Of a DNA stretch of 64,000 bases, positions 1 through 64,000 are shown piece by piece (the first letter of the stretch is position 1; every line of letters starts with the position of its first letter). The stretch is from Hydractinia symbiolongicarpus. Its lineage: Eukaryota; Cnidaria; Hydrozoa; Anthoathecata; Hydractiniidae. A program made the translations under genes and the position numbers. The stretch lies in NCBI RefSeq assembly GCF_029227915.1, contig NC_079883.1:21268001-21332000 (forward strand), read 5' to 3'. The notes beneath the pieces were generated by a model. The model saw only the letters and a program-made list of their open reading frames with translations. It was not told where the DNA came from and ran no database searches.

Positions 1-534
1 ACACCGTAATTGCATCATTTGCAATTATTATCAGCCACAAAAAGTGTACCAACGAAGGAGATTATTTTGACGTCATCTTAATTACATGTTCTCATTGTTG
101 TGCCGTTATGCGGTTTAGTTTTGAAATACAGGTCACAAATGACCATGGAGGTTTGGCTTTTGTTCAGTGTGTAACATTATACATTACCTGTTTCAGCATG
201 TTGAATAAAAAGTAAAATTGAATAAAACTTTTAAAGAAAAAATAAGTTTTTGAACAAACCAAGTAAGTTCATTGTAATGTTAAGAACACTGGCTTTTTAA
301 AGCACTAAGCAAAGAAAATTTTCCTGTCCGGGCATAAAAAGCTTGCCGTGTTTATTAAGACTCTACATAAATAAGAAAAAAATAAGAACAATTGAGGCTC
401 ACTGAATTTTTACTGGTTCTTTTAAAAAAGAGTGTATATTTTCCTATCTACTTGTTCTACTATCGAATCTCCCAACTTTGTCGGGAGAACACCAAAAAGT
501 AATTTCCGAAAACGCGATATACATCCGAAGTTAG

Positions 535-633
535 CCAACCTCGTCCCCAGGACTTGTTAGGCTTTTATATCTAAACGGCTTGTTAAGGCTATCAAAATAA
601 AAAAAGCCTAACAAGTCCTGGGGACGAGGTTGG
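535..633. mobile_element. hAT-like palindromic MITE, copy 1
   Basis: The two arms, 535-566 and 602-633, are perfect 32-bp reverse complements beginning CCAACCTCGTCCCCAGG. The spacer is about 35 bp. The flanks GAAGTTAG (527-534) and GAAACTAG (633-640) match at six of eight positions, which fits a decayed 8-bp target-site duplication like the perfect ones seen around other copies. An 8-bp duplication points to the hAT superfamily. There is no coding capacity. Confidence 0.85.
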
Positions 634-1754
634 AAACTAGCATTAAAACGTTGACAACTTAAATTTTAAAGTTTCAAAACAAGCGCGATGTCTGGTCAGA
701 ACCTAATTTGGTTAACCACAAGTCACTTGAATCAAAATCACATTCGACCAACCTCGTCCCTAATTCCGCATCTGATCTCGTTAATAAGCCGTCAAGAAAC
801 CCTTGTGTATAAAGATGAGCACGGATTGACTTTTTTTAAGAAACATCCTAACCTGTCATTTTCTTTCATCGTTTTGATTTCGTTTTCATCAACTTTGAAG
901 ATTTCCAGTCTAAACATGATTCCTCGTGGTAGATCTAAAAATTTTTGTTATATAAAAGTTCAAGGAAAAGTTCAAGGGAATCTTATACCATGGTAGCTTA
1001 AAATAATTTACTGAAAAGTTTGATCCGTTGTAGTGGCACTATTGGGTGTGCCCAACAGGCTAGGTGAACACTATTTAAAATTTGCTAGTTCTGCACATTT
1101 AAATGCCAATAATCCACGTCGGGGCCACAAAAAGGCCCAAAATTAATAAAGTGGTTTTGCTGACGTCAGCACCAATTATTCCATTTTTTTTATTTGAGTT
1201 TGAATTTAACTTTTGGAAAAAATCAAGTCCTAAATCCACTTTGACTATTGACAAAACTACTTTGACACGTTCAAAATGAATAAATCTGACATGGACCTGA
1301 CATGGACCTACGCATTTCCTTGTGACGTCGCATTTCAAAATTAACCGCCGTCTACATATATTTTGACCAAGATTGCGACTTTTAATTTTATTCAAAGCTG
1401 TGTAAATGTTTACAAAAATAATTAATACGATTCTCATTTTTCTTGTACCGCCCTGACGCATGGTAAAAATGAACAAAAAACTTCCAACTTTTATCCGTTT
1501 TTTTTGGTTTATCATTATCCAAAGGCTGAAATATATTTGTGACGGTGGAAACAGCCATAAATTTATCAAAAATTGTCAAATATCCCCCAATATCAAAAGG
1601 TTAAAAGAGGTTGAAATATAATGGTATCACCAGTCCTGTTTTTAGCAAATCTTGGCATATTTGAATACATTTTTAAGCAGTCTTAGTGATAATTGCATGT
1701 CTCAAATTTTTTCTACTTAATTTAGAATTCAAACTATAAATAAAAAAAATTTAA

Positions 1755-1782
1755 ATAATCTCCAATAGCTATTGGAGATTAT
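1755..1782. repeat. 28-bp perfect palindrome
   Basis: ATAATCTCCAATAG is followed directly by its exact reverse complement with no spacer. There is no gene nearby. A similar core, AGCTATTGGAGA, occurs near 23130, so it may be a remnant of a small palindromic transposon. Confidence 0.7.
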
Positions 1783-3298
1783 CTAAATTTTCCTATATAG
1801 AAACAGGAAAATCCATTTGGTCCTAACTCCTGCAGTTGAAGTTAACTTTTCAATGTCAAATATGATAAGAATTCATTTTCAAGAGGTGGTTTATAACATG
1901 AATAAAAATTTTTCGTAAAGTAAAATTCTTTAGCATACGTCAACCAACAATTTTAAAAAACTGTTAATAATTTGTCGTTGAAACCTTGAGGAAGAAAAAC
2001 AGATGTTAATTCTAGGCAAAAACAAGAACAGGGACTGCAAAATAGTCAATAGTGGTTAATATTCATTCATAGCATTATAAGCATAAGTATTCGTAGCATT
2101 CGTAGCATTCTAAGCTACTACGAGTATTCGTCCTATGCTACATAAATACATAAAAGAGCACTTGTGAAATTCAAAAATTCTTACCAGCTGTTTCGTCACA
2201 TTGCATAAGCTTACCTTATCGGATAAAAAAAATGTAATTTTCGAGTGCTGAAAATTTTGGCTCACAATTAGGCATTAAAATGTTAACTTGAAAGATATAG
2301 TCTAGTAGGAGGTTTGCCCCTCTACTCATTTGATATTAAGGACCCCGCGTTGGAGAAACAATTCATTTTAAAAATATTCTAAACATAAGGCCCTTACCTG
2401 GTTGTAGCCGTAGCGTAGCCTTCCCTTTAATCAATTTTGTTAAAAAAACTTTAAAAAGCTTACAGTTAAAAGCATCAATTACCTGTTTTAGTTCACACTT
2501 AACACAAGATTACAAAAAATAGGAGAGTGAAGAAATTATCAGGAATTTTTAAAATTCTCTTGATGATCGAAACACAAAGACAAGCGGAGAACAGTCATAC
2601 ACACTGGAGATCTTTTTTATATCGTTATAAAATGGATCAATTGGAAGCAATCAAAATACGATTATTTTAGTTAAGTGAAAGTTTATAAATTTGCTCCATT
2701 CAATAAGTAAATACAGTATTTTTTTATTTTTTGTGGAAACACAAATATTCTACTGTACTTCAACGGTATAAAGTTCATTTCAAGCCTTAAGGTTAACAAG
2801 TCAAGTTATTGCAAAATGATAAAAGTTCTAGCTAACCAAATTCCGAAGTAATTAATAAGTAAAGAACAACAAAAACTAGCATAAATAGGTTTCTTCAACA
2901 AACTACTGTAAGATAGGATCATTATTTTCGATCTCAAGCAAGTCATCAACCACACCCCAGATTGACGACACCTGGGACAATTTTCATGTTTTGTTTCCGT
3001 TGTGTTGTTTTATTCGTTGCAATACTCTTCGTCGCAGAGCACAATTTTCGTTATGGCGTATTAGCTATTGTTGTCATGTGTTTATACGTTTCTGTCGTGA
3101 TACTCTTAGCTATGTTTTTTGCCATGGCATCCAATCCTTCGTTGTGCAATTTAAGTTCCGCTTCATTACTTCTCGCAGTGTATCATAATGGTGCAAAAAT
3201 TACACGAATCACCATTTCTGCCCCTTGTATACAAAGTTAGTCAGTCATTTTACGAAGAAAAACTGGGAAGAGTCGTATTTTTTATGTAAGATCTGACT

Positions 3299-3477
3299 TT
3301 ATTCGGGTAAATAATGACCAACAACTAAAACTGGCTCGTTATAGGTTTTTATTTGTTGTTCATTGTATTGAGCAGCGTAGACAAACCAGTGGACAATTTC
3401 ATCATCTTTTGACTTACTTGTTAGATAATCTAAGGAGATGTGATCTTCTCTTGCACGCATATTTGCAGAGGACATTG
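3299..3477 (-). CDS. Candidate terminal coding exon, unknown protein
   Basis: On the minus strand a pyrimidine-rich acceptor ending TTTTTTATAG sits just above 3477 and is followed by an open frame of about 59 residues. The frame ends at a TAA that overlaps an AATAAA sequence, a possible polyadenylation signal. The translation has good complexity, including HWFVYAAQYNEQQIK and a final VVGHYLPE. I do not recognise the protein and could not find a matching upstream exon with confidence. It could be a real last exon, a processed remnant or chance. Confidence 0.3.
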
Positions 3478-4536
3478 CTATAAAAAACACGTTAACGTAA
3501 TTTTAACAAGCGTAAATTTAGGTTGGATTCGATTCCTGTACTGCTTTAAAACTGCTTCCGATTTTCCTAGATCTAAATAAAGCACCTCCAAGGATAACAT
3601 ACATTTCTCAATTATTACTTTAATTTTTACTAAAGGTTTGGGTCTTTTAGTTGAAACGAGGAGTACGTTTTTCTACTGCTGACACCGAAATAGTCACATG
3701 GAATAATCGACTTGAAATAATGTTGTAAAACTTTGATGTTTATTACCTTGTAATAACAATGGAAAATTCATAATCACAGCGGTGAGCTGTTTACACGTAC
3801 AGAGGTTTAATTTAACTGCGGGCTTTTTTAAATTAGGCATGACTCTATTAAACTTGGGCAATTGGCACTAATTTTGTGATTTTCCTAACTTTTATTGGGA
3901 GTGAGAAGACAATTTTTTAAAAAAAGATATACTTCGCGAGAGATATTGCATTTTTTGAGCGGGAATAACTGTTTTGAAATTACGAAAATCACAGAAATTA
4001 ATATAAGAGTGCTGCAAGATATGTGGGTACTGGGGATAAAATACAGACCAGAATTGAAAGAAAGGTTATTCCAACGAAATGAGATCATTACTAATAACGT
4101 CATTATATTGCTCTCCTTACCTTAATCATCTTTAAGTGCAATATTCTACATTGGATAAACGAATATTTTCATCTTTATCGTTAAAATAAGAAACTTTCTT
4201 GCAGATATGACGTCATGTTTTTAAAATAAAATCAATTTTTTGATATTCCGTCTACAAACCTATCAAAAATCAGGTATGTTTAGCGATCAGAAAAATAGCT
4301 TATTTAAGCATGTGGGACGTTATTGTTGATCCATATATGTCGTCACTAGCTTAACTTTTTACTTCAAATGAGTTTTGTCCAAGTTTTATCACTTAAACAT
4401 AAGTAGTTTAGGACTTATGGCCCGCGGGTACTTTGTGCCACGTCAGGATTACACGGGACTAAAAAGCCCAGGTATAATACGGTTAAAAGAGGGCAACAAG
4501 ATTTGTTTAACAAAATTACACATTGTGACTGAACAA

Positions 4537-4637
4537 TCAACCCTGTCCCCAGGACTATTTGCTTCTCAACGGCGCTGCGCTTTCTGATAGTTCTAGCGAA
4601 ATAGACGCCACGGTAAAAGGTGCTGGGGTCGAGCTTG
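4537..4637. mobile_element. hAT-like palindromic MITE, copy 2 (diverged)
   Basis: The left end reads TCAACCCTGTCCCCAGG and the right end GCTGGGGTCGAGCTTG. Both are diverged versions of the family termini. The element is flanked by the direct repeat ACTGAACAA at 4528-4536 and 4638-4646, which is the target-site duplication (8 bp, plus one matching base). Confidence 0.8.
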
Positions 4638-4963
4638 ACTGAACAATAACAAAGACCAAACGCTTGGGCGAAACAATTAAAGAGGTTTTTTTGAACAACT
4701 TACAGTGGAAGCTAGCATGCATCATTATTTTTACTCCGAATTTGCAAGTCATCGACAATTACATCTTTCCTAAACAAACACAAACTGTGTACACTTAATT
4801 TCCAGTGGCCTTACACCTGTAACAAAATCAGTGTAAGAGGTTGAATAGACGGATATTCTTATTCTAGGTTTTGCGTTTAAATTGTCGCATAGAAAGGAAA
4901 ATTTGTTAAATTTTTTATATTTTATATTTTGAAAAGCCAACAAATATTTTAAAAACTTAGTCG

Positions 4964-5195
4964 TAAAATTATCTGCAGATGGTAAAAATATCTTAAGATC
5001 GTAGAATTATCTTAAGATCGTAAAATTATCTTAAGATCGTAAAATTATCTTAAGATCGTAAAATTATCTTAAAATCATAAAATTATCTTAAGATCGCAAA
5101 ATTATCTGCAGATGGTAAAAATATCTTAAGATCGTAAAATTATCTTACAACCATAGAAATTATCTTACGATCGTGGAAATTATCTTACGATCGTA
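4964..5195. repeat. 19-bp tandem repeat (minisatellite)
   Basis: About 12 copies of AAAATTATCTTAAGATCGT follow one another. Each unit is itself nearly palindromic around CTTAAG and GATC. Variant units (CTGCAG or CTTACG in place of CTTAAG) lie at the edges and the most uniform units in the middle, the usual pattern of an array homogenised from within. Confidence 0.9.
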
Positions 5196-7493
5196 GTAAA
5201 AACTAAATATGAAGTATAACATGCCATAATGAACATCCGTAGATATGTTTAGTGTGCGGATGTTTACAATTCCCTGAAATTTGCAAAATTAGTTTTCACC
5301 AATGATAAAGAATTAGTTATTTTAGTAGGGTTAATTTTGGTCGGGACAAAGCCAGTATTTTGCGTGTATGCGGAAGAAAGTTCTGCGATTTAGCTTTGTC
5401 GCAAACATTTTTGCAATTGGCGGGGAAAAACTTTCGTGGTAATGCGAAATTAGAATTTCTCGCGGGAAAAGTTTTTTTGCTTTACAATTTTTTTATTTAT
5501 TTGGACTAGTTTTTACACATTTTGACTTCTGGCAGCAAAACTCTTAGAAACTCTTAATTTGCACATTTTGTAACACGATTTATTTGATTCTTTGTTCGAA
5601 TAATACTGCACATAGTAATAATACTTCGAAACCACGAAAACGGCAAGTTTCTTCCGCAAACACTTTCATCATTTTACTGCGTTAATGACAGATTCCCCCG
5701 ACATAAACTGGACGAAAGCCGTCCAGCTTTTTGATATACAGTCGTAGAACTTTTGCTTGAATAAAAACAGTAAACTTGCAAATTATGTAGTGGTATTTGA
5801 CTAAAACTTTACCGTAACATAACGCCGCCAAAACAGCATTTTTACATGTCAGATTAAGTTAAAAATTTATAGACATCAATTCAATAATGCTTAATATAAT
5901 CTTAAGTCAAAACGCGTATTCGCCAAATCTAAAAATTCAAAACTTCGATTCGCGAAATCGTGAAATTAAACTCTCGCGAAAATTTATTCCATTACGTTAT
6001 TAAAGAGTTTCGGAAAAATATTTCTCAGTGAAGAAAAATGTACAGATATGCTATACACTCATACAACGTGTTTCGCTAGCATATTGACGCATGTAGTGTA
6101 GTGGTTTCGTTTGTGGTTCGCAGTTCACTGGAAGACGGTACATTAAAGATTTTACGAATTAGCACTGTCCGCTCCACCAAATTATTTCTGTCAAGTCAGC
6201 CTTCACTTAAAGGGGTTGAACGTATCAGTTCTCTAAAACAAAATGAAGAATTAATGTTTGCGAATTTGTCTGATATCCGCGAACTTAAATTCCGCGTTTT
6301 TTTAACTAGGATGGACATAGACAATTTTTTTATTTCTGATTTTACTTTATTTCCAGTTCGTACGCATTTTTCTTGTAAAACCATAAAAATTCACTTTAGA
6401 GTAGATATAACCAAAATAAAGGTGAACATGCACAATTCTATGTTTCGCACAATTTTCAAGGTCTTATTCGCAAACTTTAATCCTGCAATATTCTCTTCCG
6501 TAAACAGTTTTATCCCTCAAAGTAATTACCGTGTAATTTCTCTCTATAAGAAGAAAAGACAGTCGTTTATGTTCAGGGCACAAAAACTTTACTAAGGTGC
6601 GAGTGGGCAAAAAGTGGAAAAGAACACGAACAAATGGAATAAAATAATTTTTTTCTATGTTCAACAAAACTTACAACAAAACAAAGTAAAAGCAAGGTCA
6701 TCTTCTGAATAACAAAGCAAATTGTCGTAAATTAAAAAAATTAAGAAGTCCATATACTCATTTAATTAGATTATAAGTATATTACATTGCAATAAAATTA
6801 TTTCACAATCTTTTTTTTTCATAGAAAAATTATAACAGGTGCCATAATAATACAGAGTACAGAGTAAATTTGTACCATTCTTTTCGCTCATATTTTTTCA
6901 CAAATCGTTTTCTAAGATCATTTATGTATGTATGAATATGTATGAATACGCTCTTCTGTGCAACAAAGGAAAAGTTGAAACTTGACATAAAAACAGCTTA
7001 AGATGAAGGTCCGGGAGAAAAAGCATTTCACAGGTAATGAATTGTAACTGGACCTAATACTGAACATTCAGCTTTAGGTACGGTTTTTTTTTTTAACAAA
7101 AATCAATGTTAAACAGCTATAAAAACAAAAATTCGCGCGAATTTATTTTAACGGATAAAAAAAAAATTCCCACTAAAAACAGATGTTTGATATAAGAGTG
7201 TTTTAAAAATGGTATATACCGTTCTCCGAGAACATAAATATCACGAATACATATGATTACCTTCATAGGGTAAATTTTGACAAGAAAAGTTTTCGGGAGG
7301 TAGGCATTAGAGGAGGTAGGCATATAATATTTTGAAACAATTTATTTTCAAATATTATTGGAACATAAAATAATTTTTGTGACATTTCCCTGAGTTTTCC
7401 AGGTGTTTCCTGACGGTTTTTTAAAATTTCCTTCTCCTTTCTGAAGGTTCACTCTGCACCCTGTATATAGCAAGATATAGTTTGTTCGCTTTT

Positions 7494-8408
7494 TTAACTC
7501 ATAACCATGGCAACACCATCAGGTAAAGCAGATTCTTGTTCAAAAACAGTATTTCTATCTGGTTCCAACAACGCAACACTAATTTTAGTCAATACCCATT
7601 CGCTATGCTTGTTTGTTCTTTCAAAAGCCAGTGTTACTAAAGCAACTCCTTTACTTCCCTCCAGAATACATTCAGCTTTCCATAAGTTTTTGTTTTCAAT
7701 CTCCTTCAAATGGTTTTTAATACCATGTTCTGCCAAATGCTGAAAGCATTGAATCATTTCACTTATTTTACCGGCAGCACGAAACCCACATAAATGAACA
7801 GGCGAGCCTAGTGTATCTTTAATCGTCTCCTGGTCTTGAATCCATTTAATTACATTCAAGAACGCCTCTTGTTTAGAACTTGCAAAAGAATGAAAATCCA
7901 GAATATCGTCCAGACTTTTATCCTTGGACATCATTTTCGCTAGGTCTGATGTAAACCGACCAACATCGTAAAACGCTAGCAAACGTACTTCATCATCAAG
8001 ATCTCGAATACGATGTTCTAAATCTTCTTCCTTCACATCCACAAACAAAGACACAAACAAAGCTCCTATCCAAACCACACCACCGGTGAGAAGGAACACA
8101 TTTCGAATAAACCTTTTCAAAAATGCACTTGCATTGTTTTGTTTACCTTCTTTAGAAGAGTTTGGAGTGTTGATATAACTGACTTGATCTTTAGGTCGAA
8201 ACGAATCTGTATTTGGATCGTATTCGTACTGCGATTTTCCTTGAAGAAGGGTAAATGGTGAAGTGCATGATGTGTGAAAAGAATTTCGTGATTTGAAAAT
8301 TGTCTCGGTGATTGGATGAAGTTTATTCAGTCTGCTTTTTAATCGAATTGCTGTTACAACAATATTGCACGCCCTATCAAGACGACATAATCTCTGAACA
8401 ATCCACAT
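7494..8408 (-). CDS. Probable mitochondrial inner-membrane protein, COA1/TIM21-like C terminus
   Basis: A single uninterrupted frame of 304 residues starts at an ATG. The first 45 residues are rich in Arg, Lys, Ser and Thr and lack acids, as in a mitochondrial targeting sequence. One membrane segment lies at about 103-123 (VFLLTGGVVWIGALFVSLFV), followed by a charged helical stretch and a soluble domain to the end. Residues 246-280 (ECILEGSKGVALVTLAF... then EWVLTKISVAL) resemble the beta-strand pattern of COA1/TIM21 proteins, in which a Gly-Ser-Lys-Gly turn precedes a strand and a Trp-starting strand. That family assignment is tentative. The layout of presequence, one membrane pass and intermembrane-space domain is the firmer part. 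No intron is needed. No poly(A) signal was confirmed. Confidence 0.7.
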   Translation of the reverse strand: MWIVQRLCRLDRACNIVVTAIRLKSRLNKLHPITETIFKSRNSFHTSCTSPFTLLQGKSQYEYDPNTDSFRPKDQVSYINTPNSSKEGKQNNASAFLKRFIRNVFLLTGGVVWIGALFVSLFVDVKEEDLEHRIRDLDDEVRLLAFYDVGRFTSDLAKMMSKDKSLDDILDFHSFASSKQEAFLNVIKWIQDQETIKDTLGSPVHLCGFRAAGKISEMIQCFQHLAEHGIKNHLKEIENKNLWKAECILEGSKGVALVTLAFERTNKHSEWVLTKISVALLEPDRNTVFEQESALPDGVAMVMS

Positions 8409-8947
8409 TTTAGGTATCAGCCACTCTCCTATTTATATGCTCTAAGAAAGGAAATTTTTTTTAACTATCTGAATTTTTTAAAAACAGCAAATCAATCAAA
8501 CAAAATGAAAGACTTCTAATCGTAACATACAGTACACGCTTTTTTATATAAGACACAAGGTTTAAATTTAACAAAATCTAAGAAACATTTAAGATTGGTA
8601 ATCCAAGCTGAATTGGTAAAAAAAACATTTTAAGAAACATGAAACTTTCAAAGAACATTTTTTTTCAATAAAATAGCTTAATAAAATCAATCTAAATAAC
8701 TGTAAACAAGTCAAAGATGTTGCGGCTGAAAATACAAAAAATTAAGAAACATGGAGGTTGAATGAAAATTTTTTGTTTCTGATATATAAAAAAGCATGTA
8801 TACCTTTTATGTCTTGTGGATTACTGGTCCAAAAATGATGCATTTTGCTAAATTAATACAACAATTTCCCAAAATTTCTGGAATTATAATTTTTGTGTAT
8901 GCTCAAGCTGCTAACCCTAGCAGCAGAAAAATCTGTATGGCTTTTAG
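8409..8947. other. Non-coding spacer
   Basis: This is the AT-rich stretch upstream of the mitochondrial-type gene and next to the tandem duplication. It presumably includes that gene's promoter, but I see no distinct element. Confidence 0.5.
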
Positions 8948-11316
8948 AAATAAAAGTAATTTTTAAAAAAGTAACAAAGAACTTAAAGGCGTAGATCCCA
9001 CAGGAAATCGAAGTAGGAAGAAATAACAAAAAATCTGGTAGAAATTGTTGCGGTACAAGAAATAAAAAATCCTAGGATGACCAAATGTTACCATTTTAGC
9101 TGAACTTACTTTTTGCAGATCGGGGTAAAAATAAGTAACCGAAAAAAGATTTTTATAATAATTTGTACCCTACAGGTAAAGCTTTGTACACTACAGGTAA
9201 AGCTTTCATCTTGTTTACATCCAGCATTTTGAATTTGATAACTGTTACTTGTGGAAATCAAAAAAATAATTTACCAAATTTGAAAAATTCAAAAAATTGC
9301 AAATAAACAATATATAATTAATAATCAACGATTACCACATGCTATGTTAGAGTAGGCTCAGACCTTGAATGATGATCTTAACTTTCTGCATGCACTTTTA
9401 GCAGGAAACAAAAGTTTAATTAGGGGGCTCTCACATTGTTTTTTCTACACTTTGCATCGTTCCAACGTTACAATAAAAACTCTACAAACTTCGCTTTTTC
9501 ATAATTAAATCCCTAACTTTTTTTAAAAATACATAATAAAAAAAACCCGATGATTTCATGTTTACATATACTGAAGCTGTAATCTTAATTCCCGAACCTA
9601 TTTCTTTTAATTTATTTGAGCTAACTACAGATTACTATTGCAGAGTTAACTGCAAAAATATTATCCAACAAGCCACAAACATCGTCATAAAAACAATCAG
9701 CTAATACACAAACAAGGTGAAAACAAGCACATCTTTTGGTGCCTTTAGCGGTATATTATCACTGGCTATAAATTGGCTATAAATTGGCTTGTTGGCTAAT
9801 TGGCTATACTAGCTGTTGGTTATGTAAACCAATTGGCTATGTTGGCTTGGTTGACTCTCAGACTATGTTGAATAAATTCTTAACAGAAGTAGGTTTTCTA
9901 TGAACAGTGGAAATCCTTGTGTCATCTGCACTAGCACTGCTGTGTTTTATATGCACTAAAAAAAGAATATAAAAAATTTAATTTTATCCACTGTTTGGTA
10001 TCTTATGATGCAAGGAGTTCTGAAAGTAACATTGTAATGATCTATATCATGGAAAAAAAGATATGCAAGAAACCTCTTACTCCAATCATTGTAATGAGAA
10101 ACAGTTCTAAATTGTCTTGTCTGACCTATAAACTAGATAAACCGTCATTAAAATGTGATTACATAATACAGCCTCATTATGGCAAGAAGATATCAATCAC
10201 ATTTCAGATTGATCTGTCTTCAGATGAACAAATTGCTAAAAAAATACAGCGGCAACAAGTGCAACGAATCTCTTTTGTTGTCGGTCCTTTATCAAGGCCA
10301 ATACAACAAAAAATGACCAACATCTTTGAATTCAGCATCAATGTTATGGAAATGTGCAAATTTACATATACAAGTTTACATAATACATTACTCTTTTGTG
10401 CTTAACTGTAGGGGGGGGGTAGAATAAGCAGGGGGTGGGGCATAATATAATGACCTAAGGGGGTATTACGAAATTTTCTGTAAAATGGGGGGAAGGGGGA
10501 TAAAACGACTAACTATAAATAAACAACACTAGTGAAACAACTAAAAATAAAGATAACAGCTTTTGACATGTTTAAGGAATAAACTGTGCTGACATTTTGT
10601 TGATATTTGTTATTTTTAACCTGTAAATAGTATTTGCTTTTGAGATTTGTTCCAAAAGAGGAGGTGGGTCTCATTCTCAAAATTTGATAAAGGGGGGGGT
10701 GGTCATTATAAAATGATTTTGGGGGTGAAAAATTCGAAAAAGTGCAATTTGACCCCCCTGCAATTAAGCACAAAAGAGTACGTTACAACTGTCTCTGTTA
10801 GTAGCCAAACATTGTTTTATAAAGATATATGACCTTGGTCAAACTCTTATAAATTTAAAAATTTCATATTGCGATAAAACCTGTTCTAAATCACATAATA
10901 TTCAAAATTTACTTTCCTATAAAACTTTTGCAAAAGTTTTTTGTTTCTTTTTTCTAAATTTAATGACGTTAAAGGTTACCTCCTGAGCAAAAACAAGCTG
11001 TGCTTAATAGGTAAGTAAAATATAGTTAATAAAAACATTCCTTTCTACTAAAAATTTTGTTTTTGAAAAATATAAGGAATTAAAAAATACCACACTTCCA
11101 CATAACCATGGGCTTCGCGTCCACCATTGCTGAGTGTTTTAAAACGAAAAAGCAAATGCGATATATCTTGTGTCGTCATCACGAGATTCAACACAGACCA
11201 GATTGGCACACGGAAAGTGAAAAAAATTTAATTCAAAGACTGCCAACCTAAACTAAGTAAAAAAATTATTTCTCCCCCACTGCAAACGAGCAGACACGTC
11301 GGTTAATCTAGGAAAA
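8948..11316. repeat. Segmental tandem duplication, copy 1
   Basis: This 2,369-bp segment is repeated directly at 11317 with very few differences: single substitutions, small indels and changes in G-run length. It begins AAATAAAAGTAATTTTT and ends ...GGTTAATCTAGG followed by an A-run; the A-run gives microhomology at the junction. It includes a frame at 9995-10405 (136 codons) and a short ATG frame near 11108, but the longer frame is broken by a frameshift in copy 2. I regard the segment as non-coding or as a decayed gene. Confidence 0.9.
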
Positions 11317-13681
11317 AAATAAAAGTAATTTTTAAAAAAGTAACAAAGAACTTAAAGGCTTAGATCTCACAGGAAATCGAAGTAGGAAGAAATAACAAAA
11401 AATCTGGTAGAAATTGTTGCGGGTACAAGAAATAAAAAATCCTAGGATGACCAAATGTTACCATTTTAGCTGAACTTACTTTTTGCAGATCCGGGTAAAA
11501 ATAAGTAACAGAAAAAAGATTTTTATAATAATTTGTACCCTACAGGTAAAGCTTTGTACACTACAGGTGAAGCTTTCATCTTGTTTACATCCAGCATTTT
11601 GAATTTGATAACTGTTACTTGTGAAAATCAAAAAAATAATTTAACAAATTTGAAAAATTCAAAAAATTGCAAATAAACAATATATAATTAATAATCAACG
11701 ATTACCACATGCTATGTTAGAGTAGGCTCAGACCTTGAATGATGATCTTAACTTTCTGCATGCACTTTTAGCAGGAAACAAAAGTTTAATTAGGGGGCTC
11801 TCACATTGTTTTTTCTACACTTTGCATCGTTCCAACGTTACAATAAAAACTCTACAAACTTTGTTTTTCATAATTAAATCCCTAACTTTTTTTAAAAATA
11901 CAGAATAAAAAAACCCCCGATGATTTCATGTTTACATATACTGAAGCTGTAATCTTAATTCCAGAACCTATTTCTTTTAATGTATTTGAGCTAACTACAG
12001 ATTACTATTGCAGAGTTAACTGCAAAAATATTATCCAACAAGCCACAAACATCGTCATAAAAACAATCAGCTAATACACAAACAAGGTGAAAACAAGCAC
12101 ATCTTTTGGTGCCTTTATCTGCATATTATCACTGGCTATAAATTGGCTATAAATTGGCTTGTTGGCTAATTGGCTATACTAGCTGTTGGTTATGTAAACC
12201 TATTGGCTATGTTGGCTTGGTTGACTCTCAGACTATGTTGAATAAATTCTTAACAGAAGTAGGTTTTGTGGAAATCCTTGTGTCATCTGCACTAGCACTG
12301 CTGTGTTTTATATGCACAAAAAAAGAAGACAAAAAATTTAATTTTATCCACTGTTTGGTATCTTATGATGCAAGGAGTTCTGAAATTAACATTGTAATGA
12401 TATATATCATGGAAAAAAAAGATATGCAAGAAACCTCTTACTCCAATCATTGTAATGAGAAACAGTTCTAAATTGTCTTGTCAGACCTATAAACTAGATA
12501 AACCGTCATTAAAATGTGATTACATAAAACAGCCTCATTATGGCAAGAAGATATCAATCACATTACAGATTGGTCTGTCTTCAGATGAACAAATTGCTAA
12601 AAAAATACAGCAGCAACAAGTGCAACGAATCTCTTTTGTTGTCGGTCCTTTATCAAGGCCAATACAACAAAAAATGACCAACATCTTTGAATTCAGCATC
12701 AATGTTATGGAAATGTGCAAATTTACATATACAAGTTTACATAATACATTACTCTTTTGTGCTTAATTGTAGGGGGGGGGGTAGAATAAGCAGGGGGTGG
12801 GTCATAATATAATGACCTAAGGGGGTATTACGAAATTTTCTGTAAAATGGGGGGAGGGGGGATAAAACGACTAACTATAAATAAACAACACTAGTGAAAC
12901 AACTAAAAATAAAGATAACAGCTTTTGACATGTTTAAGGAATAAACTGTGCTGACATTTTGGTGATATTTGTTATTTTTAACCTGTAAATAGTATTTGCT
13001 TTTGAGATTTGTTCCAAAAGAGGAGGTGGGTCTCATTCTCAAAATTTGATAAAGGGGGGTCATTATAAAATGATTTTGGGGGTGAAAAATTCGAAAAAGT
13101 GCAATTTGACCCCCCTGCAATTAAGCATAAAAGAGTACGTTACAACTGTCTCTATTAGTAGCCAAACATTGTTTTATAAAGATATATGACCTTGGTCAAA
13201 CTCTTATAAATTTAAAAATTTTAAATTGCGATAAAACCTGTTCTAAATCACATAGTATTCAAAATTTACTTTCCTATAAAACTTTTGCAAAAGTTTTTTG
13301 TTTCCTTTTTCTAAATTTAATGACGTTAAAGGTTACCTCCCGAGCAAAAACAAGCTGTGCTTAATAGGTAAGTAAAATATAGTTAATAAAGAAAAAAATA
13401 TTCCTTTCTACTAAAAATTTTGTTTTTGAAAGATATAAGGAATTAAAAAATACCACACTTCCACATAACCATGGGTTTCGCGTCCACCATTGCTGAGTGT
13501 TTTGAAACGAAAAAGCAAATGCGATATATCTTGTGTCGTCATCACAAGATTCAACACAGACCAGATTGGCACAAGGAAAGTGAAGAAAATTTAATTTAAA
13601 GACTGCCAACCTAAACTAAGTAAAAAAATTATTTCTCCCCCACTGCAAACGAGCAGACACGTCGGTTAATCTAGGAAAAAA
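11317..13681. repeat. Segmental tandem duplication, copy 2
   Basis: This is the second copy of the unit that starts at 8948. The long frame of copy 1 is split here into 12154-12471 and 12455-12766, which argues against a conserved protein. The 42-codon ATG frame near 13471 (48 codons in copy 1) has a good start context but differs at several amino-acid positions. About 25 bp reading TTAAAGGTTACCTCCCGAGC (13326 on) recurs inverted near 15530, so the end of the unit may contain an older interspersed repeat. Confidence 0.9.
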
Positions 13682-14804
13682 GCACCGCTCTTCCTTTTAC
13701 CGCATCAACTTGTTTTAAGAAAAAGTCGGAAACTTAATATGAATTGTTCGGTTTGGGGTTGTGAGTGACAACTCCATCCAAGAAGAAGACACCCCACCTA
13801 ATCTTTTTTAATATCCCCCAAAAGACAACACAATAGCAAACGCATAGATTGTACGACTGCGAAGAGTAATCCTTGTATTTGCATAATATATCAGATTTTA
13901 GGTGTAAAAAAAAGATTCCCTAAAAATTAGTTGAAGGTTAAATGCCCATGAAATACAAAGATAAAAAAAATGAAGAAATGCCGACTACGCATGTTAAACT
14001 GGAAAGAAAGAAGGTATGTAGTAGTTTTATACTAACCATATAGTTTTTTTGTCATGAGTCGCGAAATCACTGTATCAGGTTGTTCGCGAACTTTTATCGA
14101 GTAGCTCACATACTGTTAGCGGTTGTAAAATTAGAAAATGTGGAAATATATCTGCATTTATTGAGAATAATAACTTGATGAAAGCTGATGCGACAGATAA
14201 AAGTATGCAAACGTTGAAATCCGTTATTACAAATACCCAACTTGCTGGCAGTTAGTAGCACTTGATCACAACAACAACATAAATCGCAATCAAGTGTGTA
14301 CTTTCATTTCTATTTTTGTCTTTCTGCTCAGTTCTCTAAAAAGTTATTAATACCTCCTTTTACTTTTAGACCAAGAAGAAAACTAAGGAAGGTCAACACG
14401 TCCCTCGTGATAAAACGTGAAAAAGTACAAATGTTATGAATTTTTACGGAACATCGCTATTGCATTGTATTAACGAGCTTTGGCAAAAATGTAGTAGAGG
14501 ACAAAATGGCGAGGGAAAGTGGAAAATGAAAGGAATTCTTAGCACCAACAGAACAACCTGAGAGAAGTGAAATTATAGAACGCTCCTTAAAGTATTTGCG
14601 AATGTAAATATAGTTATGCATGTACACATTTGTTATAGTAATATGTTTTATAAAAATATTAGTTGGATTTCAGGTTAAAAATAGTAGATCTATTGTGTCT
14701 ATTATTTAGAACAATAGGGAAAAAAGAATGATGACCAGCCTAGAATTTAGTATTCTTGTAAAAAAGCATGTAAGTTGTATGTTGTAATTCATTTGTAAAT
14801 ATTT
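13682..14804. other. Non-coding region
   Basis: No open frame of note, RNA gene or clear repeat is visible. Confidence 0.5.
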
Positions 14805-14958
14805 CTATTCGGCGTCGGTATTAACTTCGTGCACCCATGTGAAATTCATTTTATTTACGTAATCTCTGTCTTTGTATCCGATGTAACTACCGTCTAGAGA
14901 AGGAAATTCTTCTCTCATTCGCTTGACAACACAGGCTGGAATCACACATCGCACAGAT
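14805..14958 (-). CDS. P2X7-like intracellular domain, C-terminal exon or remnant
   Basis: The minus-strand frame contains RCVIPACVVKRMREEFPS, then DGSYIGYKD, and ends at a TAG. The pattern R-V-I-P-x-C-V-V, basic/aromatic helix, P, G-x-Y-x-G-(F/Y) is the end of the P2RX7-like intracellular domain found in many invertebrate proteins. A plausible acceptor (CATTGTGGCAG) lies immediately above 14958. The upstream Cys-rich zinc-binding part of the domain was not found within the next kilobase, so this is either a last exon with a distant partner or a fragment. Function cannot be stated beyond the domain match. Confidence 0.4.
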
Positions 14959-16587
14959 CTGCCACAATGGTTATGTACCAAAAGGAAAAGCAAATGTCAA
15001 AGTATAATTACTATTAATCGTCTCCCAAAGAAGGAAGGTCGATTTTCCTTGTCGTACATTCCCACCAGTGACTCAACTAATTCCGTTTCCGGCTCGTCCA
15101 TATGGTGTGAAGTACTTGAACAGAGTTGTCTCCCGTTGGTTCATATTGAAAGCCCAAAAATGCATTTTCATACTCATACTCGTGTTGATATACTTATTAA
15201 TTTCCTTAAAAATTAGTTTTTGCTTTAGCATGCTTTTAGAATTCACTTTATAATACAGGGAAAGGGGGTGGGGTAAGTGAAAAGTCTGCATAATCTTTAC
15301 TACAATTTTCGTTCTGGTCAGTAGCTTATCTCGTGATGACGTAACATTGCTGATGTGAGCATTTTTTATCGTTTTCATAATGCAGGCGTGACTAGGGTTT
15401 GGAGAGGTAGCTAAACAGCAGTAAGTCAATTTCTTTTCCAATGGTACTCCTTTAATCTTTAAATATAGTGAAAAACATTGTTATTTTCCCGAATAAAATG
15501 TTGTTGTGGATTATTTTAAGGCAACCTATTTTTGCTCGGGAGGTAACCTTTAACCCCAGGTCCGAGAATGGATGTTGACACATTTGTTATAACTTCAGGA
15601 AATCTTTAAAATACCAATTTTCTGTTGCTGTGTTTGTATTGTATTTCAGCCTCAAACCCACCATGTACAGTACCGCTCGAATGTTGAAAACAATGTTGAA
15701 AACAATAGAGTTCATGTCTTGTTTGCAAAATTTAATGAGCTCATGTGAACTGCGTGTGTCCCATTGTTGTAAATAATTGCTGTAGAGAGATCAACGATAG
15801 AAAATAAAATTTAACAAAAAAAAAACGAAAAACGGTGATAGAAATGCTTTGTATTATGCTAATTTATGTTTAATTATGGAATATAATATTTTTCCATAGA
15901 CTAATTTGGAGACCAACGCCTATTTAGGAGATTTGATTTCTTCTTTCACGATTGCTTGTTCGTTAAGTCATCTTTGTTCAAGCAAATTTTTGCATAATTT
16001 ACTTTGTGAGACTAAAAATGATCTATCTAAAGTATTCCGATTACCATTTAAATGTAAGATAAAAAAACTTACTGTGTGAACAGGAAAGATGTACAACTTT
16101 TTTAAGTTTTAAAGTTTTTTTAAAAGTTGGACATGTTTATTTTTTGCTAAGTTTTTTCTATTAAAATTAATAAAATGATCAAATACGCTATTGTCTAAAC
16201 TAAAGATTTGAGCATAATTTTTTGGTTTCTAATCACGTGTTCTTTATTTGGTAATTATTGTGAATTTTTTTTTAAAAAAACTTATACATTTTAACTTAAC
16301 TTATAGACAGGTGTATTATGTACCTGTATTACCTTCTTACAACTAAACGGTCCGTTTAAACTTACCGTGAATTTTAGCCGTAAGAGCAGACTTTACCAAT
16401 TTTAGTTTCAGTGTTTTTTCCATTTAATATTTTCGATTGTTGCAATCTATTATTTACATTTGTGTGCGCATGTTTATTGTTCTCATGCAAAATCAAAACA
16501 ATATCTGATGCAACAACTCATCTATAAAATCTTTGTGACTATGCAACTAAACAGTTATATGCAGTAAAAACCTAAAAATCCAATATA

Positions 16588-17217
16588 CAGTCAGGGTAAA
16601 CACCTAATTAGGCGGCATGACCTAATTAGGCGAGTCGTTTAGTTAGGCGACGTGATGTAGTTTAATTAGGTTACCCGTAGTCTAACTAGGCGAACGAAAA
16701 CTTTCTGTTGTAAATACGTCGAAATCATTGCGTTTCGCACTACAATTTTTATGTGAATCAAATCTGTCCACTTTGCAGATAATTTTGAACAAATATCGTC
16801 TCATTTGCATCGTGCATTGGTAACTTATAGCCAAACCTCGTGTGGCACTATTTGTTGTTTTAAATAATGGATTTCAGCCATTCACGCCGCAGGGAAAAAA
16901 TAAATATGGCGGAGGAAAACATCACCTAAATAGGCAACACTTAACCTAATTAGGTTATATATTTCATTATAACATAATTCTTATTTGCGCGAACATATCG
17001 AGGCACGAGTGACATTTTTGGAATCATGGTTGCGTAGACTATCCATTCTGAAAAAAGATTTTTTGCGATTTTTTCTTAGGAATGTATGAAAAGCCATTAA
17101 ATATTGTAATGTCTTAATTAGGTTACATATGGCCTAACTAGGCTACAATGAGTCGCCTAAATAGGTGGTGTGCCCTAATTAGCCTACCGTCATCTAATTA
17201 AGTGTTTACCCTGACTG
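16588..17217. mobile_element. Non-autonomous DNA transposon with subterminal CCTAATTAGG repeats
   Basis: Termini are inverted: CAGTCAGGGTAAACACCTAA at the left and its near-exact reverse complement at the right. Inside each end the short motif CCTAATTAGGCG or close variants recurs every 15-30 bp, at least five times per end. The interior of about 300 bp is unique and has no coding capacity. The left flank ends in TA, but no clean target duplication is seen on the right. Termini starting CAGT suggest a Tc1/mariner-type or related element; this is tentative. Confidence 0.8.
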
Positions 17218-18112
17218 ACATATCTTTTAGCGTTAACTAAATATCCCCTACACAAAGACAACACATCACGAGGCTAGCTATAGATGACTTGTCAACTTTA
17301 CAAAACGTTTGCAGCTTTTTTTTAAAAAAGTTTGCAGTTAATAGCACATGTGCAATTTAATTTATTGAAAATGAGAAAGGTGGAACTAGTAAAAGTGATG
17401 CACAATGTTTTTGCCTGCCCTTTCCCTCTTCCAATTCTACTAACTACTAAAGCGAAAGGGAGCTGTGGTTTCTACGGTGGGGAAAGTTTCAACAAAATTA
17501 AAGACATAATGGAAGGAAAATACCTGTCAAAGAATAAATATTTGTTCTAAATAAGACAATAACATTATAAAAGAGAGTAGGAAAGAGAAGAGTTTCATGC
17601 ATGCAGACACAGCTGGGGCACCATCTTCATCAAATATGCGTTTCACATTTTAGTGACCAGACCACGTTCTGAACGAGGCTTCTGTTTTGGCCCTGTCCGC
17701 CCTAGGGGTTAAAAACCTCAGTTTTTGACTGCTAGGTAGAAAGTATAGATACCTCAAAATTCATTACCAAATTAGGCTATGGTCAAGTCAAATAAGTAAG
17801 TTATTCTCCTAGACTTATAAAATCGCTAACATTTCCTGCGTATCCGCAAACGACTCTCCATAATTTGATATATCCTAACCTCAATCCAAGGAATTTTTTC
17901 ATATTTTTTTGATATCAAGAAGGCTTAAATATTTCCATAATTCAGGCTAATGTAAAGTCACCGTGAATCTCTTGATTGGGTAATAGCCCTGCAAAGAATT
18001 CGCACATTAAGTAATTAACTAATTCTCCATAGGTACAACGAAATATTTGTAATAAAAAAGGACAGCAATAAATTTAACCGCAACCATCTTACTCACCATA
18101 ATCTCTTCCCCG

Positions 18113-18375
18113 ACTGGTAGCCTTATGGTGTACAGCGTTCGCTTGTGTGCGAGGTTTTGGGTTCAAACCCCGGCTTAGTCATGCCAGATATTATAAAAGT
18201 GTGAATCTATACTTTCTGCTTAACGTTCAGCATAAGAATGAGATTGATGTCTTAGGCGGTTGTCTATTTGAGCGATTGCGGTGCTTGCACGATTTTCGTA
18301 GTTTAGTTCAAATGGACCCATTTCTGATAGCAGTACCAATAAGAACTGAAGAGGCCATCCTGGCTAAACAATTTT
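18113..18375 (+). mobile_element. tRNA-derived SINE, copy 1
   Basis: The head has a box A-like TGGTGTACAGCG and a box B-like GGGTTCAAACCCC at tRNA-like spacing. The body shares CGGCTTAGTCATGCCAG, a GCGGTTGTCTAT segment and GTGCTTGCACGAT with the copy at 20966. It is not a functional tRNA because there is no acceptor stem. Confidence 0.75.
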
Positions 18376-18754
18376 AAGTATCACAGGTTCTTTCCTTTTG
18401 GACATCGAGAGCTGTCAATTAGGCGGCAGCGGCTTTGAAAGTAGACAGCAAGCCTGGGGACGATGTATATGTGTTACACAACTTTGTACAGGAAAAATAT
18501 AGTTTTAACATAGAAATTGAGCTCAGGAAACCGTGTTACAGGCTTTTTTACGTCTTCACATTCCGACATAAAAGTAAGATAGCAAGAGCGTAAAAGGACC
18601 CCCTGAACGAGATTAGGATGTAGGAGAGAACTCAAGGATTGATAGAAAACACTGCGATTGAGATATATCCCCTCAAAGTCGAAAATCTTCCCACGTTCCA
18701 AAATATTACAACAACAAAAAAAATTTAAGTTTTTTAAAAAGGAGTTAACACTAA

Positions 18755-18848
18755 ACATCCTCGTCACCAGGGTTTATGCCTGATGTCAAAACCGATGTGA
18801 AAATGTTGCCTCATGTCAAAAAGACAAAAATCCCTGGGCACGAGGTTA
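18755..18848. mobile_element. hAT-like palindromic MITE, copy 3
   Basis: Termini are ACATCCTCGTCACCAGGG and TCCCTGGGCACGAGGTTA. A perfect 8-bp target-site duplication, AACACTAA, lies at 18747-18754 and 18849-18856. Confidence 0.9.
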
Positions 18849-19708
18849 AACACTAAAGTAGATATAACTTGCTTAGAAAACCACTTGCGCATGATGTACT
18901 AATGGAAAGAGCTAATTTTTAGAGTAAGAAACATTTATTAACATTGGTTAAGTTCATATTCCGTATTTTGCATTTTGGCAAGCAGAGGCTAAGGGCACGC
19001 TTAACAGTTATAATTTTGAATTTTGTGAATGTCTTTTCATCTTTTTTTTTTTTTTTGAGAAAAAAAAACACCACCGAATATGTTCTTAAAACATAAGACA
19101 GCCACAAGTGAGGCAGCGTTTAAAAGATGATTGGGATGAAAATCAAAATGAATCAGAGTTTATCGTTGTAAAATACGCAGAAGAAAAACGTATTTGTATT
19201 CACTTCGATAAAGCATCCCCAGTCTGTTATTTTCTTTGTCATAATGGCCACCTACCAACTTTTTGCTGATGCGTGTTTTTTTTTGCAACAGACAAAACAA
19301 AACGATTGAAATAGAAATTACATAATAAACACTAGCTGAACAAAAGAAGAAGAAGAATAAAAAATAAAAAACAAACACACGTAAGAAAATTCTTTTCAAA
19401 TTAAAATGAAGAATAAATGAAAAAAATACCCTCCTTCATAGATCTTTTGATTTCAATACAGCATTGCTACAAGATACTGAGGTATTATTAAAATGACACT
19501 GTGGGGATGGGAGGTGTAGTTAGAAGGTTACTCACCAGCTTTTTAAATAAATTTCTTTTATGAAAATTGATTCTGCTGCTCGACAAAGTGTTGTAAAATT
19601 ATTTGGTAAATTACAATACTGAAATAAGTTAGGTAGTTTCATTTGTAATCTTTCAAAGCTATGGTTTGTAATCAAGAAGTTAACCTCAACTGAGTTGTTT
19701 TCTAATTG

Positions 19709-19846
19709 TTGTTGTTGTTGTTGTTGCTGTCGCTATTAGTTTTATTAGCAGGTTGTTGTTGTTGTTATTGTTTTGCTGTTGTTGTTGTTGTTGCTGCCGC
19801 TATTAGTTTTATTAGCAGGTTGTTGTTGTTGTTATTGTTGTTGTTT
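19709..19846. repeat. (TTG)n microsatellite with 67-bp tandem duplication
   Basis: Runs of TTG alternate with a unique segment containing CGCTATTAGTTTTATTAGCAGG. The whole unit occurs twice with a 67-bp period. Confidence 0.85.
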
Positions 19847-20965
19847 TTGATATTCTTTTACTTTGGCTATTATTTATTTTGAATAAAAATTTAGAAATCC
19901 TTTTTGGAAAGTCTATAGCAAGATTGTGATTAACCGATTTGTGAGTTTCTTGACAAATGTCTGCAGGAAAATACACTAAAAAGACACTGTACACGTTTTT
20001 TTGTAAGAAAATAAAAAAACAATCCACTAGTAAAAAATTTCTAAATGCTGAGATTATTTTGCTAAAAAAGTTTTTTAACAAATTTTTAATTTTGACGGGG
20101 TCTATAAGAGAAGAGATATTCAATCAAAAACATGATTTTAACACAACAAAGAGGCTTTCATCAACATATATACAAGAAAAGATGAAGTAATGCTTTTTTC
20201 ACAGTTTATTTATCCAAGTACCCCTTTCGATTTTTCAGAATACTCGTACTCAATGTTCGCCCAATTGATGGTATGTGTGAAAAAAGTTTCTTACTCAAAA
20301 ATTTTTAATTTTTATTAAAAGTTTCTACATTGTTTGAAAGCGACTAGTCAGTTTCTTATAAAGTGGTTTCTTATAAAGCCATATAAAAAAACGTTGCTAT
20401 TAACAAGTGAAGTGTTCCAGCTGAGAGGAACAAAAGTCTAATAGCTACCAGCAATGGAATTTTGCAATACCAGTAAAATTCTCCAATTTTCTTTAACCTA
20501 GCAGGATAAGCTTTGACGCATGTTTACGTTTTCTTCATTGAGAATTTTAATAAATAGATGTTATCTTGCAAACTATTGGCGGAACTTAAATTATCATTTA
20601 ACGTGACGTAAAACTCGGGCTGCGAAATTAATTGGTTGTTATTTCTTACTTATTGATTAAATGTCACTCAACACAGATAAATCCTACTTCATGTTAATGG
20701 GTAAAACCATTAACGTAAAAATACTTTAAATCAAAATTTATTTATAGGAATTAAGGTATTATCTAAACTGTGAGAACATTGATTAACATCTGGCAACGAT
20801 GAGCCTTTGTTTTCAGTAAGTCACACTGACAAAATTAATTACCATTGTGAATGCGTCACGACATTGCATATCCTTGTTTATTTATACGTAGTACTGCGAC
20901 CTTGGTGTTTTTGTTTGTTAAACATGTTACTACACCGATGCCATATCAAAGCGCATTCTAGTTCC

Positions 20966-21225
20966 TTGCGGCTGATTAGTACTCTTTTGGTGGAGCGCTT
21001 GCTTTCAGTATGGAAGTTTGTGGGTTCAAAACTCGGCCTAGACATGCCAGGGACAATAAAATTGAGAATGGAGCATTTTTGCTTTGTGTTTGGCATGTGA
21101 ATATGATTGGGTCTAGGAGGTTGTTTATAGCTTAGATGCTACTGTGCTTGCACAGTATCTGTAGCTGAAATAGGAAATTTAAACAGACTAGGATCCCCTT
21201 CCATGATCCGGATAAATAAATAAAC
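20966..21225 (+). mobile_element. tRNA-derived SINE, copy 2
   Basis: Same family as the copy at 18113: box A-like TGGTGGAGCGC, box B-like GGGTTCAAAACTC, then CGGCCTAGACATGCCAG, AGGAGGTTGTTTAT and GTGCTTGCACAGTAT in the same order. It ends near an AAATAAATAAAC tail. Confidence 0.75.
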
Positions 21226-22097
21226 TTTTTTTCTCTCACAGGCACTGAACTTATTATAGATCTGACGGAAAAGTCAGATTTATGAAATAACCAGTATTTG
21301 TGAGACACAATCTTTTAAGAAGAAATGTTTAAAAATAGCAAGTGAAATTGATCACCTACTTCGCGCGGTTTTGTAGTTTGGTTTGCATGTGTCCGTGACT
21401 CATTGAGAAAATAACAGAGGCTGTGACACTTTTACCATCAACAATTCTTTTTTTTCTTATTTTTTTTCTCTCTTTTGTTGTTTGACCTTAAGAACAAGCT
21501 TTCAGTATATAAAACTATGACAATATGTATTTCCGTATTAAGCAAATGTAAACACAGCAGGATCCACAAAGCTGTAATGAGATTTAGTATCAAAATAAAC
21601 AGAACATCTCGATGACGAAGTGTTTATTGGTATAACACAGCGTATGTTTGTTTATAACATGCAAGAATTTATGATTCAGACTTTCTTTTGCGCGAGCTCA
21701 TCACTTCTTTCGTTTAGCATATACCAAAAAGGCGATAAAGAAACTTTTAGCGCTAAGTTTAATATCGCTAAATTCTACGACGCCCGTGTTATGAACTAAC
21801 TGACTTTACTTTTTACCCGCATAAAACAGGGCCAGCCAATTGGTTTTTAAATTAGAGAAGTCAATATAGTGATCAAGGAAGCCCAGGAATGATTAATTTT
21901 TATAGTTAATAACACCTAAAGGATTGACTTAAACACTATTATTTAAATTCTATATTTTACTGCGTAGAAATGAGAAAAATTATTTTCAAGGTTATCTAAA
22001 TCATCTCTGGAATTTTTAAATTTTGTCGGTCATGTGGAAAGCAACTTAAGGAGAACTTAATTCTGACCTTCTTAAGCCTAAACTGTTTCTCCCAAAT

Positions 22098-22121
22098 GAC
22101 ACACACACACACACACACACC
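22098..22121. repeat. (AC)n microsatellite
   Basis: About eleven uninterrupted AC units. Confidence 0.9.
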
Positions 22122-23591
22122 GCGTAAATTGTTAAATGTTTGAAGTAAATCTAACGATTAGTGTAGCATTTGAAATAATGTTACTTAACGAAGATGGTTT
22201 ATCAAAATGAAAGTTGACTTAAAAAAATTGATAGGGTTTGTAAGAGCGCACTATATTTTTTTTTAAATATCTTCTTAGCAGCTGCGAAATTTTTAAAAAA
22301 AGAGATAAACTGAAAGGAAATAACCTTTTTCCTTGTGATAAAAATAAGGATTTGTCTAAAAACAATTACGGTTTATAAAGAAGAAATCTAACTAATCTGT
22401 CTGGTATAGGATATTCCTTGCATTGTGTTTAACTTTTGCACATGCGCAATTAATGACCTAGTGAAATTATTGATAATCAGAAACATTAATGATGTTGAGG
22501 TAAGAGATTGCTACACAACATTTCATGGTGTGTGTAAGACATGATATTCCAATCTGTTTGGTATCGCAAAATCTCTTTAATAATAACCGTATTCCATCTC
22601 TCCGTTTGTGTGCAAGAAAAAAGCCGTGTTACGGAAACACGAAATGCGATATACAAAGGACAGGCTACCGACTACTTCCCAATATATTTCCTACACCGCA
22701 GTCGAATACAATACTTGTGTTTTCCCATCCATATCATTTGATTGGGCTAAATTATCTTATGATAAAACGCCCTCCTACAGAAGTGATGTAGGAGACATTG
22801 TTTTGCCACAAAATATGACATATCATTATATTTTCGGACCTAAAACAAAGGCTAACCGGTGGAACATGCTAATCTTTAGAAAAAAATTCCTACAAAAGAT
22901 TTAATGTAGAATTGTGTAAAATTACTTGATAACCGCATAAAAAGGCTAAAATATGGATATTTGAGGAAAAAGATTCTCCCATTCTTTTCCCGACCTCCTG
23001 TTAACGTCATACCAAACATTTTCTATCATGATAATGAAAAGTCACCAAATCTCAACTTTTGAAAAGGTATGCTTCAAAAGTCAATACAAAAGTAATGATG
23101 AGAGCTTTCGAAGCCTACCGGCTACAGAATAGCTATTGGAGAGATAATGTTGTTTCATAATTTAAAAAACAAGTAAAGGTGAGTTCATTCCTCGTTGCTC
23201 TTTTTATCTATTTGCAGGATACTTCCTAGTCCCTGACTGCATGTAGCAAGGCTGTTTGACTTTATTCCAAAACTGAGTAAAACTTCAAATTTTTTGAGGC
23301 GACGACAACCGATTTTTACCTGACTTTATTAGCCGAGACATGTAATAAGGCTGCATCGATATTTGACGTCATTGATAAGTGTAGACATCGACAAGAAAAA
23401 TAAATCTTTTTGGGGGCATAAGGCGCCTGGACTTGTCAAGAAACAAATTTTGTTCGTAATTTCAAAAACCATCACAATTCAAATACATTGAAAGTTACTT
23501 ACCACATACATTAAGGCGTAATAAGTATTACTGAGTAGTTTTGGGCTTGGTTAGATAGAATCTGTGGGAATAAGGGACAGAAATAAGCAAC

Positions 23592-23652
23592 TGTTGTTGT
23601 TTGTTGTTGTCTTTTGTTGTTTGTTGCTGTTTGTTGTTTTGTTGTTGTTTTG
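23592..23652. repeat. (TTG/TTTG)n low-complexity tract
   Basis: Mixed GTT and GTTT units in one run. Confidence 0.8.
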
Positions 23653-26365
23653 TTTATGTTGTCGCTATGGGTACCCACATAACTGATTAAAGCTTTGGCT
23701 ACAGCTCTGATTGTTGCTATCGTTACGTGACTAAACAAAGATTAAAGTATGACTTATGGATTTTTTTCTTTTGTTCTTTTGGTTATCGTTTTCATTTCTG
23801 ATCAAAAGTTTGATCACCATGGGTAAGCGTGTGATGCACGTGCGAAGACAGTGGGTATCGATTAGGACATATTAATCGGATGATATTTTGATGTAATGTT
23901 ATACGCGTGAGATATTATCTTCATAAACAACTAATTTATAACCTATTAAAATAAACCATTAAAAAAGAATCAACAACAAAAATAAATTTTATCCTAAAAT
24001 CAAAAAAAGGGAATTGAGATCTGTTTTTTAACGCTACGTTTTAAGTAGCTTATCTTTTTTAATAAGGACAAAGACTGCATGTCATGATATCTAGCTAGAG
24101 AAAGGTCTGATACCGCCATAAATTGGGTCAAACGTTTTTAGCTTAACTCTATTCCTGTTGGGCTATTTGTGGGCTCTTTTATGTTAGTGGAAGGGGGTGG
24201 GGTTTTTCTTCTCTTCCCTCACCTCTGTAATTTTGAAAGTTGTTGTTTAATACACATGGACTTACCACAACTGTTGCCCAGGCTTTAAGTGATTATTTGG
24301 TCATAAAAAATAGCTGATGTCAACATTCTTTATCAAAATTAGCTAAAATTTGAGATGCATAAGTAAAAAAATAATGTAGCAATAATAAGTAAAGCTTAAA
24401 AACAGATTTTAAAGAATTTTTTTAAGATTTCACTCAACTCAAAAATTGCCATGCAATACAAAACTTCTCGAAACTTAAAGCTAAATAAACGTTAGAAAAA
24501 GTAACAAAATATCAAGGGGTAAGTACATAAAAAAATTAGAAACAAGTTTAACAGGGGAAAGGATCTCAATCGACTCATATTAGAGGTGCACCCACAACGA
24601 ATAGGGTTAATATTGACCAAGTTATGTTTTATTTCAAAAAATATGGTACTTATTTTATTTCCAGACATTGAGGTGCAACAATCGAAAATTGGGATATTGT
24701 CACGCGAGACGCCATCAGGATTCGTCAACTCCATGAATCAATTCATTACATAAAAAACCATTCTTAATTAAAATTAAATTGCAATATAATGACGTAATTG
24801 GCTGAGTTAATTAACCAATTAAATAACAGCGGTTCAATATACACTTGTAATGTCCTTCCTCATGTTGTTGTTGTTGAGTGTTGTGGCAGTTATTTTTTGT
24901 GAGGTGTTGACTAACTGTTTAGGTTGCAGTTATTTTTTGTGAGGTATCGACAAACTGTTTAGGTTATGTTACTTCAATCCGTAAGTTATTGTTTGGACCT
25001 GTTTTTTGCAGTTTTCTGTTGTAAGTTTAACAAATATCAAACATTCAAAGTTTATTTCCTTTTCCCAATAGTTTCAAACGCGGTTTTACAGTCCGTCGTC
25101 CTGATTCTTTTTTCTTTGATAATAAAAATTCTGAGAAAAAACATTTAGCTCTAAAATCTGGTTATAAATGTCAAATAAAGATGTATGTACGTAACGAGTC
25201 AAGAAAAAGAAAAACTAAGTTCGGCTTACAAAACTAATTCAGTTTAATTTCTAATTCGCTTCGCTAAAATGAAATTAACCTTATTTATTTTCCCGGAGAC
25301 AGACCTGGCAGAATAAAAATCTACGCATGCGCTTGACCTATACAGTTTATTGCGTTATAAGTAATTGGCACAATTAACAACTTCGCTATCAAAATGAACT
25401 TCGGAAATGTCTGTTGCGCTAAAAGGTTATCATTTACGTGGATCACATAGCGTTGTTTTAATGGAGTTATGTGACATTGTCATAATCATACGCTGTGGCT
25501 CTGTATACGTGATATTATATTCATAAAAACTACGCTGGTTGTATCAATTATAAAGAAGAGCATGACAAGTATCGTTATTTTGTGGAAGTTGTACGTTTTA
25601 AGAAATACAGTTTTTGAGAAGAGCTCAAGTGATTTTACTGACTTTTTTCAGCTTTTTTGCAGCTTATAATTCTATCTTCAAATTTTTTTGTTTGTCTTTT
25701 ACATTTGATGAACTGTTAATAAAAACTTTGTATATCCTCCTAAGGAAGCTTATAATAAAGTGGCAACATAGGAGATATTAAACACATTGAATTAAAAAAT
25801 CTAGCTTCCACGAATGGGAGTTGTTACATTGTGTTATGCTAATTACACCACGTGTGTGTAATTTTATAGAACGCGGTTAATTTAGTTTCCTGTGAGAAAA
25901 ATCTTTCGACGTCTTGTAGGTGAGAGTATAAAATGGTGATGATATTTTATTTCGTGATAAAGTGACATTTGGCAGGACGACTTTCTGTTTGTTTTTATGT
26001 ATTTACTAACTTTCCTCTTAGAGTTTCTTTCTGGCTTTTATTTGTTGTGGATTTTTTTATAAAAATTTATGTTTCATCGCGCACATGTCGCGACATGCTG
26101 TAATAACATCGTGTTTTATTTTCTTTCTCACATACTTGCTTATACTTTTCTGTTGGGTATATTTTTATAACCGTGGGATGTTTATTGATTTAGACAAGTA
26201 TTCAGTGAAGTATGTTTTGAAAAATTCTTTGTGAATGTAATTCCTCATTCGCTTGTTATGGATGCAAGCATTTTTATCGGGCGCTACATCAGCATTAATT
26301 AATATCAAAACAAAACTGATGAATTTTGACGACGTGACGAATATCATATGCGTTTCAACGAAATC

Positions 26366-26440
26366 CAACATCGTCCCCAGTGCTCTCTTTTACACCGTCA
26401 GAATATCATAGGCATAGAAGAGCCCTGAGGACGTGGTTGT
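26366..26440. mobile_element. hAT-like palindromic MITE, copy 4 (diverged)
   Basis: The left end reads CCAACATCGTCCCCAGTGCTC and the right end GAGCCCTGAGGACGTGGTTG, which are inverted and match the family termini. No target duplication survives. Confidence 0.7.
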
Positions 26441-26953
26441 TGTTTGATAAGGTACAGAGATGATAAGGTCTTCCATACCCCAGTGAGTGTAAGGTGTGTT
26501 TCCACGAGGGAGGAGTGCATTGTTATGCTTTCGATATACAATTTGCAGTGGAGGAGAGTGACTTTCAATAACTTCAGGGGCGGGAAAAAAGTGGAGACAA
26601 AGTTTGGATTTTTTCTGATATATTTTTAGCGCAATTTTAAACATCCGTTTGTTTTAGAAAATGTTAGTACCAATATGAAACGGTGAACGTTTTTTATTAT
26701 AAGAATACCAAAATCCTAATTAAATAGTCATTATTCTTTTTTATCTATCGTTTTCAACAATAAAATATATTGTTTTTAACATGAGATCGCAGCGTCATAC
26801 TTTTGTAAAGCATATTCTTATAAAAAAACGTGCATTATTTGATTCTGGCGTGAATGTTATGAACTATCAAAATAGCACAAAACAGAGGAACGAAGAAAAA
26901 TCTTATTTCAATTAATCATTTTTTTTATTTTATACAGATATCTGAAAATTCGT

Positions 26954-27030
26954 AGGACTTGACCCCAGGACTTTATCTCTTTCATCGCTGTCTTCTCTAT
27001 ATAGAAGAGGTAATGCTCTGGAACCAAGGT
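26954..27030. mobile_element. hAT-like palindromic MITE, copy 5 (diverged)
   Basis: GGACTTGACCCCAGGAC at the left and CTCTGGAACCAAGGTTGC at the right are degraded family termini around a short inverted core (TCTTCTCTATATAGAAGA). Confidence 0.55.
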
Positions 27031-28326
27031 TGCATTCTTTTCTTTAAATTATAGTAATCACAGCATATTTGCGTCCATCTAGTTTAATGTATTGAATAGT
27101 AAAGTTTTGGAATTCCTAACATTGTTATTTTATTACTACATATAGCAAGTTTTGAAATTTTTTGTTTGAGTTCAAATATTTACCCGAGCTGCTCAGGCAG
27201 GAAATACTGACATTTTTCCACTTGAAATCTATGTTCGCATGACAGTGAAGTCTTTATGGACTTCAAAGTCGGAAAGAGGAAGCTATTAGATCTTGAAAAA
27301 CTTTTCAAACAGAACAACCTTTGGATTAATCAGATTAAAAAGCGATTAAAAAACAAAACTATGAGCTACTTAATATGGTGTTGCTATAGTGATCTATCCG
27401 ACATTTTTGTCTCGTCACACTCTGTTTACGTCTTTACATGGCACTAAGAAATAAGCACGGAAATCCTTATTATAAAAGGGAGTTAACAAAATGATTCTTG
27501 CGTCCTAGGTTAAAAAAATCTTTTTATGCAAAAACTCAGCCGCTTTTTGAAACATCTTCTAATCCCCCCCCCCCTCAACTAATTTTAATTGGAAAACATC
27601 CAGCAATGTTCATTTTAATTATTCACCAACCAAAGAGCTACAACTTTTCATTAAAAACAGTAGGTGAAGTCATAATGTGTAAATAGATAGTGACCTCATC
27701 GACTGGCCTAGATTTACTTCGTGTGGCTTACAGAGGGGCGGGGATTTTAAGACACTGCAACCTTTTCATAAGTGATAATGTTTATGCATTTTTTTCGTGG
27801 TGATGATGAATAACAAAGTAAAGTCTGGACTTATACAATTTTTCACTAATTGTTGTTATGTGACTTACCAAGTGTCGTTCTATTCAAATTGATTGGCTGT
27901 GAACTCCAACGTCTTCCATATTTGGGAAATAATTTTAAAGTGACATCATCCTGTCGTGTTGACAGTTTTTATGACTTGTCAATTATCTTTATTGTTCGAT
28001 AATAGGCAGAAAGACATTGAAAAGACGCTTTGATATAAGAAAAAACTAAATAAAACAGAAATGTTTGTCGTGTTCTACACATCTATGTTATGTTGTTGAT
28101 AAATAACAGGTTTACAAAACGAATTACTTAATGAAGAATCTGTCATCGGTCCGAGTATTTGCATAGGATTTACAGAGATTAACTACGAGTTAATTTAAAT
28201 CTTTTCTCATATCATTTAGACATTAACACAAGACATGTGCTGCTAACAGAAAGAGACACGAAATTACAAATCTAAAAAGAAGTGTATTTACAATACAGAC
28301 ACACGATATACAACTATAAGAAGAAA

Positions 28327-29832
28327 ATGGAGCTGATGACAAGAATGAGGCGCCAAAGTGTTTTCACATTTACGTTATTTTTATACCTATCATATGTTAG
28401 CGTGGCGAGTGGGTGCCCGTCATTGTGCAGGTGTAGCAATACCTCAGTTTATTGTCTGTACAAAGAAATGAAAACAAACGATTTGGTGCGAATCGCGCCT
28501 TATATACCCACGTATAGCACAAAACTGTTTCTTTCTGGCAATAACTTTGATGAATTTCCAATAAAAGCATTGAAGAATTTGAAAAAGTTGGAATATCTGG
28601 CGCTTAGTTTTAATAAATTAAAAAGTGTGCCTCAGAATATTTCGCATTATTTCCCTCGTTTGAAGGAATTGTATTTAACTGCGAACGAAATTCGAGATTT
28701 GAAGAGGCTGACTGGATATGAAAATTTAAGGACCCTGAATCTGGACCAAAATCTAATCGAAGAAATTCCCCCTTTTACTTTTAAAGACGTTAAAAACCTG
28801 AAGGAGTTGTTGCTGGGGCAAAACAACATAAGAAGAATTTTTGAGAATTCATTTTCTGGGTTGGAACGTTTGGAGCATTTACAGCTCAACAATAATCAGT
28901 TAGAACTGATTGATGAAACGGCGTTTCGTTCGAACAGAAGACTGACTGAAATTTATTTGCATGTAAACAAACTGGGTGAAATACAAAATGGTTTATTTAG
29001 TCACTTGAAAGAATTACAAACGCTGTATCTGTATGACAACCGCATCTCGAGGATCGGCTCAAGAGCATTCCAAGGTCTAACTGTGAAGACCATATATTTA
29101 AGCTCGAATAAGATAAAGTACGTACCAAAGCAAGCGTTTCAAAATATTACAGTTAAAAATAGGATTTACATGCACGATAACCCCTTCCAGTGTGATTGCC
29201 AACTCATTATGGTTTCCAAAACATCATTAAAAAAATTACAAAACGACAAGAAAATTATGCTCGGTGCATGCGCATCACCACACCGTTTGGTTAACAAAGG
29301 AGTATTTTCATTAAACAGTGAAACAAACAATTGTACAATCTGCGACTTAAATCCATGTGGAAACGAACTAACATGTTCCGCCGATAAAAATGATTCCGAA
29401 ACATATCAGTGCATTGTACCTGTCGTAACAACTGTTTCGACGACCATTTCGTCAACTGTTTCGACAACCACTTCGTCAACTGTTACAAGAAAGATTAGCA
29501 GTACTACTAGCAGTATCGAAGTCACATTCCTCAAGGTAGCCGAACAGCGAGAGGGAGAACAAAGTAAAAATCAGAATAATAAAAAAACAAATAAAACACT
29601 TCACGTCATTACTGGCGTGTGTATCGCTGTCGGTTGTGCAATCGCCGTCTTAATCGGCTGGTTGCTATATCAACGACGCAAAAAGAAAGAGTTTGAAGTA
29701 AATAATAGAAAAAATGGACACTATGACAACGTTAAGTCTTGTCAAAATGCATTAATCGACCTAAAAAATGTCACTCCAACGAAAGAGAGCGAGACAAAAA
29801 TTTTTATTAATGACGGCGGAGAATGCGTTTAA
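28327..29832 (+). CDS. Leucine-rich-repeat single-pass membrane receptor
   Basis: An intronless frame of 501 residues; I chose the first ATG (28327), since the frame extends upstream only to a GTG. Residues 1-29 form a signal peptide ending VSVASG. An LRR N-terminal cap follows (CPSLCRC...VYC, about 30-43), then about nine leucine-rich repeats (64-285) with LxxLxLxxN cores such as LEHLQLNNNQL. The LRR C-terminal cap starts NPFQCDC (286-339). A short Cys-rich segment like half an EGF module (CDLNPCGNELTC...YQC) and a Ser/Thr-rich stalk (366-398) come next. One membrane helix lies at 426-448, stopped by RRKKK, with a tail of about 50 residues containing a Tyr (HYDNV). The architecture is that of neuronal-type or innate-immune LRR receptors. 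Ligand and signalling partner cannot be told. No enzymatic domain is present in the tail. Confidence 0.9.
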   Translation: MELMTRMRRQSVFTFTLFLYLSYVSVASGCPSLCRCSNTSVYCLYKEMKTNDLVRIAPYIPTYSTKLFLSGNNFDEFPIKALKNLKKLEYLALSFNKLKSVPQNISHYFPRLKELYLTANEIRDLKRLTGYENLRTLNLDQNLIEEIPPFTFKDVKNLKELLLGQNNIRRIFENSFSGLERLEHLQLNNNQLELIDETAFRSNRRLTEIYLHVNKLGEIQNGLFSHLKELQTLYLYDNRISRIGSRAFQGLTVKTIYLSSNKIKYVPKQAFQNITVKNRIYMHDNPFQCDCQLIMVSKTSLKKLQNDKKIMLGACASPHRLVNKGVFSLNSETNNCTICDLNPCGNELTCSADKNDSETYQCIVPVVTTVSTTISSTVSTTTSSTVTRKISSTTSSIEVTFLKVAEQREGEQSKNQNNKKTNKTLHVITGVCIAVGCAIAVLIGWLLYQRRKKKEFEVNNRKNGHYDNVKSCQNALIDLKNVTPTKESETKIFINDGGECV

Positions 29833-31918
<2,086 letters not shown>

Positions 31919-32188
31919 AGAGATAGGAAAATGCCGATCCTAGGACAGCGATTAATAATGTTGTGCCACTCCACGTCAATTTATAGATCATCCACGTCAA
32001 ATCAACGATAGATGAGTCCATAAAATCCATGTGCACTTTACCACTTTACGTTAAATAAGCGGGCATGCTCTATAATATCCGTCCAAAACCCCCTCCGGAC
32101 GCGTCCCCCTGGCCCCCTCCCCGTCCCATGGGTCCCTACCCACCCTCATCTGTCGTGCCTTATAATTTATAGTGTTATGTGTGTCTAT
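31919..32188. repeat. Polinton left terminal inverted repeat
   Basis: 270 bp matching 47591-47860 in inverse orientation with one substitution (GTTAAATAA here, GTTGAATAA in the other copy). It contains a C-rich tract at 32088-32146 whose complement is G-rich. The last 14 bp of the polymerase frame lie inside the repeat. Confidence 0.97.
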
Positions 32189-35100
32189 AATGTCCTCTCG
32201 CCAGTGTGGTAATACCATCTTCCAAAATTATGCGTTTATCATCATCAGCATTGAGCGCCAGTTTATTTGTTTTCACCGTGTGAACATCATGCTTAATCGA
32301 TCGAAAGGTCATTTGGGTTCTGTAAATGTTCTCACCCTCAAACAGGCATCTCTTATAGTCATCGAAACCTATGGTCTCCCTCACCACACATTTCTTCACC
32401 CCCTTACATCTCTTACCCTCCCTACCACATAGCTGTTTGTATGCGTATGTCTTAGCTCTTAGGGCGATGAACTCAGTCATCACCTTACCACCCAACTCGT
32501 CCTTCATCAGCCCAATGATCTTTTTATTCAAACCTAATGGTAGAGGTCTACCATCTTCCTTATCATACCCAGATGTGTCAAATCTCGCAGACACATCATT
32601 CGCTATATCTTTGTAGAAGTCGTCTGTTTTTATGTGGTAAACGAATGAATCCGTATCCATGTAGCAAAGCTTCACATCATCACCATATTTCGGTCTCATG
32701 TAATCATGGTGGAACTCATACATAACCATCTTGGATAGATGGAGGATTGTGGGGCCGAGGTAGATCGGTTTGTTCATTTTGATCTTGATCTTGGACATCT
32801 CTATCCCCATCAGTGTTTCCGAGAAACGGATTGCACCCCTGAAGTTTGGCTTCATCACCATTTTCTCATAATTCTTTTGGTTGGTGGCCAAACGTATATC
32901 CTTCTGTCTTCGCTGATTCTCCATTGTCTTACCAAAGACAGAATTGTTCATCAGCTTGAAGAAATCCTTTTCAAAGTCATTCTTTGACTCCGTGCGCAGC
33001 TGTGTATTGAAGTCGATGTAAGGTTTCAACCATGCGCTCTGATCAAACCTCAGTACCCTATGAACCTTATCCAGAACAAGACCGTGATTCAAAGCTTGAG
33101 CAAGCGCACGGATATGAATTACATAGTTCCTCTTGTCCGAAAGACACGGTGTCAGCTTCTCGACACCATTGATAACCTTCCTCTCGGGCATGAAAGGAAG
33201 ATCGTTATGTGTGTCATGAAGATTATGTGGATATCTAACATCAACCTCAAGCATGTACCCCTTTTCACCGTTTTCCACAGCCAACTCTGAAATGAGTTCG
33301 GGTGTAAACTTACCGGAATCATCCCACTCAAACCCCCCGGTGGGCATCTTCTGTATCATAGCCCATCCATACAGATTGTTAGCATCAAGATACTGTAGAT
33401 AGGTTGTATCCTCTGAAGTATTATACATATCACCCATATATGGATTATTTGCCTTCGCGTGTCTGTGAACGGCCTGACAGAGACCACCCCTAATACCCAT
33501 CTCCACAAACAGTAACATATCCATATCTGACAACAAATCCAGCTCAACATCTGTCTTTTTCAGGCATGCCTGCCAAGCTAATCCGGGGGCCGTGTAAAAA
33601 TGAGCGGGATCTAGTTTATAGTTTCTCAAACATGTCTCTCTGAATGTCTCAAACACATCACTCAGAAGCAGAACATCCGTCTTGAGATAGATATCATGAT
33701 AAACGCCCATATTTTCAACTTTCATGTCCTTCCACACCTTCTGGGCATGCGCATAATCGGCATCGCTGATACCATTCATGTTCAACTTGCTATAAAAGTC
33801 ATCTTTCGAAGGAAGCCTGGTTTCATTAAACCTATCGAATGAATCAACATACTCATATGGGTATACACCCTTCCTTCTCATTATGTTGAATTGCTCATCA
33901 TTGAAGAATTTTCTAAGGTTTTTACACTGATCGTCGGATAGATTGTCAGCTAAGGAACCTAATCCTCTTGACATAAATCTAAATGAATCGATGAATCTCA
34001 GCTTTATCTTTTTGTCTTTGGTCTCACCATTTTTGTCGATGTATTCACCAACCTTAACATCGGTCGAGAAAGAGATATATTTCTCTTTATTCTCTGCGAT
34101 TACACCCATACCACCTTCTCCGTACTTCCTTGCAAGCTCCTTAATGAATAAATGCGCATCATATCCGCTCAGATTATGGAAGACAACCGGAATATAATTA
34201 GGCACCTTGTAACGGAGATTACATTCCATGTGTGCCGATCCACGAAACTTTCCGGTAAAATGACAGTGATCCCTAACCTTGATGTCATCACCAAATTCTC
34301 TCATGCAGATGTGGCAGTTGGTGGAATTTTCATATCCATCAAGTTCTTCATCGGTTAGATCTTGCATACCAAGTTGTGGAAACATGTTGTATAACCTTTT
34401 CGCCTCGGAAACCACATGATCCACAAAGCGCGGAACACAGTCATCACCACGGTAAAGCTTCAGAGGGTCCAAAACTTCACCATGAGCATATTTACTATAA
34501 CAACAGAATCCGGTGGGGATATGTTTACCAACTTTCTCGGTGGACGATCCACACTCTATCTCTTCAGGTTTTGTAAAAGCTTCGAAATCGGCATACATAA
34601 TGAATGGGGCTTTGAGCTGGTACTGACCGTGGGTGAAGGTTAAGGTGCTACCCTCTTTAGGGAGTTGAATATTAACGGCATCGTTATTCTTACAATACTC
34701 AAAGTGCTCATCCCTTTTCCGTTCGCTTGGAAAACCAGAGAGACAATTCAAGCAATAATACTCTTTATGTTCATGCTTTGAGTTGACCTTGCTCAAGACA
34801 CCGCTCAGGTTCTTAACAGCGATATAATGCCTCTTATCCCCTTCACACAGTAAAAACAAAACAACCGTCTCATCCCGGTCAAGATGCTTCGACTTTCGAC
34901 ACATATAGACACCCTCTATGTCATCTTTTGTCAAAACATGCACGGCGATATCAGGGTTCCTTCTCTCAAACAAATCTATTTTATTTAGCGCCATTGGGAA
35001 AGATAGACCATCCCAATTGCACTTGTCTTCAAACTTCTTAAGGATTGAGATTCGTTCAGGATGATTATCAATCTTATCATGATATAAGGCAGCTAAAACG

Positions 35101-35750
35101 GCCCATTTGAAACAGTCCTCGTCACCCTCGTTATGTGGGTTAATCACGGAGAATTTTCCACTGAAATTCTTGGGTAGCGGTAAGTAAGAACTACCTCTGG
35201 TTAATTTTAGTTTGTGAAAGTCCACATGCATATGTAGGATCCTTTCGATTGTGAATCCGCTGGCAGGTAGAGCAGGGTGTTCAATCTGCTCAATTATCTT
35301 ATTACACATACGATCAAAAACATCAGAAATGTCATCGTGAGCGTGTAGTATCTCCATATAACTATTGAAAGCTTTATCGACATATACACACGGGGCATCG
35401 GTCGAGCTGGTGTCCTCCCTTACCCACTTCATCCACAAGGTCGCCTGAGTCTTCAGCGACTTCTTTTGACCTAGCACGTCCCTCATTAGCCTCTTTACGA
35501 CGTGCTCGACCTTTTCGAGAAAGACCCTGACATTCTTCTCACCGTCAGGGTTTATCTTGAACCTTTTGTAGGACCCTACAAACACTTCTTCAATAGGAGT
35601 ATAAGGGTTTTCCTCCTCTTCCTCCTCTTTCACCTTTTCCTCTCCACTGCCCTTTTTATACAAACCCATGATCTTATCCTTCATGGTTTTGAAAGCTTTA
35701 CTCGCTTTCTCCTTAATAGCCCTAGGTACATGATTTACCAGTCTCTCCAT
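32175..35750 (-). CDS. polB: Protein-primed family B DNA polymerase (Polinton PolB)
   Basis: A frame of 1,191 residues that replicates the element by protein priming in related systems. Residues about 200-320 carry a conserved DCFKWAV (211-217) and HYIAVKNL (308-315) with unexplained Cys and His. A CxxC...H...C zinc-finger-like segment follows at 333-353. The 3'-5' exonuclease has motif I YADFEAF (386-392), motif II HNLSGYDAH (525-533) and motif III YLKTD (688-692). Between I and II sits CHIC...DHCHFTGKFRG (479-504), like the zinc-binding HNH site of endonuclease VII. Polymerase motif A is DANNLYGWAM (789-798), motif B KLMNNSVFGK (932-941), motif C YMDTDSF (1030-1036). All catalytic acids are present. 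The start ATG overlaps the end of the upstream frame by 16 nt. The tail runs 14 bp into the terminal repeat. Confidence 0.95.
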   Translation of the reverse strand: MERLVNHVPRAIKEKASKAFKTMKDKIMGLYKKGSGEEKVKEEEEEENPYTPIEEVFVGSYKRFKINPDGEKNVRVFLEKVEHVVKRLMRDVLGQKKSLKTQATLWMKWVREDTSSTDAPCVYVDKAFNSYMEILHAHDDISDVFDRMCNKIIEQIEHPALPASGFTIERILHMHVDFHKLKLTRGSSYLPLPKNFSGKFSVINPHNEGDEDCFKWAVLAALYHDKIDNHPERISILKKFEDKCNWDGLSFPMALNKIDLFERRNPDIAVHVLTKDDIEGVYMCRKSKHLDRDETVVLFLLCEGDKRHYIAVKNLSGVLSKVNSKHEHKEYYCLNCLSGFPSERKRDEHFEYCKNNDAVNIQLPKEGSTLTFTHGQYQLKAPFIMYADFEAFTKPEEIECGSSTEKVGKHIPTGFCCYSKYAHGEVLDPLKLYRGDDCVPRFVDHVVSEAKRLYNMFPQLGMQDLTDEELDGYENSTNCHICMREFGDDIKVRDHCHFTGKFRGSAHMECNLRYKVPNYIPVVFHNLSGYDAHLFIKELARKYGEGGMGVIAENKEKYISFSTDVKVGEYIDKNGETKDKKIKLRFIDSFRFMSRGLGSLADNLSDDQCKNLRKFFNDEQFNIMRRKGVYPYEYVDSFDRFNETRLPSKDDFYSKLNMNGISDADYAHAQKVWKDMKVENMGVYHDIYLKTDVLLLSDVFETFRETCLRNYKLDPAHFYTAPGLAWQACLKKTDVELDLLSDMDMLLFVEMGIRGGLCQAVHRHAKANNPYMGDMYNTSEDTTYLQYLDANNLYGWAMIQKMPTGGFEWDDSGKFTPELISELAVENGEKGYMLEVDVRYPHNLHDTHNDLPFMPERKVINGVEKLTPCLSDKRNYVIHIRALAQALNHGLVLDKVHRVLRFDQSAWLKPYIDFNTQLRTESKNDFEKDFFKLMNNSVFGKTMENQRRQKDIRLATNQKNYEKMVMKPNFRGAIRFSETLMGIEMSKIKIKMNKPIYLGPTILHLSKMVMYEFHHDYMRPKYGDDVKLCYMDTDSFVYHIKTDDFYKDIANDVSARFDTSGYDKEDGRPLPLGLNKKIIGLMKDELGGKVMTEFIALRAKTYAYKQLCGREGKRCKGVKKCVVRETIGFDDYKRCLFEGENIYRTQMTFRSIKHDVHTVKTNKLALNADDDKRIILEDGITTLARGHYRHT

Positions 35751-36067
35751 TCATTCAACTTGCTTTTCACAATAGGTCTGGTTTTAATCATTTCTTGCAG
35801 CTCAAACAAATCCATGTCTTGTTGGCTAGTACCGGACCTCGAGGGTCTCGGTGCCGGTACCGGTCTTGGCACTGATACGGGTCTAGTGGGTCTCGGTGGT
35901 GGTACCGGTCTGGTGGGTCTCGGCATGGGTACCGGTCTAACCAGTGCTGAAACGGTAGTTGGTCTCAATAATTCGATAATCTCGGCCTTTCTGAGCTTTG
36001 CGTAGCCACGTAGGCCGCGTTCTCTAGCGAGAGCTCTTAATTCGGAAACTGTATTTCTCGAAGTCAT
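35735..36067 (-). CDS. SAP/Rho-N-like, proline-rich ORF; probably the detached N terminus of PolB
   Basis: 110 residues. Residues 6-34 (TVSELRALARERGLRGYAKL then RKAEIIELL) have the helix-turn-helix pattern of SAP/Rho-N/HeH DNA-binding motifs. Residues 45-80 are a repeated PRPTRPVP-type linker. The C-terminal 20 residues end a few codons after the polymerase ATG in another frame; the two frames overlap by 16 nt in a -1 relation. The amino-acid pattern continues naturally from this frame into the polymerase frame, so I infer that they were one gene split by a small indel. Separate translation is the alternative. A promoter-like motif shared with the RING gene lies upstream. Confidence 0.75.
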   Translation of the reverse strand: MTSRNTVSELRALARERGLRGYAKLRKAEIIELLRPTTVSALVRPVPMPRPTRPVPPPRPTRPVSVPRPVPAPRPSRSGTSQQDMDLFELQEMIKTRPIVKSKLNEWRDW

Positions 36068-36076
36068 ATCGGGTTG

Positions 36077-36101
36077 TGATATACTATATGTGGACCTTTA
36101 A
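36077..36101 (-). promoter_or_regulatory. Shared upstream motif TTAAAG-N11-GTATATCA (SAP-like ORF/polB)
   Basis: On the minus strand TTAAAG (36101-36096), 11 nt, GTATATCA (36084-36077), then 9 nt to the ATG. The RING gene has exactly the same elements and spacing (37083-37059). Two occurrences with identical geometry suggest a promoter element, probably an early-type one. Confidence 0.6.
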
Positions 36102-36142
36102 TATGGTTTTATATAATCGTGAAACCAAAAAAAAAAGATTAA

Positions 36143-36166
36143 TTTGTTACTCGCGTGAGTAACAAA
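36143..36166 (-). terminator. 3' hairpin after the RING gene
   Basis: A perfect 10-bp stem, TTTGTTACTC with GAGTAACAAA, and a 4-nt loop. It begins about 20 nt after the stop codon of the RING gene. The stem is identical to the one after the 101-residue ORF (37211-37234). Read on the gene strand it is preceded by a T-run. Confidence 0.75.
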
Positions 36167-36185
36167 AAATCTGACACCAAACAAA

Positions 36186-37049
36186 TCAATTATATTGTTT
36201 AATGACAAGATCGATGGATGCGCGACATATGGGGCATTTATCCCCCTCATTCTCCAATTTATATGCACATGATAGACAGCAGCAAAAATGCCCTGTTCTA
36301 CCATGAACAATGGTTGCGGTCTTTTGTTTAGAAAGACAAATGATACATCTATCATCTTCATCAATGTCATCGTCAGCGTCGTCCTCATCCTCATCAATAT
36401 TTTGAAAATATCCCCGTACGCAAAATCGGCACCAACATTTGGGATAAGGGCCATAATCATAATCGGGATCTTCAAAATAATTATAATAATGGCCCTTATA
36501 TGATAAGTATTTTAGCAATGGGGTTATTAATCTGATGTTCACATCCTGTTTATAATCAATGGATCCGTACCGAGTCTCACCATAACCCTCGGTATGATTA
36601 CGGCTATAACCCATATCTTCAAACCATTGTTGGCTATAAAACCCACCCAATTTATGCCTATTCACATGTCTATTTGCAACAATAGGTACATATCCAGGAA
36701 GTACTTCGAACTGTGGTTCATTAGGAGCGTCAACAGATGTTGATACAATATACCGTGTCAAATGGTTTATAATCCGTCGATCCTCATCACCCAAGTCATT
36801 CTTCAGTACACTTTCACTTATTTCGAGGTGTTTGGCTATACCTCTTATGTTGTCGGGGACCAGTTCATTATTTATGATCTGGGTTTCGTATTCAACTTTT
36901 CTTACCCAATCACTTGGATATCCGGGTTCCGAGATATCTTCGCTTGGATATCCGGGCCCCGAGATATTTTCATCGTAGAAAAATCTTCGGAATAATATCC
37001 AGTGTATTTCGAGAGGTGGGGAGGGTTCGTTATCAACTGTCGATGTCAT
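36186..37049 (-). CDS. RING-finger protein with MDM2-type C2H2C4 RING
   Basis: 287 residues, ATG start. The C terminus (235-276) is a RING with ligand order C-x2-C-x10-H-x4-H-x3-C-x2-C-x10-C-x2-C. This is the unusual C2H2C4 arrangement of MDM2/MDMX, including IVHGRTGH and a short tail with a terminal-region Tyr (VIKQYN). An acidic run (about 217-233) precedes it. The N-terminal 200 residues are not recognisable; a short internal repeat (ISGPGYPSEDISEPGYPS) lies near residue 33. By family knowledge this RING binds E2 enzymes and acts as a ubiquitin ligase or dimerises with one. In a virus-like element it may redirect host protein turnover (inference). The promoter-like motif is shared with the polymerase unit, and a 3' hairpin follows. 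Confidence 0.85.
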   Translation of the reverse strand: MTSTVDNEPSPPLEIHWILFRRFFYDENISGPGYPSEDISEPGYPSDWVRKVEYETQIINNELVPDNIRGIAKHLEISESVLKNDLGDEDRRIINHLTRYIVSTSVDAPNEPQFEVLPGYVPIVANRHVNRHKLGGFYSQQWFEDMGYSRNHTEGYGETRYGSIDYKQDVNIRLITPLLKYLSYKGHYYNYFEDPDYDYGPYPKCWCRFCVRGYFQNIDEDEDDADDDIDEDDRCIICLSKQKTATIVHGRTGHFCCCLSCAYKLENEGDKCPICRASIDLVIKQYN

Positions 37050-37058
37050 GCTTGGCTA

Positions 37059-37083
37059 TGATATACGATTGTGCAATCTTTAA
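37059..37083 (-). promoter_or_regulatory. Shared upstream motif TTAAAG-N11-GTATATCA (RING gene)
   Basis: TTAAAG at 37083-37078 and GTATATCA at 37066-37059, 9 nt before the ATG. Spacing is identical to the copy at 36077-36101; the sequence in between differs, so only the two blocks are conserved. Confidence 0.6.
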
Positions 37084-37210
37084 CCCAATTTTTAAAAATC
37101 GTGCTGAAGGGTTGTGAGTGTCCTAGTTTGTGGTTGCCCCACCATGCTAAAATTGTAGTAAAACACGCTAAAACACACATACATCGATAGACCATGGGTA
37201 CCCACCAACA

Positions 37211-37234
37211 TTTGTTACTCGTCTGAGTAACAAA
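37211..37234 (-). terminator. 3' hairpin after the 101-residue ORF
   Basis: A 10-bp perfect stem TTTGTTACTC/GAGTAACAAA with loop GTCT (AGAC on the gene strand), 16 nt after the stop codon. Same stem as at 36143-36166. Confidence 0.75.
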
Positions 37235-37250
37235 AAAAAGGGTTGTTCAA

Positions 37251-37556
37251 TCACTTGGATCTTTTGTCGTTATAACGTTTTTGAGATTTTAGATATGCCT
37301 CCCTGTTTTTCGACCTCCACCTTGAACAGTATCCATACCATTCCCGTTTGGTATCCAGATCTATGGTGTAGGATGGGTCGAGATCATTCTTCTCAATCAC
37401 CTCAACCAGTTTAGCCTTTTTCATCCCGGTGATATACTTCACCCCACGGGATTTAGCAACCTCTCGCAACTCTCTCAGTTTCATCAATTTGTAGTCGGGT
37501 ACACCACCATCGGTGGTATCACAATGTAGATCAGTTTGAGTAGCCACGTCAGACAT
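37251..37556 (-). CDS. Small SAP/HeH-like Polinton protein
   Basis: 101 residues. Residues 25-56 (LMKLRELREVAKSRGVKYIT then GMKKAKLVEVIEKND) form the two-helix SAP/HeH pattern also seen in the ORF upstream of the polymerase; the two may be paralogous DNA-binding modules. The C terminus is basic and aromatic (REWYGYCSRWRSKNREAYLK), fitting nucleic-acid binding. A (TA)n run just upstream of the ATG may serve as a TATA region. Function unknown. Confidence 0.7.
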   Translation of the reverse strand: MSDVATQTDLHCDTTDGGVPDYKLMKLRELREVAKSRGVKYITGMKKAKLVEVIEKNDLDPSYTIDLDTKREWYGYCSRWRSKNREAYLKSQKRYNDKRSK

Positions 37557-37656
37557 CTTTATATATATATATATATAATCAGTAAAAATACATTAAAGCA
37601 CTTTTATCGTACTACATCATAACAAAAAGGAGATAAATAAAGGTGTGCATAAATAA

Positions 37657-38643
37657 AACAGGTCAAACTCTAAACTTCAAGAGACTTACTATCAACCTCA
37701 AAATTTATGGAAAGGACAAAAGGCTGTTCAGAATTTAAGAGGATTAGGTTTCAAGCCAAAGGAGATTAAGAAGTGGCTATCAAAACAAGCATTTTGGCAA
37801 GTACATTTACCCGCTCCAAAACATGTTGAAAGACCACATTATGAAGTTATCACCCCTAATGATTTACATCAATTCGATTTATTGTACATGCCCGGTGACA
37901 TACTGTATGGTAATTAATATAAGTACATTTTGTCGGGAATCGATGCTGCTTCCAGATACAAAGTAGCCCGACCTTTGAGGACTAAGAAAGCCAAAGAGGT
38001 TGCCGCTATGATTGAAGACATCTACAAGGCAGGACCATTAACTTATCCGAAAACTTTCCAATGTGATAACGGTTCAGAATTCAAAGCAGATGTGACAAAG
38101 CTGTTGGAGAAGCATAAGGTTGAAATTAAAAGGGCGACTACAAAATATAAGCATACGCACACAGCTTTTGTTGAGGCGTTGAACAAGATACTTGCGGAAA
38201 ATTTATTCAAAATACAAGATGCTCAAGAACTGAATGATTCGGAAAAGGTATCATCTACATGGGTTAAGCATCTGTATAAACTGATTGATAGGCTAAACGA
38301 TACAAAGACGCAGATGATTGGTATGAAACCAAAAGATGCTATTATAATGAAAGAGGTGCCTCTTGCTAAACGAGAGAATTATCCACCTGAAGTAGAATTA
38401 CCTAAAGATGGCCTGTATAGATATCTACTACAACCTGGTGAAGAGCATGATGATGGGCGGAGACGGGCAACCGATAGAATATGGTCGAAAAACACATATA
38501 GATTGCGTGAGGTAATAGCGCAACCCGGTAACCGTGTAATGTACTATGTTCAAGACGGACCCGGACGGGCTTTTGTAAAAGAGGAATTGATGTTAATACC
38601 TGAAGATACAGAATTACCTCCTGATTATGTGCAAGGTTGGTGA
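37657..38643 (+). pseudogene. Polinton rve-family integrase, interrupted by an in-frame stop
   Basis: The frame is open from 37657 to 38643 (about 329 codons) except for one TAA at 37915-37917. The catalytic triad is complete: Asp in QFDLLYMP (codon 37876-37878), Asp in QCDNGSEF, and Glu in FVEALNK with exactly 35 residues between the second and third acids. The stop lies between the first Asp and the strand YKYILSGIDAASRY. The conserved N-terminal part (LQETYY...WKGQKAVQNL) is present but no in-frame ATG is found; the frame starts just after a TAA. The C-terminal 60 residues look like the SH3/chromo-like tail. As it stands the gene cannot make a full integrase without readthrough. The next downstream start would lack the first catalytic Asp. 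Confidence 0.9.
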
Positions 38644-38669
38644 AAAAAGGGGGACGATACATAAAAAGT

Positions 38670-38694
38670 ATCTTTACCTGTATCTGGTAAAGAT
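38670..38694 (+). terminator. 3' hairpin after the integrase
   Basis: ATCTTTACC and GGTAAAGAT form a 9-bp perfect stem with the 7-nt loop TGTATCT, starting 27 nt after the stop. A near-identical hairpin follows the last plus-strand gene (47568-47592), differing at one stem and one loop position. Confidence 0.75.
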
Positions 38695-38843
38695 GATGCC
38701 GGGGATCACACAGGGCGGTCGGCAGATAGGGCCGCTATGGCTCGGGACGATTGCGCCACATAATGTCACAAACCGCCTTACTTTCAAATATTAATTTTTC
38801 AAATAGCACACGAAATATGCGAGCGGCGTACATGCACACATCA
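38695..38843. other. Intergenic region between convergent genes
   Basis: A GC-richer patch (GGGCGGTCGGC..., GCCGCTATGGCTCGGG) then AT-rich sequence. No hairpin comparable to the others was found for the minus-strand gene that ends at 38844. Confidence 0.5.
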
Positions 38844-39437
38844 CTAACCTTGTTCCTGATTTACCGTCTTTCTGAGGCTTTGAACCTCGGCCATTAGACT
38901 TTTTTCAAACTGGTTGCGCGTTTCGCTCTCCATCTTTCTGTCGGTTTTCGTAATTTTGTCCAGAGCTTCATAGTATATACCGCACAGGGTTTGAAATTCA
39001 ATGTGACTAATGTCATCATTATTCAGCGCCCGTGAGAAGGAGTTTTCAAACACGGCGATGGCAGACGTCGCAACATCATATAATTTCATGACTTTGTCCA
39101 GTTTGCTCTGATATCTTTTAATCAAGGCCGTGATAGAACCTGTGAAAATGGATCCCGACAGTGCTACGGCACCCAATCCGACAGAAACGGGTATCCCAAT
39201 GAGTGTAGCACCTGTTACCACCGAACCTATGCCGGAAGTGATGGTTAGGGCCGTGGCGCCGGCATTTAGAATCACAAGTCTGTGTAATTTCTTGTTGTAT
39301 TTCTCATACTTTGTGTTGAATTTGTTTTTTAATTTTATCAACTCCTCAAGTTGAGAGTTCACGGTATTTGTGTTAAACTTGTCTTGCTCGCTCGAATACT
39401 CAGGAGCCGTGGGTAGCTTCGGATAAATCTCTGCCAT
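38844..39437 (-). CDS. Two-pass membrane protein with flanking helices, paralogue A
   Basis: 197 residues. After a short N-terminal segment comes a charged helix beginning SQLEELIKLKNKF (about 29-41). Two adjacent hydrophobic stretches (about 55-75 and 80-100) carry many Gly, Ala, Ser and Thr, as in VILNAGATALTITSGIGSVV. A long helical C-terminal domain ends QSLRKTVNQEQG. The neighbour at 39462 has the same plan and the same opening motif, so they are tandem duplicates. The layout recalls SLATT-type membrane proteins; that comparison is structural only. A role in the virion or in host-membrane interaction is possible but unproven. The gap to the next gene is 24 nt. Confidence 0.75.
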   Translation of the reverse strand: MAEIYPKLPTAPEYSSEQDKFNTNTVNSQLEELIKLKNKFNTKYEKYNKKLHRLVILNAGATALTITSGIGSVVTGATLIGIPVSVGLGAVALSGSIFTGSITALIKRYQSKLDKVMKLYDVATSAIAVFENSFSRALNNDDISHIEFQTLCGIYYEALDKITKTDRKMESETRNQFEKSLMAEVQSLRKTVNQEQG

Positions 39438-39461
39438 TGGTTACTACAAAGAAAAAAAACT

Positions 39462-39929
39462 TTACTCTAAATAACCTATATCTAGTTTATCCAGATCCTT
39501 GAGAGTTCTGTGATATGTATCACACAAACTTTCAAAATCGGCTCTACTGATGTACAGGCTGTTTGGTAGCGTTTTATCGAACACATCGATGGCATTTTGT
39601 ACAACGCGATATGAGGCTCTGACTTTGTTAAGTTTCTCCCGATATATCTTAACATATTCGATGGTAATCGCACATGAAGCAGAGATTAATAGACACATAC
39701 CCGAACCCCAAACTGCGCGGCCTTTTCTAATAATGGCCGCTGCGGTCGCTATCGAGCTGGTAACGGCCACGATTCCGGACATACCCTCCATAAGCATCAA
39801 TATAATCAGAGATCCGCCGTATTTGTCTATCCTGTCATAGAACTTATGTCGTAATTTCACCAGCTCCTCAAGTTGGGAATTGGATATATCTGTTTTAAAC
39901 ATTTCTCCGGGACTAGTATGCTCGGCCAT
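39462..39929 (-). CDS. Two-pass membrane protein with flanking helices, paralogue B
   Basis: 155 residues with SNSQLEELVKLRHKF near the start, two hydrophobic segments (about 40-65 and 74-92), and a helical tail with ISRADFESLCDTYHRTL. This aligns with ISHIEFQTLCGIYYEAL in paralogue A. It lacks paralogue A's last 40 or so residues. The upstream sequences of both genes share a motif like TTATTTAGAG followed by AGTTTTTT. It is divergent from the plus-strand gene at 39973, with 43 bp between starts. Confidence 0.75.
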   Translation of the reverse strand: MAEHTSPGEMFKTDISNSQLEELVKLRHKFYDRIDKYGGSLIILMLMEGMSGIVAVTSSIATAAAIIRKGRAVWGSGMCLLISASCAITIEYVKIYREKLNKVRASYRVVQNAIDVFDKTLPNSLYISRADFESLCDTYHRTLKDLDKLDIGYLE

Positions 39930-39972
39930 TTCTATTATCTTAAGAAAAAACTATCCTCTAAATAATAAAATA
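39930..39972. promoter_or_regulatory. Compact divergent promoter region
   Basis: Only 43 bp separate the ATG of the minus-strand membrane protein from that of the plus-strand coiled-coil gene. The stretch holds AAGAAAAAACTATCCTCTAA and AATAATAAAATA, so both transcripts must start within it or inside the opposite gene. Confidence 0.5.
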
Positions 39973-41226
39973 ATGGCGGACATTGATATTGATCCGTTTG
40001 GTGAACATGGTCAAACCGACGAGGGTGCCGATGAAACCACGCCCCTGGTACCGAAGGAACGCACACGGGTACAGATACACACACCCGATGAAAAGGAGAC
40101 ATCATTCGGTGGAGGCTCCTCTCAACGCGCTAGAGTTACTAGTGAACGGGTTAAATCACTCTATGAGGTGCTACTAACTAAATATCCAAACGAGGACCCG
40201 AGTGTGATACATACCGATCTGTTTGAGATTCGTGGTGGTGAATTATACTACAAGGGTGATAACAGACCGCTGACACATGGTGGATCTCTAAGGTCTACCG
40301 GTACCATTGCAGATCTACTGGGCAAGAAAAGGCTGCGCAGTTTGGGGTTCGATATACCGAAAGGTAGTATAACCCCCCGACAGGCCGCCGGACTAAACAA
40401 AATAGAAGAGAGACTACCGTCACCTGATAAAATAGAAACGGCGACCGATATAGAATTAGAAACAATATCTGGAGATGTGGTGAACAGTGTGGAGGACCTG
40501 GTATCGCTGGTCGATGATGGTACACTGAGAGGTGAATATCCCGCGGGTGATATTCGTGGATTGGATAGTTCCGTACAAAAAATTCGGGGGAGTCTCCAAC
40601 TCGCGACCGCTAAAAAGGTAGATATCGAACACAACATCAAGAAGGAAGAAATGAAGTTGAAGGAGTTGGAACATCCGTCGTACACAGATGAACAGAGGGA
40701 GAAGGTGGCCAAGGAGTTGGAAAAGCTAAACGATATGTTGGAGGCTAACCAGGATGGTATCAATATCCTCAAGGGTAAACTTAACAGTCAAATAAAAAGC
40801 ATCAAGGAGACAATCGCCAAGGTACTTAGCAAAGATACAACATTGGGTGAAAAGATACGAACTCTATTCCGTGAGCAGGGTATCACCATCGTCAGTGTAC
40901 TAACGGCATTTGGTATGGTTATCGGCCTTTTGGTTAAAACTTTGACACCCGGAGGTGGGGGGTCATCCACCGGTAATACAAAAAATCATGAAAAAACTGA
41001 GGGTGGTGCGAGGGAATGGATAAAGAACAAGCTGAGTGCGCTAGGATCTCTCCTGGGTAGATTAGCCAGTGCCGCAGCCGCACCACTACCTGGTATAATT
41101 GGATCCATCGTATCGTGGATCCTCAATAGAGCAAAGGAGGCCGTTGGTTGGTTGAGTCAAAACCTTTGGGCTTTGATAGTTGGAATCGGAGGTCTGATAT
41201 ACACCTACATGGTTACAAAGCGTTAG
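39973..41226 (+). CDS. Coiled-coil protein with C-terminal membrane segments, conserved Polinton type
   Basis: 417 residues from ATG 39973; an in-frame extension reaches 39880 but overlaps the divergent gene, so I prefer the later ATG. The N-terminal 90 residues are acidic and polar. Residues about 90-180 contain a globular part with LLGKKRLRSLGFD. A coiled coil spans about 230-280 (EEMKLKELEH...KELEKLNDMLEANQDG). A first hydrophobic segment (GITIVSVLTAFGMVIGLLVK, near 310-330) is followed by a Gly/Ser linker. The C terminus has Ala/Leu-rich amphipathic helices and a last membrane-like helix (LWALIVGIGGLIYTYMV). I recall similar uncharacterised proteins in cnidarian genomes. The layout would suit a virion-membrane or membrane-active capsid component. 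Enzyme motifs are absent. Confidence 0.85.
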   Translation: MADIDIDPFGEHGQTDEGADETTPLVPKERTRVQIHTPDEKETSFGGGSSQRARVTSERVKSLYEVLLTKYPNEDPSVIHTDLFEIRGGELYYKGDNRPLTHGGSLRSTGTIADLLGKKRLRSLGFDIPKGSITPRQAAGLNKIEERLPSPDKIETATDIELETISGDVVNSVEDLVSLVDDGTLRGEYPAGDIRGLDSSVQKIRGSLQLATAKKVDIEHNIKKEEMKLKELEHPSYTDEQREKVAKELEKLNDMLEANQDGINILKGKLNSQIKSIKETIAKVLSKDTTLGEKIRTLFREQGITIVSVLTAFGMVIGLLVKTLTPGGGGSSTGNTKNHEKTEGGAREWIKNKLSALGSLLGRLASAAAAPLPGIIGSIVSWILNRAKEAVGWLSQNLWALIVGIGGLIYTYMVTKR

Positions 41227-41240
41227 TGGAATCTGGAATA

Positions 41241-41265
41241 TATGTTACATGTGTCATGTAACATA
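41241..41265. terminator. Shared hairpin between convergent genes
   Basis: TATGTTACATG and CATGTAACATA form an 11-bp perfect stem with a 3-nt loop. It lies 15 nt after the plus-strand stop (41226) and 31 nt after the minus-strand stop (41296), so it can end transcripts from both sides. The core GTTAC..GTAAC matches the other hairpins. Confidence 0.75.
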
Positions 41266-41286
41266 GTAGTAGTAGTAGTAGTAGTA
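41265..41286. repeat. (AGT)n microsatellite
   Basis: Seven AGT units directly after the shared hairpin. Confidence 0.85.
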
Positions 41287-41295
41287 CCACGCGTA

Positions 41296-41721
41296 CTATT
41301 TTTCGAAATACCACACAGCGCCCCCGACACCGATCATGCTTAGTGCGATAAATGCCAATTCCCGTTCATGTTGGCCATTGCTGGGTGTATAAAAGTCGCT
41401 CAATACAGGTTCGCGTGGAATATCCGTGAGAGTTGACCCTCCAAACACTTTTCTATATTCACGCATCGCATCATCCAGCTCTGTGAATTTCCCCTCAGCC
41501 TTCTTCTCAAGTCTGAGCTGCTTATTGATAAAGTCCACCCTCTCTTGTCTTTTACGTTGCCATATAACCTGAGCCTTTTGCAGCTGTTCTATGGCCAGAT
41601 CATGCCGCTTCCGTTCCTTATCTATCCTATCCTTGGATAAACTTGAAAAGAGGTAGCTTGATCCGGTGAAAGCCAAAGCGTTCGCGAAGGCACCTCCCAA
41701 CATCATTGCAATTGAAGCCAT
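41296..41721 (-). CDS. Conserved Polinton membrane protein with central coiled coil
   Basis: 141 residues. It opens with the hydrophobic segment MASIAMMLGGAFANALAFTG. A long charged helix follows (about 30-90: DRIDKERKRHDLAIEQLQKA and on), then a conserved-looking SDFYTPSNGQHERELAF and a last membrane helix (IALSMIGVGGAVWYF). Membrane segments at both ends with a helical middle suggest a virion-membrane or scaffold role. It is the last gene of the minus-strand run that starts at the penton, and it precedes the shared hairpin. Function unknown. Confidence 0.8.
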   Translation of the reverse strand: MASIAMMLGGAFANALAFTGSSYLFSSLSKDRIDKERKRHDLAIEQLQKAQVIWQRKRQERVDFINKQLRLEKKAEGKFTELDDAMREYRKVFGGSTLTDIPREPVLSDFYTPSNGQHERELAFIALSMIGVGGAVWYFEK

Positions 41722-41755
41722 GTTTCATATACTACTACAGTATATTTTAGTGGCG

Positions 41756-41887
41756 TTATTTTAATACGATAGCTTCGGAGTCTATGACATCCGTATCCAC
41801 CTCCGTGTATTCCACCTTGGGTAAAATACTCTCAACTTTCTTACGTCGATATAAAACCCAGACCAACCATTCCAGTATTCGCAACAT
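41756..41887 (-). CDS. Small 43-residue protein, translationally overlapped with the upstream gene
   Basis: A short frame starting MLRILEWLVWVLYRRKKVES, with a hydrophobic N terminus stopped by basic residues and an acidic C-terminal half. Its ATG overlaps the stop of the preceding gene by one base (TAATG). That geometry and the tight packing argue that it is real despite its size. Probably a tiny membrane-anchored virion or assembly protein; not recognised. Confidence 0.6.
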   Translation of the reverse strand: MLRILEWLVWVLYRRKKVESILPKVEYTEVDTDVIDSEAIVLK

Positions 41888-42114
41888 TATATATTTATAG
41901 TTTCAGGTATAATTTTTTGCTTAACTAGATATTCTCTTGTCATCTCACTTGCGGCGACTATGGCTACAAGCTTTCCGGTATCTTCCAGGTCAAACTTCTG
42001 AATTGAGGGTGGTGTCATTTTTAATACATTTTTCCCGAGAATTGAATAGCCCACAGCGAAAACGCATACGACCGATGCTTTATAAATATCGTTGACTATA
42101 CTTTCCTTATCCAT
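41887..42114 (-). CDS. Small two-helix membrane protein, conserved Polinton type
   Basis: 75 residues: a first hydrophobic helix (VVCVFAVGYSILGKNVLK, 14-31), the loop KMTPPSIQKFDLEDTG, a second weaker hydrophobic helix (KLVAIVAASEMTREYLVKQ), and the end IIPETINI. The stop codon overlaps the start of the next gene as TAATG, which allows termination-reinitiation. I recall similar small proteins next to capsid genes in cnidarian Polintons. Function unknown. Confidence 0.75.
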   Translation of the reverse strand: MDKESIVNDIYKASVVCVFAVGYSILGKNVLKMTPPSIQKFDLEDTGKLVAIVAASEMTREYLVKQKIIPETINI

Positions 42115-42158
42115 GTCTTATATTTACTTCAAGATTATAGTATCGTGATATTATCCCT

Positions 42159-42554
42159 TTATTCCATTTCAAGCTTACTTATTCTCATAGTTTTTTTATT
42201 ACCTGAGTTAATTGGTGGGGTACCCTTCACCTTAATATTTTTGTCCTTATTTTTATAGACGAAAAAAGCACCAATTAAGACAAGTACTATCACCCCACCA
42301 CCACCCATTATTGTGTAGTTCACCCCACCGTGTTTAGGGCCATCTGTCACAGAATCCTCAATGACAATATCCTTAGGATCCTCCAACTGTGTCTGAGGTG
42401 CTGAGTGTATCTGAGGTGCCGACTGTACCTCCGTCTGTGCCATGAGCAATCTTTTATATTCTTCCCTAGTTTTACGATTGAATTCAGCCAGCCTCTTACC
42501 AGCCTCAACCTTTTTAGGGTTCTTCGTTGTCACCTGAACTGGAGTATCCGACAT
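42159..42554 (-). CDS. Single-pass membrane protein, conserved Polinton type
   Basis: 131 residues. A basic N terminus (NPKKVEAGKRLAEFNRKTRE, 12-31) leads to a Gln/Ser/Pro-rich linker. One membrane helix (GGGGVIVLVLIGAFFVYKNK, about 83-102) is followed by a basic tail. The start lies inside the end of the upstream gene (41-nt overlap). Probably part of the virion or assembly module. Confidence 0.75.
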   Translation of the reverse strand: MSDTPVQVTTKNPKKVEAGKRLAEFNRKTREEYKRLLMAQTEVQSAPQIHSAPQTQLEDPKDIVIEDSVTDGPKHGGVNYTIMGGGGVIVLVLIGAFFVYKNKDKNIKVKGTPPINSGNKKTMRISKLEME

Positions 42555-43119
42555 CTTTAGTATCCGTATCGATATTGTTTAAATTTTTTCCCGCGATATA
42601 ATGCCTACCTGTTATTAAACCTACACTGATTGGTGATAGTAGTGATCCGAACTTATAATATAGATCACATGTGAACCTTTGGAGTGCCGAGTTTAGGAAT
42701 GGATCATTCTCCAGGTCATCACTCAGAGCTTTTTGATTTTTTATACCGAGAGCTGTACAGGCACCCAGGGAGTACATGTGGATTATTGACTGTCCCAAAG
42801 ACTTTACCATTTGACCAGACAGTTTAGCCTCGTATATGGTGAACAGTTTATCCACCTCATCATTCTTGAGCTTTTGAATTTGCTCCTCCGTATACATCTT
42901 ACCCAGATATAGCTTGCTATTTCCCGTCAGCACACACTCGAGCAATTTCTGTCTCTTCCCATCATCTTGGTCCTCGATAAAAATTAGGTTGTCAATTGCG
43001 GTCTCAGCCATTTTAAATAGCGATAGGTATTTTTTAATACAAAAAAGACAGAAACTAACCAATACCAGCAATAGCACTACAGATATCACCAGTAATATGA
43101 AATTTATATATTCTATCAT
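42514..43119 (-). CDS. Conserved Polinton virion-module protein with N-terminal anchor
   Basis: 201 residues from the ATG at 43119. Residues 1-36 form a membrane anchor (FILLVISVVLLLVLVSFCLF). An internal Met at 43011 (MAETAIDNLIFIEDQDDG) could be an alternative start, giving a soluble protein of 165 residues. I recall relatives that start there. The later part is mostly helical (EEQIQKLKNDEVDKLF, GQMVKSLGQSIIHMYSLGAC) and has no known catalytic motif. The longer start fits the tight gene packing, since it leaves a 30-nt leader after the hairpin at 43150. It overlaps the next gene by 41 nt. Confidence 0.75.
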   Translation of the reverse strand: MIEYINFILLVISVVLLLVLVSFCLFCIKKYLSLFKMAETAIDNLIFIEDQDDGKRQKLLECVLTGNSKLYLGKMYTEEQIQKLKNDEVDKLFTIYEAKLSGQMVKSLGQSIIHMYSLGACTALGIKNQKALSDDLENDPFLNSALQRFTCDLYYKFGSLLSPISVGLITGRHYIAGKNLNNIDTDTKDVGYSSSGDNEEP

Positions 43120-43149
43120 TATAGGATAGTACTGTAGTTTTCCTATAGA

Positions 43150-43174
43150 TTTGTTACAAGGGTCTTGTAACAAA
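43150..43174 (-). terminator. 3' hairpin after the ATPase
   Basis: TTTGTTACAAG and CTTGTAACAAA form an 11-bp perfect stem with a 3-nt loop, 12 nt after the ATPase stop. It marks the end of the penton-capsid-ATPase cluster. On the gene strand it follows a T-run. Confidence 0.8.
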
Positions 43175-43185
43175 AAACTTCCAAT

Positions 43186-43782
43186 CTAGCAAATCACGTG
43201 GGTTCTTGGATGTTCCATCCTCATGACTAAATGTGTATATTTGCCATCTTTTAGCCTTTCCTTAACCTTCTGTATCTCTGATGATTCAATAACATCATTC
43301 TCCTCGTGTATAGTTGCGAGATCATGTCTGTCCTTTGGATACCACACATATAACATTTTTGCCTGCCTTCGTAAGTTCTTCGGTATCGCGGTGTATGATT
43401 GTGTGAGTAGCCACATGGTGTGGTTTCGATGCCGACCGCTGATGGCCAGCTCCAGCAATGGTTGCCTCTTTTTGTCCAGTTTCTCATCCGCGATGATATC
43501 GTCGATCAGGAGTAATGTTTTGTATCCTGCGAATAAATCCGTCATCTTTTGGATCCATTCATACAACAAGCCCATGGGCTCAATTAGAATAAAATATCTA
43601 TCACTCCAGAACCATTTTCGACACATATATGTCTTGTTCCATCTTAATGTTGGACATATAATCACAATGAAATCGAAGTGATCAAAGTATTCACTCTCTA
43701 GTAGCGTTACTACGCGTTTGGATTTTCCGCAGCCGGTTGGACCGACGAATAGTGCCGTGTGAGGATCTTTCATGTAGTCCAT
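43186..43782 (-). CDS. Genome-packaging ATPase (FtsK/HerA, A32-like)
   Basis: 198 residues from the ATG at 43782, one base after the capsid stop (TAAGATG). The frame continues upstream to 43809, but that part overlaps the capsid gene. Walker A is VGPTGCGKS near residue 14-22. Walker B is LLLIDDI near residue 90, followed by GRHRNHTMWLLTQSY, the arginine/sensor-like segment with the Gln of this superfamily. In relatives this enzyme pumps DNA into the capsid. Its position directly after the major capsid gene is the conserved virus-like order. It is a compact member of the family. Confidence 0.92.
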   Translation of the reverse strand: MDYMKDPHTALFVGPTGCGKSKRVVTLLESEYFDHFDFIVIICPTLRWNKTYMCRKWFWSDRYFILIEPMGLLYEWIQKMTDLFAGYKTLLLIDDIIADEKLDKKRQPLLELAISGRHRNHTMWLLTQSYTAIPKNLRRQAKMLYVWYPKDRHDLATIHEENDVIESSEIQKVKERLKDGKYTHLVMRMEHPRTHVIC

Positions 43783-43783
43783 C

Positions 43784-45103
43784 TTAATATAGTACATCCA
43801 TAATTTCACCGTTTTGAATATTTAATTGAGCATCCATTATTAGATATATGTAAGCGTTTAAGGATCCCGCTGCCTCGGCCGTCTTTTCAACTTGCAGTGT
43901 GATGCCCTCGCTCGCATTTTCAATCCGTCGGCCGGTCCCGTGCAGTGAGTTTTCATCTATGGTTCTGAAATCCAACCATAGAGCATATTTCGTGGTTAGG
44001 TAGTCCGCGACCTTCACATCATGTAATTGCAAATGTTTTTGTATTTCACCTGCATTACCATCCCTTTGCTTACCCTCCGCAAAATACTTGCAAATTTCAC
44101 CATAATGCTCAAACGGTTGCATCCCCTGAGCGAAAAGTTGGTTGGGCTTACCCTCAACTATGGCGGATACCTTTTTGATCTTAGGATTGTAGAACCTACC
44201 TGTATCTCGTTTGTAAGCTTTCTCTTCCTCAAACAGAACCAATATACCCTTCAGGGACTTGCATGGTGTATTGAATGACCAATTCCACGTTGTGTCCGAC
44301 TTATCCACCCTAATTTGTCTATGTCTCAAGAATCTGTCATAGAGCACGGCCATGTTTTCGTATTCATTTGAGATGAATCTGGCGAGTGTGGGTTGTGTCA
44401 CAATCTCATATTCGAGAGATATGTTGGAGATTTTGTATTTAGCATCCGGTGCCGGTGCCGAGGCCGAACCGGAAGGTTTGGTTGGAGTTGATAGTACTAC
44501 CCTGTCATAATTGTTGAATGTTATCTCATAACACAGCCTATTACCTAATCCGGCCTGATAATAAGGAATCGTGCTATCCAACATTTCAAAATCTAGTGGT
44601 ATGGTGAACTTGTTTTTGTATGCATCATAGATTGCTTTGTCCGCTACCTCCGATGCGTCTTTATCCGCGGCTCCAACTCTCAGTTTCATACAGTTTTCTG
44701 TACACCCTTCATCAAAGATGATACCTTGTCTTATTGCATTTCTTTTTTCAGACTTGGTTAACCATAAATCTCTGTAGCACCCGAAAAGATCAAAGTCATC
44801 AATGCTCAGAATCTCGGTACCCTCGAACTTGATAGCTAGCTTTTTAACAATTGCCCTCCCTATGTTAGAGACCAATGTTCTCTTCGTGTCAGCTTTTGAC
44901 TCGAGATCAATGTCGAAACTTATTTTCGAAGTACCCGGAACAATGACATCATCGTTACCTAAATTAGGGAACCTAATCAGGAGTAACTGGTTCTGATCAA
45001 TCTCACTTGGGTTGTGAGTGACAATTACTTTTTGATGCGTTCCTTTTACGCCATGTGCGGTTCTAAGTGAACGCTCTGGGTTTAACTTTTTCCCGTATTC
45101 CAT
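43784..45103 (-). CDS. Polinton major capsid protein (predicted double jelly roll)
   Basis: 439 residues, mostly predicted beta strands, with signature-like stretches LLLIRFPNLGNDDVIVPGTS (about 40-60), IVKKLAIKFEGTEIL, SDTTWNWSFNTPCKSLKGIL and LHGTGRRIENASEGITLQVE. Size, strand density and the immediate downstream ATPase fit the capsid protein of Polintons and relatives. Homologues I recall from cnidarian genomes are usually left unnamed. A Ser/Pro/Ala linker (TKPSGSASAPAPDAKYK, about 205-222) lies where the two jelly rolls would join. The frame is intact. No separate hairpin lies between it and the ATPase, so the two may share a transcript. Confidence 0.85.
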   Translation of the reverse strand: MEYGKKLNPERSLRTAHGVKGTHQKVIVTHNPSEIDQNQLLLIRFPNLGNDDVIVPGTSKISFDIDLESKADTKRTLVSNIGRAIVKKLAIKFEGTEILSIDDFDLFGCYRDLWLTKSEKRNAIRQGIIFDEGCTENCMKLRVGAADKDASEVADKAIYDAYKNKFTIPLDFEMLDSTIPYYQAGLGNRLCYEITFNNYDRVVLSTPTKPSGSASAPAPDAKYKISNISLEYEIVTQPTLARFISNEYENMAVLYDRFLRHRQIRVDKSDTTWNWSFNTPCKSLKGILVLFEEEKAYKRDTGRFYNPKIKKVSAIVEGKPNQLFAQGMQPFEHYGEICKYFAEGKQRDGNAGEIQKHLQLHDVKVADYLTTKYALWLDFRTIDENSLHGTGRRIENASEGITLQVEKTAEAAGSLNAYIYLIMDAQLNIQNGEIMDVLY

Positions 45104-45158
45104 GCTATTCCATATTACTTTTATTTTATTTTACTTTAATTCGGTTAATGCTACGGTA

Positions 45159-45722
45159 TCATCTGTCCGCCGTATCTCTTATGTGTAGGGTAACTGTTTT
45201 CTTCATACCACCCCATAACACCTTACCATCCTGACCTGTGACTCTCATGGTAAGTGATTGAAGTAAACCTTTCTTTAGTTTCTTATATTGCGGATTTTTC
45301 GGTTCAATATATGTAAAATCACCACCATACTCGGATATATGATATGTCATCAGGTTGTTGCTATATTCACCATCATTAAGATTTAATGAATTATCCAATT
45401 CATTAAGATTAAAATGTAGTTCCGTTATACCCCCTAGATTGAATATTTTACTCAACTTAGAGTTTCTAGCTAGTTGTGTTGATTTTACATCACCTCTCAC
45501 GATTGAATTCAACTCCCTCCCCGTGTAGTGCTGACCCTGTGGTAACCTAACCGTGGTAACTCCATCAGCCAAGGGTATATCTATTAGAGCTGCAACCACA
45601 TATGTGACATTGTCTGAAAACTTCTCCACGATCGCAACCTCCTTTGTACCATGTGAGTTGTCTATCGGTTGATACAAATAGATTTTCTTCTCGCTATTTA
45701 CGTCCTTTATTGTGATATACAT
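45159..45722 (-). CDS. Probable minor capsid (penton) protein, single jelly roll
   Basis: 187 residues, beta-rich, with LPQGQHYTGRELNSIVRGDV (about 80-99) in the centre and a C-terminal strand pattern KKTVTLHIRDTADR. Size and location just upstream of the major capsid gene match the penton of this virus group. The assignment rests on position and strand pattern more than on a unique motif. It shares a 38-bp divergent promoter region with the plus-strand gene at 45761. Confidence 0.7.
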   Translation of the reverse strand: MYITIKDVNSEKKIYLYQPIDNSHGTKEVAIVEKFSDNVTYVVAALIDIPLADGVTTVRLPQGQHYTGRELNSIVRGDVKSTQLARNSKLSKIFNLGGITELHFNLNELDNSLNLNDGEYSNNLMTYHISEYGGDFTYIEPKNPQYKKLKKGLLQSLTMRVTGQDGKVLWGGMKKTVTLHIRDTADR

Positions 45723-45760
45723 TATTATATTAGAGATTGTGAATATATTTAAATCAAAGA
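45723..45760. promoter_or_regulatory. Divergent promoter region, penton and 401-residue gene
   Basis: Only 38 bp separate the two start codons. It contains ATTATTATATTAGAGA toward the penton side and AATATATTTAAATCAAAGA toward the plus-strand side, with a TATTTAAAT box. Both promoters must be very compact. Confidence 0.5.
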
Positions 45761-46966
45761 ATGGATGACATTTTCAGATATAACTCGAATGCGACATATA
45801 AACCAAATGTAGGGCGGGATCTTCAAATATTGAGCGCTAGGGATCTGTACAAACAGGCTATTATTGTGTCTGAAAGTGGCTCTTTCCCCGCTTCCTTTCC
45901 TAATATTTTTACCAATTATGAACTTAGTCAGAACGCGCAACGTATGAGAATTTGGAATGAGCAACCTTTTAGATTATGGCAAACCCAGCTAAATTTCGCC
46001 ACTTGGTGCGCTTCAAGTGCCTGTGGGGTAAGTTCCGAACACCTTAAGGATGGTAGATCTATGGTCAGGTCGATATATCGTTTTCATGTGTATTATCACA
46101 TTAGACGAAACATTAAGCGCCTGCAGACACCTCTACCCTTTGAGAATAGTTTTAATCAATATGATAATCCCTATTCAAATGAGGAATTTCTAAAAATCTG
46201 TGACGAGTATGATGTTGATTCCAACCCCATGAAATACAGAGGTCAGTACTTTTTCAGTTCATATCAAAAAAGACGTAAAGATTATCCAACTCCCGGGTTG
46301 AGTTATTTCACCAACGACTCCATGACGCGGTGGATTGTGGAAAAATCCGATGGATTTACAAAAACGGGCCTTGTTAAGATCTCTAGCAGTGTTAGGGCCT
46401 ATGCCTATCTAATTCTTAGTTCTCAGGCATCAGCACGCTCCTCCATCCTTGGTAATGATTCAAGTGCTCTGACCGCCCAAAGAGTTTTTATGAATAACCT
46501 TGAAGACATTGTTAACCGTAGGGTTGATATTCAGGAGGACATTAAACGTTATCAGGATACTCTAAACTACGCTTCAAGTAAGGTTGATTATTCGGTTGGA
46601 CAAGGTATTTATATGTTACCTAGTGACATGAATCTCAGAATTAAGACTGGTGTGGTGGGTTACAACAACAAGATTTTGATATCAGGTGAAGATCTGACCA
46701 TTGGTATCAATCGAAAGGTCAATGTTACCGAAAAAACAACCGAATCACATAAAAGGATAACTAAAAAGAAGCAGGTAACACCCGATCATCCTGATATCCA
46801 TCCTGATCATCCTGATAAACACATTACCGTACACCACGTGGATACTACAGATAAACAAATTACTGCACCTTACCACAAAGATACTCCTCCTACACACGAA
46901 GATGAGAAGATCGCTCTTGTGATTGTTATGACAACAGGTTATTTCATATGGTATTTGTTTAGATAA
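45761..46966 (+). CDS. Conserved Polinton protein with C-terminal membrane anchor
   Basis: 401 residues. The N-terminal half carries ITNYELSQ-like and IWNEQPFRLWQTQLNFATW segments (FTNYELSQNAQRMRIWNEQP, about 50-70) that I recall as conserved among cnidarian Polinton proteins, then YRFHVYYHIRRNIKRLQTPL. The middle is helical (EDIVNRRVDIQEDIKRYQDT). Residues about 330-380 are a His/Asp/Pro/Thr-rich spacer (HPDIHPDHPDKH). A final hydrophobic helix (ALVIVMTTGYFIWYLF) ends the protein. It is a likely structural or membrane-linked virion protein; no enzyme motif. The His-rich spacer could bind metal. Confidence 0.8.
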   Translation: MDDIFRYNSNATYKPNVGRDLQILSARDLYKQAIIVSESGSFPASFPNIFTNYELSQNAQRMRIWNEQPFRLWQTQLNFATWCASSACGVSSEHLKDGRSMVRSIYRFHVYYHIRRNIKRLQTPLPFENSFNQYDNPYSNEEFLKICDEYDVDSNPMKYRGQYFFSSYQKRRKDYPTPGLSYFTNDSMTRWIVEKSDGFTKTGLVKISSSVRAYAYLILSSQASARSSILGNDSSALTAQRVFMNNLEDIVNRRVDIQEDIKRYQDTLNYASSKVDYSVGQGIYMLPSDMNLRIKTGVVGYNNKILISGEDLTIGINRKVNVTEKTTESHKRITKKKQVTPDHPDIHPDHPDKHITVHHVDTTDKQITAPYHKDTPPTHEDEKIALVIVMTTGYFIWYLFR

Positions 46967-46984
46967 AGAATGACGTCAATTAAA

Positions 46985-47133
46985 TGTCAATCAAACCAGA
47001 ATAACAATAGAGAAACAATGCATTCCTTACATACCAAATATCCTTAGCAACGGCTACTTTCGTTTTGACTTTTTTCTTATGTAAACAACTTTCTGGTATG
47101 TAAAATCCTATTGTTATAAGCGTTTGATTGACA
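46985..47133. repeat. 149-bp long inverted repeat between genes
   Basis: Three blocks pair in order: TGTCAATCAAAC (46985) with GTTTGATTGACA (47122), ATAACAATAG (47001) with CTATTGTTAT (47108), and TTACATACCA (47027) with TGGTATGTAA (47094). Spacing is 4 nt on both sides between the outer two blocks. It could be a small palindromic transposon or a structured RNA 3' end for the gene that stops at 46966. No target duplication was seen. Confidence 0.8.
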
Positions 47134-47212
47134 GATGGTAGATAACAAAAAACTGCTTTCCGATAGAATCTATAAAGTGGTATAAAGAGATGTAATCGTG
47201 AATATAAACACA

Positions 47213-47548
47213 ATGGCTTTTCCAACAGTTGAAGAATTTGAACAAAACATAGAACAAGTTACTCCGATCATAAAGTGGAGAGAGCTGCCTAAAAACGATA
47301 TTTACCTTGTTAAATATGTGAAAGAGATGGAAATATCAAGACCTGGTGCTCTTTCTGAAAAATCTATGTATGCGGAGGTTCAAGATAGAATTGGAAATAA
47401 ATATAAGACATGGTTGCCCGCAAGACTTTGTGATGAATTGAAGGATTATGGTTGGAAGGGTGATGCCTTTGTCAGATCAAATGGTCTCAAACAATCTCAA
47501 AAGAATCATCAAAATCGATTCTTCAGTTATGACATTATGTGGCGCTAA
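47213..47548 (+). CDS. Small conserved Polinton protein, possibly OB-fold-like
   Basis: 111 residues from ATG 47213 (MAFPTVEEFEQNIEQ). The centre alternates hydrophobic residues as in a small beta barrel (IYLVKYVKEMEI, AEVQDRIGNKYKTWLPARL), and the end reads RFFSYDIMWR. The pattern of a barrel with a Trp-Leu-Pro-x-Arg turn suggests a nucleic-acid-binding OB-like fold, but this is weak. TATA-like TATAAAG boxes lie about 30-40 nt upstream. A hairpin matching the integrase hairpin follows the stop. Confidence 0.7.
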   Translation: MAFPTVEEFEQNIEQVTPIIKWRELPKNDIYLVKYVKEMEISRPGALSEKSMYAEVQDRIGNKYKTWLPARLCDELKDYGWKGDAFVRSNGLKQSQKNHQNRFFSYDIMWR

Positions 47549-47567
47549 ACCTTGCAACATTGCAAGC

Positions 47568-47592
47568 ATCTTTACTTGTTTCTGGTAAAGAT
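47568..47592 (+). terminator. 3' hairpin after the last plus-strand gene
   Basis: ATCTTTAC and GTAAAGAT (8 bp plus one T-G pair) with loop TGTTTCT, nearly identical to the hairpin after the integrase (38670-38694). A second small hairpin, CTTGCAA-CA-TTGCAAG, lies at 47551-47566 immediately after the stop. The last two bases enter the terminal repeat. Confidence 0.75.
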
Positions 47593-47860
47593 AGACACAC
47601 ATAACACTATAAATTATAAGGCACGACAGATGAGGGTGGGTAGGGACCCATGGGACGGGGAGGGGGCCAGGGGGACGCGTCCGGAGGGGGTTTTGGACGG
47701 ATATTATAGAGCATGCCCGCTTATTCAACGTAAAGTGGTAAAGTGCACATGGATTTTATGGACTCATCTATCGTTGATTTGACGTGGATGATCTATAAAT
47801 TGACGTGGAGTGGCACAACATTATTAATCGCTGTCCTAGGATCGGCATTTTCCTATCTCT
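47591..47860. repeat. Polinton right terminal inverted repeat
   Basis: 270 bp, reverse complement of 31919-32188 with one mismatch. It contains a G-rich tract at 47633-47691 with many G3-G5 runs. A 37-codon frame (47749 onward) runs outward through the repeat and meets a TAG formed with the first two flanking bases. Confidence 0.97.
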
Positions 47861-49449
47861 AGCTGTATGAAGAACAAAATAAGAATAAAACAGGCTGAAA
47901 AAAGCCTTTACAAGACGATTTTACTAGTTCTGATAAAAAACGTGTATCTATTTCCAAAATTAATGTAATAATTCTTTATTTTACACGTTGGGAGGATACT
48001 GTCAAGAAAGAGAGATTAAAGAGACGATGTTTTGCTTTTCCTGAGGAATTTTCTTTAAAAATTACCAGCAGCCGTTTGGTGTTGCGAGGGCGAAATATAA
48101 TGCTGTGGGAACAAACTATTTGCTCTAGAGACTTTGGCCAAAATCATGCCCTGGAAAACCTGAATATATTCGTCTGCAAAAAAATACGTTCGCAAAATAA
48201 GTCAATATTTTAGTACCATTTTTCGCAAAAACGACTTCCGCAAAAAGTTCCTAAGTTGGATTCCACCCAACCTCGTCCCCAGGGACGATACTCGCCGTCC
48301 CGAGATAAAAGAGACAACAGGCGCTGGGAACGACGTTGGATTCCACCAACAAAAGTATAAAATGTAGTGCAAGACCAAAATGTTAAACAACAAACGGTTT
48401 TCCAACAAGCGTTACTCTCCTGGACAACAAGAAGATGACAAAACCCGTATGTTTAGCTGTTAGAAATTTTGCAAAATTCGCGTTTGTGTGTGCATAGTTC
48501 ATAGTTTTTACTATAAAACGTTTTTTCTATGGTGTATGCTACATATATGAGCTTTACTCGGCACGCTCTAAACTTTAGAAAATTATAACGCGAAGCTTCG
48601 CATTCACAAGGTTCTTGGTTTGATCTACAGCGCGGGTATATTTAGCAGGTGTCTTTACCACAGCTATGGGTCAACCCATGCCATACTAGGGAAATTGGGT
48701 AGGCAATACCAGTGTATTTCTGATATATATATTTAGAACACAGGACCCACATTGATAAAATTGTTTTCAACACTGAAGTGGCTATATTCTGTATAAATAT
48801 CCGGGAATAATAATAATTAGCATGGTGAACCATTCTATGGTAAAAATGACTTTAGAGAGCCCATAGTTTCTAAGGTTCAGAACAAAATTTATACATTTTT
48901 CCTGTCTTTTTTTTGATTTTCAGACCGTACATTCCGAGCGTTATGTCAAAAAAATAGTACGTAAAAATCTTGTACTAATCTTAGGTAAAACTAGGAGAAA
49001 AAAAATGAAGCATGTTTTATTGTTTGATATTTTCTTACACTTAAAAATAATAAATATATTAGAAAAGAGAACATTATTTAAAATAAACAGAATTTGTCTG
49101 CAGGATATAATTTTTACACCATGATTAGAATTAAAATTACTAATTTTCGCAGGTAATTTCGCAAATGATCACGGATCACGCCAAAATTATCAAAATATAA
49201 AAATATTTAAGATTTTACACTTATGACGATCGTTTGCTTAGATTTTTCAGGTTTCCATGTGAATAACTTAAGGCAAAAATTTCAAGACTTATCGACATTT
49301 CGTTATTTTTAGTATAAGTTCCAAAAATTGGTCAAAATCCGCGAAAATTAGTATCAATAATTTAGGTGAAAAGCATGGTAAGAATTTACAGACACAAGAG
49401 AGCGAGCAAAAGAATCAGTCTTTTTAGTTAAAAAAAACTAAATCAACCA
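47861..49449. other. Right flank of the Polinton
   Basis: No gene apart from the presumed 3' UTR of the zinc-finger gene at its upper end. It holds a hAT-like MITE at 48267-48338. Confidence 0.5.
48267..48338. mobile_element. hAT-like palindromic MITE, copy 6
   Basis: 72 bp with termini CCAACCTCGTCCCCAGGG and GCTGGGAACGACGTTG. A perfect 8-bp target-site duplication, GATTCCAC, lies at 48259-48266 and 48339-48346. Confidence 0.9.
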
Positions 49450-60218
<10,769 letters not shown>

Positions 60219-61607
60219 TCTGTATAAATAATTTTGTTTTCGATGGTAATCTAGGCAAAATAGATCTCCTTTTTTTGTTTTAACAAAAATCTAAAAAATG
60301 GACAAGACAGTAAAACGACATATGACAGTCAACAAAACAAGTGCTTTTTATACAAAAATTCGCAAATCAGGCGCCTTGTCTCTGCCATTTTGAATATTTT
60401 ATCACGGAACGGTCCGTAAGCGGGGGCGAAATAGCCAGAAGACCCCAGCGTGCTTTTTTACCACCGGGAATTCAAGGAAACAGATGGGGAAATAATCGTG
60501 GTAATTAATTTTAATATCCCCAACGAAAGTTTATTTAACCAGGTTAATGGTTCAAAGTATCACGGTCGATGGTAATTAGAAGTATCTTTACCGATCGGAA
60601 ATATAACTTGATGATGTGGAGTACTTTAAGGGTCGAATTTTTGAGCTGTTGATCTTCAACTTGAAATCCTTACTCTTTACTTTCGCGATTTATTAACAAT
60701 TTATTTCCAAAACTTTTTGAAAACCTGAGTTGCAAATATAAAAGATTAGAAAGATTTATAAAACGCTTAAATACTTTACAAAAATAACGCATACAAACGT
60801 GGTACTTCACCCTTGTCCCAAAGATTTTTTGTTTTTTTGATATGGAAAAGACAGCGAAGGTGGTGATACTTATATCGGCAGATGCAACATCTACTAATAT
60901 AAACGCAACAAGCAAGAAGGTGTGGACGCGTGTATTTCACTACATGAAATTATTCAAACATGAATTACCAAACTATACACCAAGCCACTAAACGTACCTG
61001 TTTGTGCTAGAGTACAACATTTTCAGTTCCTTAATAACTAATAGGAACAGTCATTGAAAAAAAATCCCAGGATCGGTAGCCTTTTAATATGAGGATGAAA
61101 CTTTTATGCGATGAAACTTTTATGCCCTGGGATCGATGTTAAAAAAATTCGCACCACCTTATGCATCATAATTTCTCGTATTATTTGAATGTGAATAAAA
61201 AAAAACATCTTCGTACGTAAGGAAAATTAACAAACATTTATGCACCATACACCTGATAACCAAGTCAGATTTTCAACTTTAAACCGAACAGATGATAACC
61301 AGGTCAAATGTTCAACCAAAAAAACGTTCGAATCGAACGTTTTTTTGGTTGAACATTTGGACTTCAAAGATATTTCGTTAATAATATGTATAGAAAAACT
61401 GGAGTAAATAAAATAAAAATATTTTCAACGCTTTTCTTAAAATCACAAAAACAAACTAATATTAACGATGCGCCAGTATTTTCGATAGCTCCTTCGATTC
61501 TTTTTTTTTACTTTAATTTTAGAGACTGTATAAGGGAATAAACTGTTGCAAGAACTTGGGGGGAAACAAGTCGAATAATGATTACGAACATATTCCTTTT
61601 TTTCTAG
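60219..61607. other. Upstream region of the zinc-finger gene
   Basis: It should hold the promoter and 5' UTR of the minus-strand zinc-finger gene; GC is higher around 60370-60460. A frame at 60670-60915 shows no domain. A diverged MITE-like pair (ATCCCAGGATCGG... CCCTGGGATCGATG) lies near 61063-61140. A 55-bp palindrome is listed separately. Confidence 0.5.
61305..61359. repeat. 55-bp perfect palindrome
   Basis: A 27-bp arm beginning CAAATGTTCAACC is followed by one central base and its exact reverse complement. The left arm and the 38 bp before it form a direct repeat (GATAACCAAGTCAGATTTTCAAC and GATAACCAGGTCAAATGTTCAAC). Confidence 0.85.
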
Positions 61608-61708
61608 ATATTAGTTATAAGGAGGTCGTGGCATCAGATAACTATCGAGCAACATCGTGAAAACGTCGAAAAAAAGACGTGGTCTTACGACGTTCTAGCG
61701 ACAATAGA
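61608..61708 (+). CDS. Candidate internal exon, unknown protein
   Basis: A 101-nt open stretch sits between a strong acceptor (CCTTTTTTTCTAG) and a strong donor (AATAGA|GTAAGT). One frame stays open and reads ILVIRRSWHQITIEQHREN and on to SYDVLATIE. No partner exons were identified with confidence; frames at 61875-62060 and 62212-62403 lie downstream. Could be part of a plus-strand gene or a non-coding exon. Confidence 0.3.
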
Positions 61709-61878
61709 GTAAGTTTTGCAATTTAACCTGAACACATAGAAATAAGGTTGTCGAATTCTTGCCGCTTGACTCGTTTCACATTCGATTTTACTCTACATAA
61801 ACAACAAAAATAAGTTTTTAAAAGCAGTGTGAGTCAATTGAACCTCGAAGAGGTCATCTTTCTACGGTGTACGCATGC

Positions 61879-61911
61879 TAGTCGACACCACCGGGACGGT
61901 GGTGTCGACTA
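61879..61911. repeat. 14-bp perfect hairpin
   Basis: TAGTCGACACCACC and GGTGGTGTCGACTA enclose the loop GGGAC. It is strikingly GC-rich for this region. It lies within a 62-codon frame that is not otherwise supported. Confidence 0.85.
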
Positions 61912-63699
61912 TAGATAGGTTTCACTGTGTAGTACGCCATGCAGCCTTTATCCAGCAGAGATACTTCAAATTTACAAGAAAGCTACCACAATTTCAACTG
62001 TTAAATAGGTTGGTAAGACGCTCTGATCCAGACAAGACATTCTCTGAAATTAGGAGCTAGACAACCAAAACGATCTACATTATAGTCCAACCTTGTCCTA
62101 AGGTCATTTTGTCTCCCGCTGGTCCAGCGCTTATTATTCACATGTCCTGGCATTGAGGTTTCATTATAGTCCTTTGTCTTGTCTTTTGTCTCGAAGTTTT
62201 AGATATTTACCATGATCCAAGATGTTATACATAAAGTCACAGGATCGCTCCCCTCTACACGAATAAACTTGTTTAAAAGGAGTTTGGTCTCTATCAAACG
62301 AACGGGTTATTCACGTCCACAAAATCCAGGCATCGCTAAGAAAGAAAAGAAAACGTTGGGCACTTGCGTTTTTCCATTAGTCTGGACGAGAAACGTAGTT
62401 TAAACAATCAACCTGAACATAGAGAGCTCATGGGTTTATGTTAGCTTTGGAGTTCCTCCAATTTTAGCTTAAAGCTTTTTTCAGAATGTAATATTGGTCT
62501 AGGTATCAAATTGGTTCAAAAATTAGGCAACCTGTTACTAGACTTTCATCATCGGCCGGAAATTACTTTTTCTTCACTCAGCAACCATTCCAGTTGTGTT
62601 GTGACAAAAGAGTCTCATATCAGTATTTAAAGAGTATTGAGAGAAGAAAACATATGTGTATGTTGAGTGTACTGCTGACAAGCAAAGGGGGAAAGTAGGT
62701 TTTGTTATGCCAGTGTGCGATACCGTTAGAAAAATTAGGACTGGCATCAGCTAAGCCACTCAGCGGCAAAAAAGTCCCTCACCCTTCTTAACAATCTTGC
62801 ATTGCTCCCAAAATTAGGAAGCACAAAGAAACAACGCGGTTGGATCACAGCAATTGGTCGTTACATCAGACTAGATCAACAAGATTTGACAACCTTGATG
62901 TCCAATCTTGTTGTTTAATATGCCTAGATAACACATTTATAAAAAAAATATATCTTCTTTCTTAGTCAAGTACGACGTCATAAGCTTGTCATGTCATGCT
63001 ACAATCTCGCTCCCAGGGCTTTGTTAGGAGAAATAAAGCTCTGGGATCGAGGTTGGTCATGCTGACGAGACATACATTTTCCAAGGGGCGTCAAAAGCGA
63101 GTTTTTGGAAATAGACAAAAACTTCGTCTAAAATTACGTATGCTATAGCGCTAGTTTCGCAGTTGGACGTTGAAAGAACCTTAATGCTATACTCTTGAAA
63201 GGGACAGATTTTTTAGAAAAGAAAAAATTTTCAAGCGCATGCTTCAGGAAATCACATAAGCATTTCGCTGTAATTTTTCGTTTAGTGGAAAACCGGCTTT
63301 GAAGATACATAACACATATCGTTTTAGGTTATCGTGTAGGGGAAAATTATTTTCCGAAAAACAACGATGTTGCCGCCGCCCCCCGCGCGCAATTTTTCGT
63401 TATGTCGTTTTTGCTACAAGATTATTTTCAAATCTCGTTGTTCCCAGCCCTCTTGTTTACAAATAACCAGACATGGCGGAATAATCGTGAAGCAAAGAAA
63501 AGATGGCAGGATTTCTAAGCAGCATAGAGCACAGCATTTTGCAATAAATTAGCTAGCTATATATAAAAATATTTCCAACCTGCAGTCTTTAGCCATTGTT
63601 TGAAGTCGGTACACAACATTAAATGGTTAAAAATCTGCTGTCAGTAGCTAGCTATAGGGTGAAAAATGCTAGTTTTAGCTACGATGTCCAGGTTACGTG
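61912..63699. other. Mostly non-coding region
   Basis: Short frames only. It contains a hAT-like MITE at 63001-63055 and a terminus fragment near 62090 (CCAACCTTGTCCTAAGG). Confidence 0.5.
63001..63055. mobile_element. hAT-like palindromic MITE, copy 7
   Basis: 55 bp, termini ACAATCTCGCTCCCAGGGC and GCTCTGGGATCGAGGTTG. A perfect 8-bp target-site duplication, GTCATGCT, lies at 62993-63000 and 63056-63063. Confidence 0.9.
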
Positions 63700-64000
63700 C
63701 AGGGTGGCCACTCGTCCTTGAAAACCTTGAATGTTCTTGAATGTTCTTGAATTTTATTTGGTCTTGAATTGTTCTTGAAATAGTATGTTTTCCACCCTTG
63801 GTTCTTGAATGTTCTTGAGTTTTTACAATTCTATGAAAAATCTTTTTAGAATAGTAAAAAAATGTCTAGTAAAAAAAGTACCAGAATGCATGGAAAAAGT
63901 ATTTTTAATGAAAGTTGGTTGAGCGATGAACAGTTTAAAATATGGTTGAAAAGGGGACCAGATAAACACAAAGCATTGTGTAGACTTTGTAACACAGTGA
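63700..64000 (+). mobile_element. 5' end of a hAT transposon (cut by the window)
   Basis: Starts CAGGGTGGCCACTCGTCC, a typical hAT terminus, followed by several TTCTTGAATG repeats that are common subterminal sequence in this group. The 8 bp before it, GTTACGTG, would be the target duplication. A coding region begins 162 bp in. The right end is outside the window. Confidence 0.75.
63862..64000 (+). CDS. hAT-element protein, BED-like N terminus (partial)
   Basis: 46 residues are visible, open to the window edge. FNESWLSDEQFKIWLKRGPD is followed by HKALCRLCNTV, which is the start of a BED-like zinc-binding motif (W...F..WL...P....A.C..C) found in hAT transposases and their domesticated relatives. 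The ATG context (AAAAAATGTC) and position just after subterminal repeats support it. The catalytic part lies beyond the window. Confidence 0.75.
   Translation, partial: MSSKKSTRMHGKSIFNESWLSDEQFKIWLKRGPDKHKALCRLCNTV

Follow-up and report, generated by a model that had tools for sequence, protein, structure and literature searches.

Hairpins after stop codons in a Hydractinia Polinton-like element as a possible signal for RNA 3' ends

To our knowledge, little is known about the transcription of Polinton genes, and the locus described here raises the question of how the ends of their messages might be marked. In a Polinton-like element of the hydrozoan Hydractinia symbiolongicarpus, the same small hairpin stands at several gene ends and is unchanged amid varying surroundings, which suggests that a folded structure marks the ends of the messages.

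The element and its hairpins

The window, a 64,000-nucleotide stretch of contig NC_079883.1, holds an element of 15.94 kb with perfect terminal inverted repeats of 270 bp (31919..32188 on the left and 47591..47860 on the right), and many copies of it are present in the same 481-Mb genome. Polintons, or Mavericks, range from about 15 to 20 kb and have long terminal inverted repeats, and the element agrees with them in size and repeats as well as in its packaging-type ATPase gene (43186..43797, minus strand; Pox_A32 at 1.4e-07, above the cut-off). A putative integrase is represented by its 3' part (38008..38643, plus strand), a 211-aa stretch with an rve match of E 0.013, below the curated cut-off, and a frame interrupted by a stop upstream. 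The putative major capsid protein (MCP, 439 aa; 43784..45103, minus strand) matches Capsid_N at E 0.0082, below the cut-off, and has 1809 homologues; no relative was found in the PDB, and the AlphaFold model, with a mean pLDDT of 40, was of too low quality to search for similar folds. The 1191-aa ORF at 32175..35750 (minus strand), which we take from its motifs to be a putative protein-primed DNA polymerase B (PolB), had no polymerase match in Pfam, NCBIfam or the PDB and 0 matches among phage records, and shares 39% identity with an ORF of L017, a locus with rve and Pox_A32 genes. It is overlapped by SAPa (35735..36067, minus strand; Rho_N at 4.7e-07), one of two SAP/Rho_N genes, the other being the 101-aa SAPb (37251..37556, minus strand; Rho_N at 1.5e-07), and between these lies a RING-finger gene (36186..37049, minus strand; zf-C3HC4_3 at 7.8e-11). 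The genes g417 (39973..41226, plus strand), g141 (41296..41721, minus strand) and g111 (47213..47548, the last gene on the plus strand) are of unknown function. Viral-contig scans with the capsid protein, the ATPase and a capsid motif gave the distant L017 as sole relative, genome-contig scans yielded no useful relative, one of them listing at least 119 stretches named as bacterial or archaeal, and tblastn with the window proteins against 139 loci gave no match except L016 and L017.

Six hairpins stand where the first-pass annotation had placed them, with 11-30 nt between stop and stem, in agreement with the 12-31 nt it had given. They follow the stops of RING (36143-36166, minus strand, gap 19 nt), SAPb (37211-37234, minus strand, 16 nt), the integrase (38670-38694, plus strand, 26 nt), the ATPase (43150-43174, minus strand, 11 nt) and g111 (47568-47592, plus strand, 19 nt, in contact with the right inverted repeat at its inner edge), and one is shared by the convergent g417 and g141 (41241-41265, 14 nt and 30 nt from their respective stops). 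They had been called perfect or near-perfect, which holds, five being perfect (9-11 bp) and the one at 47568 consisting of 8 pairs and a T.G, but the arm sequence given had to be corrected (ATCTTTACT, not ATCTTTACC). Their assignment to the ends of gene groups was right in part, as the RING and ATPase hairpins lie within runs of genes on the same strand.

When a stem is defined as at least 8 bp of perfect pairing with at least 2 G-C pairs and a loop of 3-9 nt within 80 nt of the stop, 7 of the 16 gene ends carry one (six hairpins, one shared), compared with 0.085 expected from dinucleotide shuffles. Palindromic hairpins are therefore enriched just after stops, as in the hairpin rule of giant viruses and virophages. 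The ends of PolB, SAPa, g197, g155, g131, g201, MCP, a putative minor capsid gene and g401 (9/16) have no stem of at least 8 bp within 80 nt of the stop. The whole element has 6 stems of at least 9 bp, compared with 0.33 in shuffles, and one of these, at 43969, is in a coding region. All six hairpins share the core TTAC-N8/9-GTAA, which had been missed before; no further TTAC-Nk-GTAA with k from 2 to 22 was found in the element, and 48 kb of flanks contain 4 with k of 8 or 9.

Copies and families in the same genome

Across the 481-Mb genome, TTTGTTAC-N8-GTAACAAA occurs 394 times, compared with 3 times for the reversed control. Gene ends were compared between the window and 20 further copies, and the same ends that carry hairpins in the window carry them in these copies, 10-30 nt 3' of the stop, as the first-pass annotation had required of related elements. 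A hairpin follows the ATPase in 21/21 copies, the SAP/RING cluster ORFs in 39/52 cases, g417 in 19/24, g141 in 17/21 and the integrase in 17/24, and in the same set none follows g201 (0/22), g131 (0/20), g155/g197 (0/30) or g75 (0/20). Among 35 distinct sequences of the post-ATPase hairpin, there is one substitution over 22 stem positions, while the loop and flanks vary; in a 36th, from the close copy L160, the hairpin is lost. In copy L191, the loop is reverse-complemented and the gene is not.

The other expectation was that stem changes would be compensated, and the changes seen either have a matching change in the opposite arm or go through a coding-strand G.U. The six window hairpins show a covariation of 0.455, compared with 0.157 in shuffles, none of which (0/500) was as high. 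One stem pair shifts between U-A, U.G and C-G, and in 19 of 20 cases it is the coding strand that has the wobble, which points to RNA. The wobble counts, which take in many sites of shared ancestry, are 19 coding-strand U.G to 1 C.A for minus-strand genes (from 48 hairpins, 43 of them with a minus-strand stop within 60 nt) and 85 on the coding strand to 5 among 259 hairpins of the integrase/g111 type. When 27 distinct hairpins are counted, the ratio is only 6 G.U to 2 A.C.

Three other element families were judged. One of them, L202, has hairpins after both stops seen, with sequences unrelated to those described above, and L200 and L204 have no hairpin after the ATPase, so post-stop hairpins are not general among the other element families of this genome. 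The L017 locus has rows of hairpins between genes in a different layout, which we did not count as support.

What the hairpins may do

Position, structure, stem conservation among copies, compensated changes and coding-strand wobble are what we observed, and from these we infer that the hairpins may act on the 3' end of RNA. Given that copies keep the hairpins and that changes are compensated or G.U, it is likely that the structure works at the RNA level, close to the 3' end. We favor, with a probability of roughly 0.6, the reading that they serve as an RNA 3'-end signal in the untranslated ends of the messages, comparable to the hairpin rule that giant viruses follow. The unrelated post-stop hairpins of L202 also speak for this reading. 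In the transcript, TTAC-N8/9-GTAA would pair together with its flanks to give a stem of some 8 to 13 bp, lying 10-30 nt past the stop, and the stem would set or protect the 3' end, whether by termination, cleavage or end protection, with the end made without the host word AAUAAA. The two hexamers searched, AATAAA and ATTAAA, were found within 110 nt at 3/16 ends and never between stop and hairpin, a distribution that does not follow host polyadenylation. Against the 3'-end reading stand the 9/16 stemless ends, the lack of hairpins in L200 and L204, the loss in L160, the shared ancestry within the wobble counts, with the smaller excess among distinct hairpins, and the flip of the L191 loop without its gene.

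The constant core with its spacing of 8-9 would also suit an inverted repeat that acts in DNA, bound by a dimeric protein, perhaps a SAP-domain one, as a regulatory or insulating site at gene borders. The element has two SAP/Rho_N genes, and TTAC/GTAA is invariant in 27 distinct hairpins, although that core belonged to the search pattern. We consider a DNA site unlikely, as the bases between the half-sites pair too, and change in pairs, and the wobble falls on the coding strand whichever strand the gene occupies. Such wobble is also not predicted if the hairpins are primarily sites of cassette recombination, similar to the attC sites at which the gene cassettes of integrons recombine, with the post-stop position as a by-product. 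Gene content of the SAP/RING zone does differ between copies, and the same gene end is joined at the hairpin to different downstream sequences in 2/7 left clusters with a loose cut and 4/9 with a strict one, but the ATPase and convergent hairpins keep to the same genes in almost all copies, with stems as constant, and homology of the shared sequence would suffice for exchange. Recombination as the primary role is therefore quite unlikely, and the best reading of the joins is that hairpins of the SAP/RING zone are joints for cassette exchange in addition.

An RNA hairpin with some other task, in mRNA stability, localisation, translation or stop-codon readthrough, would draw on the same RNA-level evidence as the 3'-end reading, and we find it improbable. 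For the ATPase, g417 and g111, the frame stays open beyond the stem, but a new in-frame stop lies before or within the stem after RING, SAPb, the integrase and g141 (4/7 gene ends), which rules out readthrough as the common task. The copies are young, with ATPases 89-100% identical among the 150 scored, so neutral inheritance from a recent ancestor had to be considered along with chance. Both are extremely improbable, given that the minor-state frequency at the post-ATPase hairpin is 0.025 in the stem (all but one cell coming from a single deletion) compared with 0.068 for third codon positions, 0.306 for the loop and 0.071-0.232 for the flanks, that L202 has unrelated hairpins, that shuffles give 0.085 gene ends, not 7/16, and that the reversed control occurs 3 times in the genome, not 394.

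Several known signals were rejected as the form that the proposed 3'-end signal takes. An intrinsic terminator of the bacterial or pGKL type has a U-tract right behind the stem, which most of the hairpins here lack; their coding-strand 3' flanks start AAATG, AAATT, AAATC, GATGC or TAGAC, and a T-run some nucleotides downstream of the stem is seen only at the RING slot. The vaccinia early termination signal is UUUUUNU, and a similar T-run enters the stem (TTTTTTGTTAC) at the RING, SAPb and ATPase hairpins, but the integrase, convergent and g111 ones lack it; as a necessary part the poxvirus signal fails, since 14/48 hairpins of the SAP/RING type have only TTT. The stem-loop of replication-dependent histone mRNAs is, like the signal proposed here, a nuclear, animal and structure-based way to make a 3' end, but it had no Rfam match at E up to 1 in 31000-48500 of the window, where the four Rfam matches listed were to microRNA models far below their cut-offs.

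Known hairpin systems and a possible helper virus

The closest parallel is the hairpin rule which, in excerpts of the papers describing it, covers Mimiviridae and also Pithovirus, Marseilleviridae and the virophage Sputnik, with stem lengths of at least 13 in mimivirus and at least 10 in Pithovirus (PMC4402537, PMC8557863, PMC5413956, PMC6723459). An A-T-rich palindrome soon after the stop of several genes and A-T-rich gaps between genes are common to both, and Sputnik, according to those excerpts, is a small virus that also has hairpins. In contrast, the Polinton stems are often shorter (8-13 bp) and are absent after 9/16 genes. An excerpt of PMC4402537 describes the hairpin-rule stem as not conserved at the sequence level, whereas the Polinton stem is conserved within the family, with its shared TTAC-N8/9-GTAA core, and the L202 family has other sequences. 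In the yeast linear plasmids pGKL, RNA 3' ends are set by stem-loops at a median distance of 26 nt from the stop (excerpt of PMC6211774, which also names the vaccinia signal). These plasmids are protein-primed linear elements, as the Polinton putatively is, and have post-stop stem-loops as well, but the same excerpt gives them their own RNA polymerase, 3' ends rich in U and no motif in common, whereas the Polinton has a shared core, mostly no direct U-tract and no RNA polymerase found.

Polintons have been placed close to the root of many eukaryotic DNA viruses (excerpt of PMC6723459), and a conserved 3' hairpin in such an element, in which no RNA polymerase or nuclease was found, would extend the hairpin principle past giant viruses, virophages and yeast plasmids and would serve as a gene-end marker for Polinton annotation. 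It would also make the question of host or helper machinery directly testable through RNA 3' ends.

Under the hairpin rule, the RNA 3' end or poly(A) site lies inside the hairpin, and an RNase III-like enzyme and a viral poly(A) polymerase belong to the virus itself or to its helper. A further difference is that the 16 window ORFs gave no Pfam match to an RNase III, a poly(A) polymerase or an RNA polymerase, so reading the signal would take a factor from the host or from a helper virus. More tentatively, and with more doubt than confidence, we propose a Polinton family with its own structural 3' code, read by a host RNase III-type nuclease or by helper-virus enzymes, whose hairpins double as cassette joints. 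The PF03296 profile had 0 matches in the genome, with its controls equally silent. VLTF3, a late transcription factor of viruses, has 23 matches in the same genome, three of which lie 2.5-5 kb from variant ATPase sites, making a virophage-like partnership in an animal possible.

Hairpins at the gene ends of the element

The 15.94-kb Polinton-like element lies on contig C9 of the genome searched (481 Mb, 76 contigs), is bounded by perfect 270-bp inverted repeats and is flanked by C2H2 zinc-finger and leucine-rich-repeat genes, which suggest an animal genome. Its genes were taken as 16 ORFs on both strands, with a 75-aa ORF (g75) added for the comparison of copies. Pfam matches among the 16 ORFs include a Pox_A32 ATPase, a RING gene and two Rho_N/SAP genes, while PolB and the major capsid protein are putative names, given from gene order, relatives and motifs rather than from a curated match. 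The integrase frame is interrupted by an in-frame stop.

The six hairpins that the first-pass annotation had placed after stop codons are all present, at 36143 (RING), 37211 (SAPb), 38670 (integrase), 41241 (between the convergent ORFs g417 and g141), 43150 (ATPase) and 47568 (g111). A hairpin occurs within 80 nt after the stop at 7/16 gene ends, compared with 0.085 expected from dinucleotide shuffles, and the element has six stems of at least 9 bp, one of them inside a coding region, compared with 0.33 expected from such shuffles. Newly noticed here, all six hairpins have the form N4-TTAC-N8/9-GTAA-N4, and no other TTAC-Nk-GTAA (k from 2 to 22) was found in the element. The outer four bases are TTTG/CAAA in three hairpins, TATG/CATA in one and ATCT/AGAT in two; inner bases also change in pairs, and both sides are altered at 6 of 11 pairs among the six sequences. 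Their covariation score is 0.455 versus 0.157 in shuffles (0/500 as high), with slid controls reaching at most 0.167.

Some other inverted repeats were noted in the window. The gap between g401 and g111 holds a long imperfect hairpin at 46985-47133 (186 nt folded at -40.4 kcal/mol, z -4.2, 0/200 shuffles as stable) that might encode a small RNA or represent an insertion, perfect hairpins lie outside the element in the right flank at 61305-61359 (26 bp) and 61879-61911 (15 bp), and three overlapping copies of the inverted repeat ATCTTAAGAT with a 19-bp period occupy 4990-5056.

Conservation across genomic copies

In the genome, TTTGTTACTC-N3-12-GAGTAACAAA occurs at 137 sites (reversed pattern, 0), TTTGTTAC-N8-GTAACAAA at 394 (reversed, 3) and ATCTTTACNTGTNTCNNGTAAAGAT at 259 (reversed, 0). 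An ATPase search scored 150 of 1756 first-look candidates, with identities of 89-100%. Among 50 TTTGTTAC-N8-GTAACAAA sites listed, all on contigs C1 and C2, 45 have a scored ATPase 10 kb away or less, although such zones make up about 0.6% of those contigs; the remaining five have no scored ATPase nearby.

Gene ends were surveyed in the window slice and 20 copies hand-picked from the 150 (ATPase identity 95-99%), counting ORFs or fragments that reached 60 aa and were not truncated at an edge, and a hit was a core hairpin, a stem built on TTAC-N8/9-GTAA, within 60 nt past the stop. With fragments of broken genes included in the denominators, such hairpins follow the ATPase in 21/21 cases, g417 in 19/24, g141 in 17/21, the integrase in 17/24, one single gene in 1/1, and ORFs of the SAP/RING cluster, which was built by single linkage and in which two or more ORFs carry a PolB N-terminus, in 39/52. 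In the same set, none was found after g201 (0/22), g131 (0/20), g155/g197 (0/30), g75 (0/20) or 11 further small ORF clusters (0/31). Gaps between stop and hairpin are 10-30 nt.

We compared 51 ATPase 3' regions (30 best matches, the 20 copies and the window), several of which are the same insertion, leaving 36 distinct. The close copy L160 has lost the whole hairpin; only one substitution (in copy L199) falls within the 22 stem positions of the remaining 35, and their loops differ at position 2 in 17/35 and at position 3 in 13/35 sequences. Minor states have a mean frequency of 0.306 in the loop and 0.071-0.232 in the flanks, and of 0.068, 0.004 and 0.002 at third, first and second ATPase codon positions.

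Probable action as RNA and possible cassette exchange

Read on the strand of the minus-strand genes, the one variable pair in 48 SAP/RING-type hairpins is U-A in 24, U.G in 19, C-G in 3, C.A in 1 and U.U in 1; a minus-strand stop lies within 60 nt of 43/48, and of 18/19 of the U.G ones. For the integrase/g111 type, where loop direction serves as a proxy for gene direction, U.G outnumbers C.A 85 to 5 (259 sites). SAP/RING-type genes are on the minus strand and integrase and g111 on the plus strand, and therefore the wobble follows transcription. In copy L191 the loop of the integrase hairpin (position 2948 once the copy is oriented) is reverse-complemented with the integrase gene direction kept, so the hairpin itself may flip. 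Many sites in the full counts share ancestry, and among 27 distinct hairpins G.U versus A.C is 6 versus 2; 262/270 pairs are formed in these 27 (shuffle mean 215.6, maximum 229), 4 of the 10 pairs per hairpin being fixed by the search pattern. We regard this as good though not final evidence for action as RNA.

The stem would fold in the message shortly past the stop, and the folded stem would set or guard the RNA 3' end, which is probably how the hairpins work. AATAAA or ATTAAA is found within 110 nt at 3/16 gene ends, and in no case does it lie between a stop and its hairpin. According to the respective papers, an RNase III-like enzyme cuts such hairpins in mimiviruses before poly(A) is added (PMC4402537), the mimivirus signal ends 16 genes of Sputnik (PMC6723459), palindromes in Marseilleviridae are biased to gene ends, and one mapped end there falls within a hairpin (PMC5413956), RNAs of pGKL plasmids end at stem-loops with a U-tract (PMC6211774), and no such hairpin signal was found in medusavirus (PMC8557863). 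A Pfam scan of the 16 ORFs gave no RNase III-like or poly(A)-adding enzyme. The titles and abstract openings of the literature searched, which mostly excludes subscription journals, contain no account of gene-end hairpins for Polintons.

Gene content of the SAP/RING zone varies among copies. When 80 nt on each side of 48 hairpins were clustered with loose and strict cuts, a given gene end led into two or more downstream sequences in 2/7 (loose) and 4/9 (strict) left clusters, and a given downstream sequence followed two or more gene ends in 2/4 and 3/6 clusters. We read these mixed junctions as exchange via shared sequence, and a dedicated second function of the hairpins in cassette exchange is possible. 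Separately, SAP/RING-zone ORFs of copies L181, L185 and L192 differ in their N-termini but share an almost identical RING at the C-terminus, a pattern resembling domain swaps between cassettes. In copy L180 the polymerase ORF is on the other strand relative to the window, and therefore part of that element seems inverted.

Other element families

A variant ATPase motif has 20 genome sites, and five short stretches (L200-L204) were read and three judged. In L202, a TCAGTTGTA-N9-TACAACTGA hairpin lies 8 nt past the ATPase end (shuffle P 0.0005) and a CTATTTCA-N5-TGAAATAG hairpin 2 nt past the end of the next ORF (shuffle P 0.005); L200 and L204 have no hairpin after the ATPase. Pox_VLTF3 (viral late transcription factor) matches occur at 23 places in this genome (e.g. 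C5:14117055-14117525) and at none in 14 control genomes. Three are 2.5-5 kb from variant packaging-ATPase sites: the L204 site has one at a distance of 3.6 kb, and a site that carries the L200 motif has another at 2.5 kb, so L200 and L204 may be another kind of element. Other virus-derived elements with their own transcription factor seem to be integrated in the genome.

In the distant Polinton-like viral contig L017, seven stem-loops, two of them repeated, stand in a row between convergent genes (6541-6839, period about 41 nt). A second row, at 8617-8870, is made up of different hairpins, imperfect ones that follow small ORFs.
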